Shown here: one piece after another, positions 1 to 64,000 of the stretch
How the letters are laid out: every line of letters starts with the position of its first letter
Numbering within the stretch: the stretch's first letter is position 1
Program-made: the position numbers and the translations under genes
Notes under the pieces: generated by a model
What the model saw: only the letters and a program-made list of their open reading frames with translations
Told to the model about the DNA's origin: nothing
Database searches by the model: none
Origin: Vreelandella songnenensis
GTDB lineage: Bacteria; Pseudomonadota; Gammaproteobacteria; Pseudomonadales; Halomonadaceae
Direction of reading: 5' to 3'
DNA length: 64,000 bases
Assembly (NCBI RefSeq): GCF_003002925.1
Contig: NZ_PVTK01000002.1
Span: forward strand, 310,001-374,000

Positions 1-696
1 AGCCTGGTCGACCAGCGTATCTCCATGTGGACGACCCTGGTGGGACCCACTGTGGTTACCGTGGTAACGCTGTCCATAAGGCCTTCGTTTTTCTTCACCT
101 ACGTACTGTGGATCATGTTTACTCGCGGCCTTGCCGTGTCGATTCTGGCGTGGCAACGCGGGCGTTTCAGCCTGCTGTGGATTCCGCTGATTTATTACAA
201 TCAGGTTTGGGGCGCAATTCTCAAAACCTATGTCAGCTTTCGCTTCAATCGTCAGCAATGGTCGCGCCAGGGCATCTCTGCTGGCGAGCCAGACGACCCG
301 ATAGCGGTGCGCAGACAACGGCGCATTGGACATGTATTGCATGGTTTCGTCTATGGCGCTCTTCTATTCATCCTGGTTGTCTCGACCGGCAACACAATGC
401 TTCCGGACCGGACCACCATGCATATCGTTATCGATCAAGTATTGGGGGGTGACCATGGTTCCCAACGTCTAGATCGTTCGCTCGACACAAATCATACCGA
501 CTCAGCCTGTGCTCCGGCTCAGTTGCCCCCAGACTATTTTCTTGTGGAAGGCGACCTGATAAAGGGCATGCAACACAGCTCCATCACGCAGACCAGTCAA
601 CAGGTCAAGTTAATAGTGTTATTGGATACCAAGTGCAATGAAAGGCTCTGGATCGAGCCTACGACTTCCCACAAGTTGTCTCCGACTCATCCCTGA
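1..696 (+). CDS. alg8: Alg8-like mannuronan synthase, C-terminal part (5' end outside window)
   Basis: The reading frame is open from base 1, so only the C-terminal 231 residues are present. Alg8 is the inner-membrane family-2 glycosyltransferase that polymerises GDP-mannuronate into polymannuronate. The recognisable part is the segment RISMWTTLVGPT followed by hydrophobic helices and the stretch around PLIYYNQVWGAILKTYVSF, close to the end of known Alg8 proteins. The catalytic part lies upstream, outside the window. After about residue 150 there is a polar tail of some 80 residues that I do not recognise from Alg8; it could be a lineage-specific extension. The next gene, alg44, begins 19 bp after the stop, which fits the alg8-alg44 order of alginate operons. 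The identification rests on sequence resemblance and on the neighbours. Confidence 0.8.
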   Translation, partial: SLVDQRISMWTTLVGPTVVTVVTLSIRPSFFFTYVLWIMFTRGLAVSILAWQRGRFSLLWIPLIYYNQVWGAILKTYVSFRFNRQQWSRQGISAGEPDDPIAVRRQRRIGHVLHGFVYGALLFILVVSTGNTMLPDRTTMHIVIDQVLGGDHGSQRLDRSLDTNHTDSACAPAQLPPDYFLVEGDLIKGMQHSSITQTSQQVKLIVLLDTKCNERLWIEPTTSHKLSPTHP

Positions 697-715
697 CGCA
701 AGGAGCAATCTACGG

Positions 716-2296
716 ATGAAAGACGATCATTTAAGAGCTGCCCACAGCCGGCATGAATCCACTCCCGACGAAAAGCAGCAACGGGCGAACAGTGGCGCAT
801 TTTCATCTTCGGAAAGCGTCGATCAAGAAAACGAGCGCATGACCCAGGATAGCCTACTCCAGCATGAGAAACGCGACGAAAGGGGCCATATCCGGGTTGC
901 GACAATGTTTCGAGTGACCCTCGCCGATAACGATACCGAGCTGGACGGCAATGATGTCTCCCTTGGCGGATTTTCTGCCCAAAGTGAACGTGCTTTTGAA
1001 CCTGGCGAGCGTGTTTCCGTTTCACTGATTATGGCGGCGGGCACCTTTGACGTCGTTGTAGCGGCCAAGGCCGAATGCGTTGACTCCGTTCCACGAGAGA
1101 ACGGCAATGGCTATGACGTCCGATTCAAGTTCAGCGAGATGGCTCCACAACACCGTGAGTCGCTACGCCAAATCATTCTCAGCTGGTTGAGTGGACGTTC
1201 GCCCAATATTGAAGGCCAGATGGCCAGCGAAGATCCACAGACGCCCCGCAAGCGGCAGGCAACCCAGACAGCGCCCTCCAAGCGCCCCCCAAAGCCGATC
1301 GGACGCTACATTCTTTTATTCCTTGCAATCGGACTGTTGGTGTTGGTAGCTGCAGCGACGGCTTATCGCAACTTCGTCCTGATTGAGCCCCGCTTCGCCG
1401 CTGTGACGGCACCGCGTATCGATATCCGCGCCCCCAGCTCGGGAGTACTTGGCGAACACGGCTTCACGGTGGGTGATCTGATCGAGCGCGACCAGTTATT
1501 GACCAATGTGATCAATAGCGACCTTGAATCAGAGCTGATCCTGGCAGAAGCGGCACTCAGCTATAACAACCAACTGGTTGAGAATCTACGTGGCTATCTT
1601 GAAGATGATACCCAAGAGATCAGCTTAGCCAACTCCGCACGGCCAGCTGGCGGCGACACTACTACCTTCGAGACAGTCTCGCCGGATATCGCTCGGGCAC
1701 GTATCGAACAGTTCGAGCAAGTGCGCGATTTCGAGAACTCGCGTCTTGCCGCCCTTAAAGCAATGCAGGCCAGTAACGAAATATACAGCCCCTGTGACTG
1801 CCGCGTGGCCTGGGCGCTGAGTAGTGCCTCCGGGGTCTATATCGACAAGAGCGAACGGATCATGACCCTGATTCGTACCGAGGAAGATGACGTGATGGTC
1901 GAGGCACTGGTGCACATGAATGACATTAGCCGCATCCGGCCCAATCACCAGGCCTACGTCACACTGCCCAATGCCACTCAACCGATTCGCGCCCAAGTGC
2001 GTAATGTCGCCCTTGATATTGAATCTCAGCCCCGTGCCGGTTTCCCGAGCTGGGTACGCCAGCAGCAGAACGTGGCCAGTGTACTGCTCCTTCCAGAGGA
2101 ACCCCTGCCTCCAGAGAGCGTCGGCCAGCCAATAGACGTTCGCTTTAGCGAAACACAGCTGCTGAGTATCGTCTCCGAAAAAATATGGCAAGGCGTGAAT
2201 TGGATTACCCAGTCCAGTAATAACCTCTTTGGCATGGATCGGGATGGAGCCAACGAATACGGGAGTGATACCGATGGAGCCAACGATGAAGGGTAA
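716..2296 (+). CDS. alg44: Alg44-like c-di-GMP-binding alginate co-polymerase
   Basis: Alg44 is the inner-membrane partner of Alg8; c-di-GMP binding to its PilZ domain switches on polymer synthesis. The product is 526 residues. A PilZ domain follows a polar N-terminus of about 50 residues: the first motif is R56-x3-R60 (RGHIR) and the second is DVSLGG at about 80-85, so both c-di-GMP-binding elements are present. One transmembrane helix follows near residues 198-220, then a periplasmic HlyD/biotinyl-lipoyl-like region (APSSGVLGEHGFTVGD onward). I chose the ATG at 716 because it has AGGAG at 701-705; an ATG at 638 lies inside alg8. The protein is longer than Pseudomonas Alg44 (about 390 residues), mainly in the N-terminus and the periplasmic part. 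It overlaps the next gene by 11 bp. Confidence 0.85.
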   Translation: MKDDHLRAAHSRHESTPDEKQQRANSGAFSSSESVDQENERMTQDSLLQHEKRDERGHIRVATMFRVTLADNDTELDGNDVSLGGFSAQSERAFEPGERVSVSLIMAAGTFDVVVAAKAECVDSVPRENGNGYDVRFKFSEMAPQHRESLRQIILSWLSGRSPNIEGQMASEDPQTPRKRQATQTAPSKRPPKPIGRYILLFLAIGLLVLVAAATAYRNFVLIEPRFAAVTAPRIDIRAPSSGVLGEHGFTVGDLIERDQLLTNVINSDLESELILAEAALSYNNQLVENLRGYLEDDTQEISLANSARPAGGDTTTFETVSPDIARARIEQFEQVRDFENSRLAALKAMQASNEIYSPCDCRVAWALSSASGVYIDKSERIMTLIRTEEDDVMVEALVHMNDISRIRPNHQAYVTLPNATQPIRAQVRNVALDIESQPRAGFPSWVRQQQNVASVLLLPEEPLPPESVGQPIDVRFSETQLLSIVSEKIWQGVNWITQSSNNLFGMDRDGANEYGSDTDGANDEG

Positions 2297-3170
2297 ATAC
2301 CCACACCCATTTATCGCGTTACGGCACAAGAATCTGCTATTGAGCGTGCTAACGCTGCTGCCGTTCGCGGTCGGCAATGCCGATGAAGCAGAGTTTGCCG
2401 TCGTGAGCACCCCTCAAGTGGAACCTTGCTCTCAGCGTTATGCCCTGGCTGAAGCCCCGAGCCTCGCGCCCACCGAAGACGCTCATAACGCCATTCGCCA
2501 GACGTTTAATACCACCCGGGACTGGGGGACCAAAGAGAACGTAGAACGCTTGACTGCTCAAGATACCGGCATCAATGAAGCTGGCCTGCGCGTCCACTAT
2601 CCTGCAGGGAGCTCTTCACCAGGTGAGGAGCCTCTCGGCGGGGCCGGTTTCTACAGCGATCCTTTTTCCTTCCAGGACGCTGAGCGTGCCTGCCTGAGCT
2701 ATAAGGTGCGCTTCCCTTCCGACTTCGACTTCGTGAAAGGAGGCAAGCTGCCAGGGTTATACGGAGGTGAAGCCCCCTCTGGCGGCGAGAGCGTCGATGG
2801 CGAGAACGGTTTCTCCATGCGCTTGATGTGGCGCGAGGATGGTGAAGGTGAGCTCTACCCTTACGTGGTCGACTTCGAAGGAGAATCAGTAGGTCGTGGC
2901 TTTTGGCGCTACCCGGCCGGCTCATGGATCACCATCGAACAGGAAATTCTGCTTAACGACCCTCACCAGGAGAACGGTGTCGCTCGGGTCTGGATCGACG
3001 GCCAACCTGTGCTGGAGCAGTCGAATATTGTCTTTCGTACTACATCAGACATCACTATTGAAGGCTTGATGTTCTCCACTTTCTTTGGCGGAACCGGAGA
3101 AGGCTGGCGCACTCCACGCGACCAGCACGTTGATTTTGCTAGCTTTCGCTTTTATACCTCAAGATCTTGA
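2286..3170 (+). CDS. Polysaccharide lyase family 14-type secreted protein
   Basis: A 294-residue protein with an N-terminal signal sequence (basic start, hydrophobic stretch, ending near VGNADEAEF). The central block carries the family-14 polysaccharide lyase signature: GGKLPGLYGG, then GFSMRLMWR, GELYPYV and VWIDGQPV, which line the sugar-binding beta-jelly-roll cleft. The expected activity is eliminative cleavage of uronate polymers such as alginate in the periplasm. The start is uncertain: ATG 2286 has TGGAG six bases upstream, ATG 2274 has GGGAG eight bases upstream, and both overlap the end of alg44. Position between alg44 and algL strongly suggests a role in polymer turnover or export quality control. 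This gene is not part of the classical Pseudomonas alginate operon. Family assignment is firm; substrate is inferred. Confidence 0.78.
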   Translation: MKGKYPHPFIALRHKNLLLSVLTLLPFAVGNADEAEFAVVSTPQVEPCSQRYALAEAPSLAPTEDAHNAIRQTFNTTRDWGTKENVERLTAQDTGINEAGLRVHYPAGSSSPGEEPLGGAGFYSDPFSFQDAERACLSYKVRFPSDFDFVKGGKLPGLYGGEAPSGGESVDGENGFSMRLMWREDGEGELYPYVVDFEGESVGRGFWRYPAGSWITIEQEILLNDPHQENGVARVWIDGQPVLEQSNIVFRTTSDITIEGLMFSTFFGGTGEGWRTPRDQHVDFASFRFYTSRS

Positions 3171-3205
3171 GCGCAAGTACTAGCGCTGTTGGAGTAATAA
3201 CGATC

Positions 3206-4465
3206 ATGCCTCTTGCCTTAGCAAAAGGGCTTTCCGCACGATTTCTTTTTGCATTGCCTGTTGCCTTGATGGCAATGGGCAGTGCCGACCTGTCAGCCAA
3301 TATAAACCTGGATGACACCCTCTCGAGAGAAGCGCGGCTAAGCATTGACCTTTCCGAATATCGCGTCACTGATACGAATGCCAGCTATTTTGACGTAAAA
3401 GCGCGTATGGCGCTGCTTGAGCAAACCGATAGCACGATTTTGCTGCAGTTGAGAGACCAGCTCTCGATAGGCCCCAGTTGTCGTCAAAAAATCAACGCGG
3501 AGCCCATCACTACGCGGGGAGCGATACCCGGTTTCTATCCCAGTCCCAGAGAATGGGAGCTAGCTACCCGGCCATTATTCGCTTTCGAGGATAGCGTATC
3601 GAACCTGGCTGGCGCTTTCGTGGCAAGTGGAGACATTTACTATGCCGAATGCCTGGTGCATTACTTGCATCATTGGGCCGAGGCCGAAGCCATGACTGAC
3701 TTTGTCTATGAACCGGCGCAACCGCAAGCCTGGTTTGCCTCTGAGTCGATGTTGTTCGCGGCGGCCATGGCTTACTCAATTGTACGCCCTTACATCGATG
3801 GTCTTGAAGAAGAACGGTCCGACATCGAACTGTGGTTGCAACGTCTGGCCCGGGAGCATTCGGCAGTGCCAGGCATTGCGCAGCAGAGTTGCTGTAATAA
3901 CCATTTATATCGTCGCGCGTTGTACGCCACCATGATTGGCGTGCTGGCCGAAGACAACGACCTGTTCCGTTTTGGTGTTAGCGCTATTTACTCGGCCCTG
4001 CACGACATGACCGAGGACGGCGCTCTTCCCCTTGAGGTGAATCGCGGACGACGCGCTATTCATTACCAGAACTATGCACTCAGTTATCTCATCCCCAATA
4101 TGCAGATCATTCATCGCCAGGGCTACGACATCTTCAATCTGGAAGTCGAGGACAGCAACATTCATGAAGGCGTCGGCTACCTGTTCCAGATCCTTGATGA
4201 TCCAGAAGCGTTAGGCGATTACGCGCCACGTGAACAGTACACAGACTTCCTGAGTGACCCACAGTACTTCACCTGGATGGAGATTTACCTTTCGCACTTC
4301 GAGCACGAAGGTATGGCCAGCCTCATTACCCGGGCACGACCCACCTATAGCCGCAGTGCGGGAGGCCCCGTCACTTTTTACTTCATGGATCCCGGCGCCC
4401 AGGAGCACATTCGCATGGACGAACAGCGTCAGGAGACTGAAGTCTTTCAGGGCTTGGACAACTGA
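3206..4465 (+). CDS. algL: AlgL-like periplasmic alginate lyase (PL5)
   Basis: A 419-residue protein with a cleavable signal sequence (MPLALAKGLSARFLFALP, processing near DLSAN). It matches the alpha-barrel alginate lyase family PL5: the NNH motif (NNHLYRRALYATMIG, His about 233) and the downstream RRAIHYQNYALSYLI segment correspond to the catalytic His and Tyr regions of AlgL. AlgL degrades mannuronan that escapes into the periplasm during export. ATG 3206 was chosen for its GGAG at 3191-3194 and because it starts the signal peptide; an upstream TTG at 3167 overlaps the previous gene. Two lyase genes of different folds in tandem inside one biosynthetic operon is unusual. Confidence 0.82.
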   Translation: MPLALAKGLSARFLFALPVALMAMGSADLSANINLDDTLSREARLSIDLSEYRVTDTNASYFDVKARMALLEQTDSTILLQLRDQLSIGPSCRQKINAEPITTRGAIPGFYPSPREWELATRPLFAFEDSVSNLAGAFVASGDIYYAECLVHYLHHWAEAEAMTDFVYEPAQPQAWFASESMLFAAAMAYSIVRPYIDGLEEERSDIELWLQRLAREHSAVPGIAQQSCCNNHLYRRALYATMIGVLAEDNDLFRFGVSAIYSALHDMTEDGALPLEVNRGRRAIHYQNYALSYLIPNMQIIHRQGYDIFNLEVEDSNIHEGVGYLFQILDDPEALGDYAPREQYTDFLSDPQYFTWMEIYLSHFEHEGMASLITRARPTYSRSAGGPVTFYFMDPGAQEHIRMDEQRQETEVFQGLDN

Positions 4466-4501
4466 ACAGGCACCGCGCCACATAAGAACAGCAGGGAGCA
4501 T

Positions 4502-7156
4502 ATGAAGCGGACAACGATCAAGACTCAATACACGCCTACGCTGCGGCTGACCGCAGCCTTAACCTTGTCAGCATGGCTTGCTGGCTGTGCCATGACCTCT
4601 GAAAGACCGCCTGTAGGAGAACATGCAGGCCCTGTTCCCGCACAACATGCTGACTGGTTCTCCCGTGGCCCTGAGGCCAGTATAGATGGAACAGACTGGC
4701 AGACAATCAATCTCTCCCAGGAACGCATCAACGAGGGCCGCTTCAATGAAGCCGTCGCGTACCTCCATCCCTTGATGGACCGCTATGTGCCACCTGCCTT
4801 TTATGAAATGGCCAAGCTATATGAACAAGGACTCGGGGTCGAACAGGACTTCACAGAGGCAGCGCGGTTGTATGGCGAAGCTATCAATAAGCCTTCCTCG
4901 ACACGCGGCCATGCCTCGCTCAACCTTGCAAAGCTCTATCTAGAAGGTCGCGGCGTAAAACGTAATGACGTGCTCGCCTACCACCTACTTTGGCAGGCCA
5001 AAGAGGCCAACCTTGATCGGACAGCAGAAATCGATCTTGCCAACCTGCTGTCTGAAGGCGGCGAAGGTGTAGAGGCGGACCCTATGCTTGCCCGACAGCT
5101 TTATGAACAAGCGGCCTCCCAGAACAAGGAGCAGGCTCTGCAGGCCCTGGCTAAAGCGTATGCACCCGGCGGCTGGCTGGAAGAAAATCCCACGCAGTCG
5201 ATCGCTTATGCGCGGCGTTACGCCAGACAGCTTGAGGCCAACGCGAGCCAGGGCGATGTCAGCGCCATGTTTCAGTTGGCATCGCTCTACTCTCCTGACG
5301 GACTGCTCAATGACCAACCCAATCAGCATATTCAGTGGTTGCAGCAAGCCGCCCAGGTAGGCGACCAGGACGCCCAAACCCGGGCTGGGCAAGAGATAAT
5401 CAATGCCGGCGAGTACCGGCTAGGTATCTCTCTACTGGCAGAGCCCGCACGGCAGGGGAACGTTGAGGCGATGACCTACCTCGGCCAAGCACTATTAACG
5501 TCCGAGTACGATGGTCAACAGGAGGCGCCAAGCCGCGCTGAACAGTGGCTGAGCAAGGCAATTGAGTCAGGTTCGAACGATGCTCGGTTAATTCTCGGGC
5601 GCGCCCTTGTCGAAGAGCAGACAGCCCTTGATGACCTACCTCGCGGCATTAATCTGCTCGAACAAGCGGCAAAGAGTGACGCCCCCCTGGCGTTGGCACA
5701 GCTTGGTGCGCTATTCATGGATGACGAGAGGATCGAAAGTCAGCCTGCCATCGCCGCCGACTATCTGGAGCGCGGCCATGAACTGGGGCATCCATGGGCT
5801 ACCCAGCAACTCGGTGCCGCTTATCTATATGGCCGGGGCGTGATGAAGAACCCCGAACGGGGTCAGGAACTACTCCAAAATGCTGCCGCTCAAGGTCAGA
5901 CCGGAGCAATGCGTCTTCTCGGCGAGGCCTACCTGACCGGCGATGTCTTGCCATTACGGCCTGATCGCGGCAGGGAATGGCTGACACAAGCGGCTCAAGC
6001 CGGCGACACCACCGCCATGACCACCCTAGGTGAAGCCTATCTGGAAGGCTCATTGGAGGGCGATTCTTCTCAAGGCATTCGGCTAATAACCCAAGCTGCC
6101 GAACAAGATAATGAATATGCCATGATCTTGCTGGGTCGCGCCTATCGGGAGGGCAGCAGCGTCAAGCGCGACCTCTATAAGGCCAGGCAGTGGCTGACCC
6201 AGGCTCAAGAAGCAGGACACGCCTCCGCCACCGATGCGCTCATCTACGTGCAGCGCGACCTGGGTGCTGAAGGCGATATTGATGCGCTTATCGCCGCAGC
6301 AAGAAGTGGCCATCCGGGCGCCATGGCCGATCTTGCTCAAGCCTATCTCGATGGCGAGGGGGTTGGTCGTGACCAGGAGCAGGCCGAGAGTTGGCTGGAG
6401 CAGGCACATCAGGCAGGACATGCCGGTGCCGGAGCAGCCCTTGGCCGCATGTATATCGATCAGGGTGAAAGTGAGCGCGGTATTGACTACCTGAAAACCG
6501 CCGCGTCCAGAGGACATGCTGGTGCTCGCCAGGACTTGGGTGAAGCCTACTTGACCGGCGAACACGCCGAACAAGATGTGGCACGCGGCCTCGAACTGCT
6601 AAGCACTGCGGCCGCAGCAGGAGACCCACATGCCGCCTACGTTCTGGGCGATGCCTATCAGCACGGTAAAGGGGTCGAACAAGATGCCGAACTAGCCGAG
6701 CGCTGGTATCAGCAGTCTAGTGATGCTGGCGCCATCTATGCGCGTACCGAGCTAGGTATTGCCCTCATACGCGGTCAAGGTGCTATTGCGCAGGATGTAC
6801 AGCGTGGCTACGAGTTACTCATGGATGCAGCCCGCCGGGGCCACTCTGGGGCTCAGGCGTCCCTCGGCCGTGAATACCTCAACGGGTTTAACATTGAAAA
6901 GGATGTCGGCCGCGGTGCGGGCTACCTTTATAAGGCAGCAAGCCAAGGACACCGCAGTGCCCGCCTCGCTTTGGCCAGGGCCTATCTATTGGCTCGTGGC
7001 TTTGAGAACCCCAATCAACAGCAGGCGTTATTATGGCTCAATGATCTGATGGAGAGAGAGGGTCAGCTTGCCATCGAAACGCTACGCCACCTGCTAATTG
7101 ATGAGGACGCTTTCGCCGACATCGATATTGAACTGGAAACATTCTCTGGAGAATGA
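4502..7156 (+). CDS. algK: AlgK-like Sel1-repeat lipoprotein, double length
   Basis: An 884-residue lipoprotein: signal peptide followed by the lipobox LAGC, with the lipidated Cys at residue 29. Almost all of the rest is Sel1-like repeats of about 36 residues (pattern A-x3-LG-x2-Y-x2-G-x-GV-x2-D-x3-A-x2-W), roughly twenty of them, which would fold into a long alpha-solenoid. In Pseudomonas, AlgK is an outer-membrane lipoprotein of about 475 residues that helps assemble the AlgE porin and bridges the export complex. Here the solenoid is nearly twice as long. RBS GGGAG lies at 4494-4498. The AlgK assignment relies on operon position plus architecture; Sel1 proteins have many other roles, so a different scaffold function is possible. 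It is the last gene of the cluster: algE, algG, algX and algIJF do not follow. Confidence 0.7.
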   Translation: MKRTTIKTQYTPTLRLTAALTLSAWLAGCAMTSERPPVGEHAGPVPAQHADWFSRGPEASIDGTDWQTINLSQERINEGRFNEAVAYLHPLMDRYVPPAFYEMAKLYEQGLGVEQDFTEAARLYGEAINKPSSTRGHASLNLAKLYLEGRGVKRNDVLAYHLLWQAKEANLDRTAEIDLANLLSEGGEGVEADPMLARQLYEQAASQNKEQALQALAKAYAPGGWLEENPTQSIAYARRYARQLEANASQGDVSAMFQLASLYSPDGLLNDQPNQHIQWLQQAAQVGDQDAQTRAGQEIINAGEYRLGISLLAEPARQGNVEAMTYLGQALLTSEYDGQQEAPSRAEQWLSKAIESGSNDARLILGRALVEEQTALDDLPRGINLLEQAAKSDAPLALAQLGALFMDDERIESQPAIAADYLERGHELGHPWATQQLGAAYLYGRGVMKNPERGQELLQNAAAQGQTGAMRLLGEAYLTGDVLPLRPDRGREWLTQAAQAGDTTAMTTLGEAYLEGSLEGDSSQGIRLITQAAEQDNEYAMILLGRAYREGSSVKRDLYKARQWLTQAQEAGHASATDALIYVQRDLGAEGDIDALIAAARSGHPGAMADLAQAYLDGEGVGRDQEQAESWLEQAHQAGHAGAGAALGRMYIDQGESERGIDYLKTAASRGHAGARQDLGEAYLTGEHAEQDVARGLELLSTAAAAGDPHAAYVLGDAYQHGKGVEQDAELAERWYQQSSDAGAIYARTELGIALIRGQGAIAQDVQRGYELLMDAARRGHSGAQASLGREYLNGFNIEKDVGRGAGYLYKAASQGHRSARLALARAYLLARGFENPNQQQALLWLNDLMEREGQLAIETLRHLLIDEDAFADIDIELETFSGE

Positions 7157-7340
7157 TCCGGTGACGTGCTGACCGGGTCGTCAGAAATGGCGCAGCGCCT
7201 TGATTTTTCGACCTCAATGAACAACCTTGAGTGCGATAGCGTACTGGGTTCACCCGATAACGCTTAACTTTTAATCAAGGTAGCCCTGGCAAAGAAGATC
7301 ATGTTCAAACTGCGCTACTGACATTATAAAAGAGATAAGA

Positions 7341-8060
7341 ATGCAAAAACGCCATGAGTGTCGGCAAAATACGTTGCTTGGCTTATTGCCTGAAGAAGAA
7401 TTGAATCGACTGCTGCCTAATCTAGAAGAGGTAACATTGACGCCCCGGCAATCACTGTGTGAACCGGGACAGCTAATGGAGTACGCCTACTTTCCGCTAG
7501 ACGCTATCGTCTCGCTGCTCGGTATGATCAATAATGGCTCCTCGACAGAAACTGCCGTGGTTGGCAATACTGGGGTGGTGGGCGTTTCGCTGTTTATGAG
7601 CGATGAGAGTCCCACTAGCCGAGCGCTTGTGCAGAGAGGCGGCCAGGCACTACGTATCAAGGGACACCTGCTCAAAGAGGAATTTTTCCGCGCAGGCCCT
7701 ATGCAGCAACTACTCCTGCGTTATACGCAAGCCTTACTGGCACAAGTGGCGCAAACAGCGATATGCAATCGTCATCATAACCTCGACCAGCAGCTATGCC
7801 GCTGGCTACTGCTCCATATTGGCCGATGGCCAAACAACGAATTAGCCATGACTCAAGAGTTAATTGCCAATATGCTGGGGGTGCGTCGTGAGGGAATTAC
7901 CGAGACGGCGTGCAAGCTTCAGAAGGCTGGCCTGATTTCCTACTACCGTGGTCATATCAAGATCATTGACCGACAGGGGTTGGAAGAACGCGTTTGCGAG
8001 TGCTATGCAATGGTCGAGGAAACCTATGACCGCCTGCTCAATCCACGCCAACTGATTTAG
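7341..8060 (+). CDS. Crp/Fnr-family transcriptional regulator
   Basis: A 239-residue regulator with an N-terminal cyclic-nucleotide-binding-like barrel (about residues 20-130, with EPGQLMEYAYFPLDAIVSLL) and a C-terminal winged helix of the Crp type (about 150-225, with MTQELIANMLGVRREGITE as the recognition region). It lacks the Cys cluster of Fnr. This subgroup is widespread in proteobacteria and its ligand is generally unknown. A 184-bp gap separates it from the algK-like gene, so it may have its own promoter; it could control the exopolysaccharide cluster, but nothing in the sequence proves that. Confidence 0.75.
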   Translation: MQKRHECRQNTLLGLLPEEELNRLLPNLEEVTLTPRQSLCEPGQLMEYAYFPLDAIVSLLGMINNGSSTETAVVGNTGVVGVSLFMSDESPTSRALVQRGGQALRIKGHLLKEEFFRAGPMQQLLLRYTQALLAQVAQTAICNRHHNLDQQLCRWLLLHIGRWPNNELAMTQELIANMLGVRREGITETACKLQKAGLISYYRGHIKIIDRQGLEERVCECYAMVEETYDRLLNPRQLI

Positions 8061-8155
8061 AGCCTAAGCACCGCTGGGACGGGCTTTACAACGAGTATTG
8101 GGTACAGACGTAAAAGGCGTAAAAGCCATAACAGATTGGAAGTGCAAACAAAAAT

Positions 8156-8268
8156 GGAGGCGGCCCCAAAAGCCACATCCCGGCACACGCATCCACCACT
8201 ACCGTTGCTCCCTTCCGGGCCTGGCGGGGTTTGCAGTTTCGCGTTGCGGGAGGACCTAAGGGGCCACC
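8156..8268 (-). ncRNA. ffs: 4.5S signal recognition particle RNA
   Basis: On the minus strand the sequence contains the conserved SRP domain IV core: a CCAGGCCCGGAAGGGAGCA block close to the E. coli 4.5S apical stem with its GGAA tetraloop, and a GCCGGGATGTGGC block on the 3' side. The 5' end GGTGGCCCC pairs with 3' GGGGCCGCC to close the hairpin, which sets the ends at about 8268 and 8156. The RNA binds Ffh and targets membrane proteins to the translocon. Confidence 0.92.
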
Positions 8269-8312
8269 ATAGTGATACAGACACTAGAAAACCGGCTGTA
8301 TCGTGCGTGATG

Positions 8313-8389
8313 TGGTGGCTACGCCCTGATTTGAACAGGGGACCCCATCATTATGAGTGATGTGCTCTAACCAGCTGAGCTACGTAGCC
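8313..8389 (-). tRNA. tRNA-Met (CAT), elongator type
   Basis: The minus strand folds into a full cloverleaf of 77 nt with encoded CCA: acceptor GGCTACG pairs with CGTAGCC, the anticodon loop is CTCATAA (anticodon CAT) and the T arm is CCCTG-TTCAAAT-CAGGG. The perfectly paired first acceptor base pair and close similarity to E. coli metT mark it as elongator rather than initiator tRNA. Confidence 0.93.
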
Positions 8390-8431
8390 TTTCCGACATC
8401 AGCGGGTGCAGAGTATGCCTATTCTCGGTGC

Positions 8432-8462
8432 AAAAGGCAAGCCGCAAATCGGCCTGCCTTTT
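8432..8462 (-). terminator. Probable terminator of choX
   Basis: Hairpin with arms AAAAGGCAAGCCG (8432-8444) and CGGCCTGCCTTTT (8450-8462), 12 of 13 paired, five-base loop. It ends in a T run on both strands and sits just past the choX stop codon. Confidence 0.7.
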
Positions 8463-8481
8463 CAATCTGTTAGCAAAGCGC

Positions 8482-9417
8482 CTATAGCGCAGCCCGAACA
8501 GCTGGCAAGGCAGGCTCGCCCGCCTTGGTGGTCACGCCTTCAAGCCACGCCTGCAGAACATCGTCGTGATCCTTCAGGTAGGCATTGGCTGCTGCTCGGG
8601 GGTCCTCGCCATCGTCCATGATCTCTCCCATCAGCTGGTTTTCCATCTCCAGTGTAAAGGTCATGTTGCTCAGCAGTGTGCCTATGTTGGGACACTGCTC
8701 GACAAAGCCGGCCCGCGTATTGGTATGCACGGTGGCACCGCCCAGGTCAGGGCCGAAGTAGTCGTCGGCACCGGACAGGTAGGCCATGTCGAAATTGGTG
8801 TTCATGGGGTGCGGCTCCCACCCCAGGAAGACCATCCACTCCTGGTTGGGGATACGCGTGGTCAGCTCAGAAAGCATGCCCGCTTCACTCGAGTCCACCA
8901 CCTGCCAATCGCCAAGTCCGTAAGCATTGTCGTCGATCATCTGCTCGATAAGCTCGTTGCCGTCATTACCTGCTTCAATGCCGTGCAATCGCTGCTCGAA
9001 CCGCTCGGCGTGTTCTGCCAGATCATTCACGGAAGTGACGCCGGCATCATATACATACTGCGGAACCGCCAAGGTGTATTTAGCGCCTTCCAGGTTGACC
9101 GCCAGGCGCTCGACATCGCCGCGCTCGACATAGGGGTCGCTGATAGACGCCATCGAAGGCATCCAGTTACCCAGAAAAACGTCAAAATCGTTGTTGCGCA
9201 TTCCCGCATAGGCAATCGGAACCGATACGGTATCGATCCGCGTTTCATAGCCCAATGCTTCCAGCACTTCGCTGGCAAGCGCAGTGGTTGCGGTAATATC
9301 GGTCCAGCCTACCTCGGCAAAGCGTACGCTGGCACACTCATCGGCCAACACAGTGGAAGGCAATAGCGCGCTTGCCAGAATTCCGCCCAACCCGTAAGTA
9401 CAGATACGTTTCATCAT
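8482..9417 (-). CDS. choX: Choline/betaine ABC transporter substrate-binding protein
   Basis: A 311-residue periplasmic protein with a signal peptide (MMKRICTYG...STVLADE). It belongs to the OpuAC/ProX-like quaternary-amine binding family; characteristic segments are VRFAEVGWTDITATTALA, VFLGNWMPSM and EWMVFLGWEPHPMN, whose Trp residues form the aromatic box that cages the trimethylammonium group. The order and similarity fit ChoX, the choline-specific receptor. Two adjacent ATGs (9417, 9414) follow AAGGGGAG. It is transcribed away from betIBA across a shared regulatory region, so it likely feeds choline to betaine synthesis. No permease or ATPase gene is next to it, so it must use a transporter core encoded elsewhere. 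Confidence 0.85.
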   Translation of the reverse strand: MMKRICTYGLGGILASALLPSTVLADECASVRFAEVGWTDITATTALASEVLEALGYETRIDTVSVPIAYAGMRNNDFDVFLGNWMPSMASISDPYVERGDVERLAVNLEGAKYTLAVPQYVYDAGVTSVNDLAEHAERFEQRLHGIEAGNDGNELIEQMIDDNAYGLGDWQVVDSSEAGMLSELTTRIPNQEWMVFLGWEPHPMNTNFDMAYLSGADDYFGPDLGGATVHTNTRAGFVEQCPNIGTLLSNMTFTLEMENQLMGEIMDDGEDPRAAANAYLKDHDDVLQAWLEGVTTKAGEPALPAVRAAL

Positions 9418-9505
9418 CGCTCCCCTTCTTGTATTTGAAAGAACTCTTCGTGTACGTATTCGCGTCTGCGCCGATAGCTTTACACAAAACGCGAACCTTT
9501 CATTA

Positions 9506-9519
9506 ATTGAACGTTCAAT
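9506..9519. promoter_or_regulatory. BetI-type operator between choX and betI
   Basis: A perfect 14-bp palindrome, ATTGAACGTTCAAT, in an AT-rich flank. It closely resembles the known BetI operator core of enteric bet genes. It lies between the divergent choX and betIBA genes, where BetI could repress both and be released by choline. Confidence 0.75.
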
Positions 9520-9599
9520 AAAAAAATGCCAACCTATACAGGTAACCATGCAAGGCCGCGTGTTTCAAGGCAGACTTTCAACGTGATGGGGAGACCGTC

Positions 9600-10214
9600 G
9601 TGCCCAAGGTAGGAATGGAACCAATTCGTCGCCAACAGCTGATCGACGCCACCATGGCGGCTATCGATGAGGTGGGTCTTGGCGAAGCCACGATTATGCG
9701 TATTGCGCGCCACGCAGGGGTTTCGGCGGGGATCATCAGCCACTATTTCGGCGGCAAGGATGGGCTGCTTGAAGCCACCATGCGCCAGATCCTGACAGAT
9801 CTATCCAACGCAGTCGCCGCACGCCGCAGGGCGTTAAAGGATGACTCTCCCCGCGCGCATATTGGCGCCATCATTGAAGGTAACTTCGACCGTAGCCAGG
9901 TCACAGGCCCTGCCGCCAAGACCTGGCTTGCCTTCTGGGCCAGCAGCATGCACAAGCCGACACTGCAGCGGCTGCAGTACGTCAATGACCGGCGCCTTTA
10001 CGCCAATCTGAGCTATCAGTTCCGGCGCATTCTACCCCGCGATGAAGCGCGTAATGCTGCTCAAGGCCTTGCCGCCATGATCGATGGCCTGTGGCTGCGC
10101 GGTGCCCTGGCGCCAGACGCATTTGACGCCGAAGCCGCGCGCTACCTGGCACGCAGTTACTGTGACCAGTTACTTGCACATCACGGCTACACATCCACCA
10201 CGCCTCACGCCTGA
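9600..10214 (+). CDS. betI: TetR-family choline-responsive repressor BetI
   Basis: A 204-residue TetR-type repressor. The N-terminus (MPKVGMEPIRRQQLIDATM) and the helix-turn-helix (IARHAGVSAGIISHYFGGKDGLLEATM) are nearly identical in pattern to E. coli BetI. The start is GTG 9600, supported by GGGGAG at 9588-9593 and by alignment with the BetI N-terminus. BetI binds its operator in the absence of choline. First gene of betIBA, 12 bp from betB. Confidence 0.93.
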   Translation: MPKVGMEPIRRQQLIDATMAAIDEVGLGEATIMRIARHAGVSAGIISHYFGGKDGLLEATMRQILTDLSNAVAARRRALKDDSPRAHIGAIIEGNFDRSQVTGPAAKTWLAFWASSMHKPTLQRLQYVNDRRLYANLSYQFRRILPRDEARNAAQGLAAMIDGLWLRGALAPDAFDAEAARYLARSYCDQLLAHHGYTSTTPHA

Positions 10215-10226
10215 CAGGAGAACCGC

Positions 10227-11693
10227 ATGGCCACTCAAGACATTTCGCTTTATATCAACGGCCGCCGGGTCGCGGCTACGTCCGGCGATACCTTTACCGT
10301 TACTAACCCGTTTGATGGCAGCCTGCTGGCAACCGTCGGCCAGGCAAGCCAGGCCGATGTAGACGACGCCGTCAATGCAGCCACGCGCGGTCAGCGCCAT
10401 TGGGCCGCCATGACCGGGATGGAGCGCTCGCGCATCATGCACCGTGCAGTAGCCCTGCTTCGCGAACGCAACGATGAGCTGGCCGCGCTTGAAACCCAGA
10501 ATACCGGCAAGCCGATCAGTGAAACGGCAAGCGTTGATATCGTCACCGGCGCGGATGCTCTCGAGTACTACGCAGGCCTGGCACCGGCCATCGAAGGTAG
10601 CCAGATTCCACTGCGGGAGAGTTCGTTTATCTACACCCGGCGCGAGCCGCTGGGCGTGATTGGCGCCATTGGCGCCTGGAACTACCCTATCCAGATTGCC
10701 TGCTGGAAAGCCGCCCCGGCACTGGCGGCAGGTAATGCCATTGTCTTCAAACCCAGCGAAGTAACACCGCTGACGGCCATCAAGCTGGCAGAAATATTCA
10801 CCGAAGCCGGTCTACCCGATGGCGTATTCAACGTGGTACAGGGTGACGGCCGCGTTGGCGCCATGCTGACCGAACATGAAGGTATCGCCAAGGTATCGTT
10901 CACCGGCGAGGTAGGCACCGGCAAGAAGGTGATGGCCGCCGCCGGTGGTTCGACGCTGAAAGACGTCACCATGGAACTGGGCGGCAAGTCGCCGCTGATC
11001 GTGTTTGCTGATGCGGATCTCGACCGCGCCGCCGACGCGGCGATGATGGCCAACTTCTACTCCAGCGGCCAGATTTGCACCAACGGCACCCGCGTGTTTA
11101 TCGAACGCAGCGTCAAGGACGCCTTTGAAGCCAAGCTGGTGGAGCGCGTCACGCGCATCAAGGCCGGCGATCCGATGGATGCCAGCGTCAATTTCGGCCC
11201 ACTGGTCAGCTTTGAGCATCAGGAGAAAGTACTTTCCTATATCGCGCTGGGTAAAGAGCAAGGTGCACGCGTGCTCGTGGGTGGCGACGCCTGGGACAGC
11301 GGCCACTGGGCCGATGGTGCCTGGGCCGCGCCTACCGTGTTCACTGATTGCACCGATGATATGCGTATCGTCAAAGAAGAGATCTTCGGCCCGGTAATGT
11401 CGGTACTCGCCTTTGATGATGAAGCAGACGTCATCAAACGCGCCAACGACACGCCGTTCGGCCTGGCCGCTGGGGTCTTCAGCGAGAGCCTGAACCGTGC
11501 CCACCGTGTGATTCATCAGCTGGAAGCGGGTATCTGCTGGATCAATACCTGGGGCGAGTCGCCTTCTGAAATGCCGGTAGGCGGCTATAAAGCATCAGGT
11601 ATCGGCCGCGAAAACGGCGTCGAAACGCTTAGTCATTACACCCAGACCAAATCTGTCCAGATCGAGATGGGCGCGTTTGAGTCGGTGTTTTAA
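10227..11693 (+). CDS. betB: Betaine aldehyde dehydrogenase
   Basis: A 488-residue aldehyde dehydrogenase that oxidises betaine aldehyde to the osmoprotectant glycine betaine with NAD(P)+. Landmarks: [23 protein letters not shown] (coenzyme site and the Asn that stabilises the oxyanion), [18 protein letters not shown] (general-base Glu) and [13 protein letters not shown] with catalytic Cys about 284. Full length for the family. It is cotranscribed with betI and betA, with RBS AGGAG just upstream. Confidence 0.95.
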
Positions 11694-11734
11694 CCAAGAC
11701 GTCCGCACATTAGCTTTCTGGATGGGAGAAATCG

Positions 11735-13408
11735 ATGGCTCAACCACGCGAATTTGATTACATCATTATCGGCGCAGGCTCGGCCGGCAATGTGCTCGCC
11801 ACTCGCCTGACGGAAGACAGCGATGTCAGCGTACTGCTGCTGGAAGCGGGCGGGCCGGACTATCGCCTGGATTTTCGCACCCAGATGCCGGCGGCCCTGG
11901 CCTACCCACTGCAGGGCAAGCGCTATAACTGGGCGTTTGAAACCGACCCTGAACCGCATATGGATAACCGCCGTATGGAGTGTGGCCGCGGCAAGGGATT
12001 GGGCGGCTCCTCACTGATCAACGGCATGTGCTATATCCGCGGGAACGCTCTGGATTACGATAACTGGGCAAGCAACCCAGGTCTTGAAGAGTGGGACTAC
12101 CTCAGTTGCCTCCCCTACTTCAAAAAGTGTGAAACCCGTGATATTGGCCCCGACCCCTATCACGGTGGCGATGGGCCGGTCAGCGTGACCACGCCCAAGG
12201 GTAACAACAACCCGCTTTACCGCACGTTTATCGAGGCTGGAAAACAGGCAGGCTACCCGGAAACCCAAGATGTCAACGGGTACCAGCAGGAAGGCTTTGG
12301 CCCCATGGACCGCTTCGTGACGCCCAAGGGCCGGCGCTCATCTACCGCACGCGGCTACCTGGATATCGCCCGAAAGCGCGCCAATCTCACGATTGAAACC
12401 CACGCGCTAACCGACGTGATCGAGTTTGACGGCAAGCGGGCCATCGGTGTGCGCTTTGAGCAGAAAGGTAGAACTCGACAGGCGAGCGCGCGTCGTGAAG
12501 TTCTGCTATGCGGCGGCGCCATTGCCTCGCCGCAGATTCTGCAGCGCTCAGGCGTTGGCAATCCTGAACTTCTGGCATCGCTTGATATTGAGACGGTTCA
12601 TGCGCTGCCCGGGGTAGGCGAAAACCTGCAGGACCACCTGGAAATGTACATCCAGTACGAGTGCAAGGAGCCTATCTCGCTCTACCCGGCGCTCAAATGG
12701 TACAACCAGCCCAAGATCGGTGCCGAGTGGCTGTTCAAGGGTACCGGCGTTGGCGCCAGCAACCAGTTTGAATCCTGCGCTTTCATTCGCAGCCGTGATG
12801 AAGAAGAGTGGCCCAACCTGCAGTATCATTTTCTGCCTATTGCCATCAGTTATAACGGCAAGAGTGCGGTACAGGCCCACGGCTTTCAGGCCCACGTGGG
12901 TTCCATGCGCTCGGAAAGTCGCGGCCGTATTCAGTTGAGGTCCAAGGATCCGCACGCTGCTCCCAGTATCCTGTTCAATTACATGTCCAAGGAGAAGGAC
13001 TGGCAGGAGTTTCGCGACGCCATTCGCCTGACCCGCGAGATCATCGCCCAACCCGCCTTTGACCAGTATCGTGGCCGCGAAATTGCGCCGGGGCCAGACG
13101 TCACTTCCGACGCTGAACTGGATGCGTTCGTCAGGCAGCATGCTGAAACCGCTTACCACCCTTGCGGCAGCTGCCGTATGGGCAGCGATGAGCTGGCAGT
13201 AACCGATGGCCAGGGCCGCGTACACGGTCTGGAAGGCCTGCGCGTGGTCGACGCTTCGCTGTTTCCGCTGATTCCTACCGGCAATCTCAATGCGCCCACC
13301 ATCATGCTGGCCGAGAAGATTGCGGACCATATTCGCGGCATCGAACCGCTGCCTCGCGCCCAGGTGGATTATTATATCGCCAACGGCGCAGCCGCCAGGC
13401 AGGTGTAA
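11735..13408 (+). CDS. betA: Choline dehydrogenase
   Basis: A 557-residue GMC-family flavoprotein that oxidises choline to betaine aldehyde at the membrane. It has the N-terminal FAD-binding fingerprint [12 protein letters not shown], then LLLEAGG, the GMC signature around [17 protein letters not shown], and near the C-terminus [10 protein letters not shown] with the active-site His, followed by [21 protein letters not shown]. Full length. Last gene of betIBA, followed by a terminator. Confidence 0.95.
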
Positions 13409-13470
13409 TCGTTACCTGGCGCCACTGACCGCCATCCTCCGACTCTCTCTTCCATCTCCCCCTCTCCTCC

Positions 13471-13500
13471 ACGCTACGGCCAGCCGCCGTGGCGTTTTTT
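13471..13500 (+). terminator. Rho-independent terminator after betIBA
   Basis: Hairpin ACGCTACGGC / GCCGTGGCGT (one G-T pair) with a five-base loop, followed by six Ts. Confidence 0.85.
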
Positions 13501-13561
13501 CGTCAGGCTGACTAGATAAAACATCCTAGCAACTTGCGCTGAATGGCGTAGGTCTGCCAAT

Positions 13562-13581
13562 ATTCAAACATCTGTTCGAAT
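13562..13581. promoter_or_regulatory. Candidate PsrA-type operator upstream of fadE
   Basis: Inverted repeat ATTCAAAC-ATCT-GTTCGAAT, 7 of 8 arm positions matching. It resembles the PsrA fatty-acid regulator box known from pseudomonads (CAAAC, short spacer, GTTTG). It lies 115 bp upstream of the fadE start, where repression of beta-oxidation in the absence of long-chain acyl-CoA would be expected. Assignment is by motif likeness only. Confidence 0.45.
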
Positions 13582-13695
13582 AGTGCTGACATGAATGATG
13601 TTTATCGATTCATCCAGCCCCGGGACCACCGTTTTCACGCTAGACTGAACGCAGACCGTTATCGGACAGCGCCAAACAATACATGGAGACGTTCT

Positions 13696-16185
13696 ATGCT
13701 CACCCTACTACTGATCATACTTGCCGTGGTCGGACTGTTGATTATCATGCGCCGCGAAGCTGGCGCCGCTGCGGCATTGACGCTGCTGGGCGTACTGGGA
13801 CTCGTGGGTCTGCTGCTTGATGCCGCCTTTATTGGCGTGATACTGCTGATCGGAGCTATCGCTGTAGCAGCGGCAGGGCTTACCGCCTTGCGCCGCCAAT
13901 GGCTGACGCCGCGTATCTTCAATATCTTCAAGAAAGTGGCGCCCAAGGTTTCCGCGACCGAGCGCACCGCCCTGGAAGCCGGCAGCGTTTCCTGGGATGG
14001 CGAGCTGTTTTCCGGCAAGCCGCAGTGGAACGCGCTGCTGAACTACAAGGATGAGGGTCTGCGTGAAGACGAGCAGGCCTTCCTGGATAACCAGTGCGCC
14101 ACGGCCGCCGGTATGTGCAACGCCTGGGATATTACCATCGAGCGCGCCGACCTGCCCCAGCAGTTGTGGGACTTCCTGAAGAAGGAAGGCTTCTTCGGGA
14201 TGATCATTCCCAAGGAGTATGGCGGCCTGGGCTTTTCGGCCAAGGCACAGTCCATGGTGCTGCAGAAACTCTCTGCCAACGAGACACTGATGGTGACCGT
14301 CGGCGTGCCCAACTCTCTCGGCCCGGGCGAGCTGCTGCTGAAGTACGGCACCGAAGAGCAGAAAAATCACTATCTGCCCCGCTTGGCTGATGGCCGCGAG
14401 ATTCCCTGCTTTGGTTTGACAGGCCCGCGCGCCGGCTCCGATGCCACGTCGCTTCCTGATGTTGGCGTTGTCTGCAAGGAAGTCATCGATGGCAAGGAAG
14501 TACTTGGCCTTCGTCTGACCTTCGAGAAACGCTGGATCACCCTGGCCCCCATTGCCACCGTAGTGGGCCTTGCCTTCCGTCTGTTCGACCCGGAAAAATT
14601 GCTGGGTGACGAGGAAGACCGCGGTATTACCCTGGCGCTGATTCCCCGCGACACCCAGGGCATGGAAATTGGCCGCCGCCACCATCCGATCGGCAGCCCC
14701 TTCATGAACGGCCCGATCAAGGGCGTGGATGTCTTCGTTCCGCTGGATACCATCATCGGTGGACAGGACATGATTGGCCAAGGCTGGCGCATGCTGGTCG
14801 AGTGTCTCTCCATCGGGCGCTGCATCACCCTGCCCTCCGGTGCCACCGGCACCGCCCGCTACGCGCTGGGATGGAGCGGCGGCTTCACCCGCGTTCGTCG
14901 TCAGTTCAACGTGCCGGTTGCGGAAATGGAAGGCGTGCAGGAGCCGCTGGCCCGTATGGCCGCCATGGGCTACATCGCCCAGGCCACGGTTTACCAGACA
15001 GCCAATTTGATCGATCACGGTGAGAAACCCGCGGTACCGTCGGCGATCCTGAAAAGCCAGCTGACCGAATTCCAGCGCGTCATCCTGAGCGATGCCATGG
15101 ACGTACATGGCGGCAAGGCCGTGACGATTGGCCCGCGCAACTATCTGGGCATCGGTTACAGTGCCAATCCGGTCGCCATTACGGTGGAAGGCGCGAACAT
15201 CATGACGCGTAACCTGATGATCTTTGGTCAGGGCGCGATTCGCTGTCACCCTTACGTGCTGGATGAGCTGGCTGCCAAGGATGCCAACGACATCAACGCG
15301 TTCGACAAGGCGTTCTTCGGCCACGCCGGGCTTATCTTCGGCAACGCGGCGCGTGCCTTTACCATGGGCCTGGGCTTTGGCAAGCCAGGCGTGCCCTTCG
15401 ACGCCCCGGCCGCCGCCTATGCACAGGATATCGCCCGCCTTTCAGCAGCCTTTGGCCTGTGTGCCGACGCCGCCATGGCAAGCCTGGGCTCGGCGCTGAA
15501 AAAACGCGAAATGCTCTCGGCGCGGCTCGGGGACGTGCTTTCCAACCTGTACCTGGCCTCCATGGTGCTCAAACAGTGGCAAGCTGGCGACAAGGTGGAA
15601 GGCGAAGACGCCCTGCTCCACTACAGCTGCCGCTTCCTCCTGCATCGTGCCGAGCAGGCCTTCGTGGAAATCTTCGATAACCTGCCTAACCGCGCCTTGG
15701 GTAAAGTACTCAACGCCGTAGCGATGCCCACCGGCCGCCGCTGGGATAAACCCCATGATGACCTGGCACGAGATATCGCCAAGCGGGTTTCCACCCACAG
15801 CGCCCTGCGCACCAAGCTTCTGGCCAACACCTGGGATACCGATGACGGCGAACAGCCCAATCCGCTGGCCCGCTACAACGCGTTGCTGGTCGATTATGAC
15901 CGCGCCGAAGCGATCTACCGTACGGTGAACAAGGCCTATGCCAAGGGAGAGCTGCCGCAGACGGCGCTACACCCGGAAGCACGTGTCGAAGTCGCCTTCG
16001 AGAAGGGGTTGATCAGCGAAGAAGAAACGCTCTTCATGCGCGAATTTGAAACCCAAGTGCTGGAGATGCTCACGGTAGACGACTTCGCCTATGATGCGTT
16101 TGCCAACAACAAGGATACCCTTATCGATCATAACGCCAAGAAGGCAGCCCCCGTTCAGCAGGAGCAGACTTCAAGCGTAAAATAG
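13696..16185 (+). CDS. fadE: Acyl-CoA dehydrogenase FadE
   Basis: An 829-residue protein of the large FadE type: two N-terminal membrane helices (about residues 1-60), a linker with FNIFKKVAPKVSATER resembling E. coli FadE, then the acyl-CoA dehydrogenase fold (GFFGMIIPKEYGGLGFSAKA, TVGVPNSLGPGELLLKYGT, PCFGLTGPRAGSDA, LSDAMDVHGGKAVTIGPRN) and the extra C-terminal DUF1974 region. It catalyses the first step of fatty-acid beta-oxidation. ATG 13696 was chosen because it has GGAG at 13685-13688 and begins the membrane helix; an in-frame ATG at 13591 would add a non-conserved tail. Monocistronic, closed by a terminator. Confidence 0.93.
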   Translation: MLTLLLIILAVVGLLIIMRREAGAAAALTLLGVLGLVGLLLDAAFIGVILLIGAIAVAAAGLTALRRQWLTPRIFNIFKKVAPKVSATERTALEAGSVSWDGELFSGKPQWNALLNYKDEGLREDEQAFLDNQCATAAGMCNAWDITIERADLPQQLWDFLKKEGFFGMIIPKEYGGLGFSAKAQSMVLQKLSANETLMVTVGVPNSLGPGELLLKYGTEEQKNHYLPRLADGREIPCFGLTGPRAGSDATSLPDVGVVCKEVIDGKEVLGLRLTFEKRWITLAPIATVVGLAFRLFDPEKLLGDEEDRGITLALIPRDTQGMEIGRRHHPIGSPFMNGPIKGVDVFVPLDTIIGGQDMIGQGWRMLVECLSIGRCITLPSGATGTARYALGWSGGFTRVRRQFNVPVAEMEGVQEPLARMAAMGYIAQATVYQTANLIDHGEKPAVPSAILKSQLTEFQRVILSDAMDVHGGKAVTIGPRNYLGIGYSANPVAITVEGANIMTRNLMIFGQGAIRCHPYVLDELAAKDANDINAFDKAFFGHAGLIFGNAARAFTMGLGFGKPGVPFDAPAAAYAQDIARLSAAFGLCADAAMASLGSALKKREMLSARLGDVLSNLYLASMVLKQWQAGDKVEGEDALLHYSCRFLLHRAEQAFVEIFDNLPNRALGKVLNAVAMPTGRRWDKPHDDLARDIAKRVSTHSALRTKLLANTWDTDDGEQPNPLARYNALLVDYDRAEAIYRTVNKAYAKGELPQTALHPEARVEVAFEKGLISEEETLFMREFETQVLEMLTVDDFAYDAFANNKDTLIDHNAKKAAPVQQEQTSSVK

Positions 16186-16211
16186 GCCTTGATTCTGAAG
16201 TAGCGGTAATC

Positions 16212-16241
16212 AACCGGCTCCATGAAGGAGCCGGTTTTTTT
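16212..16241 (+). terminator. Rho-independent terminator after fadE
   Basis: Hairpin ACCGGCTCC / GGAGCCGGT with a short loop, followed by a run of seven Ts. Confidence 0.9.
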
Positions 16242-16321
16242 GTGCCATCGGATACGCCTAAAAGCGTAGACCACACGCCTAAAAACGCGTTGCAAGTTCA
16301 CAAATGGTCAATTAGCCTTTC

Positions 16322-16362
16322 TAAAACGAAAAATAAAAACCCTATAACCCACACCGTATAAT
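16322..16362 (+). promoter_or_regulatory. Promoter region of the glycerol transporter operon
   Basis: A consensus -10 hexamer TATAAT lies at 16357-16362 with no good -35. Just upstream, 16322-16332 is TAAAACGAAAA, which recurs exactly in the same orientation in front of glpK (26601-26611, minus strand). The shared word is a candidate GlpR half-site. This is a visual assignment. Confidence 0.45.
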
Positions 16363-16425
16363 CGATTTTCAACAGCACGCGCGATCAAACGATCACTCCA
16401 AAACAATGACGCATGCGAGATCGGT

Positions 16426-17520
16426 ATGTCCTTACATTTGCAAAAGATCGATCACACCGTTAACGGTGTGGCGCATATCAGTGAGATCGACCTGACCCTG
16501 GAACCGGGCTCCTTCAACGTGCTGCTGGGTCGGACCCTTGCCGGCAAGACTACCCTGATGCGACTGATGGCCGGGCTTGAGCCGCCGACCAGGGGCAAGA
16601 TCATCATGGACGGCAAGGACGTCACCAACGTGTCGGTGCGCAAGCGCAATGTCTCCATGGTGTATCAGCAGTTCATCAACTACCCAAGCTTCACCGTTTA
16701 CGACAACATTGCGTCGCCGTTGAAACTGGCCGGACACCCTAAACGCGAAATCGACCGGCAGGTGAGCGAAATCGCCGAAATGCTGCATATCGAGCACCTG
16801 CTTGGCCGCTACCCTCAAGAGCTTTCCGGCGGCCAGCAGCAGCGCACCGCCATGGGGCGCGCGCTGGTCAAGGACGCCGACCTGATCCTGTTCGACGAGC
16901 CGCTGGTCAACCTGGATTACAAGCTGCGCGAGGAGCTTCGCGACGAGCTGCGCGAGCTGTTCAAGGCGCGCAACTGCATCGCGGTATACGCCACCACCGA
17001 ACCTAACGAGGCATTGGCACTGGGTGGCAACACGGCGGTACTGCACGAAGGCAGGCTGCTTCAGTACGGCCCGACCGAGCAGGTCTACCGCGAACCCAAC
17101 GGCCGCTTCAGTGCCGAGATGTTCTCAGAACCCCCCATCAACATCGTGCCCGGCCAATTGACCGATAACGATATTACCTTTGATCAAACGCTTCACTTCC
17201 CCTGCGACGACCACTTGAAACGCCTCGCTCCGGGCGATTACGACTTTGGCGTGCGTGCCTCGCACCTGACGCTGCAGCCAAGGCGCGCCGATGACTTGGC
17301 GCTGGATGTGCAGGTGGATGTAGCTGAAATCAGCGGCTCCGAAACCTTTCTGCACGTTCATCACGAGCATTTCCCCCTGGTGCTGCATCTGACGGGGATC
17401 CACCAGTTCAGCGTCAACGAGCCGTTGAAGGTCTACTTCCCTACTCACCAGCTTTACGTTTTCGACAAGCAGGGCCATACCGTTCATACGCCGGCGCAGC
17501 GAGGAGCACTTCATGGCTGA
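16426..17520 (+). CDS. glpS: Glycerol ABC transporter ATP-binding protein 1 (degenerate ATPase site)
   Basis: A 364-residue ABC ATPase of the sugar-importer (MalK/UgpC) type with a C-terminal TOBE-like regulatory domain. It corresponds to GlpS of the Rhizobium-type glycerol importer GlpSTPQUV, judged from the operon and from linkage to glpD, glpK and glpR. Motifs: the signature LSGGQ (133-137) and Walker B LILFDE (153-158) are intact, but Walker A reads GRTLAGKT (35-42), lacking the usual glycines, and the switch His is Thr191 ([10 protein letters not shown]). Its own ATP site is therefore probably weak, while its signature can serve the partner's site. It overlaps glpT by 8 bp, implying coupled translation. 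Exact substrate is inferred from context. Confidence 0.85.
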
Positions 17521-18613
17521 GATTACCTTGAAAGGCCTGGCACACTCCTACGCAAAAACGCCTTCGGGTGCGGCGGACTACGCCATCCGGCAGATGGATC
17601 ACATATGGCATCAGGGCGGTGCCTACGCGCTGCTGGGGCCATCGGGGTGTGGCAAGTCAACGCTGCTCAACATCATTTCCGGGCTGCTCGAACCTTCACA
17701 GGGCGATGTGCTGTTTGACGGGCAGCGAGTCAACGAGCTGCCTCCTGAAGAGCGCAACATCGCTCAGGTATTTCAGTTCCCGGTGATCTACGACACCATG
17801 ACGGTGTTCGACAACCTCGCCTTTCCCTTGCGCAACATGAACACTCCCGAATACCGGGTAAAGCCCAAGGTACTCGAAGTGGCCGATATTCTGGATCTCA
17901 CGCCGCTGCTGGGCCGCAAGGCCAAGAATCTGACCGCCGACGAAAAGCAGAAAGTCTCCATGGGACGCGGGCTGGTACGCGATGACGTCACGGCGATATT
18001 GTTCGATGAGCCGCTGACCGTCATCGACCCGCAGTTGAAGTGGAAACTGCGCCGCAAGCTCAAGGAGATTCACGAGCGCTTCAATATCACCATGATCTAC
18101 GTAACCCACGATCAGCTGGAAGCCTCGACCTTTGCAGACCGGATTGCCGTGATGTACGAAGGCCAGGTGGTACAGTTCGGTACACCGCGCGAGCTGTTCG
18201 AGCGGCCGGCGCACACTTTCGTGGGCTACTTCATCGGCAGCCCCGGCATGAACTTCATGGCCGTCGAGTATCGAGATGATCAGGTCATGTTCGGTGTGCA
18301 GCCGTTGCCGGTGAGCCCAGCACTCAGGCACGCTGTCGCTAACGCGAATGCCACCAACATCAAGCTGGGTATTCGTCCCGAATTCATCACCATCTCCACC
18401 CACCACACCGATGAGAGCGTACCGGTTGAAGTGGCCAACGTGCAGGATCTGGGCACCTACTCACTGCTGACCTTTATCCTCAACGGGCAAACCTTCAAGG
18501 CACGCCTGCCCGAAGGCCATCCACCGGTCGGCAAGGCGGCGTTCGCCCGCTTCGATGATGCCCACGTTGCGCTATATATCGATGAATTCAGAGTGGAGAC
18601 TGGCCATGAATAA
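17513..18613 (+). CDS. glpT: Glycerol ABC transporter ATP-binding protein 2 (degenerate signature)
   Basis: A 366-residue ABC ATPase paired with the preceding gene. It has the complementary motif set: canonical Walker A GPSGCGKST (42-50), Walker B AILFDE and switch His199 (YVTHDQLEA), but the LSGGQ signature is replaced by LTADE (140-144). A heterodimer with the first ATPase would form one consensus and one degenerate nucleotide site. A TOBE-like domain follows. AGGAG at 17502-17506 supports ATG 17513. The name follows the rhizobial GlpSTPQUV importer and must not be confused with the unrelated GlpT glycerol-3-phosphate antiporter. Confidence 0.85.
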   Translation: MAEITLKGLAHSYAKTPSGAADYAIRQMDHIWHQGGAYALLGPSGCGKSTLLNIISGLLEPSQGDVLFDGQRVNELPPEERNIAQVFQFPVIYDTMTVFDNLAFPLRNMNTPEYRVKPKVLEVADILDLTPLLGRKAKNLTADEKQKVSMGRGLVRDDVTAILFDEPLTVIDPQLKWKLRRKLKEIHERFNITMIYVTHDQLEASTFADRIAVMYEGQVVQFGTPRELFERPAHTFVGYFIGSPGMNFMAVEYRDDQVMFGVQPLPVSPALRHAVANANATNIKLGIRPEFITISTHHTDESVPVEVANVQDLGTYSLLTFILNGQTFKARLPEGHPPVGKAAFARFDDAHVALYIDEFRVETGHE

Positions 18614-19493
18614 CAAGGTATCCAATAACCGCGCCTGGCTGCTGGTGCTTCCCATGCTGGTGCTGGTGGCGTTCTCCGCCATCATCCCGCTGATGACCGT
18701 GGTCAACTACTCGGTACAGGACGTGCTCGGCCCGAACGCAAGCTTTTTCACCGGCACCGAATGGTTTAAAAGCATGCTCAACGACAGCGCCCTGCAGGCG
18801 GCGTTTGTACGCCAGATTGCCTTCTCGCTGGTGATTCTCGCCATTCAGATTCCGCTGGGCATCGGTATTGCACTGATCATGCCCAAACGCGGCTGGCAGG
18901 CCTCTGCGGTGCTGATCCTGATTACCCTGCCACTGCTCATTCCCTGGAACGTGGTAGGCAGTATCTGGCAGATCTTTACCCGTGGTGATATCGGCCTGAT
19001 GGGCTGGGGCCTGCGCGAGCTGGGTATTGATTACAACATCACCCGCCATTCTGGCGATGCCTGGGTGACGATCGTTCTGATGGACGTATGGCACTGGACG
19101 CCGCTGGTCGCGATGCTCTGCTATAGCGGCCTGCGCTCGATTCCCGAAGCCTACTACCAGGCAGCGCGTATCGATCGCGCCTCCAAATGGGCGGTGTTTC
19201 GCTATATCCAACTGCCCAAGCTGACCAACGTGCTGGTGATTGCCGTTCTGCTGCGCTTCATGCACTCGTTCATGATCTACGCTGAGCCCTTCGTACTCAC
19301 CGGCGGCGGGCCGGGCAGCAGCACGACCTTCTTGAGTCAGGCGCTGACCACCATGGCGGTGGGCCAGCAGGATCTCGGGCCGTCGGCGGCGTTCTCGCTG
19401 ATCTATTTCCTGGTCATTCTGCTGGTGAGCTGGGTGTTCTACACCACCATCATGCACATGCAGAAAGACAAGCCCCCGCAGGGAGGTGCCTAG
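18606..19493 (+). CDS. glpP: Glycerol ABC transporter permease 1
   Basis: A 295-residue inner-membrane permease of the MalF/UgpA class with six predicted helices and the EAA loop (PEAYYQAARIDRASKWAVFRY) that docks on the ATPases. ATG 18606 was chosen for GGAG at 18595-18598; it overlaps glpT by 8 bp. It pairs with glpQ to form the transmembrane pore. Confidence 0.87.
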   Translation: MNNKVSNNRAWLLVLPMLVLVAFSAIIPLMTVVNYSVQDVLGPNASFFTGTEWFKSMLNDSALQAAFVRQIAFSLVILAIQIPLGIGIALIMPKRGWQASAVLILITLPLLIPWNVVGSIWQIFTRGDIGLMGWGLRELGIDYNITRHSGDAWVTIVLMDVWHWTPLVAMLCYSGLRSIPEAYYQAARIDRASKWAVFRYIQLPKLTNVLVIAVLLRFMHSFMIYAEPFVLTGGGPGSSTTFLSQALTTMAVGQQDLGPSAAFSLIYFLVILLVSWVFYTTIMHMQKDKPPQGGA

Positions 19494-19494
19494 C

Positions 19495-20391
<897 letters not shown>

Positions 20392-20403
20392 GGAGCGCAC
20401 GCC

Positions 20404-20679
20404 ATGATGTCCTGGATGGTATGGACCCTGCCCACCGCCCTGTTCTTTTCCTCGATTGCGGCCATGCTCGCGGGCATGACGGTATGGGAAATCGTGTCGC
20501 CCACCATCGAGCGCAAGGGGTTCTTGCCCATTGCCACCACGCGCGGGGATCGGCTGTTTATCGGCCTGCTCTCGGCGGCATTCATTCACCTGGGAGTGAT
20601 CGGCTTTACCTCGCTCTCCATCTGGATTGCACTTGCGGTATCAGCCGTATGGCTGCTGGTTTTAATGCGCTGGGGTTAG
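20404..20679 (+). CDS. glpU: Small DUF2160 membrane protein of the glycerol importer
   Basis: A 91-residue protein with three predicted transmembrane helices. The middle carries EIVSPTIERKGFLPIATTRGDRLFIG, typical of the DUF2160 family that always travels with this importer class. Its function is unknown; it may be an accessory subunit or assembly factor. It has GAGGAG just upstream and sits between the second permease and the binding protein, matching the position of glpU in rhizobia. Confidence 0.8.
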   Translation: MMSWMVWTLPTALFFSSIAAMLAGMTVWEIVSPTIERKGFLPIATTRGDRLFIGLLSAAFIHLGVIGFTSLSIWIALAVSAVWLLVLMRWG

Positions 20680-20748
20680 CCGCCGGCGTTTTTTCCGTAT
20701 CAGGGACGGCCAAGCCATCAGGGAAGAACACAACAAGACGAGGTCAAC

Positions 20749-22500
20749 ATGCATAAGCACTACAACAAGTTCAGACTGACAACCCTGGCCGCCAGCCTGC
20801 TGCTCGCATCGGGCACGCTGTCAGCCCAGGAGAACGAAGCCCGCGCCATTGCCGAACGCCTGGTCGATGAACATTTTCAGAATTCGACCCTCAGCCGTGA
20901 AGAACAGATCGAAGAGCTCTTGTGGTTTGCCAACGCTGCGGAGCCCTTTCGTGGTCTGGATATTCAGACCGTGGCCGAAGGCCTCACTACCCACGTCTAT
21001 GAAAGCGAGGTGCTGGCGGAAGCTTTCAGCGAGCTGACCGGTATCAATGTCACCCATAACATCATCGGCGAAGGTGATGTGGTGGACACCATGCAGAATC
21101 AGATGCAGTCGGGTAACAGCATCTACGACGGTTTCGTAAACGACACCGACTCCATCGGCACGCATATCCGCTACGGCACCACCATCAACCTGACACAGGC
21201 AATGGAAAACGAGTGGGCCGACTACACGCTGCCTACGCTCGACCTGGACGACTTTATCGGCCTGCAGTACGGCACCGGTCCGGACGGCAGCCTGTTCCAG
21301 CTGCCCACCCAGCAATTCGCCAACCTCTACTGGTTCCGCCATGACTGGTTCCAGCGCGAAGATCTGCAGGAACAGTTCAAGGAAATTTATGGCTATGACC
21401 TGGGCGTACCCACCAACTGGACAGCCTACGAAGACATCGCCGAGTTCTTTTCCGAACACGTTGGTGAAATCGATGGCGTCAAGGTATACGGCCACATGGA
21501 CTACGGCCGCCGCGACCCGTCTCTGGGCTGGCGCTTCCACGACTCCTGGCTCTCCATGGCAGGCATGGGTAGTCCCGGTATCCCTTCCGGCAATCCGGTG
21601 GACGACTGGGGTATACGCGTCAATGAAGATAGCCAGCCGGTAGGCGCCAGCGTCAGCCGCGGCGGAGCGACCAACTCGCCGGCATCGGTATTTGCGATGC
21701 AGAAGGCCGTCGACTGGCTGCGTGACTTCGCGCCTCCCGAAGCCCAGGGCATGACCTTTGGCGAAGCCGGGCCAGTACCCGCTCAGGGGCACATCGCTCA
21801 GCAGATATTCTGGTACACCACCTTTACCGCCGACATGGTCGACCCGGCGGTGGCAGTCACCGATGACGAGGGCAATCCGCTCTGGCGCATGGCACCGTCG
21901 CCTACCGGTCCCTACTGGGAAGAGGGCATGAAGGTGGGTTATCAGGACGTGGGCGCCTGGACCTTCTTCGACTCGACCCCGGAAGATCGCCGCACCGCGG
22001 CATGGCTCTTTGCCCAGTTTACTGTGGCAAAAACGGTATCACTTGAAAAGCTCATGCATGGCTTAACGCCTATTCGCGAGTCTGACATCTTCTCCGAACA
22101 GATGACCGAAATGGCACCCAAGCTGGGCGGCCTGGTGGAATTCTACCGCAGCCCCAACGAGTCCAACTGGACACCCACAGGTACCAACGTGCCGGACTAC
22201 CCGCGCATGGCGCCGCTATGGTGGCAGAATCTGGCACCGGTAATGAGCGGTGAAGTCTCGCCCCAGGAGGGCCTGGACAAGCTGGCGGCGGATATGGACA
22301 ACACCATGAATCGCCTGGCCCGCGCCAACGTCTTCGACAGCTACGCACCGGTGCTCAACGAAGAGGAAGACCCCCAGGTGTGGCTTGACCGGGAAGGCGC
22401 CCCGAAACCCAAGCTGGATAACGAAATGCCCCAAGGCACAACCGTGCCCTACGAAGAAATGATGGAAGCCTGGATGGCGGCGGGTTCGCGCCAGGAGTAA
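20749..22500 (+). CDS. glpV: Glycerol ABC transporter substrate-binding protein
   Basis: A 583-residue periplasmic binding protein with a signal peptide (MHKHYNKFRLTTLAASLLL, cleavage near TLSAQ). It is larger than ordinary family-1 sugar receptors because of an extra N-terminal helical region before the ligand domain (residues about 28-85, ERLVDEHFQNSTLSREEQ). It corresponds to GlpV, the glycerol receptor. The RBS is GAGGT. Last transporter gene before glpD; a gap of 235 bp follows. Confidence 0.85.
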   Translation: MHKHYNKFRLTTLAASLLLASGTLSAQENEARAIAERLVDEHFQNSTLSREEQIEELLWFANAAEPFRGLDIQTVAEGLTTHVYESEVLAEAFSELTGINVTHNIIGEGDVVDTMQNQMQSGNSIYDGFVNDTDSIGTHIRYGTTINLTQAMENEWADYTLPTLDLDDFIGLQYGTGPDGSLFQLPTQQFANLYWFRHDWFQREDLQEQFKEIYGYDLGVPTNWTAYEDIAEFFSEHVGEIDGVKVYGHMDYGRRDPSLGWRFHDSWLSMAGMGSPGIPSGNPVDDWGIRVNEDSQPVGASVSRGGATNSPASVFAMQKAVDWLRDFAPPEAQGMTFGEAGPVPAQGHIAQQIFWYTTFTADMVDPAVAVTDDEGNPLWRMAPSPTGPYWEEGMKVGYQDVGAWTFFDSTPEDRRTAAWLFAQFTVAKTVSLEKLMHGLTPIRESDIFSEQMTEMAPKLGGLVEFYRSPNESNWTPTGTNVPDYPRMAPLWWQNLAPVMSGEVSPQEGLDKLAADMDNTMNRLARANVFDSYAPVLNEEEDPQVWLDREGAPKPKLDNEMPQGTTVPYEEMMEAWMAAGSRQE

Positions 22501-22735
22501 CCCCGACGCTAGCTGCAGGGCGGCCCACCGCCCTGCAATCGCCGTCAATCACCAGATAAGCACTGCGTGTAAAGCAGCTTTCGTCAACCGGCTTCATCAT
22601 GGAGCCGTTTTTCGCCCATCAAATGTTCGATTTCAACCTTGAAAGATCAAAAACGATCACATATTCTTTCACAAATGAAAATAACCGCCGTTTAGATGGC
22701 AAATCCTGCTTATCCGCTTATTTGAAGAGGCCACC

Positions 22736-24379
22736 ATGACGCTGCGCGAACAGAACGTGAGTCAATTGACCAGCACCACCTTTGACGCGCTGGTGATTGG
22801 TGGTGGTATCAACGGCGCCGCAAGCGCCGCTGCCTTGGCAGGCAAAGGTGCCAAGGTCGCCCTGATCGATCGAGGAGACTTTGCTGGCAGTACCAGCATG
22901 CACTCTTCCAATCTGGTATGGGGAGGCATCAAGTACATGGAAAGCAATGATTTTGGCTTGGTGCGCAAGCTGTGCAAAAGCCGCAATCACTTGATCAAGA
23001 GCTACCCCTCTACCGTTCAGGAGATCCGTTTCCTGACCACCATTACCCGAGGATTTCGCCACTCGCCACGCTACCTCTGGGCGGGCACCTGGCTCTACTG
23101 GTTGATGGGCAACGGGTTTACCAAACGCCCGCGCCTGCTTTCGCCAAAGAACATCAAGCAGGAAGAGTCCATCATCAACGTTGGCGACTCGGTAGGCGGC
23201 TTCGAGTATTCAGATGCCTACCTGCACGATAACGACGCGCGGTTCGTGTTCAACTTTATCCGCCATGCGCTTGATTACGGCGCCACCGCCGCCAACTATG
23301 TCGAATCCCTGGGCGCCGTGCGCCAGGATGGCGTATGGGTGACCCGAGCGCGGGACACCACCGATGGCAGCACCTTCGAGATACGCGCCAAGGTACTGAT
23401 CAATGCTGCAGGCCCGTGGGTCGACCAGCACAACACATTGACCGGCGAACAGACGTCGCATCAGCACCTCTACTCCAAGGGGATTCACCTGATCGTGCCG
23501 CAGCTCACCGCGTCACAACGGGTGCTGGCGTTCTTTGCCGACGATGGTCGGCTGTTCTTCGTCATCCCCATGGGCAACCGCACCTGCATCGGCACTACCG
23601 ATACCCATATGGAGCATCCTGACGCCGTAGTGACCGATGAAGATATCCGCTTTGTGCTGGATAACATCAACGCGCGCCTGACCCTTGAAAAACCGCTGAC
23701 CCCTGCCGACATCATTTCCACGCGTTGTGGTGTACGTCCGCTCGCCGTAGAGGCAGATCAGGGTAGTGATCGCGACTTTTTCCAGATGTCTCGCAAGCAC
23801 GTGGTGGACACCAACCGCGAAACCGCGCATATCAGCATCTTTGGCGGCAAGTTGACCGACTGCGTCAATGTGGGTAATGAAATTGCCGACGCCCTGAGCG
23901 ACCTGGGTGTCACGCTGCCCAAGGCGGACTTTCACTGGTACGGCGAACCCGCCGAAAGTGTCAAACAGGCCTTCTTGGCTCAAGCAAGGCAAATGAAGCT
24001 GGATGCATTAACGCCTGAAACGTCTTCCGAGGTGCTTTCCACACGCCTATGGCGGCGCTATGCAAACAAGGCGTTTGCCATGCTGGAGCAGATCGCAGCT
24101 GACCCGCGCCAGGCCGAGCTGCTGATTGAAGGCACCGAGTACATCCGTGTTGAGCTTGAGCACGCCCGCGATCACGAGATGATCACCGAGCTCGAGGATT
24201 TTCTGCGCCGCCGGGCAAAGATTTCGCTGGTCGTGCATCACGAGCAGCTGCGCCAGTCAGAAGGGTTGAAAGAGGCCTGCCGTGTGCTGTTTGGTGATGA
24301 CGCCCAGGCGCGACTCGATCACTATTTCAAGAAAACGTCGGATACTGCCCCACAGCCAGCACTTCAAGCGGACGCTTGA
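22736..24379 (+). CDS. glpD: Glycerol-3-phosphate dehydrogenase (FAD)
   Basis: A 547-residue flavoenzyme that oxidises glycerol-3-phosphate to dihydroxyacetone phosphate and passes electrons to quinone at the inner membrane. Landmarks: FAD fingerprint VIGGGINGAASAAALAGKGA, the substrate-site segment SSNLVWGGIKYME, INAAGPWVDQ and the C-terminal GGKLTDCVNVGNEIADAL. Full length. With glpK it completes conversion of imported glycerol into a glycolytic intermediate. The 5' gap holds AAAACGA at 22650-22656, similar to the core of the motif in front of glpS and glpK. Confidence 0.92.
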   Translation: MTLREQNVSQLTSTTFDALVIGGGINGAASAAALAGKGAKVALIDRGDFAGSTSMHSSNLVWGGIKYMESNDFGLVRKLCKSRNHLIKSYPSTVQEIRFLTTITRGFRHSPRYLWAGTWLYWLMGNGFTKRPRLLSPKNIKQEESIINVGDSVGGFEYSDAYLHDNDARFVFNFIRHALDYGATAANYVESLGAVRQDGVWVTRARDTTDGSTFEIRAKVLINAAGPWVDQHNTLTGEQTSHQHLYSKGIHLIVPQLTASQRVLAFFADDGRLFFVIPMGNRTCIGTTDTHMEHPDAVVTDEDIRFVLDNINARLTLEKPLTPADIISTRCGVRPLAVEADQGSDRDFFQMSRKHVVDTNRETAHISIFGGKLTDCVNVGNEIADALSDLGVTLPKADFHWYGEPAESVKQAFLAQARQMKLDALTPETSSEVLSTRLWRRYANKAFAMLEQIAADPRQAELLIEGTEYIRVELEHARDHEMITELEDFLRRRAKISLVVHHEQLRQSEGLKEACRVLFGDDAQARLDHYFKKTSDTAPQPALQADA

Positions 24380-24387
24380 GTACGCAT

Positions 24388-24413
24388 AAAAAAGCCCCTC
24401 GTAGAGGGGCTTT
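24388..24413. terminator. Bidirectional terminator between glpD and the small gene
   Basis: Perfect hairpin AAAGCCCCTC-GTA-GAGGGGCTTT. On the minus strand it ends in a run of Ts, so it can stop transcription from both sides. Confidence 0.85.
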
Positions 24414-24429
24414 CATCTAACGTGTTGGC

Positions 24430-24654
24430 CTACTCTTCATTGACGACCTGAAGCTGCGAGTCACCGGCCAGCACTTCATCCCAGGCTTCCTCCAGCGTGC
24501 ATCCGCTGCGGCTGCCGAGAGTATCAATCACCTCTACGGCGTGCTGGAGCGATTCACGGTTGCTTTTCAGTGCGAGCACCAGCTTGGCCAGGTCCTGCTT
24601 GCTGAACGTACTGGCAATCTGGTCGGCTTGTTGGCTGAGTTCGATGCAGTTCAT
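24430..24654 (-). CDS. Small hypothetical protein, 74 residues
   Basis: An acidic, mostly helical protein with no signal peptide or membrane segment. It starts MNCIELSQQADQIASTFSKQ and contains one internal Cys in SRSGCTLEEAWDEV. The start has GAGGTA nearby and a terminator follows the stop, which supports a real gene. I do not recognise the family. Function unknown. Confidence 0.6.
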   Translation of the reverse strand: MNCIELSQQADQIASTFSKQDLAKLVLALKSNRESLQHAVEVIDTLGSRSGCTLEEAWDEVLAGDSQLQVVNEE

Positions 24655-24804
24655 TGGTAGTACCTCATGGTATGGTCATCCGCTGCCAGCTGAACCCGCT
24701 TGCCGACAGGCGTTCAATGGTGACGTTGCTACGCATGCCGGGCCGGATAAGTGCCCAGTTCGGTAACTGCGAAACGGTCACAAGCGTTACAAGACCTTCG
24801 CCTC

Positions 24805-25012
24805 TAGCGCATGGGTAATCCTGAAGCGCTAAGCTGTGTAGCAGGGATCAGATGAATGGCTCGGGGTAGCAAGCCATTGTCTGATCCATGCATTGACTAT
24901 GCTTCACTGCAGCAAACGCCACAATGCATCATTGGCAGCACATCAGGTTGTAACCTGACTACACCGCTGCTGGAAAAGCGCTATCGGTGTTAAAGGCCTA
25001 CAGATCGGCACC
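24805..25012 (+). ncRNA. Candidate structured RNA: consecutive stem-loops in a 438-bp gap
   Basis: No convincing protein gene is present between 24655 and 25092, but the sequence is full of inverted repeats: TAGCGC/GCGCTA (24805-24831), an imperfect 15-bp hairpin GGATCAGA..AATGGCT / AGCCATT.TCTGATCC (24845-24887), ATGCATTG/CAATGCAT (24888-24929) directly abutting it, then GCAGC..TCAGGTT-GT-AACCTGA..GCTGC (24935-24970), and CGGTG/CACCG near 24983-25012. A plus-strand transcript would end at the hairpin at 25044-25080. It could be a small RNA or simply repeated operator-like DNA; strand is a guess. Confidence 0.35.
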
Positions 25013-25043
25013 GGAAGGCATGGGTGTGAAAGGCAAGGCAAAA

Positions 25044-25080
25044 AAAAAGCGTAGCCACCAGGGCGGCGGCTACGCTTTTT
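25044..25080. terminator. Bidirectional terminator next to glpK
   Basis: Perfect 13-bp arms AAAAAGCGTAGCC / GGCTACGCTTTTT with an 11-base loop. On the minus strand it follows the glpK stop and ends in a long T run. Confidence 0.88.
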
Positions 25081-25092
25081 ATTGAGTCTTAT

Positions 25093-26577
25093 CTAGTGCG
25101 AGCGCACGCGAGATACCGCGTCCAGCCAGCCCTGATAAAGCGACTCGCGGGTGGCGCTATCCATGCTTGGCAGAAAGCTCTTTTCACAGCGCCAGAGCTG
25201 CTCGATCTCCTCCAGGGAGTCGTACCAACCCAGGCGCAGGCCCGCCAGATAGGCCGCACCCAAGGCAGTGGTTTCCAGAATGGTAGGCCGATCGACCTCG
25301 ATGTCCAGCATGTCGGCCAGAAACTGCATCAGCCAGCTGTTTTTCACCATGCCGCCATCCACGCGCAGTTTGCTCGGGGTGGCGTCCATGTCATCGTTCA
25401 TGCAGTGCTGAAGGTCGCGGGTCTGATAGCACACTGCCTGCAAGCCAGCGGCCACAATCTCGGCAATGCCGGTATCCCGGGTCAAGCCAAAGATCGCGCC
25501 GCGCGCCTTGGGATCCCAGTACGGCGCGCCCAATCCTGTAAAGGCGGGCACCAGATAGACGCTGTGCCCATAGCGTGTCTCCTTGGCCAGCGCTTCCGTT
25601 TCTGCGGCATCGGCAAACAGGTTAAGCCCATCGCGCAGCCACTGCACGGTCGCCCCGGCCACGAAGATACTGCCTTCCATGGCGTAGGTGGGCTTGCCGT
25701 TGAGCCGGTAGCCTACCGTGGTCAACAGGCGATTTTGCGAAAGTGACGGCGTATCACCGGTATTCACGATCATGAAGCAGCCGGTGCCGTAGGTGCTTTT
25801 GCCCATGCCCGGCTTGAAGCACGCCTGCCCTACCAGCGCCGCCTGCTGGTCGCCTGCCACGCCGGCAATGGGTAGCTCGGCACCCAGCAAGTCCGCTTCC
25901 ACCATGCCAAAGTCATCGCTTGAATCCTTCACTTCCGGCAGCAGGCTTGCAGGAATGTTGAAAAGCGTCAGAAGCTCTTCATCCCACTGCTGGGTATGAA
26001 TATTGAACAGCGCCGTGCGCGAAGCATTGGTAGCATCGGTCACGTGCTGCTTGCCACCGGTCAGCCGCCAGATCAAGAAGCTGTCCACGGTACCGAAGGC
26101 AAGCTCACCACGCTCGGCGCGCTCACGCGCGCCCTCGACGTTATCCAGCAGCCAGGCAAGCTTGGTCGCTGAAAAGTAAGGGTCGATCAAAAGCCCCGTC
26201 TTGGCCTGAACGGTCTCGGTATGGCCCTGATCACGCAGCAACTGGCACTGCTCCGAAGTGCGCCGGTCCTGCCAGACAATGGCGTTATACAGCGGTTTGC
26301 CCGTACTGCGATCCCACAGCAGCGTGGTTTCGCGCTGGTTGGTGATTCCTACTCCCGCTACGTCGCTGGCTTTCGTCTGCGCTTTTTCCAGCACCTGGCG
26401 GCAAGTCGCCACCACCGACTCCCAGAGGTCGTCCGGGTCATGCTCGATCCAGCCATCACTGGGGAAATGCTGGGTGAACTCCTGTTGCGCAATCGCGGCT
26501 ATCTGGCCCTCTCGATTGAACAGGATAGCGCGTGAGCTGGTAGTGCCTTGATCGATGGCAAGTAGATAGCTGGACAT
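25093..26577 (-). CDS. glpK: Glycerol kinase
   Basis: A 494-residue FGGY-family kinase that phosphorylates glycerol to glycerol-3-phosphate with ATP. Landmarks: [18 protein letters not shown] (phosphate-binding loop), [26 protein letters not shown], and the C-terminal [21 protein letters not shown] and [18 protein letters not shown]. Full length. It is transcribed on the minus strand, opposite to the importer; upstream at 26601-26611 is the same TAAAACGAAAA word (gene orientation) found before glpS. glpR lies 105 bp upstream on the same strand. Confidence 0.95.
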
Positions 26578-26682
26578 GGCATGTTCGCTTTGAGTTAAGA
26601 TTTTCGTTTTATTATTAGCAGAGGCTACGCTAAGCCCTGAAAATGCTCAAGTTCGAAAATAGTCTTATGAATAAACGCATAC

Positions 26683-27441
26683 TCATGCGACATGCAGCGC
26701 TACATCATGCTGTAACAGCAGCTGCTGGATGGCTTCCGGCGGCTTGCGGTCGGTGAACAGCGCATCGAGTTGAGACAGATTGCCCTGGCGAACCACCGGG
26801 TTACGATGAAACTTCGAGTAATCCGCCGCCAGATAGACTCGGCGCGAATTGGCAATGATGGCCTGAGCCACGCGGACTTCCTGATAATCGAATTCCAGCA
26901 GTGAGCCGTCTTCGTCAATACCGCTGATACCAATGATGCCGTAGTCGACCTTGAACTGATTGATGAAATCGATCGTGGCCTCACCAATGATACCGCCATC
27001 GCGCGAGCGCACCTGCCCGCCGGCGATAATCACGTTGAAATCTTCCTTGTGCTGCAAGATAGCGGCAACGTTCAGGTTATTGGTGATGATTTCCAACCCC
27101 TGATGCTCAAGCAGCGCCTGCGCAATCACCTCGTTGCTGGTACCGATGTTGATGAACAGCGAGGAGTGGTCGGGGATCTGCTGGGCCAGGCAGCGGGCAA
27201 TGCGCTCCTTTTCTTCCAGATGAAGCGTCTTGCGAGTGCTGTAAGCAGTGTTGACAGTACTGGATTCAATTCCCACACCGCCATGCACGCGCCGCACCCG
27301 GCCATCATCGGCCAGGGTATTCAGATCGCGCCGGATGGTTTGTGGCGTAACGGCAAAATGTTCGGTCAGCTGTTCGATACTCATGTAACCGTGCTGGCGT
27401 ACCAGCTCGACAATCGCATCCTGACGAAATTGCTGATTCAT
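26683..27441 (-). CDS. glpR: DeoR-family repressor GlpR
   Basis: A 252-residue repressor with an N-terminal DeoR winged helix ([19 protein letters not shown] and [20 protein letters not shown]) and a C-terminal sugar-phosphate-sensing domain of the ISOCOT fold ([34 protein letters not shown]). GlpR represses glycerol genes and is released by glycerol-3-phosphate. The genes glpSTPQUV, glpD and glpK around it are the expected targets. Confidence 0.9.
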
Positions 27442-27489
27442 GGGCCCGACCTGTTCACTTTTGTTTAGCGATAGCGTAACAGGGTATCA

Positions 27490-27504
27490 AGATTTTCGAA
27501 ATCT
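27490..27504. promoter_or_regulatory. Inverted repeat upstream of glpR
   Basis: AGATTT-TCG-AAATCT, perfect 6-bp arms, located about 50 bp upstream of the glpR start and just after the SLC13 gene. It contains TTTTCGAA, related to the TTTTCG half-site before glpK, so it may be an autoregulatory GlpR site. Confidence 0.3.
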
Positions 27505-27557
27505 GATAGTTCCGAGCCCATTACAGACTGTTCAGCACATCCAGCGTGCAAGCATCC

Positions 27558-29414
27558 TTACAGCGGCCATGCCCACAGGATCGCCGGCAAAGCGACAACC
27601 AGCACCACGATGGAAAGCGGCAAACCCAGTTTCCAGTAATCACCGAAGCTGTAACCTCCGGGGCCGAGTACCAGGGTGTTGGACTGATGACCGATGGGGG
27701 TCAAGAACGCACAAGAGGCACTGACCGCCACAATCATCAGAAACGGATCGAGCGAGACGTCGAAACCCTGGGCAAGGCTTGCCGCGATGGGCGCCATCAG
27801 CAGTGCCGCCGCTGCGTTGTTGACCACGTTGGAAAGCAGCATGGTCAGTACAAAAAGCCCGACCAGAGACACATAGATCGGCCAATCGACGCCAAAGGTA
27901 AGCAGCGAATTGGCGATGATCTCCGCGCCGCCGCTGGTTTCCAGTGCCTCGCCGACCGGCAGCATGGCGGCCAGCAGCACGATCACCGGGCCATCGATGG
28001 CTTGGTACCCGTCACGCAGAGGCAGTACACCAATCAGCAAGGAAACCAGGGCCGCCGTACTCATGGCCACCGCCGCCGGCAGCAGATCGAACAGCATGGC
28101 CACGATGGCCAAAGCAAAGATACCTATCGAAATGGCCAGCTTACGTGGTTGGCCAAGGTGCAACTCACGGTTGGCCAGCGGCAGACAGCCGAGCGTGGAA
28201 AGGCTGTCGCTTATCTCCTTTTCACTACCTTGCAACAGCAGCACATCGCCGGTCTGAAAACGGATATCGCGCAGGCGCTGCTTTAAACGGCTGCCATCGC
28301 GAGCGACCGCGACCAGATGTAGCCCGAACTGCTGGTTCAAACGCAGCTGCTTGACGCTACGATTGTTCATCATCGAGTCGTTACGCACGACGGCTTCGAT
28401 CAGTTGAAGCCCTTCGGTATCGACGGGCTGGCGCTTGTCGTCGCCCTCTTTTTCGGCACCGCTATTTCCTGAAGCCTCGCCTTCACTTGGGTCATCTTCT
28501 GGTTCGGGCTCGGCAATCGCACTCAGCCCCACCTTGTCTTCCAGCAGCTTCAACTCGTCCGGCCCGGCTTCCAGCAGCAGAATGTCGCCTTCGCGCAGAA
28601 TACCGTGAAACGAGTAGCCCGCCCGACGATTGTCATCACGCACCACCGCCAGCACCGGGATGGTCTCTTCAAGCTCGTCACGCAGTTGAGGAAGCGTTAG
28701 ACCGTTGGCCTTGGAATCCTCGGTCACCTTGAGCTCGACCAGGTAGTTGGCGGTATCAAACATCTCTTCAGTCGATGCTTTTCCACTGCGCTTGGGTGTC
28801 AGGCGCCAGCCGATCAGTACGATAAAGGCAAGCCCTGCCCCCGCCACGGCAATGCCTACTGGCGAAAAGCTGAACATGCCGAAGTTTTCACCGGTGATGT
28901 TGCCCCGGTAGCTCGAAATAATGATATTGGGCGGCGTGCCGATCAGCGTAGTCAAGCCGCCCAGAAGCGACCCGAACGCCAAAGGCATCAACAGCAGCGA
29001 AGGCGAAGTGTTGTGCTCGCGCGCCATGCGCATGGCCACCGGTAGCAATAGCGCCAGCGCCCCTACGTTGTTCATGATGCCTGAGAGCACCACCACCGTG
29101 CCTACCAGCACAAGTAGCTGTAACAGCAGCCGCTCGCCGACCTTGAGCACCTGGTTGGCAATCACATCCACTACCCCCGAGCGCTCGAACCCGCGGCTTA
29201 ATACCAGTACGGCGGCCACGGTAATGACCGCCGGGTGGCCAAATCCGGCAAACGCGGAATCGGCCGGCACAAGCCCCAGCATTACCGAGGCCAGCAGCGC
29301 CGTCAACGCAACCAGATCGTAACGGAAACGCCCCCAGATGAATGCCCCCAGGGTCAAGCCGAGTATGATAAATACCAGAGTGCTCGGGGCCAGGCCGATA
29401 GATTCTAACGCCAT
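27558..29414 (-). CDS. SLC13/DASS-type transporter with two TrkA-C domains
   Basis: A 618-residue membrane protein. Two hydrophobic blocks of the CitMHS/DASS ion-transporter fold flank a central cytoplasmic part (about residues 215-410) with two RCK-C (TrkA-C) modules, seen at LVELKVTEDSKANGLTLPQL and IEAVVRNDSMMNNRSVKQLRL, joined by an acidic low-complexity linker (EPEPEDDPSEGEASG). Conserved sites are GIMNNVGALALLLPVA, LIGTPPNIIIS and NVVNNAAAALLMAP, the paired clamp loops that bind substrate and sodium. Proteins of this architecture are annotated as sulfate or dicarboxylate carriers; substrate cannot be read from the sequence. RBS AAGGAGAT precedes the ATG. No obvious link to the adjacent glp genes. 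Confidence 0.82.
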   Translation of the reverse strand: MALESIGLAPSTLVFIILGLTLGAFIWGRFRYDLVALTALLASVMLGLVPADSAFAGFGHPAVITVAAVLVLSRGFERSGVVDVIANQVLKVGERLLLQLLVLVGTVVVLSGIMNNVGALALLLPVAMRMAREHNTSPSLLLMPLAFGSLLGGLTTLIGTPPNIIISSYRGNITGENFGMFSFSPVGIAVAGAGLAFIVLIGWRLTPKRSGKASTEEMFDTANYLVELKVTEDSKANGLTLPQLRDELEETIPVLAVVRDDNRRAGYSFHGILREGDILLLEAGPDELKLLEDKVGLSAIAEPEPEDDPSEGEASGNSGAEKEGDDKRQPVDTEGLQLIEAVVRNDSMMNNRSVKQLRLNQQFGLHLVAVARDGSRLKQRLRDIRFQTGDVLLLQGSEKEISDSLSTLGCLPLANRELHLGQPRKLAISIGIFALAIVAMLFDLLPAAVAMSTAALVSLLIGVLPLRDGYQAIDGPVIVLLAAMLPVGEALETSGGAEIIANSLLTFGVDWPIYVSLVGLFVLTMLLSNVVNNAAAALLMAPIAASLAQGFDVSLDPFLMIVAVSASCAFLTPIGHQSNTLVLGPGGYSFGDYWKLGLPLSIVVLVVALPAILWAWPL

Positions 29415-29528
29415 GCTACTGTGATCTCCTTTAGCCGCCTGAAAGTAGGATATCGGCGGACTTCAACCTATCGGTTTTAACCTTCGAGTCGCAACATAAG
29501 TTAACGCGCTTTTACCTCCACACATTAG

Positions 29529-29570
29529 ACGATAACTATACAATCGTACAGGCCATGCAGACGTTATCGT
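29529..29570. promoter_or_regulatory. Inverted repeat in the SLC13-tenA divergent region
   Basis: The 281-bp gap between the divergent genes holds ACGATAAC (29529-29536) and its inverse GTTATCGT (29563-29570), and a third GTTATCG at about 29670-29676 near the tenA start. These may be regulator sites. I see no thiamine-pyrophosphate riboswitch here. Confidence 0.3.
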
Positions 29571-29695
29571 TACACCGAAAAAATTCTGCGCGCACAGCCA
29601 TTACGCACCACTACTGCCTAGCGCATCGTCTACTAACCCCGGCGCAAGGCATCGTTTACCATGGACTGCGTTATCGCTAACTTACAGGAGTGGGT

Positions 29696-30340
29696 ATGGA
29701 TTTATGTCATCGTCTGCGTGACGCGGCCAAGCCTTACTGGGACGCCTCCGTCAACCACCGCTTTGTGGACCAGCTGCTGGCAGGCGACATAGCCGACGAG
29801 GTGTTTGGCCGCTATCTGGTTCAGGACTTTCGCTTCTGCGACACCTTTGTACGCCTGCTCGGGGCAGCGGTGTGCGCCGCAGACGACCCCGAGGCGCGCC
29901 TGACCCACGCCCGGCAACTTTCCGTGCTGGCCGGTGGCGAGTATCGCTACTTTATTGATTCGTTTGAAGCGTTGAATATTCCGGAAAGCCAGTGGAAGAA
30001 CCCGACGCTTTCCGAGCCTACCCAGGCATTTATTGCCCTCATGGAAAAGGCCTGCGACTCTCAGGATTACGCCTTGATGCTGGTGGTACTGGTGGTTGCC
30101 GAGTGGCTCTATCTTGAGTGGGCTCAGCGCGCCGGTAACACGCTCCCGCCCAGGCCCGAGCACCGCGACTGGATCGTGCTGCACAACGAGCCGGACTTTG
30201 TTCGCTGGGTGGGCTTCCTGTGCAATGAACTCAACCGCGTGGGCGCCGAGCGCGACTTTGAAACGCTGCGCGAGCCGTTTGTTGAAGCCTGCCAGATCGA
30301 GCAGCGGTTTTTCGATATGGCCTTTGACGGGATGCGCTAA
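29696..30340 (+). CDS. tenA: TenA-family aminopyrimidine hydrolase (TenA_E type)
   Basis: A 214-residue all-helical TenA/thiaminase-II family protein. Typical parts are FDVxYLVQDF-like QYLVQDFRFCDTFVRLL (FGRYLVQDFRFCDTF here) and AEWLYLEWAQRAG. The nucleophilic Cys of Bacillus TenA is absent from the active-site helix, where AEWLYLEW is found, which is characteristic of the TenA_E class that salvages thiamine breakdown products. ATG 29696 has AGGAG five bases upstream. No other thiamine genes are adjacent. Exact reaction is inferred from class. Confidence 0.78.
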   Translation: MDLCHRLRDAAKPYWDASVNHRFVDQLLAGDIADEVFGRYLVQDFRFCDTFVRLLGAAVCAADDPEARLTHARQLSVLAGGEYRYFIDSFEALNIPESQWKNPTLSEPTQAFIALMEKACDSQDYALMLVVLVVAEWLYLEWAQRAGNTLPPRPEHRDWIVLHNEPDFVRWVGFLCNELNRVGAERDFETLREPFVEACQIEQRFFDMAFDGMR

Positions 30341-30368
30341 GTCTTGCCCCTTTGCCTGCTTGCTCAAG

Positions 30369-30398
30369 CGCAAAAGCCGCCTTGGGGCGGCTTTTGCG
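30369..30398. terminator. Bidirectional terminator between tenA and the quinone reductase
   Basis: Perfect 13-bp hairpin CGCAAAAGCCGCC-TTGG-GGCGGCTTTTGCG between two converging genes. Confidence 0.85.
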
Positions 30399-30430
30399 TA
30401 TAAACGGATGAGGCTTCGTGAAGATGGCGC

Positions 30431-31408
30431 TCAGGGAAGCAATACCGTCGAACCGGTAGTCTGGCGGTTCTGCAAGGCGTCCTGCGCCTTGCCAGCGTCT
30501 GCCAGCGGGTAACGATTGGTCACATCGATCTTGATCTTGCCGCTTTCAATCATGCCGAAGAAGTCTTCGCACATTATTTCCAGGCGCTCGCGAGTGTCGG
30601 CGTAGCCGTTGAGGCTGGGGCGCGTTACAAATAGCGAGCCCTTCTGGTTGAGAATGCCGATGTTCACGCCATCCACCGGGCCTGAGGCGTTGCCGAAGCT
30701 GACCATCAGCGCGCGGGGTTTCAGGCAGTTCAAGGAGACTTCCCAGGTATCCTTGCCCACGGAGTCGTATACCACGTCGCACATTTCGCCGCCGGTCAAT
30801 TCGCGCACGCGCTCGACCACGTCCTCTTCGGTGTAGTTGATGGTCGCCCAGGCGCCATTTTGCATGGCTAGATCCGCCTTATCCCTGGAGCTGACCGTGC
30901 CGATCAGCTTCACACCCAAGGCCTTGGCCCACTGGCAGGCAATGGAACCCACGCCACCGGCAGCCGCGTGAAACAGAATGGTTTCGCCGCCCTTGAGCGC
31001 ATAGGTCTGGCGCAAAAGGTACTGAACGGTCAGGCCTTTCAGCATGCTGGCGGCGGCGGTTTCGAAATCGATAAAGTCCGGCAGCTTGACCACTTTCGCT
31101 GCCGGCAGCGTATGGTGCTCTGCATAGGCGCCAAGCGGCCCTTGGGCGTAGGCCACACGATCGCCCACGCTTACATGGGTAACCCCTTCACCCACGGCAT
31201 CCACCACACCGGCGCCCTCTGTACCAAGCCCTGAAGGCAGCGCCGGAGCCGGATAAAGCCCGGTACGAAAATAGATATCGATGAAGTTGAGCCCCACCGC
31301 CTTGTTGGCAATACGCACTTCCCCGGCCGCGGGTTCAGCGGGAGTAACGGTTGCCCGTTCAAGCACCTCTGAACCGCCGGTCTGGGCAAACTGGATACGC
31401 TGAGACAT
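30431..31408 (-). CDS. qorA: NADPH:quinone oxidoreductase (zeta-crystallin type)
   Basis: A 325-residue zinc-free medium-chain dehydrogenase/reductase. The N-terminal GroES-like domain has NKAVGLNFIDIYFRTGLYP and GTEGAGVV, and the Rossmann domain has LFHAAAGGVGSIACQWAKALG. This pattern is that of QorA, which reduces quinones with NADPH by single-electron transfer. ATG 31408 was chosen for AAGGAG five bases upstream; an in-frame GTG at 31414 is possible. Confidence 0.88.
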   Translation of the reverse strand: MSQRIQFAQTGGSEVLERATVTPAEPAAGEVRIANKAVGLNFIDIYFRTGLYPAPALPSGLGTEGAGVVDAVGEGVTHVSVGDRVAYAQGPLGAYAEHHTLPAAKVVKLPDFIDFETAAASMLKGLTVQYLLRQTYALKGGETILFHAAAGGVGSIACQWAKALGVKLIGTVSSRDKADLAMQNGAWATINYTEEDVVERVRELTGGEMCDVVYDSVGKDTWEVSLNCLKPRALMVSFGNASGPVDGVNIGILNQKGSLFVTRPSLNGYADTRERLEIMCEDFFGMIESGKIKIDVTNRYPLADAGKAQDALQNRQTTGSTVLLP

Positions 31409-31582
31409 ACACACTCCTTGTACGTTATTGATCTACTTTATTGGTTGACGTCACGCGTGCTATCCAACCGCGTCAGGGTAAAGAAATCAAGCAACTGATC
31501 GCCGTCGCGGCGTGACACGCTGGCGTCATGTACCCATGCTAAACTCAATCCCATTCAACCGGTGAAGCTTTCTGGAAGGCCC

Positions 31583-32353
31583 ATGACCCACCCTGCGATT
31601 GCCCTACCCACCCTGATTGCCCATCGCGGCTACTCTGCCGCCGCCCCTGAAAACACCCTGGCCGCCGTGCGGGCCGCGCATGAAGCCGGCACCCAGTGGG
31701 TCGAACTGGATGTTCAACTGCTCGGCGATGGAACGCCGGTCATCTGGCACGACGCCGACGTGGCGCGCTGTTCGGACGGGCGCGGCAGCCTGGCAACGCT
31801 CAACTGGAAACAGGTGCAGGCGCTGGATGCGGGCAGTTGGTTCAGCGACCGCTTCGCCGGCGAGAAAATGCCCAGCCTGGAGGCCATGCTGGCGCTGCTC
31901 AACGAGCTTGACATGGGCGTCAACCTGGAAATCAAGGTAAACAAGGGCCGCGACCCCATCGCCCTGGTGGAGCGTGTCATGCCCGAGGTGCTCGCGGCGC
32001 TGCCGCCGGAGCGACTGATCGTCTCCTCCTTTGATGCTACCGCCCTGCGCCGCTGCCGCGAGCTCGCCCCAAAGGAGGAACTGGCGCTGGGCGTGCTGTT
32101 CGGCAGCACGCCCAAGGACTGGCGCGCCCAGTGCGAGGCGGTGGACGCCTTCAGCATTCATCCCCACTGGCCGCGCCTCAAGCGCGCTCAGGCCGATGCC
32201 ATGATTGATGCCGGGTATCAGTTGCTCTGCTATACCGCCAATGACCCCGGCGCCTTCAACAGCCGCTGGGACTGGGGCATTGCCTGCGCGATTACCGATG
32301 AGCCTGCCATTTTCCAGCGTTTTCTGGATAATCAGCGCCTGGTCACACGTTAA
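31583..32353 (+). CDS. ugpQ: Glycerophosphodiester phosphodiesterase
   Basis: A 256-residue cytoplasmic GDPD TIM-barrel enzyme. The active-site loops are visible: LIAHRGYSAAAPENTLAAV (catalytic His-Arg and His/Glu set), VELDVQLLGDGTPVIWHD and NLEIKVNKG. It hydrolyses glycerophosphodiesters to glycerol-3-phosphate and an alcohol, so its product could feed glpD. No signal peptide, so UgpQ-like rather than GlpQ-like. ATG 31583 has AAGG just upstream. It is followed 9 bp later by nfo, probably in one transcript. Confidence 0.87.
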   Translation: MTHPAIALPTLIAHRGYSAAAPENTLAAVRAAHEAGTQWVELDVQLLGDGTPVIWHDADVARCSDGRGSLATLNWKQVQALDAGSWFSDRFAGEKMPSLEAMLALLNELDMGVNLEIKVNKGRDPIALVERVMPEVLAALPPERLIVSSFDATALRRCRELAPKEELALGVLFGSTPKDWRAQCEAVDAFSIHPHWPRLKRAQADAMIDAGYQLLCYTANDPGAFNSRWDWGIACAITDEPAIFQRFLDNQRLVTR

Positions 32354-32362
32354 GGGATAGTC

Positions 32363-33223
32363 ATGAAGTATGTAGGAGCCCACGTCAGCGCAGCGGGCGG
32401 CGCGGATCAAGCGGTTCACCGCGCGGTCGAGATCGGCGCTGATGCGTTTGCACTGTTTACCAAGAACCAGCGCCAGTGGCAGGGCAAACCGCTGACCGAA
32501 GAGGCCATTGCCGCCTTCAAGGACGCCTGCCAAAAGCATGGCTTCACGCCGGAGCAGATTCTTCCCCACGACAGCTATTTGATCAATCTGGGGCATCCGG
32601 AGCCCGAGGGGCTTGCGAAATCCCGCGCCGCCTTCTTGGACGAAATGCAGCGCTGCGAGCAATTGGGGCTGACGCTACTCAACTTTCACCCCGGCAGCCA
32701 CCTCAACAAGATAAGCGAAGCAGACTGTCTCAAGCGCATCGCCGAGTCGCTCAATGAGGCGCTGGCCCAGACCCGGGACGTTACCGCAGTGATCGAAAAT
32801 ACCGCCGGTCAAGGCACCAACCTGGGCTGGCGCTTTGAACACCTGGCGGAAATTATCCGCCACGTGGACGATAAATCCCGAGTAGGCGTATGTATCGATA
32901 CCTGTCACGCCTTCGCCGCGGGCTATGACCTGCGCACTGCCGAGGCCACCCAGGCAACGCTGGATGAACTGGGTAGCGTGGTGGGGTTTGAGTACCTGCG
33001 CGGCATGCACTTGAACGACGCCAAAAGCGCCCACGCCAGCCGGGTCGACCGCCACCACAGCCTGGGTAAAGGCAATATCGGCCTGCCTGCGTTTACCACC
33101 ATCATGCAGGATGCACGTATCAACGGCATTCCGCTGATTCTTGAAACGGTGGAGCCCGAGATCTGGCGCGATGAAATCAGCTGGTTGCGCGCTCAGGCCT
33201 TTGAGGCAGCACCGGGTAAATAG
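32363..33223 (+). CDS. nfo: Endonuclease IV
   Basis: A 286-residue AP endonuclease with the TIM-barrel tri-zinc site: [57 protein letters not shown] and [10 protein letters not shown] are all present. It nicks DNA at abasic sites during base-excision repair. The last 31 bp overlap the 3' end of the converging regulator gene. Confidence 0.94.
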
Positions 33224-33780
33224 TGAATCACATCGTGAAAGCGTAGCCGCGTGGCGGTGTTATTGCGCATGGCGTGGGGCCGGTCAGCAAAAAAGCGCAG
33301 CCCTTCGCCAGCGCGCAGCGTCTGCCAGCGCTCATCGATGCGCAGCTCCATTTCCCCCTCCACCACCACGATATGCTCGACCACGCCCTCGGCGTGGGCC
33401 GATGATTCGCTGATCGCCCCGGGCGCAAGCTCGATCATGAACATTTCAAACCCCAGCAGCGGGTCATAGGGAAACAGCAGCCTGGCCTGCATACCGGCGC
33501 TGTCATCGCCCCACACGGATTCCCAGCTGTCGCGCTTGAGCTCGCCAAGTGCCGGCGTCTGGCTATCGAACAGCGTGGAAAACGATACCCGAAAACCGCT
33601 GGCAATCTTCCAGAGCGTGGACACCGTAGGGCTTGATTCACCGCGCTCGATCTGGCCCAGCATCGCCTTGCTCACCCCGGTCTCTGCGGCGGCCCGATCC
33701 AGGCTCCAGCGCTGCTCCTTGCGCAGGCGCTTGACGGTACTGGCCACGTGTTCGGCGATGGCTTGGGGCTGTGTAGGCAT
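33193..33780 (-). CDS. XRE-cupin transcriptional regulator
   Basis: A 195-residue regulator: XRE helix-turn-helix at about residues 14-70 ([36 protein letters not shown]) followed by a C-terminal cupin_2 barrel (about 110-185, [18 protein letters not shown]) that should bind a small ligand. It is divergent from the benE-like transporter gene and the shared gap holds a long inverted repeat, so it most likely controls that transporter. Its last 31 bp overlap nfo tail-to-tail. Confidence 0.83.
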
Positions 33781-33831
33781 GAACTCCTCCTGAATTGCCT
33801 GACTATATTATCGGCACTGCATTTTTGCCAA

Positions 33832-33886
33832 TTGTGCGCTATGACGCACGGTGATAATGTGCTTCTTTATGCGTTATAGCGCACAA
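33832..33886. promoter_or_regulatory. Paired 17-bp inverted operator between XRE-cupin regulator and benE
   Basis: TTGTGCGCTATGACGCA (33832-33848) and, inverted, TGCGTTATAGCGCACAA (33870-33886) match at 16 of 17 positions, with 21 bp between them. A -10-like GATAAT lies at 33853-33858 between the arms. Each arm probably binds one regulator dimer; the arrangement suggests repression of benE and autoregulation. Confidence 0.65.
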
Positions 33887-33926
33887 ATCAGCTCGCATGT
33901 TAAACCAGCAGGACACGGAGATTGCT

Positions 33927-35120
33927 ATGCCGACCACTACTACGCCGCAGGCGCGCGTCTGGAAGGATATTTCGCTTTCCACCCTTACCGCCGGTTTTGT
34001 GGCAGTGACGATCGGCTATACCAGCTCTGCGGCCATCATTTTTCAGGCTGCCGCCGCCAGCGGCGCATCAGAAGCCCAGATCAGCTCCTGGCTATGGGCG
34101 CTGGGCATCGGCATGGGCATTACCTCGTTTGGGCTTTCGCTGCGCTATCGCATGCCGCTTCTCACCGCGTGGTCGACGCCCGGGGCAGCGTTTCTGGCGA
34201 CCAGCCTGCCGGGTGTACCGCTTGAGGAAGCGATTGGCGCGTTTCTGTTCTCGGCGTTTCTAATCACTCTGTGCGGTATTACCGGGCTATTCGAGCGACT
34301 CATGCGCCATATTCCCGGCGCCATTGCCGCCGCCATGCTGGCCGGTATCCTGCTGCGCTTCGGGCTTGAACTGTTTGGTGCCATGCAAACCCAGTGGCTG
34401 ATGCCGCTTGTCATGCTGGCCGCCTGGGTCATCGGCCGTCGCCTGTGGCCCACGCTGGCCGTACCCGGTGTGCTGCTGGCGGGGCTGGGCGTGGCCCTGT
34501 TTCAAGGACAGATCGATCTTCAGGGCATTCCGCTGGCGCCCACCACGCCAGTCTTCATGGCCCCGGCGTTCTCACTCTCCACGCTGATCGGGGTGGGCAT
34601 CCCTCTATTTGTGATCACCATGGCTACGCAAAACCTGCCGGGCGTTGCCGTGCTGCGCGCCGCGGGTTATCAACCCAATAGCTCGCCGCTGATTGGCTGG
34701 ACCGGTGGCGTCACTCTTATGCTTGCCCCTTTTGGCGGCTTTGCACTCAATATGGCGGCGATCAGCGCAGCTGTATGCCTGGGGCCAGACGCCCATGCCG
34801 ACCCACGCCGACGCTACACCGCCGGCATGGCCGCCGGGGTCTTCTACCTCATCATGGGCGTTTTTGGTGCAACGGTCACCGGCGTATTCAGCGCGCTGCC
34901 CAGCGTACTGGTGATTGCCCTGGCCGGCATTGCCCTGCTGAGCACATTAGCTGGCGGGTTCGCCAGCGCCTTTGCACACCCCCAGCAGCGCGATGCGGCG
35001 ATTGTCACCTTCCTGCTGACCGGTTCAGGCATCACGCTTCTGGGTATCGGCGGGCCATTCTGGGGGCTGGTCGCCGGCCTGATCACGCTTAAACTCACCG
35101 CGCCCAGGCAGGTTGCGTAA
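33927..35120 (+). CDS. benE: BenE-family transporter
   Basis: A 397-residue inner-membrane carrier of the benzoate:H+ symporter (BenE/YdcO) family with about 12 predicted helices. Typical segments are IGYTSSAAIIFQAAAASGAS, LLTAWSTPGAAFLATSLPG, MATQNLPGVAVLRAAGY and LMLAPFGGFALNMAAISAAVC. Family members are predicted to move benzoate or other small aromatics, but no catabolic genes are nearby, so the substrate is unknown. ATG 33927 was chosen for CGGAG at 33916-33920; an in-frame ATG at 33897 is possible. Confidence 0.82.
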   Translation: MPTTTTPQARVWKDISLSTLTAGFVAVTIGYTSSAAIIFQAAAASGASEAQISSWLWALGIGMGITSFGLSLRYRMPLLTAWSTPGAAFLATSLPGVPLEEAIGAFLFSAFLITLCGITGLFERLMRHIPGAIAAAMLAGILLRFGLELFGAMQTQWLMPLVMLAAWVIGRRLWPTLAVPGVLLAGLGVALFQGQIDLQGIPLAPTTPVFMAPAFSLSTLIGVGIPLFVITMATQNLPGVAVLRAAGYQPNSSPLIGWTGGVTLMLAPFGGFALNMAAISAAVCLGPDAHADPRRRYTAGMAAGVFYLIMGVFGATVTGVFSALPSVLVIALAGIALLSTLAGGFASAFAHPQQRDAAIVTFLLTGSGITLLGIGGPFWGLVAGLITLKLTAPRQVA

Positions 35121-35130
35121 TCTCAAACGA

Positions 35131-35167
35131 TATGACCCCAGGCGGGGTTACCCGGCCTGGGGTCATA
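35131..35167. terminator. Stem-loop after benE
   Basis: Perfect 13-bp arms TATGACCCCAGGC / GCCTGGGGTCATA around an 11-base loop, between two converging genes. No T run follows, so it may act only as a stabilising or Rho-assisted terminator. Confidence 0.55.
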
Positions 35168-35192
35168 TCAGTCATCAGAGCAACCTGACAGG

Positions 35193-35627
35193 TTACATGG
35201 TGGCCAAACGCTCTTCGTCGAGAACGCCGGACATACGCACCATGGCCAGCGCTTCTTCAAGGTTGGTCATCTCTTCGATCTTCACAAGCTCGCTTTCGAG
35301 ACTGACCGGCTGGCCTGCCTTGTCTGACAACAGCTTTTCAAGTGACGCCACGTTCAGTTCACCGTCCAGATGCAGCACATCAATGGAGGCGCTGTTATTG
35401 CTGGGCAGATAGATAGTGCCATTTGAAAAGTCGACCGCGTAGGCAATCACGCCCGGTACGATGAAGAACAGAAGCCCCACGCCGTTGGCCACCGCTACTA
35501 CTGGGTCAATCTGACCACTTAGCTGGCCTTTTCGCTCTGGATGAAACATGGTACCGCAACCACTCAGCGCAACGATGGAGACGCCAAGTACGGCCCCCGT
35601 TGCCCAACGGCGTACAGTTTGCTGCAT
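35193..35627 (-). CDS. YceK/YidQ-like lipoprotein
   Basis: A 144-residue lipoprotein with lipobox LSGC (Cys 24). The mature part starts GTMFHPERKGQLSGQIDPVV and contains a hydrophobic stretch (VGLLFFIVPGVIAYAVDF) then YLP, resembling small YceK/YidQ-type lipoproteins and related hypothetical proteins of pseudomonads. An acidic C-terminal half follows. ATG 35627 has GAGGGA upstream. Function unknown. Confidence 0.7.
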   Translation of the reverse strand: MQQTVRRWATGAVLGVSIVALSGCGTMFHPERKGQLSGQIDPVVAVANGVGLLFFIVPGVIAYAVDFSNGTIYLPSNNSASIDVLHLDGELNVASLEKLLSDKAGQPVSLESELVKIEEMTNLEEALAMVRMSGVLDEERLATM

Positions 35628-35848
35628 GAAGGTTCCCTCAAGGATCATAAAAGCGCGGCGTCAGGGCGTTGATTGTTTGGCACCCGACTAGATCACCGCC
35701 TGCAAAAACCCGCCCATATTAGCACAAACGGCTTTCGGCACGGCCGCCAGTCCAAGCAGGATTTTGCCGCATTACCTGCTAAGTCGTACAATGCCCGCAT
35801 TCAACGTTAAGCCAGCGGCTTTTTTACCATCAAGGAATTTTCTCGCCC

Positions 35849-37567
35849 ATGCGCGCCAGCCAATTGCTCATTGCCACATTAAAAGAAACCCCGGCCGACG
35901 CCGAAGTCATTAGCCACCAGCTGATGCTGCGTGCAGGCATGATTCGGCGTCTTACGTCGGGCCTGTACACCTGGCTGCCCCTTGGCCTGCGTACGCTTCG
36001 CAAGGTAGAAGCCATTGTGCGCGAAGAGATGAACAGCGCCGGTGCCCAGGAAGTATTGATGCCTGCGGTTCAGCCCGCAGAACTTTGGCAGGAGTCCGGC
36101 CGCTGGGAGCAGTACGGCCCTGAACTCTTGCGCGTCAAGGACCGTCACGAACGTGACTACTGCGTTGGCCCGACCCATGAAGAGGTCATCACCGACCTGG
36201 TGCGCAAGGAAATTGCCAGCTACAAGCAGCTGCCGGTCAACTTCTACCAGATCCAGACCAAGTTCCGTGATGAGATCCGCCCGCGCTTTGGCGTGATGCG
36301 TTCGCGCGAATTCATCATGAAAGACGCCTACTCCTTCCACCTGGATGAGGACTCTCTAAAAGAGACCTACCAGGGCATGTATGATGCCTACACGCGTATC
36401 TTCACCCGCCTGGGCCTGGATTTTCGCCCGGTCATCGCCGACAACGGTTCCATCGGCGGTACCGGCTCCCACGAGTTCCACGTGCTGGCAAGCTCGGGTG
36501 AAGACGATATCGTGTTCTCCAACGCCTCCGACTACGCGGCGAACATGGAAAAGGCCGAAGCTCTGCCCGCGCCCCTGGGTAGTGACGCCAAGCGTGAAGC
36601 GCCCACCCAGGAGATGCATCTGGTCGATACGCCGGACGCCAAGACCATCGCTGCTCTGGTCGAGCAGCACGGTCTGCCCATCGAAAAAACCGTCAAGACG
36701 CTGATCGTCAAAGGTGCCGAAGGCGGCCTGGTGGCACTTCTGGTACGCGGCGATCATGAGCTTAATGAGGTCAAGGCGGAAAACCTGCCCCAGGTAGCGG
36801 CCCCCTTGACCATGGGCAGTGAAGAGGAAATTCGCGCAGCCGCCGGAGCAGGCTTTGGCTCGCTGGGGCCGGTGAATCTGGATATGCCGATCATCGCTGA
36901 CCGCAGCGTCGCGCTGATGAGCGATTTTGGCGCGGGTGCCAATATCGAAGGCAAGCACTACTTCGGCATCAACTGGGAGCGCGATGTAGCCCTGCCGGAA
37001 GTGGCCGATCTGCGCAAGGTCGTGGAAGGCGACCCCTCGCCGGATGGCAAGGGCACGCTGTCCATCAAGCGGGGCATCGAAGTGGGCCACGTGTTCCAGC
37101 TGGGCCAGAAATATTCCCAAGCCATGAACGCCAGCGTCCTGGGCGACAGCGGTAAAACCAGCCACCCGTGGATGGGCTGCTACGGTATTGGCATCACCCG
37201 CGTGGTGGCCGCCGCGATCGAGCAGAACCACGACGACGCCGGCATTATCTGGCCCAACGCCATTGCGCCTTTCCAGGTAGCACTGGTACCCATGAACGCC
37301 CACAAGTCTCAGCGCGTACGCGAAGAGTCCGAGCGTCTGTACAACGCGTTGACCGCCGCTGGCCTGGACGTTCTGCTGGATGACCGCGATACCCGCCCCG
37401 GCGTCAAGTTTGCCGACCTGGAGCTGATGGGCGTGCCGCATCGCCTGGTAATTGGCGATCGCAGCCTGGATAACGGTGAGCTTGAATACAAGGGCCGCCG
37501 TGACAGCGAAGCCACGATGGTCGCAGCCGACCAGATCGTCGACTTTCTGCTCGAAAAAGCGCGCTGA
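35849..37567 (+). CDS. proS: Prolyl-tRNA synthetase
   Basis: A 572-residue class-II synthetase of the bacterial type. Motif 1 region [24 protein letters not shown], motif 2 [23 protein letters not shown] and motif 3 [10 protein letters not shown] are present. Between motifs 2 and 3 lies the INS editing domain (about residues 225-405, with [30 protein letters not shown]), which clears Ala-tRNA-Pro. The anticodon-binding domain is C-terminal. Followed by a 12-bp hairpin. Confidence 0.96.
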
Positions 37568-37581
37568 TACGTAGAGTCATT

Positions 37582-37611
37582 CATCGCTACCGCGCTCATG
37601 CGGTAGCGATG
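37582..37611 (+). terminator. Stem-loop after proS
   Basis: Perfect 12-bp arms CATCGCTACCGC / GCGGTAGCGATG with a six-base loop, 15 bp after the proS stop. No T run follows on the plus strand. Confidence 0.6.
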
Positions 37612-37734
37612 TATCATCTCCTGCTCTGACGCCCTCCCTGTACCACGCCGTCTAGTACTTCTAGCTGTCAGAAACGATATCAATCGAACACCACCCGCTT
37701 GATCAATGTATGGAATAAGCGAGAGTTTTGCGTT

Positions 37735-37752
37735 AAGTCAAAAGCATGACTT
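37735..37752. promoter_or_regulatory. Inverted repeat upstream of the cupredoxin operon
   Basis: AAGTCA-AAAGCA-TGACTT, perfect 6-bp arms, about 75-90 bp upstream of the first gene of the operon. A candidate regulator site; no regulator is encoded nearby. Confidence 0.3.
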
Positions 37753-37826
37753 TCCCGCGTAATCCATACACTATTAGTAGTGCCGTGTTTCTACTCACAC
37801 GTTTTGTCAGCTATTCGTGGAATCCC

Positions 37827-38516
37827 ATGCGAACACAACCTCGGTCCTCTTTGGCCAACCTGTCCTGCGTTTTCAAGACCTGTTTAGGTATGCTGACGCT
37901 ATATGCACTGCTGGTAGCGTTGCCAGCCAGTGCCGCATCCATAACGGTGAGCAGTGCTGATGGGCAGCCTCTTGAAGATGCCGTAGTAGAGATTTATTAC
38001 GAGCCTTCAACCCCCGCCATTGCAGCCCAGGAGCAGACCGTCTTTCAACGTGACGCAGCTTTTCACCCGCATGTAACCGCCATACCCACCGGCAGCTACG
38101 TCGCCTTTCCCAATCAGGATACGACGCGCCATAACGTCTACTCATTTTCGCCCGCGAAAACCTTTACCCTGAATCTTTACTTGCAGGAGACGCCTGAACC
38201 GCTGCTCTTTGATCAGCCGGGGGTTGTCGTACTGGGGTGTAATATTCACGACAACATGCAGGCGTTTATCGTGGTCAGTGATGCCCCCTTCGCGGCCAAA
38301 ACGGACGCTTCGGGCATGCTTGCCCTGCCTTCGTTACCGGCCGGGGAGCATCGGATACGCGTCTGGCATCCGCGCCTTGATGATAGCCAGCAGGTCTGGT
38401 GGGAAGGTAACGTCACGGCCGATACCTCCTTGAGTATCCGTCTTGAACTCAAGGCCGTTTCCCCCGCCAAGCCACCGCTATCGCCCCTTCAACAGCGCTT
38501 TAAAGACGCTAGCTGA
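37827..38516 (+). CDS. Secreted cupredoxin-like protein
   Basis: A 229-residue protein with a signal peptide (hydrophobic core LTLYALLVALP, cleavage near ASAASI). The domain resembles the plastocyanin-like 'methylamine utilization protein' family: a beta-sandwich with VAFPNQDTTRHNVYSF and VVLGCNIHDNMQAF. These supply a type-1 copper ligand set, His102, Cys138, His141 and Met144. It should act in the periplasm as an electron-transfer or copper-sensing protein. No methylamine genes are nearby, so that name should not be taken literally. The start is uncertain (ATG 37827 or 37890; 37746 would add a tail). First of four closely spaced genes; 46 bp to the next. Confidence 0.72.
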   Translation: MRTQPRSSLANLSCVFKTCLGMLTLYALLVALPASAASITVSSADGQPLEDAVVEIYYEPSTPAIAAQEQTVFQRDAAFHPHVTAIPTGSYVAFPNQDTTRHNVYSFSPAKTFTLNLYLQETPEPLLFDQPGVVVLGCNIHDNMQAFIVVSDAPFAAKTDASGMLALPSLPAGEHRIRVWHPRLDDSQQVWWEGNVTADTSLSIRLELKAVSPAKPPLSPLQQRFKDAS

Positions 38517-38562
38517 GCATGGCCGTGGCAATACACCGTGACGGGTCTTTTTTGAGGTTGCT

Positions 38563-40932
38563 ATGCGCTTTCGAACGCGCCTGATGCTGGTTCTACTTGC
38601 CGTGGTGGTGGTTTCTCAATTCGCCACGGGGATCGCGTTTCTTCGCGCAACGCAAAACGACATCATCGCCAAAGGCTCCCAGCGCCTGGAACTGGGCGCC
38701 AAGGTGCTCGATCAGCTACTGAACGTGCGCGGCGAGCAGCTAAGCAACAACGTGGCCATTCTTGCCGACGACTTCGGTTTTAAAAGTGCTGTATCGACCA
38801 AGGATACCAGTACCCTGTATTCGGCATTGGCCAACTACGGCGACCGCGCCAAGGCGGATATCGTATTTTTAAGCAGTCTTGAAGGCCATATTCTGGCAAG
38901 TAGCCACCACGCGCAGAATACTCCCATGCCCTTCCCGCAGCTGTTCGAACACGCCCGTCAGGAAGGCAGCGCCGCCGGCGTCGTCATTGCCCAGGGGCAG
39001 CCTTATGAAGTGGCTTTGTTGCCCGTTCGCGCGCCTAACCTGATTGGCTGGGTTGGCATGGGATTTCTGATCAATGACACCCTGATCAACGAAGTCAATG
39101 CGCTCACCGGCCTGGATATCAGCGTCATCAATTACGCTGATGACGTGGATATCAGCTATCTGGCAAGCACCCATGAAAAAACGCTGGCTCAACAGCTGAT
39201 GGGCAGTAAAAGCATCGAACTGCTTACCCAAGGTGGGCGCACTGTGCGCAATGAAATGACGCACGATGACGAGTACCTCTCTTACGCAAGCCTGCTCTAC
39301 GCAGATGAGATCAATCAGACCTACGCCCTGTTGCAGATTTCCCGTGGCGAACTGCTGGGTGCCTATCGTTCCTTGCAGTGGCAGTTGCTGGGCATTATTG
39401 CCCTTATTCTGCTGTTTACCGTATTAGTGGCCGCGTGGAGCGCACGCAGTATAAGCGAACCATTGAGAGCACTGTCTCAAGCAGCGCAGCGTATCGGCCG
39501 GGGGGAGCGCGTTCTTGAGCTTCCCATGCGCGGCAAGCACAGTGAAACAGGGCTGCTGGCCACGACGCTTTTGACCATGCAGGAAGGCATTGCAGAGCGT
39601 GAAGCAACGCTGCGTCATCAGTCGCGCCACGACCTGTTGACCGACCTGCCGAACCGTATCAGCGCTCAGGAAGATATCGACCTTGCCATTCAACACGGCG
39701 AACCCTTCACCCTGCTGCGGCTGAAAAGCGATAACTACCGAGATATCAACGACACGTTTGGCTATGCGCTCGGCGATCATATGCTGGTCACACTGGCCAA
39801 GCGATTACGCGGCGTGGACACTCCACGCAGTAAAGCCTACCGGCTGGATAGTGATGAGCTTTTGCTGCTCACCAAGCTGCCGCAAAGCGATGCTGCCTGG
39901 CGCGCGCACCTCTTTGCTACCCTCGAGCAGCCCATCGACCTGAACAAGTCCCCCGTCACCCCCTTGATCTGTGCAGGCGAAACCAACTTCCCAGGCCATG
40001 GTGACAGCTCGCAGCTGCTGCTGCGTCGGGCCGATATCGCGCTGGACATGGCGCGCCGCCACCGCCATTCGCACCAGCAATATATCGAAGGCCAGGATGA
40101 GCAGCACCTGCGCCAACTGACGCTGATTCGCGATCTGCAGGATGCGGTGGCCAACGGCGAATTATGGGTAGCTTATCAACCCAAGATGGATTGCCGCACG
40201 GGTACAGTGACGCAGTGCGAGGCGCTGATGCGCTGGCGCCACCCATCGCTTGGCTTCGTACCTCCCGATGAATTCATAGGCCTGGCAGAGCGTTCGGGCA
40301 GCATTCGCATGTTGAGCCAATGGCTGCTCGAACACGTTTGTGCCCAGCTTGAGACATGGCAGAGGCAGGGACATTACCTGTCTGTGGCCATCAATCTCTC
40401 CGCCAGTGATGTGGTGGATCAACGCCTGGCGCTTCGCCTGGCAGAGCTTTTCGAGCGCTATCAGCTGGCGCCGGAAAGCCTGAGTATCGAAGTGACTGAA
40501 AGCGCAGTCATGCAGGACGTGGACGCCGCGATGGGTACACTGCTCGAGCTCCATCGGCTGGGTATACGCATTGCCATCGACGATTACGGCACCGGCTACT
40601 CCTCGCTGGCCCAGATCAAGCGTCTGCCCGTCGATGCGCTCAAGATCGATAAATCCTTCGTACAGGCGATAGATACACAAAAGGATGACCTGACGATTGT
40701 CCGCTCGACGATCGAAATGGGCCATAGCCTGGGCCTTGAAGTCGTTGCCGAAGGGGTCGAGAGCCGCACCAGCGCCGACCTGCTTAGCACGCTTGGCTGC
40801 GATTACCTGCAAGGCTATTGGCTTGCCAAACCCATGGGGTCGGAGCAGTTGACCGAATGGCTGGATAGCTTCACGCCCCTCTCTTTACCTCACCCCGCGT
40901 CATCGATAGAGACGCCCTGGAGGATGCCATGA
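38563..40932 (+). CDS. Cache-HAMP-GGDEF-EAL membrane protein, predicted c-di-GMP phosphodiesterase
   Basis: A 789-residue protein. Transmembrane helix about 6-26, periplasmic sensor about 30-270 of a Cache-like type, second helix about 272-292, HAMP about 293-347, GGDEF domain about 350-505, EAL domain about 518-770. The GGDEF motif reads DSDEL (429-433), so cyclase activity is unlikely. The EAL domain looks intact: EALMRW (553-558), NLSA, EVTES, IDDYGTGYSS, ALKID and VAEGVE. It should hydrolyse c-di-GMP in response to a periplasmic signal, presumably linked to the cupredoxin before it or the globin after it. Its stop overlaps the start of the next gene (ATGA). Confidence 0.85.
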   Translation: MRFRTRLMLVLLAVVVVSQFATGIAFLRATQNDIIAKGSQRLELGAKVLDQLLNVRGEQLSNNVAILADDFGFKSAVSTKDTSTLYSALANYGDRAKADIVFLSSLEGHILASSHHAQNTPMPFPQLFEHARQEGSAAGVVIAQGQPYEVALLPVRAPNLIGWVGMGFLINDTLINEVNALTGLDISVINYADDVDISYLASTHEKTLAQQLMGSKSIELLTQGGRTVRNEMTHDDEYLSYASLLYADEINQTYALLQISRGELLGAYRSLQWQLLGIIALILLFTVLVAAWSARSISEPLRALSQAAQRIGRGERVLELPMRGKHSETGLLATTLLTMQEGIAEREATLRHQSRHDLLTDLPNRISAQEDIDLAIQHGEPFTLLRLKSDNYRDINDTFGYALGDHMLVTLAKRLRGVDTPRSKAYRLDSDELLLLTKLPQSDAAWRAHLFATLEQPIDLNKSPVTPLICAGETNFPGHGDSSQLLLRRADIALDMARRHRHSHQQYIEGQDEQHLRQLTLIRDLQDAVANGELWVAYQPKMDCRTGTVTQCEALMRWRHPSLGFVPPDEFIGLAERSGSIRMLSQWLLEHVCAQLETWQRQGHYLSVAINLSASDVVDQRLALRLAELFERYQLAPESLSIEVTESAVMQDVDAAMGTLLELHRLGIRIAIDDYGTGYSSLAQIKRLPVDALKIDKSFVQAIDTQKDDLTIVRSTIEMGHSLGLEVVAEGVESRTSADLLSTLGCDYLQGYWLAKPMGSEQLTEWLDSFTPLSLPHPASSIETPWRMP

Positions 40933-41825
40933 TGCCGTCACCTGCGACGCCCGCTTTGCCTGCTCACTTTTTTAAAGCCTGGACGCCACGCGTAGCGGCG
41001 TTTGCGGTTTTGGGTTTTACACTGTTAGCCCTTGCTGCCGCGCCTGCCCAGGCCGGCAGCCGGCTCCTGGCAACCGGCGCAGTCACCGCCATTGAAGGCG
41101 CGGCGGGAGGAGGCCTTTCTCCCTGGGCCGTGCTTTCAGGTACGCCAAGCGATGAGGAGGTGGGTGTCACGGCCACGGCTACCCGCGCCTGGGTGGACGA
41201 TTATCAGCTCACCGTAACCGGCGCAAGCCTGAATGTGTACGATCGGCTCGAAGTTTCGGTTGCTCGTCAAACGCTTGATCTGGAAACGCTGGGTGGTGAA
41301 CTGGAGCAGGACATTTACGCAGCGAAGCTGAGGCTATTTGGCGATGTGCTGTACCACCCTTTAGGGATCTGGAGTATCGGTGGGCAGCACAAGCGAGTAA
41401 GCGATGGCACCATTCCTGCAGCGCTTGGGGCTCAGCATACGCAGGGCAACGATGTTTATCTCAGCGGCAGCAAGCTGCTGTTCAGCGCCTTCGCAGGGCG
41501 CAACGTGCTCCTTAATGCCACCTTGCGCAACACCAGCGCAAACCAGGGCGGCCTGCTCGGTTTTGGCGGCGACCAGGGCGGCCGTTCCTGGGTAGCCGAA
41601 GGCGGTGTAGGTGTCTTTATCACTCCCCGATGGATAGTCGGCACCGAGTATCGCCAAAAACCCGATAACTTGAGTGCCGCCAGAGAGGATGACTGGCAAA
41701 GCCTTTACAGCGCCTACTTCTTCAACAAGCACCTTTCGTTGACCGCTGCCTGGCTGGACCTGGGCACGATTGCCGGCTTGCCCTCGCAACAGGGCGGATA
41801 CCTTTCGCTGCAAACGGCTCTGTAA
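40929..41825 (+). CDS. DUF3034 family predicted outer-membrane protein
   Basis: A 298-residue protein with a signal peptide (VAAFAVLGFTLLALAAAP, cleavage near AQAGS). The mature start LLATGAVTAIEGAAGGGLSPWAVLSG is typical of DUF3034, and the rest alternates polar and hydrophobic residues with aromatic girdles, suggesting a beta-barrel. Function unknown. It starts inside the stop codon of the phosphodiesterase with GGAGG at 40919-40923, so translation is coupled. DUF3034 members are, to my knowledge, often found next to such cupredoxin and GGDEF-EAL genes. Confidence 0.72.
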   Translation: MMPSPATPALPAHFFKAWTPRVAAFAVLGFTLLALAAAPAQAGSRLLATGAVTAIEGAAGGGLSPWAVLSGTPSDEEVGVTATATRAWVDDYQLTVTGASLNVYDRLEVSVARQTLDLETLGGELEQDIYAAKLRLFGDVLYHPLGIWSIGGQHKRVSDGTIPAALGAQHTQGNDVYLSGSKLLFSAFAGRNVLLNATLRNTSANQGGLLGFGGDQGGRSWVAEGGVGVFITPRWIVGTEYRQKPDNLSAAREDDWQSLYSAYFFNKHLSLTAAWLDLGTIAGLPSQQGGYLSLQTAL

Positions 41826-41878
41826 GTCGGCTTTTATCAGCGATGACCGATCAACAACCATTCATGAAGGGAGCCACG

Positions 41879-42307
41879 ATGCGCCGCACTTTACTGGCCT
41901 TCACCTTAGCAGGCCTGGCAATGATGCTGACTGCCTGCGCGCAGCACCAGACGACGCTGTACGAGCGTCTTGGCGGGCAGACAAACATCGATGCCGTCGT
42001 CGAGAACTTCCTGTATCGCGTGGCCGATGACACCGAGCTGGTCGGCTTTTTTGCCAACACCAACATCGATAAGCTGGCCGCTTCGCTTGGAAGCATGATT
42101 TGCGACGTAAGCGATGGCCCCTGCCACTATGAAGGCCCGCCGATGGATCGGGCTCATCAGCATATGGGGCTGACGGACAGGCATTTTAACCGTCTGGTGG
42201 AACATCTTGATACGGCCATGCAGGCAGAAGAAGTACCGATAAGCGCCCGCAACGTGCTGCTTGGCCGACTTGCTCCCATGCACGCCGATGTCATGCGCTA
42301 CCAGTAG
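41879..42307 (+). CDS. Group I truncated hemoglobin lipoprotein
   Basis: A 142-residue lipoprotein with lipobox LTAC (Cys 20) and a truncated-globin domain: TTLYERLGGQTNIDAVVENF, GFFANTNIDKLAASLGSMIC and MDRAHQHMGLTDRHFNRLV, with proximal His 93. The position of the usual distal Tyr (B10) appears to be Leu45, with Tyr46 next to it, which may alter ligand chemistry. Being lipid-anchored, it should sit in the periplasm and bind O2, NO or CO. ATG 41879 was chosen for AAGGGAG at 41867-41873. Last gene of the four-gene group. Confidence 0.82.
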   Translation: MRRTLLAFTLAGLAMMLTACAQHQTTLYERLGGQTNIDAVVENFLYRVADDTELVGFFANTNIDKLAASLGSMICDVSDGPCHYEGPPMDRAHQHMGLTDRHFNRLVEHLDTAMQAEEVPISARNVLLGRLAPMHADVMRYQ

Positions 42308-42334
42308 GTGATGTGGTTTATCAAGGCAAAAAAA

Positions 42335-42353
42335 ACCGGCCCAGTGGGCCGGT
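42335..42353 (-). terminator. Rho-independent terminator on the minus strand
   Basis: ACCGGCCC / GGGCCGGT hairpin followed on the minus strand by a run of eight Ts. It probably ends transcription coming from the fkpB side. Confidence 0.8.
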
Positions 42354-42440
42354 AATAAGAAAGCTTACTGGATTGAGTAAGCTCCCTCCCCTGACATCGG
42401 GCCGGGCAGATTACACCTCGATCTGCCCGCCATAAGCTCG
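42335..42440 (-). ncRNA. Candidate 3'-UTR-derived or independent small RNA downstream of fkpB
   Basis: The 255-bp gap between the globin and fkpB genes has no protein gene but, read on the minus strand, shows three hairpins in a row: GGGCAGAT/ATCTGCCC (42409-42434), AGCTTACT/AGTAAGCT (42363-42384) and the terminator at 42335-42353. An unpaired purine stretch CAGGGGAGGGAG lies between the first two. This arrangement suits a small RNA released from, or initiated after, the fkpB transcript. Not matched to any known family by eye. Confidence 0.35.
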
Positions 42441-42562
42441 TTACCCTCACACTTAAGCAGGACCCTGTAGGGTTGGCTGCTGTCACTCGGGTATGGCTTT
42501 ACTGTAACGCGCCTAATGCAGGCAGTCGCTGACATGGATCAACTTTTGGACGATTCAGCCGT

Positions 42563-43081
42563 TTAAAGCACTTTTCGATCTTCGACCTTGCTGTGCTCAG
42601 TACCTGGCGGCAGTGGATGCCCCTTGGCAAGCTCGGCGCGGGTTGCATCGCGCACGTCCAAAATGGTGACCGCATAGCTGAGCGTGCGCCCGGCCAGCGG
42701 ATGATTGGTGTCTACGGTGACGCGGTCCCCGGCGACGTCCACCACGGTGACGATCTGCGGGCCGGCTTCGCCTTCGGTTTGAAAACGGCTGCCGGGCGTC
42801 AGCTCCGCATTGCCAAACGAGCCGCGCCCCACCTCCTGAACCAGCGCTTCATTGCGCAGGCCATAGGCCTGTTCGGGGGCAAGCGTTACGCTTTTTCTGT
42901 CACCCACGCTCAAGCCGGCCAGCGCCTGCTCAAGGCCGGGCACGATATTGTCATGGCCGTGCAGGTACTCAAGGGGCTTGTCACGCGCCAGCGAGTCGTC
43001 CAGCGTGCGCAGGCTGTTATCGCTCAATACCTCAGTCAACACATAGTGCAGGGTCACGACCTGATGCGCCGTAATCGACAT
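42563..43081 (-). CDS. FKBP-type peptidyl-prolyl isomerase, SlyD-like
   Basis: A 172-residue cytoplasmic protein with the SlyD/FkpB fold: a split FKBP domain (VVTLHYVLTEVLSDNSLRTLDDS, LEYLHGHDNIVPGLEQALAGL) with an inserted chaperone flap, and the final TVDTNHPLAGRTLSYAVTILDVR. It lacks the His-rich metal tail of E. coli SlyD. It assists folding by isomerising prolyl bonds. ATG 43081 has GAGAGG upstream; longer in-frame starts are not supported. Confidence 0.87.
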   Translation of the reverse strand: MSITAHQVVTLHYVLTEVLSDNSLRTLDDSLARDKPLEYLHGHDNIVPGLEQALAGLSVGDRKSVTLAPEQAYGLRNEALVQEVGRGSFGNAELTPGSRFQTEGEAGPQIVTVVDVAGDRVTVDTNHPLAGRTLSYAVTILDVRDATRAELAKGHPLPPGTEHSKVEDRKVL

Positions 43082-43176
43082 GGAAAACACCTCTCCGGTA
43101 AGCTGTCGGCTTTGTCGTAAAATATTGATGCAGTTTATCACTTGGCCTACGCCAACGTCTTTTGGAGTCGAACCAT

Positions 43177-44538
43177 ATGCCCACCCCGTTACCTCAGCGC
43201 AGCTGGCTTGCCGCGCTGGCGATCTATTGTCGGGCACCCGTCATTACCATGCTGTTTCTGGGATTCTCCGCCGGCCTGCCGTTTCTGCTGGTGTTCTCCA
43301 CGCTTTCGGCCTGGCTAAGAAGCGACGGGGTTGACGTTGCCGCCATCGGCTTTTTTGCCTGGATCGGCATGCTCTACTCGATCAAGTTCTTCTGGGCGCC
43401 GGTGGTCGACCGGCTGGCCCTGCCGATACTTACCCGCGTCTTTGGGCAGCGCCGGGGCTGGATGCTGCTGGCCCAGGCTACCATTGCCACGGGGCTGGTC
43501 GGGCTTGCCGGCGTAAGCCCGGTGGGCAATCTTGGCCTGGTGGCGCTGTTTGCGCTGCTGATCGCGTTCGGCTCGGCCACGCAGGACATTGCCATAGACG
43601 CCTACCGCATCGAGTCGGCGGAAGATGACGTTCAGGCGGCCATGGCCTCTACCTATATCATCGGTTACCGGGGCGGGCTGCTGGCGGCCGGCGCAGGCGC
43701 GCTGTACATCGCCGCAGCGACCTCCTGGGATCTGGCGTACCTGACCATGGCGGCGCTGGTGGGCGTCGGGTTCATTACCGTGCTGGTTCGTCCGGAACCC
43801 AAGCGCGCCTCGCTCAGCGTTCAACTGATCCATGAGCCCAAGGTGCGGGCGTTCATTCGTGCAAGCCAAGGCAGGCCCAAGGTGCTGCGCCGCCTGGGCG
43901 CCTGGACGATTGGCGCCATTGTCTGCCCCTTCACCGACTTCTTCAGCCGTTACGGCGTCAAGGCGCTGTGGATTCTGGTGTTCATCGCGGTATTTCGCGT
44001 AAGCGACCTGGCCATGGCCTCAATGGCCAACCCGCTGTATATCGACGTCGGCTTTTCGCTGGCCACCATTGCCAACGTCACCAATATCTTTGGTATCGCG
44101 ATGAGCATTCTGGGCGGGTTGCTGGGCGGGCTTCTGGTGGCACGCTACGGGATCGGCCCGCTGCTGATCTTTGGTGCGGGCTTTGTGATGCTGACCAATC
44201 TGCTGTTTGCCGCCCTTGCGCTGATCGGCAACCAGGTGCCCATGCTGGTGATCACCATCATCGGCGACAACCTGGCCAACGGCCTGGCAAGTGCGGTGTT
44301 TATCGCCTTTTTATCCAGCCTGACGTCGCGGGCCTATACGGCAACCCAGTACGCACTTTTCTCGTCATTGATGACGCTACCGGGGAAGTTTCTAAGCGGC
44401 TTTGGAGGATTGGTGGTCACGGCGCAGGGCTATGCCACCTTCTTTGTGATTGCCACGCTACTCGGCCTGCCGGCCATCGTGCTGGCGATCTGGATCAGCC
44501 GTGACAAGCAGCTGGTGCCCGCCCCCAAGCCGCGTTGA
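43177..44538 (+). CDS. ampG: AmpG-family muropeptide permease
   Basis: A 453-residue major facilitator with about 12-14 predicted helices. AmpG hallmarks are MLFLGFSAGLPFLLVFSTLSAWLR, SIKFFWAPVVDRL, GSATQDIAIDAYRIE and ASMANPLYID. It imports GlcNAc-anhydro-MurNAc peptides for cell-wall recycling. ATG 43177 has TTGGAG upstream. It diverges from fkpB. Confidence 0.9.
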   Translation: MPTPLPQRSWLAALAIYCRAPVITMLFLGFSAGLPFLLVFSTLSAWLRSDGVDVAAIGFFAWIGMLYSIKFFWAPVVDRLALPILTRVFGQRRGWMLLAQATIATGLVGLAGVSPVGNLGLVALFALLIAFGSATQDIAIDAYRIESAEDDVQAAMASTYIIGYRGGLLAAGAGALYIAAATSWDLAYLTMAALVGVGFITVLVRPEPKRASLSVQLIHEPKVRAFIRASQGRPKVLRRLGAWTIGAIVCPFTDFFSRYGVKALWILVFIAVFRVSDLAMASMANPLYIDVGFSLATIANVTNIFGIAMSILGGLLGGLLVARYGIGPLLIFGAGFVMLTNLLFAALALIGNQVPMLVITIIGDNLANGLASAVFIAFLSSLTSRAYTATQYALFSSLMTLPGKFLSGFGGLVVTAQGYATFFVIATLLGLPAIVLAIWISRDKQLVPAPKPR

Positions 44539-44557
44539 GCAGCCTGGGGGCCAAGTG

Positions 44558-46375
44558 CTAGCGGTGTTCGTTCAGCCACTCGAGCGCACCCGGTGTGGTG
44601 CGCCACTGATCGCGCATCAGCGTGCGGTACTGCCACGCTTCGGCCCGTGAGCCGGGGTCGACCTGGCCATCGGCGTGAGGCATGGCCGGGCGCGGTTTCT
44701 CGGCGCAGATCATCTCAATTGCGTGGCGGCTGTGGGCCATCACCTCACCCAGCGCCTTTTCGGCTTCCTCCTGCTGGCCCAGACGGTAAAGCGCAAGCGT
44801 CCGGCCCATCAGCAGGCCCAGCACCAGCGAACCATCGTCGTTCTGCTGATCGGAAAGCGCCAGTGCTTCCTGGTTGCGGTCATCGCGCAGCAGTTGATCC
44901 AGCACCAGCTCCTTGAGACCCAGGCTGTCTTCCTTGTCAATTGCCAGCAGCTCTTCGGCAAGTTCGCGGGAGCGCTGGCGTGCGCCGCGCTCCATGCCTA
45001 CCACCAGCGCCAGACCGGTACGCAGCAGCATGGCATTATCGGCATCGTCCCAGCACAGGCTGCCTTCGCCTTCGGCACGTGCCTGCTCAAGCCAGCGCGA
45101 AAGGCGTAGCGCCAAAGGCTCCAGCAGGCTCGGCGCCATCCACGGCAGGCTGCCAAAGCGGCTGGTAAGCGCAAGTGTCAGGTCTTGCACGACCTGCGGC
45201 GCATCCAGCCACTCGGGGTGGGCGCACAGTGCCGACATCCACTCTACCGCGTTGCCCCAGGGGTCATCGCGAAAGCCAAGGGCCACGTCTTCATCTACCA
45301 TGACCTGAAACTGCTCGTGCCAGGCGGCAAACAGCGTGGCCTCTCGGGCCGAGGTAGCGTAGAGCAGATGACCGCTCTTGGCGTCCACCGTGATATCCAG
45401 CTTCGGCGCGGTGGGCAATGCCGCCAGCAGCGCCTGCAGGGAAACCAGCGGGGTGGCCAGGTCTTCCTCGGCGCTCAGCAGCTGGTCGGCAAGGGTCGCG
45501 CCGGGGTTTTCGGCCAGGGCCGCCAGAAAATCCAGCTGCTCCTCGTCCAGACCGCCCTGACGCACCAAGCGCCGGTACCAGAAGTTGGCGCGCTCCTTGG
45601 CTTCCTCTTCGTGGCCTTCGTGCAGCAGCAGCATGGCTTCGATGTAGGCAAGCGTCGGCGAATCCGGCAGCGCCTGCTGGGCTTTGACAAAGGCCGCCCG
45701 GGCGCTGTCCAGGTCATCGTTATCCAGGTGCATCAGACAAAGACGTTCAAGGGCCACGCCGCGCAGGAACAGCGGCCCGCGCTCCATCACGTCATCCAGC
45801 AGGTCGGCCCGCTTGCGGGTAAAACCGCGCTCCTGGTAGATATCCAGCAGGATCTCGAAGGCGGGCTCAGCCTGCTCGGGCAGCCGCGACCAGTCGCTGC
45901 CGTCGAACAGCGATTCGAGAATCTGCATCGCCCGGCCGGTCTGACCACCTTCGGCGGCAATCAGGCCTGCCTCCAGCAGCGCCTGCGGCGGCGCCTGACG
46001 GCTTTCCAGGGCGGCCTTCAGCGTGGCGCCCTTCCATTCGCGCAGTGAGAGCATCCACATCATCTGCTCGGGGATATCCGTCGGGAAATCGACCCGGTAG
46101 CAGCACTGCTTGTACTTGCGCCCGGAGTCGCACCAACAGGGTTCGTTGCGCCCCGGGGTGGCCAGCGACTCGCTGGCAAAATCCAGCCGCTCAAGCGGCG
46201 TCTGCGACCATAAGATGGGGGCCAGCGCCTGGGCGGTGGCGACATCGCCATTAAATGATGTCGCGCCTTCGGCCCGTACCCAGGTCATGAAATCGGGATA
46301 ATGTTCTTGCTGCCTGATTGCCGAGAGTGCCCCAGAGGCAAATCCCAGCAGCTGATCGACCCATACCGCTAGCAT
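44558..46375 (-). CDS. SEC-C zinc-motif protein with helical repeats
   Basis: A 605-residue protein. After about 75 residues comes a SEC-C metal-binding motif, GRNEPCWCDSGRKYKQCC, with the C-x-C-x8-C-C zinc ligand pattern also found at the C-terminus of SecA. The remainder is helical and Leu/Ala/Glu-rich with TPR-like spacing. Function unknown. ATG 46375 has GGAG six bases upstream; GTG 46387 is an alternative. It converges on ampG with only 19 bp between stops. Confidence 0.68.
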   Translation of the reverse strand: MLAVWVDQLLGFASGALSAIRQQEHYPDFMTWVRAEGATSFNGDVATAQALAPILWSQTPLERLDFASESLATPGRNEPCWCDSGRKYKQCCYRVDFPTDIPEQMMWMLSLREWKGATLKAALESRQAPPQALLEAGLIAAEGGQTGRAMQILESLFDGSDWSRLPEQAEPAFEILLDIYQERGFTRKRADLLDDVMERGPLFLRGVALERLCLMHLDNDDLDSARAAFVKAQQALPDSPTLAYIEAMLLLHEGHEEEAKERANFWYRRLVRQGGLDEEQLDFLAALAENPGATLADQLLSAEEDLATPLVSLQALLAALPTAPKLDITVDAKSGHLLYATSAREATLFAAWHEQFQVMVDEDVALGFRDDPWGNAVEWMSALCAHPEWLDAPQVVQDLTLALTSRFGSLPWMAPSLLEPLALRLSRWLEQARAEGEGSLCWDDADNAMLLRTGLALVVGMERGARQRSRELAEELLAIDKEDSLGLKELVLDQLLRDDRNQEALALSDQQNDDGSLVLGLLMGRTLALYRLGQQEEAEKALGEVMAHSRHAIEMICAEKPRPAMPHADGQVDPGSRAEAWQYRTLMRDQWRTTPGALEWLNEHR

Positions 46376-46487
46376 TGCCGTCTCCACTGTCTTTGAAAAG
46401 CGTGTTTAAAAAGCGCCATAGTCTATCACGCAGGACGGCGCTCCCGCAGCGGCAATCTGTTGCGTTGTGGGTCGGACACGTTGTTGG

Positions 46488-47720
46488 TCAGGCTAGAAGC
46501 GGTTGAACGCGCTCATGCATATCCAGGCGCGCTTTCAGACGTACCAGGTTCCAGTAATGGCCGTTCAGCGCCCGGGAAAGCAGCAGCGTATCCGCGGGCG
46601 GCTGCAGGCGGTCCATCGCTGCCCATACCTTGGGCGAAAGTTCACGCAGCTGGCGGTGGACGCGCACATCGCTGAAGTCCTGCTCGCCGGGTTCGAACAG
46701 CGGCGCAATGCTGTCGGCGGCCTCGCGGTAGAGCGAAAGCGGCGCGCCCTGCCCCTGGCGTCCGCCCATTTGAACCATGGCATCGTCCATGGCCATGGGG
46801 TCCCGCGCGAGGGTGGCTTCCAGCAGCTTCATCATGGCATCAAGCCGGGCTGCGGGTACGGGAATCACCGCGCCGAAATCGTAGATCACGAGCCGCCCCT
46901 GCGCATCTGCGGCAAAGTTGCCCGCGTGGGGGTCGGCGTGCAGCTCACCAAAGGTGAACAGCTCTTGGGTAATCCAGTCAGCCAGGGTCTGGGCCAGCTG
47001 TTGACGCGTGGCGTCATCGGCGCTTTCCAGCTCGCGCAGCGGCGTACCATCCACAAAGCGCATGGCCAGCACGTGGGGCCCGCAAAGCGCCATGAGCGGC
47101 TCGGGAATCACCAGCCGTGGCTCATCTGCGTAGCGCTCGCGGTAGCGGGCAAGTGCCCGAGCTTCGGCCTGGTAATCCAGCTCGTCGCGAAGCCCGGCGG
47201 CCAGCTCCTCGAACATCGCATCCAGACGCGCCTGGGGCACCTTGAACCAGCGCCCCAGGCGCATGATTCGCCGCACCTGGGCCAGGTCGCTCTCCAGCAC
47301 ATCGGCAAGCCCCGGGTACTGGACCTTGAGCACGACCGTTTCGCCTTCAAGCGTTACCGCCTTGTGCACCTGACCCATGGAGGCACTGGCAAACGGGCGC
47401 TCTTCGATCTCGCTGAAGTGCGCGTCAAGCTCGCCGTACTGCAGCACAAGCGCTTCGCGAATGCGCGGCCAAGGCATGGGTTCGGCCTGACGCTGCAGAC
47501 GGGAAAGCTCCTCGGCCAGGTCCGGGGGCAGCAGGTCATCCCATTGCGACATCATCTGGGCCATCTTCATGGCCGGGCCCTTGAGTTCGGAAAGGCCCTC
47601 GAACAAGGCCTCGCCCAACGCTCGCCAATCCGCCTGGCCGCCCAGCCGGGTCTTGAGCATCGCCCCGCCGGTGCGTGCGCCCAGGCCCATTAACCTGCGT
47701 GTTCTGCCGCGTTCGCGCAT
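46488..47720 (-). CDS. ABC1/UbiB atypical kinase-like protein
   Basis: A 410-residue member of the ABC1/ADCK/UbiB family. The KxGQ-type region is LKGPAMKMAQMMSQWDDLLP, the Ala-rich loop is FASASMGQVHKA, the ATP lysine lies in VVLKVQYPG, and the catalytic and metal residues are in LHADPHAGNFA and IYDFGAV. No C-terminal membrane helices, so it is closer to the short soluble group than to E. coli UbiB. Members influence ubiquinone or lipid metabolism. ATG 47720 has AAGGAT upstream; a TTG at 47753 is possible. Confidence 0.82.
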   Translation of the reverse strand: MRERGRTRRLMGLGARTGGAMLKTRLGGQADWRALGEALFEGLSELKGPAMKMAQMMSQWDDLLPPDLAEELSRLQRQAEPMPWPRIREALVLQYGELDAHFSEIEERPFASASMGQVHKAVTLEGETVVLKVQYPGLADVLESDLAQVRRIMRLGRWFKVPQARLDAMFEELAAGLRDELDYQAEARALARYRERYADEPRLVIPEPLMALCGPHVLAMRFVDGTPLRELESADDATRQQLAQTLADWITQELFTFGELHADPHAGNFAADAQGRLVIYDFGAVIPVPAARLDAMMKLLEATLARDPMAMDDAMVQMGGRQGQGAPLSLYREAADSIAPLFEPGEQDFSDVRVHRQLRELSPKVWAAMDRLQPPADTLLLSRALNGHYWNLVRLKARLDMHERVQPLLA

Positions 47721-47878
47721 GTGAAGATCCTTTTCGGTAACTGCCGGGTACAAAAACCTCTGTTAGCTCCTTAGCGTAGCCTATACAACCCGTGGCACGG
47801 TCAAGTAGTACATCGCCCTGGCTGTAATTAAGTGCAATAAAATTCTTGTACGCGAATAGCATCAAACTTATAAAAAAA

Positions 47879-47973
47879 GCTAATTAATTGTTTTTTATTA
47901 AAATATTGTCAATATTAAGTTTTTGCACGTATGTGCAAAACGTAAACGTTCTGTCATTTTTCCTCTCTAGAAT
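47879..47973 (+). promoter_or_regulatory. AT-rich promoter/operator region of the 48029-53570 operon
   Basis: The 308-bp gap upstream of 48029 is strikingly AT-rich. It contains AATATT-GTC-AATATT (47902-47916), a perfect operator-like palindrome TTTTGCAC-GTAT-GTGCAAAA (47921-47940), the palindrome AACGTAAACGTT (47939-47950) and a -10-like TAGAAT (47968-47973). The 20-bp palindrome is a good candidate site for the LacI-type regulator encoded at 53545. A single CTGTCAT at 47951-47957 resembles half of a Pho box, but the other half is poor. Confidence 0.5.
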
Positions 47974-48028
47974 ACTTATCAATTCAGCCGATGCCATCGG
48001 CCACTTGATGCGTTAATGAGGAAAACCA

Positions 48029-49834
48029 ATGATTGGGTGGATCTTTACAGCACTCCCCACGAAACGGGGGCTACAGCTCAGTCTTAAAGACCCGGCGACG
48101 CTATTGGGCATTGGCCTGCTTATCACGTTCAGCTATCTCATCCTGGCGCCGGTCATCTCCATTCTCATGGACGCCGTCAACGTCAATTTTGGAGATTCAA
48201 ACCGGATTGGCACGCCCCAGGGCAACTTCACGCTCTATTATCTTGAGCGCGTGTTCACCTCCCCCATTTCACAACGCCTCTTCTGGCAGCCGCTGTTCAA
48301 TACGCTTAGCGTGGCGCTCGGTGCCATGTGCATCGCCATGGTGATCGGCGGGGTCATGGCCTGGCTTCTAAGCCGTACCAACCTCTGGGGCCGGGGCTGG
48401 TTCGCCACGGCGCTGATCGTGCCGTTCATGCTCCCCACGTGGACCTTTGCGCTTGCCTGGACCACGCTGTTCAAGAACCGCTCGATGGGCGGGCAGCCGG
48501 GGTGGCTTGAATCAATGGGCTACTCTTCGCCCGACTGGCTGGCCTATGGGCCGGTGCCCATGGTCCTTATTCTGGCGCTTCACTACATTCCGCTGGTCAT
48601 ACTGCTGTTCGGCAACGCCCTGCGTCGACTGGACTCCCAGCTTGAAGACTCGGCGCGCATTCTGGGCGCCAGCCGCTCCACCGTTGCCTTTCGCATCATC
48701 CTGCCGCTGATGCGCCCGGCGCTGATGTCGGCCATGGTGCTGATCCTGGCCGATGCCCTGGGCGAGTTTGCCGTTCCCTACATCCTTGGCTTACCCGTTC
48801 AGTACGATACGCTCTCCACCTCGCTGTTCAGGGCGATCTCATCGCGCCAGACCGGCGTTGCCTCGGTACTGGCCGGCGCCATCATGGTGCTGGGCTGTAT
48901 CACATTGACCATCGACCTGTACCTGATGCGCGAAGCGCGCCGCTTCGTCACGCTGGGTGGCAAGGGCGCCATGGAGCGTCGGCGCCCACTTGGCGTTTGG
49001 CGTCTGCCCGCCACGCTGCTGGCCGCTAGCCTGTTTGTAGTGGGCGTGGTGCTTCCGCTCATGACGCTCTTTCTATCCACCGTCATGCGTATCCCGGGGC
49101 GCTTTAACCTCTCCAACTTCACGCTCGATTACTGGATCGGCACCAATCTCGACACGATCGCGCTCTCGAACGGCATTCTATTGACGCCGGAGTTCTGGTC
49201 GGCCACCTGGAACAGCCTGCGCATCGTGGGCACCGCGTCCATCTGTGCTGGGTTGCTCGGGCTACTGGTGGGCTACGTCGTCACGCGCACGCCCTGGCGG
49301 TGGCTGGCAAGCACGCTGCGCCAACTCACCTTCATGCCTTATCTCGTGCCGGGTATTGCCTTCGCTGCAGCCACTCTGTCGCTGTTTGCCGTACAGCGCG
49401 GCCCGGTGCCCGCCCTTTATGGCACCTCGTTGATCCTGATGCTGGCGCTGATTGCCGATCAGATGCCCTTTGCCTCACGGGCAGGCATATCGGCCATGAC
49501 GCAGCTGGGTAAAGAGCCCGAAGAAGCTGCCCAGATATCGGGCGCCTCATGGCTCAAGCGTATGGTCAGCATCATCGTGCCCATTCAGAAAGGCGCGCTG
49601 GTGGTGGGTATCGTGCTGCCCTTTATCTCCGGCATCAAAGGCGTGAGCCTTTTCATCATCCTGGCGGTACCGGCCACCGAAGTGCTGACCACCTACTCAC
49701 TGCGCCTGGTGGATTACAACTACACCCAGGCGGCCAACGCCGTTGTGCTGATGATTGCCCTGCTCGCCTGGGGCGGCACGGTGCTGACCCAGAAATTAAC
49801 CAAGACGGGCCTCGCCCAAGGCCTGGAGAGCTAG
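48029..49834 (+). CDS. ABC transporter permease, fused double (FbpB/AfuB-like)
   Basis: A 601-residue inner-membrane protein with two tandem BPD_transp_1 domains and about 12 helices. Both EAA loops are visible: LEDSARILGASRSTVAFRII and PEEAAQISGASWLKRMVSII. This fused architecture is that of the ferric-iron/phosphonate/hexose-phosphate importer group (FbpB, AfuB). It forms the whole pore alone. RBS AATGAGGA precedes ATG 48029. First gene of a run that continues through two phosphatase genes and a regulator, which argues for a phosphorylated substrate rather than iron. Confidence 0.83.
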   Translation: MIGWIFTALPTKRGLQLSLKDPATLLGIGLLITFSYLILAPVISILMDAVNVNFGDSNRIGTPQGNFTLYYLERVFTSPISQRLFWQPLFNTLSVALGAMCIAMVIGGVMAWLLSRTNLWGRGWFATALIVPFMLPTWTFALAWTTLFKNRSMGGQPGWLESMGYSSPDWLAYGPVPMVLILALHYIPLVILLFGNALRRLDSQLEDSARILGASRSTVAFRIILPLMRPALMSAMVLILADALGEFAVPYILGLPVQYDTLSTSLFRAISSRQTGVASVLAGAIMVLGCITLTIDLYLMREARRFVTLGGKGAMERRRPLGVWRLPATLLAASLFVVGVVLPLMTLFLSTVMRIPGRFNLSNFTLDYWIGTNLDTIALSNGILLTPEFWSATWNSLRIVGTASICAGLLGLLVGYVVTRTPWRWLASTLRQLTFMPYLVPGIAFAAATLSLFAVQRGPVPALYGTSLILMLALIADQMPFASRAGISAMTQLGKEPEEAAQISGASWLKRMVSIIVPIQKGALVVGIVLPFISGIKGVSLFIILAVPATEVLTTYSLRLVDYNYTQAANAVVLMIALLAWGGTVLTQKLTKTGLAQGLES

Positions 49835-49836
49835 TC

Positions 49837-50928
49837 ATGCCTACCATCACGTTAGACGCCATTTCCAAGCAGTACAGCCAACAGGCAACCGCGGTTCAGA
49901 ATGTCGACCTGCATATTCCAAGCGGTGACTTCATGTGCCTGCTGGGCCCGTCAGGCTGCGGCAAGACCACGATGCTACGCATGATTGCAGGCCTCGAGCA
50001 CCTGAGCCACGGGCGGCTTTACATCGGCGACCAGCTGGTTGATTCACCGCAGAGCGGCTGTTTCGTGGCGCCGGAAAAGCGCGGCCTGGGCCTGGTATTT
50101 CAGAGCTACGCGCTATGGCCGCACATGACGGTCGAGCAGAACATCGAGTTTGGTCTGCGGCTGCGCAAGCTTTCCGAGCGCGAACGCCGCGCCCGCACCG
50201 GGGAGGTGATGGAGAAACTGGGCATAGCCGGTTACGCCAAGCGCTACCCTTCACAGCTTTCCGGCGGACAGCAGCAGCGCGTAGCCCTCGCCCGCATGAT
50301 GGTATTGAAACCGAAGGTACTGCTGCTCGATGAGCCACTCTCCAACCTTGATGCCTCCTTGCGCCTGGAGATGCGTGCTGAACTCAAACGGCTACACCAA
50401 GCGTTTGATACCACCATTCTGTTTGTCACCCACGACCAGTGGGAAGCCATGACCCTGGCCACCAACATTGCCGTCATGAGCAAGGGCCAGTTGCAGCAGG
50501 TAGGCAGCCCGGACGATATCTACGCGCGTCCGGCCAACCGCTTCGTGGCCGAGTTTATCGGCAACCCGCCGATCAATCAGGTAGCAGCGGATACCGCGCT
50601 GGGAGGCCGACTCGCCCGCCAGCCGAATACGCACATGCTGGGAATTCGCCCGGAAGATATCCACCTGGCGCCTGACGCCACTGCCCATACGCTGCCTGCC
50701 AAGGTGCGGGGCATCATGCCGACCGGCGGAAGCTGGGTGCTGGATATGGAAATAGAGGGCCAGTGTCTGCAGCTCTCGACCCAGATCAGGCCCCAGGTAC
50801 AGGCGGGTGAACATACCTACTGCCAGATTCAGCCCCAGCATGTGCACCTGTTCGACGCAGCCGGCAGCCGCCTTGAGCATACGGCTTATCACAACGCCGT
50901 CCCCACTTCCTTCATGCATGCCGTTTAA
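49837..50928 (+). CDS. ABC transporter ATP-binding protein (FbpC/AfuC-like)
   Basis: A 363-residue ATPase with all motifs intact: Walker A GPSGCGKTT, Q-loop VFQSYALWPHMT, signature [14 protein letters not shown], Walker B LLLDEPLSNLD and switch His in FVTHDQWEAMT. A C-terminal TOBE_2 regulatory domain follows. It pairs with the fused permease, beginning 2 bp after its stop with GGAG upstream. Confidence 0.87.
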   Translation: MPTITLDAISKQYSQQATAVQNVDLHIPSGDFMCLLGPSGCGKTTMLRMIAGLEHLSHGRLYIGDQLVDSPQSGCFVAPEKRGLGLVFQSYALWPHMTVEQNIEFGLRLRKLSERERRARTGEVMEKLGIAGYAKRYPSQLSGGQQQRVALARMMVLKPKVLLLDEPLSNLDASLRLEMRAELKRLHQAFDTTILFVTHDQWEAMTLATNIAVMSKGQLQQVGSPDDIYARPANRFVAEFIGNPPINQVAADTALGGRLARQPNTHMLGIRPEDIHLAPDATAHTLPAKVRGIMPTGGSWVLDMEIEGQCLQLSTQIRPQVQAGEHTYCQIQPQHVHLFDAAGSRLEHTAYHNAVPTSFMHAV

Positions 50929-50940
50929 AAGGGTTTATCC

Positions 50941-52044
50941 ATGCGTTCTCTATCACGACTTGCCATTGCCATCAGCCTAGCCTCAGCACCCGCGGCGTGG
51001 GCTGGCGAATCCAGCGCGATCGATGAGCTGATCGAAGCTGCCCGCCAGGAGCCCGCGATCACGGTCTACGACTCCACCGGCAAGATCATCGAGCAGGCCG
51101 AAGGCTTTACACGCAAGTACGGCGTTCAGGCAGAAGGGGTGAAATCGAAGGCGCCGCACACGCTGGAACGCATCATTCGCGAGGCCCAGGCGGGCAACAT
51201 CCAAACCGATGTGGCAATACTGGCCGATGCGCCGGCGGCGGTCGCCCAACTGCTGGATACCGGCTTTGCGGTCAACTGGTTTCCCGAAGCGCTGGCCGAC
51301 ACTATCAGCGAGCGCTATCGCGACCCGCTGGCCATCGTCATGGCGCCCAACGTATGGACCTACAGCACCGCGCTTCACGACAGCTGCCCTATCGCCAACC
51401 TTTGGGAGTTGACCGAGCCCGAGTGGGCGCGTCGCGTTGCCATGCAGGATCCGCTGGGCAAGCCCTCCTACGTGGACTGGTTCAACCAGATGGCCCAGCA
51501 CGGCGATGAGGCAATGGCGGCCGCCTTTGAAGCACGCTATGGCCACCCGCTCGACGATTCCGAGGAGAGTGCCACTGCGGCCTGGGTAAAGGCCTTGGCC
51601 GCCAACGCGCCACTGCTGACCGACTCGGATTCCAACGCCGCAGAAGCCGTGGCCTCCCCGGATCAGCAGGACAGTTTTATCGGCTTAACCAGCACCGCCA
51701 AGTTTCGTGACAATGCCAACGGCATGACGCTTGGCATCTGCGAAGGCCTCGACCCCTGGCTTGGCTGGACCTACCCCTCCATTGGCCTTATTGCCAGTGG
51801 CACCCAAAGCCCCAATGCTGCCAAGCTCTTCTTGTATTACCTGTTGACCGAAGAAGGCATCGCCCCCCAGGCGCAGGACGGGAAAATTTCGACCCGCTCC
51901 AACATTGCGCTACCGGCCAGCGAGCCTTCCGGCATTGGGGCGCTTAAAGCGCAGCTGTTTGATTACTCCCCGGATACGGCCATCGATGACTGGGAAAACC
52001 GCCAGGATTGGCAGGAACTCTGGATGCTGAACTATCGCCGTTGA
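50941..52044 (+). CDS. ABC transporter substrate-binding protein (FbpA/AfuA-like)
   Basis: A 367-residue periplasmic receptor with signal peptide (MRSLSRLAIAISLASAPAAW, cleavage near AWAGE). It opens AITVYDSTGKIIEQAEGF and has QTDVAILADAPAAVAQLLDTG, the cluster-D type seen in FbpA and the hexose-phosphate receptor AfuA. The twin-Tyr iron-binding motif of FbpA is not evident, which argues against iron. Ligand is inferred from the neighbouring phosphatases to be a phosphorylated polyol or sugar. Its stop codon lies in the first unit of a 13-bp tandem repeat. Confidence 0.78.
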   Translation: MRSLSRLAIAISLASAPAAWAGESSAIDELIEAARQEPAITVYDSTGKIIEQAEGFTRKYGVQAEGVKSKAPHTLERIIREAQAGNIQTDVAILADAPAAVAQLLDTGFAVNWFPEALADTISERYRDPLAIVMAPNVWTYSTALHDSCPIANLWELTEPEWARRVAMQDPLGKPSYVDWFNQMAQHGDEAMAAAFEARYGHPLDDSEESATAAWVKALAANAPLLTDSDSNAAEAVASPDQQDSFIGLTSTAKFRDNANGMTLGICEGLDPWLGWTYPSIGLIASGTQSPNAAKLFLYYLLTEEGIAPQAQDGKISTRSNIALPASEPSGIGALKAQLFDYSPDTAIDDWENRQDWQELWMLNYRR

Positions 52045-52085
52045 CCCATCGCCATTAACTATCACCATTAACCATCGCCGTTAAC
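52033..52085 (+). repeat. Four-copy 13-bp tandem repeat over the binding-protein stop codon
   Basis: Units TATCGCCGTTGAC, CATCGCCATTAAC, TATCACCATTAAC and CATCGCCGTTAAC follow each other, with one extra C after the first. The consensus is YATCRCCRTTRAC. Unit 1 contains the last codons and the TGA of the receptor gene; later units offer TAA instead. Confidence 0.85.
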
Positions 52086-52125
52086 AACAATACCTGCGTT
52101 CACGCTGCACTCTATAAGGATAGCT

Positions 52126-52950
52126 ATGCCGATTCTGCCCCATGAGCTTGAGGCCCGCGCGGAGTTCTTGAAGGACATGATTCACCGCACTGGCCTGAAA
52201 GCACGCCATCTTTTCGAAACGCGTACGCCGGGGCTCTACACGCTCAAGGGCCACCAGGATTTCCTGACCGAGGCCGATACCTTCATCGAGCAAGAGATCA
52301 AGGCCGCCATTGCACAGCACTTTCCCAGCGATGCCTTCATGGGCGAGGAAAGTAGCGGCGAGCAGTGCGGCGGGCAGGTCAACGGCAACGCCACCTGGAT
52401 CGTCGACCCGATCGATGGCACGGCCAACTACGCCAGAGGCATTCCTCACTTCTGTGTCTGCATCGCGTTTATCGACCGCGGCAAGACCCAGCTGGGCGCC
52501 ATTTTCAACCCGTGCACTGAGGAGCTCTATTTCACCCAGCGCGGCAAGGGCGCCTATAAAAACGCCGAGGCCATTCAGGTAGCCGCCACCCGCGACTTCA
52601 CCACCGCGACCATTGAAATGGGCTGGTCCACTCGAACCGCGCTGCAGACCTACCTCAATGCCCAGGCGGCACTTTTATCCCATGGTGCCAACGTTCGCCG
52701 CGGCGCCTCCGGCGCGCTGGCCCTGGCCTGGGTGGCCGAAGGCCGCATCGACGGTTATCTCGAGCATCATATGCATCCCTGGGACAGCCTGGCCGGGCTT
52801 TTACTGGTGCGTGAAGCGGGTGGCGTGACACGCCCCTACCTTTCCCTTTCCGGCACTCTGAGCACGGGCGGCGCGGTGCTAGCGGCGGCGCCGCACATCG
52901 CGGATTCCCTTACCCATTACAGCCAACTTGAAGAGCTTGACATCGCATGA
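52126..52950 (+). CDS. Inositol monophosphatase-family phosphatase
   Basis: A 274-residue enzyme of the lithium-sensitive Mg2+-dependent phosphatase family. The metal-binding residues are in place: GEES (73-76), WIVDPIDGTANY (91-102, Asp94 and Asp97) and the C-terminal PWDSLAGLLLVREAGG with Asp220. No signal peptide, so it acts in the cytoplasm. The genome should have another copy (SuhB) elsewhere; this one is embedded in the importer operon, suggesting it dephosphorylates the imported compound, for example an inositol monophosphate. RBS AAGGAT; the next gene starts inside its stop codon. Confidence 0.85.
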   Translation: MPILPHELEARAEFLKDMIHRTGLKARHLFETRTPGLYTLKGHQDFLTEADTFIEQEIKAAIAQHFPSDAFMGEESSGEQCGGQVNGNATWIVDPIDGTANYARGIPHFCVCIAFIDRGKTQLGAIFNPCTEELYFTQRGKGAYKNAEAIQVAATRDFTTATIEMGWSTRTALQTYLNAQAALLSHGANVRRGASGALALAWVAEGRIDGYLEHHMHPWDSLAGLLLVREAGGVTRPYLSLSGTLSTGGAVLAAAPHIADSLTHYSQLEELDIA

Positions 52951-53570
52951 CCAAACATCACTATCCGCGCCCGCCCATGAGTCTGATCGAGCCCAACCTG
53001 CCCGGGCGTAACGTGGCGCTCTATATCGGCGATAGCCAGGCCGCCAGCAGCCCGGCACTGCTTGAAGAAAATGGTATTACCACGGTGATCAACTGCGCCG
53101 TCAATCTGGATATCAACCTGGTGGACACGAGTATTCCTCCTACGCCCAACGGCTTGATTCAAGGGCCTGGCAGGTTTCGGTATTACAAGATCGGCATGAT
53201 CGACGGCCCGGGTAACCCGCACGAACAGATGCTGGCCGCCTATTTCATTCTCAGAGCCGCGCTTGACCAGGTCATGCCGGACAAGCCCTCCTACCCATTG
53301 CGCGAAAAAGGCAATGTGATGGTGCATTGTCGCGGCGGGCGCAGCCGCTCGGTCACGCTGGTATCGTTGTTTCTGCATCTGGAACTGCCCAACCGCTACC
53401 CAACGCTTGAAAGCGCCGTGGCCCATGTGCGCCAGGAGCGCCAGCTGCATCCGGATGAGTGGTTTGAAACTCCCAAACCGGAGCTGTTCGATGCCGCCCG
53501 CATCGCGGCCCGGCAGATAAAGCAATTACTCCAAGAGGCACCCGATGAGCAGCTCACGCAAGTTTGCTAG
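52947..53570 (+). CDS. Dual-specificity-type (Cys-x5-Arg) phosphatase
   Basis: A 207-residue protein with the cysteine-phosphatase signature VHCRGGRSRS: nucleophile Cys128 and Arg134. An Asp in KIGMIDGPGNPHEQM is a candidate general acid. Cytoplasmic, no signal. Family members act on phosphoproteins, but some dephosphorylate inositol phosphates; in this operon the latter is attractive. Start overlaps the previous stop (ATGA), and the C-terminus overlaps the regulator gene by 26 bp, so the three genes are translated together. Confidence 0.78.
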   Translation: MTKHHYPRPPMSLIEPNLPGRNVALYIGDSQAASSPALLEENGITTVINCAVNLDINLVDTSIPPTPNGLIQGPGRFRYYKIGMIDGPGNPHEQMLAAYFILRAALDQVMPDKPSYPLREKGNVMVHCRGGRSRSVTLVSLFLHLELPNRYPTLESAVAHVRQERQLHPDEWFETPKPELFDAARIAARQIKQLLQEAPDEQLTQVC

Positions 53571-54546
53571 TGCTGAAGAGGTCGCACGCCTGGCCGGCGT
53601 GTCGCGTTCGGCGGTATCACGCACCTTTACCGACGGTGCCAGCGTCTCGGAAGAGACGCGTCGCAAGGTGCTTGCAGCGGCAGCCGAGCTCAACTACCAC
53701 GTCAATCACCTGGCCCGCGGCCTCTCCCAGGAGAGCTCGCGCCCGGTCTGCCTGGTAGGCGATCACCTCTCATCGCCGTTTCTCTCGAGCTTGCTGGAAG
53801 CGGTCAGCCGGCACATCCAGGCGCTGGGCCGGGCCGTCATGTTGATCAACACGTCCGGCGAGCCCGAAGCCGTGGAAGGCGCCCTGCATCAGGCATTGAA
53901 GTACCGGGCGAGCGCCATCGTGGTGTTATCCGGCGCGCCTGCAGAATCTCTGGTGCAAACCTGTATTCAAAGCGGGCTGCGGGTGGTGCTGGTCAACCGC
54001 GGTCACGAATTCAGCGGCCCGGTGCATATCACACTCGACCACGAATCCGCCATGCAGGAAGCCTTCGAGCTGTTTTACCGGGTGGGATGCCGCTCTTTTG
54101 GACTGGTAACCTCCACCGCCTGCACGCCAAGCCTGCTAGCCCGGGAACAGGCTTTTACCCGAGCGGTGAATGAAGCGGGGCTTTCGATAACCACCGTGCG
54201 GGAAGGTCCCACCCAGTACGCCACGGGCCAGGCCGCCGCTAGAGCGCTGCTTGCCCGTTCACAGCGGCCGGATGCCGTGCTCTGCACCACCGACCTGCTG
54301 GCGTGTGGTTTTCTGGACACCGCGCGCCAGTCGTTCAAGCTCGATATTCCGCAAGACCTGTGCGTCATGGGCTTCGATAACATCGAGCAGGCCAGCTGGC
54401 AAAGCTATGAACTGACCACCTTTCATCACCCGGTGGAGGAAATCGCGGCATGCATTGTCAAGCAGCTGGCAGATGAGGATGTCATCAGCCAGATGATTCA
54501 GCTGCCTGCCCAGCCCGTGTGGCGGAGCACCATTCGCCCGGGCTGA
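53545..54546 (+). CDS. LacI-family transcriptional regulator
   Basis: A 333-residue regulator with an N-terminal LacI helix-turn-helix (SAEEVARLAGVSRSAVSRTF) and hinge (YHVNHLARGLSQ), followed by a periplasmic-binding-protein-like sensor (FLSSLLEAVSRHIQALGRAV, RPDAVLCTTDLLACGFLD, MGFDNIEQASW). It ends the importer operon and probably represses it through the palindrome at 47921-47940. AGAGG lies six bases before the ATG. Confidence 0.88.
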   Translation: MSSSRKFASAEEVARLAGVSRSAVSRTFTDGASVSEETRRKVLAAAAELNYHVNHLARGLSQESSRPVCLVGDHLSSPFLSSLLEAVSRHIQALGRAVMLINTSGEPEAVEGALHQALKYRASAIVVLSGAPAESLVQTCIQSGLRVVLVNRGHEFSGPVHITLDHESAMQEAFELFYRVGCRSFGLVTSTACTPSLLAREQAFTRAVNEAGLSITTVREGPTQYATGQAAARALLARSQRPDAVLCTTDLLACGFLDTARQSFKLDIPQDLCVMGFDNIEQASWQSYELTTFHHPVEEIAACIVKQLADEDVISQMIQLPAQPVWRSTIRPG

Positions 54547-54591
54547 AACCTCACCCGCTAACGCGCCTGATACAGCAACACTCTGATTTTA

Positions 54592-54611
54592 TTCGCCCTA
54601 CTTCGGGCGAA
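54592..54611 (+). terminator. Stem-loop after the LacI gene
   Basis: TTCGCCC-TACTTC-GGGCGAA, seven paired bases, in the 135-bp gap before the phosphatase gene. No clear T run, so this is a weak or attenuating terminator. Confidence 0.4.
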
Positions 54612-54681
54612 GGGGCCTCTTTGTGCCTTTTAAACGTGCCTTTTGACGCGAACTGACCAACTTTCCACCAGGAGAACACCA

Positions 54682-56094
54682 ATGCAAGCCACGACGAACC
54701 GCTACCTTGGCGCTGTCGCTTTCGCCGCCGCCGGCTGGCTGGCCGCCACGCCAGCCCTGGCCACGGACGCCAGCGCGCCGGACGCTACGCACTACAGCAC
54801 AAAAACGCCCTATCGCTACGTTCCTACCGAGTTCACGCCCGCCCCGCCGGGATATCGCCCGGTGCTGGTCCAGTACGTGGGCCGACACGGTTCGCGCCAT
54901 CTTTCCAGCGCCAAGTACGACAAGACGCTTTTCGAGCTGCTGAGCATTGCCGAGGCGCGCGGTCAGCTCACCGACGCCGGGTACACATTGAAGCAGGAAG
55001 TAGCCCAGCTGATCGCGGTTCAGGAAGACGTCTACGGCGAGCTTTCGATGCTCGGTGGCGAGGAGCTTCACGCTATCGGCGAGCGCCTGGCCGAGCGCTT
55101 CCCCGAGGCCTTCGAGGACGGCCAGCCGATCATCGCCCACGCCACCTACAAGGACCGCACACCTCAAAGCCGCGACCACTTTTTAAGTGGCTTGCAAAGT
55201 GCGCTGGGCGAGGCGACGCCGCCCATCGACGCCCGCCAGTACGCCAAGGGCCGCGACCCTTATCTGCGCCCTTACGACCTGGCCGCCCGCTATGGCGACT
55301 ACAAGAGCGACGGCGAGTGGCAGGCGGTCATCAACGCCTTCCTTGACGCGCAAAGTGAAACCGCCACCTTCGCCCGAGATATCGTCACCCAGTTCATTGA
55401 TGACGAACTCTACGCCGAGCTCGAGCGCGGCGAGCTGGCACTTGAGGACGCCAAGGGGCGCGTCGCTCTCGCCACGCCCACGGACGCCGCCAACAACCTT
55501 TACCAGCTCTATATCATTTCGCCCAACATCGTGCGCGAGGGGGAGTTCGATTTCGGCCGCTACTTCAGCGAAGAGCAGCTGGCCTGGTATGAAGACCTCG
55601 ACTTGATGGAGACCTTCTACGCCAAGGGCCCTTCGCTTACGAGCAGCGACCTGCCCCGGGAAATCGCAGCCCCCATGGTCAAGGAACTGATCACCTCGAC
55701 CGACGAAGCACTTAAGAAGGATAGCGTAAGCGGCATCTTCAACTTCACTCATGCGGAGTTGATCATGCCTCTTGCCGCGTACCTGCAGATCGAAGGTGCC
55801 GATGAGAGCCAGGACGACCCGGCCCAGGTCAGCGCCAGCTGGGCCGGCAAGGACATCACGGCAATGGCCGCCAACATTCAGTGGATTCTTTTCGAGAACG
55901 ACAACGGCGGCGACCCCCTGGTCAAGATGCTGCATAACGAGCGCGAGATAGCCTTCCCTCTCCCGACCGAGCAATACCCCTACTACGACTGGGAAAGCGT
56001 CAAGGCGTACTACATCGCCAAGGTCAATGACAGCGGCATTGCGTTGAGCAACACGCTGGATGAAGACATCGAGGCGCTCGAAAACGACTTCTAG
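54682..56094 (+). CDS. Secreted histidine acid phosphatase, MINPP/phytase-like
   Basis: A 470-residue secreted protein with a signal peptide (RYLGAVAFAAAGWLAATP, cleavage near ALATD). The catalytic motif YVGRHGSRHL (His69 nucleophile, Arg68 and Arg72) identifies the branch-2 histidine phosphatases. The distal proton-donor motif is HAE (357-359, in FTHAELIMPL), the variant found in multiple inositol polyphosphate phosphatases rather than the HD of ordinary phytases. It should remove phosphates from inositol phosphates or other esters in the periplasm. AGGAG at 54670-54674 supports ATG 54682. Substrate is inferred from motif and context. Confidence 0.8.
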   Translation: MQATTNRYLGAVAFAAAGWLAATPALATDASAPDATHYSTKTPYRYVPTEFTPAPPGYRPVLVQYVGRHGSRHLSSAKYDKTLFELLSIAEARGQLTDAGYTLKQEVAQLIAVQEDVYGELSMLGGEELHAIGERLAERFPEAFEDGQPIIAHATYKDRTPQSRDHFLSGLQSALGEATPPIDARQYAKGRDPYLRPYDLAARYGDYKSDGEWQAVINAFLDAQSETATFARDIVTQFIDDELYAELERGELALEDAKGRVALATPTDAANNLYQLYIISPNIVREGEFDFGRYFSEEQLAWYEDLDLMETFYAKGPSLTSSDLPREIAAPMVKELITSTDEALKKDSVSGIFNFTHAELIMPLAAYLQIEGADESQDDPAQVSASWAGKDITAMAANIQWILFENDNGGDPLVKMLHNEREIAFPLPTEQYPYYDWESVKAYYIAKVNDSGIALSNTLDEDIEALENDF

Positions 56095-56139
56095 GTCGTA
56101 AACGCCCTTCACTTTTTTAACACATTGAAAACACACCCT

Positions 56140-56161
56140 CTTTTAATCCTGCGATTAAAGG
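56140..56161 (+). terminator. Stem-loop between phosphatase and porin genes
   Basis: CTTTTAATC-CTGC-GATTAAAGG, about nine pairs including one G-T, 79 to 100 bases... located in the short gap before the porin gene. It may attenuate read-through or protect mRNA ends; no T run. Confidence 0.35.
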
Positions 56162-56203
56162 AGCGGCCAGTGACTGCCTGAACTTTTTGTAAGGATCGAA
56201 GAA

Positions 56204-57244
56204 ATGAAGAAATTGATGCTTGTTACCGCGCTTTCCATGGCCGCTTTTCAAACGGCGCAAGCCGCCGCCGTGTTTGAAAACGAGGAAGTGCGGATCGACC
56301 TGACCGGCAAGCTTCAGTACGAAGCGGGCGCGTTTAAATATGATAAACAGAACCCGGCTCAACGCCTCAACTTCGGCGGTGACGGCAAGGCACGCTTGGG
56401 AACCCAGTTTCGCTACCACTTCACCGATGAAATCGACCTGCTGGGTAAGCTTGAGTGGCAGCTCAATGCCGAAGACGAAAATGATGCCAAGACCGATAGC
56501 CTCGACGTGCGCTACGCCTGGCTCGGGTTTCGTTACCTGGACCAGCTGGAAATGGCCATTGGCCGCACCAAGAGCTCGACCAGTCAACTGGTGGATGTCA
56601 CCGATATCTTCGAGCTGTTTGGCTCCTCCGCCAACGACAACAAGATCAATGGCATCAAGCCCTTCGATAGCAAGAAGGATGACCAGCTGACCATCGGCTA
56701 CGATATCGGCAACTGGGACCTGCGCGGAAGCTACGTCTTCGAAGATGAGCGCCGCCCGCGCGAAACCAGCGCCGGCGACCGCGACTACCAGTACAGCTTC
56801 TCGGCACGCTATACCACCGAGTCGGAGATCGATTTCGTGGGGGCCTACGAACGCCAGAGCTTTCAAGGCAGCACCGACACGCTGGGCGACATGACCAGCT
56901 GGGGGCTGGGGGTGGGATGGCGCTTCGATCCGTTCTACGTGGGCGCCATCAACGGCTACAAGCGCATGACGGCCGCCGACGATCAGGAGTTTTCCTCGCA
57001 CTTCTATGAACTGGCCGCCGCCTACGAGCTAGGCAGAGCGCTTTTCATGGTGGGTTACAACAATGAAAAAGGCGAAGACGACCTGGCCGATGAGGGCACT
57101 CGGGTCGATGAAGTCGTCTTCGGAGTATCCTATCAACTGATGCCGCGAGCCAAGGTATACGCCGAGTACAACGTTGATCGCCTGCGCGTGGATGGCCAGC
57201 GCCGGGACGACCTATACGGCATGGGGATCGAGGTCAAGTTCTAG
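56204..57244 (+). CDS. Gram-negative trimeric porin
   Basis: A 346-residue outer-membrane beta-barrel. Signal peptide MKKLMLVTALSMAAFQTAQA, then VFENEEVRIDLTGKLQYEAG, the typical first strand of OmpC/PhoE-like porins; LDVRYAWLGFRYLDQLEMAIGR is the conserved region before the constriction loop and the last residue is Phe, as required for barrel assembly. It likely admits the small solutes used by the neighbouring phosphatase and importer. Pore selectivity cannot be read by eye. Confidence 0.85.
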   Translation: MKKLMLVTALSMAAFQTAQAAAVFENEEVRIDLTGKLQYEAGAFKYDKQNPAQRLNFGGDGKARLGTQFRYHFTDEIDLLGKLEWQLNAEDENDAKTDSLDVRYAWLGFRYLDQLEMAIGRTKSSTSQLVDVTDIFELFGSSANDNKINGIKPFDSKKDDQLTIGYDIGNWDLRGSYVFEDERRPRETSAGDRDYQYSFSARYTTESEIDFVGAYERQSFQGSTDTLGDMTSWGLGVGWRFDPFYVGAINGYKRMTAADDQEFSSHFYELAAAYELGRALFMVGYNNEKGEDDLADEGTRVDEVVFGVSYQLMPRAKVYAEYNVDRLRVDGQRRDDLYGMGIEVKF

Positions 57245-57328
57245 ACGCCCGCGTGGCCTGACTTCTGATGCCCGGCACGGCTCTGCTACTATAGGGCATC
57301 TCGAACAGACGTTAAGGCCACGCTGCGC

Positions 57329-59245
57329 ATGCGCTTGATTATCGCCGAAAAACCCAGCCTTGCCCGGGCCATTGCCGAAGCGCTGCCGGGCAGCCCCAGA
57401 CGCCAGGAAGGTGCCATCGTGTGCGGTGATACCACCGTGACCTGGTGTCTGGGCCATCTGCTCGAACAGTCCCCACCGGAAGCCTACGACCCCGCCGACA
57501 AGCAGTGGCGCCTCGACCGCCTGCCCATCGTGCCCGGCACCTGGAAACTGGCCCCGCGCCCCAAGGCGCGCGGCCAGCTGGCCGTCATTCGCAAGCTGAT
57601 CAAGCAGGCGACCAGCGTAGTGCATGCCGGCGACCCGGACCGCGAAGGCCAGCTCCTGGTGCAGGAAGTGATCGAGCACCTCAAGTACCGCGGCCCGGTT
57701 CAACGCCTGCTGATCAGCGATCTCAACCGCCCCGCCGTTACCCGAGCGCTCGCCCAGCTACGCCCCAACGCCGAATTTCAGCCGCTGTTTCAAGCTGCAC
57801 AAGCGCGCTCACGAGCCGACTGGCTGTACGGGATCAATCTGACCCGCGCCTGGACGCTGACCGGCCGCCAGGCGGGCTTTGACGGCGTGCTTTCCGTGGG
57901 CCGGGTGCAAACCCCGGTGCTGGGGCTGATCGTGCGCCGCGATAACGCCATTCGCGATTTCAAGCCGCACCCGTTTTACCCGCTCTGGGTGGATCTCAAG
58001 GTAGCCAACGGCCAGCTGCGCGCCTGGTGGGCACCCAGGGAAAATCAGCCCCTGGATGATCAGGGCCGTCTGATCGACCGCGCCCCCGCCGACGCCCTGG
58101 CGGCAAGTCTGCCCGGCGCTTCAGGCCAGTTGACGACCCTCGAACAGCAGGAAAAACGCCAGGCGCCGCCGCTGCCCTACTCCCTATCGGCGCTTCAGGT
58201 AGACGCCGCCCGCCGCCATGGACTATCCGCGCAGATGGTGCTGGATATCTGCCAGCGCCTTTACGAGCAGCACAAGCTGATTACCTACCCGCGCTCGGAC
58301 TGCCGCTATCTGCCCGAAGAGCATCTTCAGCTTGCCAGGCAGAGTCTTAGCGGCGCCTGCCAGAATGACGCCACGCTCAGGCAGTGGCTGCAAGGCGCTG
58401 ATTTCACGCTGCGTTCCAAAGCCTGGAACGACAAGCAGGTAGGCGCCCACCATGCGCTGGCACCTACCGGCAAACCGGCGGATTTCAGCCAGCTCTCGGC
58501 CACCGAGGGCCACGTCTTTCGATTGGTGGTACGCAACGTGATGGCGCAGTTCTACCGCCCCTTGCGCACTTTTGAAGTCAAGGCTGAGTTCACCCTGCTG
58601 AACGAGGCCTTCCGCGCCCGCGGCCAGAGCATTCTGGACCCGGGCTGGAAGCCGCTGTTCACTACCAGAGAAGAAACCCCGCCCCTGCCCACGCTTACCC
58701 AGCATGAGCCCTGCCAGGCACTGGGCGCCGGGGTGGAAGAGAAAGAGACTCGCCCGCCAGAGCCGTTTACCGATGCAAGCCTCATCAAGGCAATGATGAA
58801 CATCGGCCGCTATGTGGACGACCCTAACGTGCGACGCACCCTGCGCGACACCGACGGCCTGGGCACCGAAGCCACGCGCGCCGGTATCATCGAAACCCTG
58901 GTGCAACGCGGGTACCTGGTGCGCCAGCAAAAAGCCCTGCGCGCCACCAAGCTCGGCTGCGCGCTGATCGCTGCCTTGCCCAGCGCAGTCAGCACGCCGG
59001 AGCGCACCGCGCTATGGGAGCAGCGCCTGCGCGCCATCTCCGAGCAGCAGGATCACCCGGGCGCCTTTCAGCAGGCCTTGCTGGAAGATCTTCGCGCTCT
59101 GCTTGGCCAAAGCGATGCGGACAAGCTCAGGCGAAGCCTGCAAACCGCCGAGGGCGCAGCCGCAGGCCCGGCCAAGCGTGCGGCCAAGCCGAAAAAGCGC
59201 TATACGAAAAAGAGAACGTCGACTGCAAGGAAAACCAGAAGCTGA
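57329..59245 (+). CDS. topB: DNA topoisomerase III
   Basis: A 638-residue type IA topoisomerase. The TOPRIM domain starts MRLIIAEKPSLARAIAEALP with the acidic triad segment HAGDPDREGQLL; the catalytic Tyr is Tyr320 in LITYPRSDCRYLPEEH. GLGTEATRAGIIETLVQRGYL is a conserved C-terminal element. The tail is Lys/Arg-rich (KRAAKPKKRYTKKR) and lacks zinc fingers. It decatenates DNA during replication and recombination. Unrelated to its upstream neighbours. Confidence 0.94.
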   Translation: MRLIIAEKPSLARAIAEALPGSPRRQEGAIVCGDTTVTWCLGHLLEQSPPEAYDPADKQWRLDRLPIVPGTWKLAPRPKARGQLAVIRKLIKQATSVVHAGDPDREGQLLVQEVIEHLKYRGPVQRLLISDLNRPAVTRALAQLRPNAEFQPLFQAAQARSRADWLYGINLTRAWTLTGRQAGFDGVLSVGRVQTPVLGLIVRRDNAIRDFKPHPFYPLWVDLKVANGQLRAWWAPRENQPLDDQGRLIDRAPADALAASLPGASGQLTTLEQQEKRQAPPLPYSLSALQVDAARRHGLSAQMVLDICQRLYEQHKLITYPRSDCRYLPEEHLQLARQSLSGACQNDATLRQWLQGADFTLRSKAWNDKQVGAHHALAPTGKPADFSQLSATEGHVFRLVVRNVMAQFYRPLRTFEVKAEFTLLNEAFRARGQSILDPGWKPLFTTREETPPLPTLTQHEPCQALGAGVEEKETRPPEPFTDASLIKAMMNIGRYVDDPNVRRTLRDTDGLGTEATRAGIIETLVQRGYLVRQQKALRATKLGCALIAALPSAVSTPERTALWEQRLRAISEQQDHPGAFQQALLEDLRALLGQSDADKLRRSLQTAEGAAAGPAKRAAKPKKRYTKKRTSTARKTRS

Positions 59246-59356
59246 GACCGAGCAGTACGCAATATGCTCTACGCATTTCTCTCTAACAATTGTAAGGCCA
59301 CCACTGTTGGGTAATTGCTCTACACTGAATACAAGATAACGGTATAAATAGGCAAG

Positions 59357-60262
59357 TTATTCCGAAGGAGCTGATAGCCTTCCAGGCACTGCCCTTACCC
59401 AGTCTCGGATGGCCAGAACCGTTGAATCATCACGCCGGCTTTTTGGGTAAACCAGAAAGAAGGCGTGGTCTTCAAGCTCAGGGCCAAAAGGATGTACCAA
59501 GCGCCCATCGGCTAATTCATCCTCGACCAATTGGCGGCTCATCAGCATGACCCCCTGCCCAGCCACCGCCGCTGCGATGGCATGGCTTTCATCGGAGAAC
59601 GCCAGTCCGGCCCCGACATTCAATCCTGGAATCTGGGCAATCTTCTGGTAACCCGGCCAATCCGTGGGCGATATGAATACCCCCTGCGGTCGAAAATGGA
59701 TCAACGGGTACCTGCATGGATCCTTGCCAGCTTGTTGAACAAGCTGCGGGCTGCAGACGGGAATCAAGGTGGTATCAAAAAGCTTCTCGGCAGAAAGGCC
59801 CGGCCAGCGGCCATCACCGTGGCGGATGGCCATGTCCGCCGTGACGCCATCCAGCGCCACCGGCTCATGGGTAGCATGAATACGCAGGTCGATGTCGGTA
59901 TAGGCCTCCCGCAGCTGGTAAACCCAGGGCAGTAGCCAGCGTACCGCCACCACCGGTGTGGTCGTAAGTGTCACACTCTGCCGTTCGGGCAAGGCGCTCA
60001 ATCGCGCAATGGTACTACTGATGCTGTCGAAAGAGACTTCCAGCACCCGCGCCAGCTCACGCCCTTGCGGCGTCAACTCAAGCCGCCTGGGTCGGCGCAA
60101 GAACAGCGCCACGCCCAGCGCCGCTTCAAGCCCGCGAATCTGATGGCTGATGGCCGTGGCCGTCACCGAGAGCTCCAGCGCCGCCTGCTTGGCACTTTCA
60201 TGGCGAGCAGCCGCTTCAAACGCGCGAAGGGCTGAAAGCGAGGGTAAGCGTCGCGAAGTCAT
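59357..60262 (-). CDS. LysR-family regulator (GcvA-like)
   Basis: A 301-residue LysR-type regulator. The helix-turn-helix is at about residues 17-60 (ESAKQAALELSVTATAISHQ), followed by the linker and a periplasmic-binding-like effector domain of the GcvA subgroup (DMAIRHGDGRWPGL). Divergent from the azoreductase gene across 115 bp, so it probably regulates it and itself. A TGAGT-TTT-ACTCA repeat lies at its start. Confidence 0.87.
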   Translation of the reverse strand: MTSRRLPSLSALRAFEAAARHESAKQAALELSVTATAISHQIRGLEAALGVALFLRRPRRLELTPQGRELARVLEVSFDSISSTIARLSALPERQSVTLTTTPVVAVRWLLPWVYQLREAYTDIDLRIHATHEPVALDGVTADMAIRHGDGRWPGLSAEKLFDTTLIPVCSPQLVQQAGKDPCRYPLIHFRPQGVFISPTDWPGYQKIAQIPGLNVGAGLAFSDESHAIAAAVAGQGVMLMSRQLVEDELADGRLVHPFGPELEDHAFFLVYPKSRRDDSTVLAIRDWVRAVPGRLSAPSE

Positions 60263-60265
60263 AAG

Positions 60266-60278
60266 TGAGTTTTACTCA
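60266..60278. promoter_or_regulatory. Small inverted repeat in the LysR-azoreductase divergent region
   Basis: TGAGT-TTT-ACTCA, four bases before the LysR start codon; a possible part of an autoregulatory site. Confidence 0.3.
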
Positions 60279-60377
60279 TCTATACCGGCAAAAAAGATCG
60301 TTTGTCGCGCTATTTACATGGCCCTAAGCTGAAGCCGTTGTCAAGCATAGATGAATTCAGCTTAAAGGAGACGCTTC

Positions 60378-61076
60378 ATGTCACGTATTCTGCATATCGA
60401 TGCCAGCGCCCGCCCCGGACTCGCGGGAACGGATCACCACGGCTCGCACAGCCGTTACCTGTCCCAGCACTTTGTCCGTCAGTGGCAGTCAAGCCGCCCG
60501 CAGGACGCCGTCACTTATCGCGATATAGGCCAGTGCCCACCTTCGTTCATTAGCCACGACTGGATCGCTTCGGCTTTTACACCGGAAGACAAACGCGCGC
60601 CGTGGATGAAAGAAGCGCTCGCGGAAAGCGATGCACTGGTCGATGAGCTGATAGCGTCCACTATCCTGGTGATTGGAACGCCGCTCTACAACTTTGGCAT
60701 GCCCGCCAGCCTCAAGGCGTGGGTCGATCAGATCATCAGGGCCGAGCGAACGGTCGGGGTCGACAAGAGCAATCTGCATGACCCTTATGCTCCAAAACTC
60801 ACGGAGCGAGAACGGCATGCCGTCATTCTCGTTGCCAGAGGCGGCATGAATATGGGCCCGGGGGAAGCCATGGCGCATATGAACCATCTGGAGCCCAATC
60901 TTGTCGCCGCGCTCGGGTTCGTCGGGATCACCCGGATTCATACCATCGCGATCGAGGGACAGGAAGTAGGAGGCAAGGTGCTGAAAGAATCGATTGCGCG
61001 CGCGCGGCGTAAGGTGACACAGCTGGTAGATGAGTTGCAGAGGGCACTAGGTACTGCTGGCAGCGAGCCGGCATGA
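60378..61076 (+). CDS. azoR: FMN-dependent NADH-azoreductase/quinone reductase
   Basis: A 232-residue flavodoxin-fold protein. MSRILHIDASARP is the FMN-phosphate loop and VIGTPLYNFGMPASLKAWVD is the conserved FMN-isoalloxazine site; VARGGMNMGPGEAM follows. AzoR-type enzymes reduce quinones and azo dyes with NADH and help against thiol or electrophile stress. RBS AAAGGAG. Controlled probably by the divergent LysR gene. Confidence 0.82.
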   Translation: MSRILHIDASARPGLAGTDHHGSHSRYLSQHFVRQWQSSRPQDAVTYRDIGQCPPSFISHDWIASAFTPEDKRAPWMKEALAESDALVDELIASTILVIGTPLYNFGMPASLKAWVDQIIRAERTVGVDKSNLHDPYAPKLTERERHAVILVARGGMNMGPGEAMAHMNHLEPNLVAALGFVGITRIHTIAIEGQEVGGKVLKESIARARRKVTQLVDELQRALGTAGSEPA

Positions 61077-61178
61077 CGGCACTTCTGCTCTAGAGAGCCA
61101 TCGCGAGAGGTGCGAAATCCCTAATCCTGGGATATTCGCGCCTCGATACTTACTTGAGCCCTGCTTGAACTTGGTCAA

Positions 61179-61201
61179 TGAGTGCTAGGGATCAGCACTC
61201 A
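61179..61201. terminator. Stem-loop between azoR and the M48 gene
   Basis: TGAGTGCT-AGGGATC-AGCACTCA, perfect 8-bp arms, between two converging genes. No T run on either strand, so terminator function is tentative. Confidence 0.45.
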
Positions 61202-61229
61202 AGGAAAGCGTCCGTAATGATGTGATCCA

Positions 61230-63167
61230 TCACTGTTCCACCAACAAAGGCGGCACCGGACAATCCAGCATGTCGGCGGTGGCGCGAAACAGCTCGGCTT
61301 CTGCGGGCTTTATCTGCCCGCTGTGCTCGATGCAGCGGGCCATGGCCTGCAGCAGCGTATGCTTATGCTGGGGCAACAAGCGGCGTAATTTACTGACTGC
61401 TTGGCCTAGCGCCTGCATATCGCCGATGGCAATGGGTTGTGCATTCAACTCAAAGGGCAACTCTCTAGCAGCCGCTTTCAACGCAGCGCTCACTTCAACA
61501 GGGTCATCTTGCCCTGCGTTAGCCAACACGTTTAGCAGTACTTGGCACTCCTGCTGAAGCACCTTGAGTCTGCGTGTCGCCGGGACTTGCTCCTTGCGCG
61601 CCAGCCCCAGGTGGTGGACAAGCCAGTGATACAGCGTCCATTCGAACAGGCTGACCTGACCATCGGCATTGATCAGTTGCTTCAGGCACTGGCGAAAGTG
61701 CACTGCCTCATCCGTCGTGAGGTTTTTTAACGCGGGCAAGGCAAGCTCTACCAAGGGTAAACGAAACTGCTCTTTCAACATCAGCACCTCACCGGCATAG
61801 CTCATGACAGCTGGATATACCCCGTGCATGGCCGACTGTTCAAGTGATGCCAACTGATGCTTACGCACCTGTGTGTCCTGGCTAAGCAACAGCCCGTACA
61901 TCAAAGCGCGCACGGCTTGATAATCTTGCGCGGCGTTCTTGAGTCGTCTGGGCAACGCCTCAAGGGTGGATTGAGCCTGTGCCAGATGACGAGGCCCTGG
62001 CTGCCCCATCGAAGCAATAGCCGCTCGTGCCGACACTCCGGTCAGCGCGGCAGCGCCCGTGGTGGTAAATTCGTTGCCCGTGAAAGATGCCTTGGATGCC
62101 CTATCTACCTTAGCGGTATCGCCTTGAGGTTTTCGGTCAAGCCGCGCTGCATCAAACTGGCCGTTCCAGCCCGGCATGACACGCCTGATACGATCCTTCA
62201 ACGGCGGGTGGGTGGCCATGAAGTTCTGACGCATGGCCTGACTAAAGTACAAGTGACTGAACTGGCTTGCCTGCGGAGCTTCAAGACGTGACCCCTCGGC
62301 ATTGAGGCCAATCCTGATCAAGGCATTGCCGATTCCTTCAGGATGGCGAGTAAACTGCACAGCCGATGCATCGGCCAGGTACTCCCGCTGCCGGCTGACA
62401 GCAGCCTTGATCCAGTTGCCGAAGAACGTGCCCGCAAAGCCGATCAACATCAGCGCCGCTGCCAGAAAAACAATCACTGCCCCCGGGTTCTTGCCTTTGC
62501 TGGTTTTAATACGCGGGCCGTAACGCATGCTTCGCATTAGCCCGTTACCCAGAAGACCAATCACAAGAACGCCATGCAACACGCTCACCAAACGCAAATT
62601 CAAGCGCATGTCACCGTGAAGGATATGGCTAAACTCATGGGCTATCACGCCCTGAAGCTCATCGCGTGAAAGGTGCTTAATGGCGCCTTGCGTAATACCA
62701 ATGACCGCATCGCCAGTATTGTGGCCAGCCGCAAAGGCATTGATACCAGGCTCATCCAAAAGATAGACAGGCGGCACCGGCATACCCGCAGCAATCGCCA
62801 TTTCCTCCACTACGTTTAGGATACGACGTTCATCGTCAAGCTTGGAATCCGGCGCGATCTCACGACCGCCAAGCGACGTGGCCACCACCTTGCCGCCACG
62901 ACTCAGTTGCAACTGTTTATACAGCCCTCCCAGCACCACAAGCGCCAGCACGAAGGCGGCAATCCAGGGCCCAAAGAGTGGTATCCCTCCCGAGAGCACC
63001 GCTATGAGCGAAACATCGTGGTTCAAGGTAAGGTCGAACAGAAAATAGAGGGCAATGACAAACGCCAGCGTCGTTACGATAATCAAGGCCAGCACGGCCA
63101 GAATCAGCAAAACGACGAGGAGCCCTGTTCGGCGACGAGCATTGTCTTGAGCAGTAAAAAAATCCAT
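61230..63167 (-). CDS. M48-family membrane metalloprotease
   Basis: A 645-residue membrane protease. Two helices at about 15-43 and 53-82 precede the catalytic domain, with HEFSH (177-181) as the zinc-binding HExxH and the third ligand Glu in RQREYLADASAVQF. Membrane helices follow at about 195-212 and 230-252. The last 300 residues or so form a cytoplasmic helical extension not present in HtpX (about 290 residues), of unknown role. It lies 29 bp downstream of lemA on the same strand, a pairing seen widely and often linked to envelope quality control. Confidence 0.83.
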   Translation of the reverse strand: MDFFTAQDNARRRTGLLVVLLILAVLALIIVTTLAFVIALYFLFDLTLNHDVSLIAVLSGGIPLFGPWIAAFVLALVVLGGLYKQLQLSRGGKVVATSLGGREIAPDSKLDDERRILNVVEEMAIAAGMPVPPVYLLDEPGINAFAAGHNTGDAVIGITQGAIKHLSRDELQGVIAHEFSHILHGDMRLNLRLVSVLHGVLVIGLLGNGLMRSMRYGPRIKTSKGKNPGAVIVFLAAALMLIGFAGTFFGNWIKAAVSRQREYLADASAVQFTRHPEGIGNALIRIGLNAEGSRLEAPQASQFSHLYFSQAMRQNFMATHPPLKDRIRRVMPGWNGQFDAARLDRKPQGDTAKVDRASKASFTGNEFTTTGAAALTGVSARAAIASMGQPGPRHLAQAQSTLEALPRRLKNAAQDYQAVRALMYGLLLSQDTQVRKHQLASLEQSAMHGVYPAVMSYAGEVLMLKEQFRLPLVELALPALKNLTTDEAVHFRQCLKQLINADGQVSLFEWTLYHWLVHHLGLARKEQVPATRRLKVLQQECQVLLNVLANAGQDDPVEVSAALKAAARELPFELNAQPIAIGDMQALGQAVSKLRRLLPQHKHTLLQAMARCIEHSGQIKPAEAELFRATADMLDCPVPPLLVEQ

Positions 63168-63196
63168 GCGCCTCTCCCTGCGAGTTCAGCGTCGGT

Positions 63197-63790
63197 TCAG
63201 AAAGAGATTTTCGGCGCTGACTGAATCTGCGCACTGTCCTCGAACTCCAGGAAAGAGGCATCCTCGCCATGACCTACCATTGACGCTATTGCAACCGGCG
63301 GGAAGCTTTGGCGGTAAGTGTTGTAACGCATGACAGCATCATTAAATGCCTGACGGGCAAAGGCTACCTTGTTCTCGGTGCTGGAAAGCTCTTCTGAGAG
63401 CTGCTGCATGTTCTGAGCAGCTTTCAGATCCGGATAGGCTTCCATCACCACATTCAGCCGCCCCATCGCCTGGGTAAGTGCACCTTCAGCACCACCAAGT
63501 TCTGCCATCGCCTTGGCGCTACCCGGGTTAGCCGCCGCTGCCTTGAGCCCTGACGCTGCCGAGTTGCGTGCCTGAATGACCGCTTCCAGGGTTTCACGCT
63601 CATGAGACAAGTACCCTTTCGCGGTTTCGACCAGATTGGGAATCAAGTCGTGGCGACGTTTGAGCTGCACTTCAGTCTGAGCGAAGGCGTTCTGGAAGCG
63701 GTTGCGTAGTGATACAAGACGGTTATAAACACCAATAATATAAAAAGCGATAATCGCGATTACCGCGACAATAACGATAGTCAGAACCAT
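63197..63790 (-). CDS. lemA: LemA family protein
   Basis: A 197-residue protein with one N-terminal membrane helix (VLTIVIVAVIAIIAFYIIGV) and a helical-bundle LemA domain containing VSLRNRFQNAFAQTEVQLKRRHDLIPNLVETAKGY, the family hallmark. Function is unclear; it occurs with M48 proteases as here. ATG 63790 was chosen over 63796 because GAGGA abuts the first ATG but is six bases from the second. Confidence 0.9.
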   Translation of the reverse strand: MVLTIVIVAVIAIIAFYIIGVYNRLVSLRNRFQNAFAQTEVQLKRRHDLIPNLVETAKGYLSHERETLEAVIQARNSAASGLKAAAANPGSAKAMAELGGAEGALTQAMGRLNVVMEAYPDLKAAQNMQQLSEELSSTENKVAFARQAFNDAVMRYNTYRQSFPPVAIASMVGHGEDASFLEFEDSAQIQSAPKISF

Positions 63791-63898
63791 GGTCATTCCT
63801 CAGTCGGGTTATATAAGCTAGGATCAATAATCAACACGTACTGCTTACAACTGCGTATCACGCTCTGGCGGTATTGCCGGCAGAGGGCGACTTTCTTA

Positions 63899-64000
63899 TC
63901 AGGCAAGTTTGGGCAGGAAACTTAAATCAACATGATGCTTCTTGAAGTTACCGGGCTCGACGAAAACCGCAATCGTATCCGTATTGATATAAGAAGAAGG
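63899..64000 (-). CDS. C-terminal fragment of an unidentified protein
   Basis: On the minus strand the frame is open from the window edge to a TGA at 63899-63901, giving 33 residues that end FKKHHVDLSFLPKLA. The gene runs into the window from the right. No family can be assigned from so little sequence. It precedes lemA on the same strand with about 110 bp between. Confidence 0.45.
   Translation of the reverse strand, partial: PSSYINTDTIAVFVEPGNFKKHHVDLSFLPKLA

Follow-up and report, generated by a model that had tools for sequence, protein, structure and literature searches.

A phytase-linked locus of Vreelandella songnenensis as a probable acquisition system for lower inositol phosphates

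What compound is imported by an FbpABC-like ABC transporter whose genes are followed by those for two phosphatases, a LacI-family regulator, a secreted phytase and a porin? Phytate ranks among the main stores of organic phosphorus in soil, and bacterial phytases are usually treated as phosphate-releasing enzymes outside the cytoplasm. The locus was analysed in the window, a stretch of 64,000 nucleotides from V. songnenensis (contig NZ_PVTK01000002.1), and is interpreted here as probably serving to acquire organophosphates in connection with the breakdown of phytate, with import of lower inositol phosphates under the control of LacI and probably of PhoB.

Gene calls and Pfam domains recovered all eight genes where the original prediction had placed them (Table 1), as a six-gene core (permease, ATPase, binding protein, Inositol_P, DSPc and LacI) followed by His_Phos_2 and Porin_4 genes. 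The gene of the inositol-monophosphatase-family enzyme (IMPase) overlaps that of the dual-specificity-type phosphatase (DSP) by 4 nt, and the latter overlaps lacI by 26 nt, while the remaining gaps within the core are 2, 12 and 81 nt. The gaps upstream of the phytase and porin genes are 135 and 109 nt, respectively. The fold stability of the lacI-phytase stretch was not unusual (z -1.67), and a promoter scan detected nothing on the + strand.

Table 1. Features of the locus, in window coordinates
Feature	Position	Strand	Remarks
LacI-type operator TTTTGCACGTATGTGCAAAA	47921..47940	.	palindrome
Pho-box-like direct repeat CGTAAACGTTCTGTCA	47941..47956	+	first half degenerate; 8/10 positions, p=0.030
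Fused ABC permease (FbpB/PhnU2-like, two membrane domains)	48029..49834	+	PF00528 (BPD_transp_1) twice
ABC ATPase with TOBE domain	49837..50928	+	PF00005, PF08402
Periplasmic binding protein	50941..52044	+	PF13531 (SBP_bac_11)
Inositol-monophosphatase-family phosphatase	52126..52950	+	PF00459, E 5.6e-57; presumed cytoplasmic
Dual-specificity-type cysteine phosphatase	52947..53570	+	PF00782 (DSPc); presumed cytoplasmic
LacI-family repressor	53545..54546	+	PF00356, PF13377; presumed to bind 47921-47940
Conserved hairpin in the lacI-phytase spacer	54592..54611	+	
Secreted MINPP-type histidine phytase	54682..56094	+	His_Phos_2; solved MINPP matches
Hairpin upstream of porin gene	56138..56163	+	pairing kept in relatives despite changed letters, judged by eye
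General porin	56204..57244	+	PF13609 (Porin_4), E 2.8e-24

The locus was compared with 80 related loci of alpha- and gammaproteobacteria. The six-gene core occurred in the window's order in 34 of them (32 with a single binding protein and two with an extra one), and two further loci of otherwise this arrangement lacked the IMPase gene. The locus was confirmed as described, and its arrangement is more than chance, as the core proteins of 31 loci arranged in this way outside Halomonas/Vreelandella stay 48-69% identical to those of the window. Phytase and porin genes were linked to the importer in Halomonas/Vreelandella, in Vibrio, in Marinomonas (in trans, through a shared operator) and on Klebsiella plasmids, and the linked proteins comprised three kinds of phytase and two kinds of porin. 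The MINPPs of Halomonas and those of Vibrio/Marinomonas were 27-31% identical and formed separate groups. In the two Klebsiella plasmid records examined, an unrelated KdgM porin and a PhyK-like phytase (E 3.7e-82 against 2wnh) are encoded directly upstream of the core, and this KdgM-PhyK-importer stretch was present in four plasmid records. The unit of porin, phytase, importer, two cytoplasmic phosphatases and LacI in the original prediction was thus well supported by comparison. Binding of an inositol phosphate by the binding protein stays a putative part of that prediction, given an undecided fold search and the many cores lacking a histidine phytase. No published account of a system with this composition was recognised in the literature searched, which excluded most subscription journals.

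The distribution was patchy rather than universal, since the DSP was found in 1 of 369 genomes in a broad draw of Gammaproteobacteria, that of V. songnenensis itself, and the fused IMPase-DSP pair in 9 of 198 in a draw of Enterobacteriaceae. Of 82 genomes of the genus, 8 carried MINPP and these 8 also were the ones with DSP, an overlap that adds little because the genes are neighbours. A His_Phos_2 gene was absent from 10 of the 22 core-bearing genomes searched. Beta-propeller phytase as an explanation for the phytase-less cores was rejected, as PF02333 was found in none of 22 core-bearing genomes, a set overlapping with that of the His_Phos_2 survey. Neither the importer core nor the operator was found in 14 stretches around chromosomal phytase-porin pairs of Enterobacteriaceae. 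The Klebsiella stretch gave no match in the E. coli genomes searched; with the Leclercia stretch, none of 471 matching E. coli records covered 80% of the query, and the best five of the 471 matched fbpC over 2% of it.

The exact palindrome TTGCACN4GTGCAA upstream of the permease gene was the single copy in the V. songnenensis genome. Of the 36 loci having the core in this or a near-this arrangement (the 34 with all six genes and the two without IMPase), 35 had a LacI-type palindrome upstream of it, and the presence of the palindrome tracked that of a co-oriented LacI gene. At least one copy was found in all of 25 genomes and exactly one in 22 of them, compared with 0 for the reversed-pattern control. 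Two of the three extra copies in these genomes lie directly upstream of a separate Marinomonas MINPP-porin pair, 120 nt before the MINPP gene with the porin gene next, on a contig different from that of the importer. The third, in genome G196, had no phytase nearby, and a MINPP-like gene in Marinomonas genome G208 lacked the exact operator; both cases speak against the operator-phytase association as a perfect rule. In one Vibrio, a single operator separates the importer from a divergently oriented MINPP-porin pair. The operator of the window, like that of Klebsiella, was found upstream of the permease gene only, with none before the phytase or porin gene, and we therefore infer co-regulation of the genes at 54682-57244 from the relatives. 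Elsewhere in the V. songnenensis genome, a second binding-protein gene was preceded by an operator-like site, which is put forward from its position and a similar site in genome G102, because sites with one mismatch (five in the genome versus four in the reversed control) barely exceeded the control.

The operator is immediately followed by the Pho-box-like repeat. Of 40 upstream regions scored against shuffles, 31 contained such a repeat at p<0.05, the loci being related and the p-values thus not independent; eight enterobacterial loci and locus L083 failed the test. The operator, the Pho-box-like repeat and the second binding-protein gene with its similar site are additions to the original prediction. 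The gene content and motifs, the operator, the Pho-box-like repeat and the repeated association of phytase and porin with this importer are features legible in the DNA itself.

The binding protein was modelled with a pLDDT of 92.5 and showed an FbpA/AfuA-type fold. A fold search with this model retrieved iron, metal-citrate and glucose-6-phosphate binders alike without separating them. As several of these matches are ferric binders and the permease was annotated as 'iron ABC transporter permease' in all six annotated records examined, an FbpABC-type iron(III) importer lying next to unrelated phosphatase genes was considered. Iron binding by FbpA uses two adjacent tyrosines. The sole YY pair of the binding protein (299-300) is not conserved in relatives, its first tyrosine varying among eight aligned sequences. 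The phosphatases moreover belong to the operon and in Enterobacterales are encoded in one open frame, and the locus appears to be controlled by LacI and the Pho-box-like repeat, which makes an iron importer highly improbable.

The permease fell below every curated NCBIfam cut-off among the best 25 of 27 matches, of which the first was PhnU2 (TIGR03262). This match, together with a phosphonate cluster adjoining the locus in Vibrio sp. HDW18, would suit a 2-aminoethylphosphonate importer of the PhnSTU2 kind, but the permease scored 128.7 bits (cut-off 593.25) and the ATPase 324.7 bits with TIGR03265 (cut-off 457.7). A phosphonate-cleaving gene is absent among the eight genes of the locus, and this Vibrio strain carries another importer so named alongside the locus, so that the chance of this function seems very slight.

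A profile search with the binding protein gave the glucose-6-phosphate binder 8x1a as the best solved relative (E 9.1e-08), followed by AfuA 4r72 (E 7.7e-07), matched over chain positions 8-156 only. This order is consistent with a core that imports phosphorylated sugars or polyols in general, like AfuABC, with the phytase and porin being local suppliers of phosphate or extra substrate that only some lineages have added. The core genomes without histidine phytases and the class B (rhizobial-type) loci, 41 of 41 of which had at least two binding proteins, also favour such an importer. It is nevertheless rather unlikely given the three kinds of phytase linked to the core, the two extra operator copies at phytase genes, and the inositol-monophosphatase-family gene present in 78 of the 80 loci.

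The IMPase scored 193.7 bits with PF00459 (cut-off 27), had no signal peptide apparent by eye, and contained the motifs GEE (73), DPIDGT (94) and WDSLAG (219), which we take to be metal-binding. Its nearest solved proteins were SuhB/IMPase. As it scored 151.1 bits with the inositol-1-monophosphatase equivalog NF008027, below the curated cut-off of 332, family membership does not reveal which substrate it uses. The DSP has the VHR/DUSP fold, and C128 and R134 of its C128-x5-R134 motif were invariant in 33 sequences. In each of the 15 enterobacterial loci compared, a single open frame encodes both phosphatases. The phytase matched the solved MINPPs 9qyv (E 2.3e-39) and 4fdt (E 1.2e-38) best, with RHGSRHL at 68 and HAE at 357. 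Reading of the sequences thus bore out the Cys-x5-Arg, RHGSR and HAE motifs predicted earlier.

MINPP phytases are characterised by the RHGxR heptapeptide, the HAE proton donor, PMAAN and LYNE (excerpts of PMC9432691). The enzyme of the locus, likewise apparently secreted, differs from them in having AMAAN at 394 and LHNE at 417, positions at which its relatives also vary, and in being coupled to an importer and LacI. AfuABC is a hexose/heptose-phosphate importer, whose AfuA contacts the sugar through H205, D206 and E229 (excerpts of PMC4546632). Like the system predicted here, it is an FbpABC-like importer of a phosphorylated ring compound, and its binding protein is related by profile; the excerpts do not name phytase, porin, IMPase, DSP or LacI as parts, and the permease halves are fused in the window. 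P5PAB of Actinobacillus, a pyridoxal-phosphate importer, similarly has an FbpA-like receptor found to bind a phosphorylated ring (excerpts of PMC8427247), although its ligand is another one and the word 'phosphatase' is absent from the paper. K. pneumoniae can use phytate as its only source of carbon and phosphorus, and Klebsiella has the 3-phytase PhyK (excerpts of PMC11219571); a PhyK-like enzyme precedes the same importer core on the Klebsiella plasmids, while the text on PhyK contains none of the terms 'ABC transporter', 'operon' and 'porin'.

For the system proposed here, we infer from these features the individual steps of transport and catalysis, the imported ligand, the inducer and the binding of LacI and PhoB. 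The porin would admit the anionic compound to the periplasm, where the MINPP phytase would strip some of the phosphates. The binding protein and ABC importer would then take up a lower inositol phosphate, still phosphorylated, and the IMPase-family enzyme and DSP may jointly remove the remaining phosphates in the cytoplasm. The dedicated LacI repressor would sense the compound or a product derived from it, presumably binding at 47921-47940, and PhoB probably adds control by phosphate starvation via the box adjoining the operator. As 10 of the 22 core genomes lack a histidine phytase, the importer may additionally take up phosphorylated sugars of other kinds. The chances seem evenly balanced for a more specific form of this proposal, namely a dedicated inositol (poly)phosphate importer with IMPase and DSP finishing the dephosphorylation, LacI and PhoB forming an AND gate that requires both substrate and starvation, and at least three instances in which unrelated phytases and porins were plugged into the importer.

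The original prediction had also raised inositol catabolic genes elsewhere as a point to check. The one gene searched, iolE, gave no profile hit in the V. songnenensis genome and was above the cut-off in 2 of 8 operon-bearing genomes of the genus versus 34 of 82 overall, showing no positive link. On this test, a role of the operon in supplying inositol to the usual catabolic route was rejected. As iolE was not found in the V. songnenensis genome, phosphorus is likelier than carbon to be the gain from the locus. If the proposal is true, the name 'iron permease' carried by the annotated records would be corrected. The operator offers a ready search key for further members.

The eight same-strand genes of the original prediction were confirmed, the first six being closely spaced with two overlaps among them. 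Judged by its sequence, the phytase appears well identified as the histidine type MINPP, since its top matches among solved proteins were MINPPs (E 2.3e-39 and weaker). The nearest relatives of the inositol-monophosphatase-family (IMPase-family) enzyme were SuhB and other bacterial IMPases, and its score of 151.1 bits lay below the curated IMPase cut-off of 332. The dual-specificity-type cysteine phosphatase (DSP) was modeled with the VHR/DUSP fold (pLDDT 89.1). No NCBIfam model reached its cut-off for the permease (best 25 of 27 rows) or the ATPase (best 25 of 187 rows), and no NCBIfam match at E 0.001 or better was obtained for the binding protein, DSP, phytase or porin.

Coordinates of the features in the window, its genome and the compared records
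Record	Position	Feature
Window	47921-47940	LacI-type operator palindrome
Window	48029-57244	Fused permease, ATPase, binding protein, IMPase-family enzyme, DSP, LacI, MINPP-type phytase, porin
Window	54592-54611	Hairpin between lacI and phytase gene, kept in Halomonas relatives
Window	56138-56163	Hairpin ahead of porin gene; Halomonas relatives keep the pairing with different letters (by eye)
Window's genome, G000:C1	681250-682550	Stand-alone second binding-protein gene (loci L004, L009)
L231, conjugative Klebsiella plasmid	2261-14317	Porin-phytase-importer set lying between transposase genes of the IS5 and IS3 families
L229, Cetobacterium somerae plasmid	5935-11309	MINPP-like gene directly 5' of a PhnD-PhnC-PhnE-PhnE importer and an MBL hydrolase
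L091, rhizobial class B locus	15075-28890	Example of the rhizobial loci in which the IMPase-DSP pair can be duplicated

Eight aligned binding-protein sequences served as the query for relatives in a scan of genome contigs, and the best 80 of 154 were analyzed, including one (L025) truncated by a contig end and lacking its upstream part. Among these 80 loci, the permease, ATPase and LacI genes were each found in 79, the IMPase-family gene in 78 and the DSP gene in 77. All six core genes kept the order and strand of the window at 34 of the 80 loci, with one binding protein in 32 and an extra one in two. Two further loci kept the core order with the IMPase gene missing, giving 36 loci, which the record titles assign to Halomonas/Vreelandella, Marinomonas, Enterobacterales, Rhizobiales and Rhodobacterales. 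Another 41 loci (class B) had a divergent LacI gene, at least two binding proteins and a metallophosphoesterase, together with a Na/Pi-cotransporter-like gene in 30; rhizobial members such as L091 can add the metallophosphoesterase, extra binding proteins and often the cotransporter-like gene. The IMPase and DSP were separate frames in the window and two other loci checked, and formed one open frame of 477-532 residues at all 15 enterobacterial loci examined, which include close kin or loci of the same genome. The distribution of the system is patchy: the DSP was found in 8 of 82 genomes of the genus and 1 of 369 in the class draw, the binding protein in 2 of 121 in the family draw, and the fused IMPase-DSP pair in 9 of 198 in the Enterobacteriaceae draw.

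The palindrome TTTTGCACGTATGTGCAAAA lies immediately 5' of the permease gene in the window, its 16-base core beginning 106 nt ahead of the start codon. Of the 36 core-order loci, 35 have its strict form, TGCACNTANGTGCA, ahead of the permease and the 36th has a variant spacer; among the 44 remaining loci (the truncated L025 included), one has the strict form. Directly 3' of the operator stands TGTCA-N6-TGTCA, usually one to three bases off, which we take to be the core of the Pho box. In a test with 300 shuffles per upstream region, the repeat gave p<0.05 in 31 of 40 regions with the strict operator, although these are not independent tests because the loci are related. The window copy, whose first half is degenerate, gave p=0.030; both halves are intact in the window's relatives L011, L012, L013 and L015. 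The regions that failed were L083 and eight enterobacterial loci, the latter with only a TGTAAC or TGTCAC half. We infer that LacI would bind the palindrome and PhoB the repeat.

All 25 core-bearing genomes searched carried the strict operator, 22 of them in a single copy and three in two copies, and the reversed pattern was absent from the same genomes. Among a further 25 handles, 24 had one copy and one (the genome of L024) had none, with one occurrence of the reversed control in each of two; as five handles were repeats with identical coordinates, both sets cover about 45 genomes. Two of the three extra copies, in Marinomonas G206 and G209, lie 120 nt ahead of the start of a MINPP gene with a porin gene after it, the importer being on a different contig. 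These MINPPs were found by a His_Phos_2 search in which the operator played no part. The third extra copy (G196) had no phytase nearby; Marinomonas G208 has a MINPP-like gene with no exact operator at it, and G207 lacks both an extra operator and a His_Phos_2 gene. The exact 16-base operator occurred once in the window's genome, and allowing up to one mismatch gave five sites there versus four for the reversed control. One such one-mismatch site lies 194 nt ahead of the second binding-protein gene, on another contig, whose product is 56% identical to that of the window; a similar arrangement at 201 nt was seen in genome G102 (L008).

In Halomonas/Vreelandella, the MINPP gene comes next after lacI in 6/6 scanned loci and the porin gene next after it in the 5/5 loci extending that far, and G102 (L007) has the same order. 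The DSP and MINPP were present in the same 8 of 82 genus genomes, which is not independent evidence because the genes adjoin. In Vibrio sp. HDW18, MINPP and Porin_4 porin genes diverge from the importer with the operator in between. The porin-phytase-core stretch was found over at least 80% of its length in four Klebsiella pneumoniae plasmid records; in the two inspected gene by gene (L095, L231), genes for a porin of the KdgM type and for a histidine phosphatase stand directly 5' of the core, the nearest relative of the L095 enzyme being a Klebsiella 3-phytase (E 3.7e-82). The operator on these plasmids is 3' of the phytase gene, between it and the permease. Given the transposase genes and the conjugative plasmid of L231, its set may travel as a cassette. 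The Halomonas MINPPs were 27-31% identical to the operator-linked Vibrio/Marinomonas MINPPs, and the two formed separate well-supported groups in a 13-sequence tree, midpoint-rooted and carrying long-branch warnings. Together with the PhyK type, these groups suggest three phytase recruitments; one ancestral phytase, later replaced, could also have produced this pattern. Of 21 matches to PhyK-like chromosomal loci, 14 were fetched: eight had an adjacent KdgM-type porin, and none of the 14 stretches contained the importer core or strict operator. The KdgM-type porin gene is directly 5' of the PhyK-like gene, without the core, on enterobacterial chromosomes or contigs (L206, L207, L208, L211-L215), and such pairs indicate that porin and phytase are a module in its own right. 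On the Cetobacterium somerae plasmid, the MINPP-like gene is likewise paired with an importer, though one of another family.

The nearest described importer is AfuABC (PMC4546632), and a further non-iron member is the pyridoxal-phosphate importer of Actinobacillus (PMC8427247). MINPP (PMC9432691) and PhyK enzymes (PMC11219571) are already known, and the latter paper describes K. pneumoniae growing with phytate as its only source of carbon and phosphorus. Passages from two accounts of gut phytate use (PMC12482443, PMC7618129) refer to transporters of inositol rather than to importers of inositol phosphates, and our literature search returned no recognized description of a system like this locus.

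Most likely, the porin, periplasmic phytase, importer and two cytoplasmic phosphatases would act in one line. The imported compound would still be phosphorylated, because the two cytoplasmic phosphatases would otherwise have no work, and the phytases tied to the importer suggest that this compound would be a lower inositol phosphate. The 50 matches listed for the binding-protein model (pLDDT 92.5) include metal-citrate, ferric and glucose-6-phosphate binders alike, and the top profile match of the binding protein among solved proteins was 8x1a, titled a glucose-6-phosphate binder in the fold listing. A His_Phos_2 gene was absent from 10 of 22 core-bearing genomes, and a beta-propeller phytase from all 22 of an overlapping set; in these lineages, the importer would thus depend on compounds that others have trimmed, or on different phosphate esters. 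The predicted joint control by LacI and a starvation box suggests that the compound is a phosphorus source, used when it is available. As iolE had no match in the window's genome, and its cut-off was passed by only 2 of the 8 operon-bearing genus genomes versus 34 of 82 overall, the gene content speaks for a gain that would be phosphorus rather than carbon.
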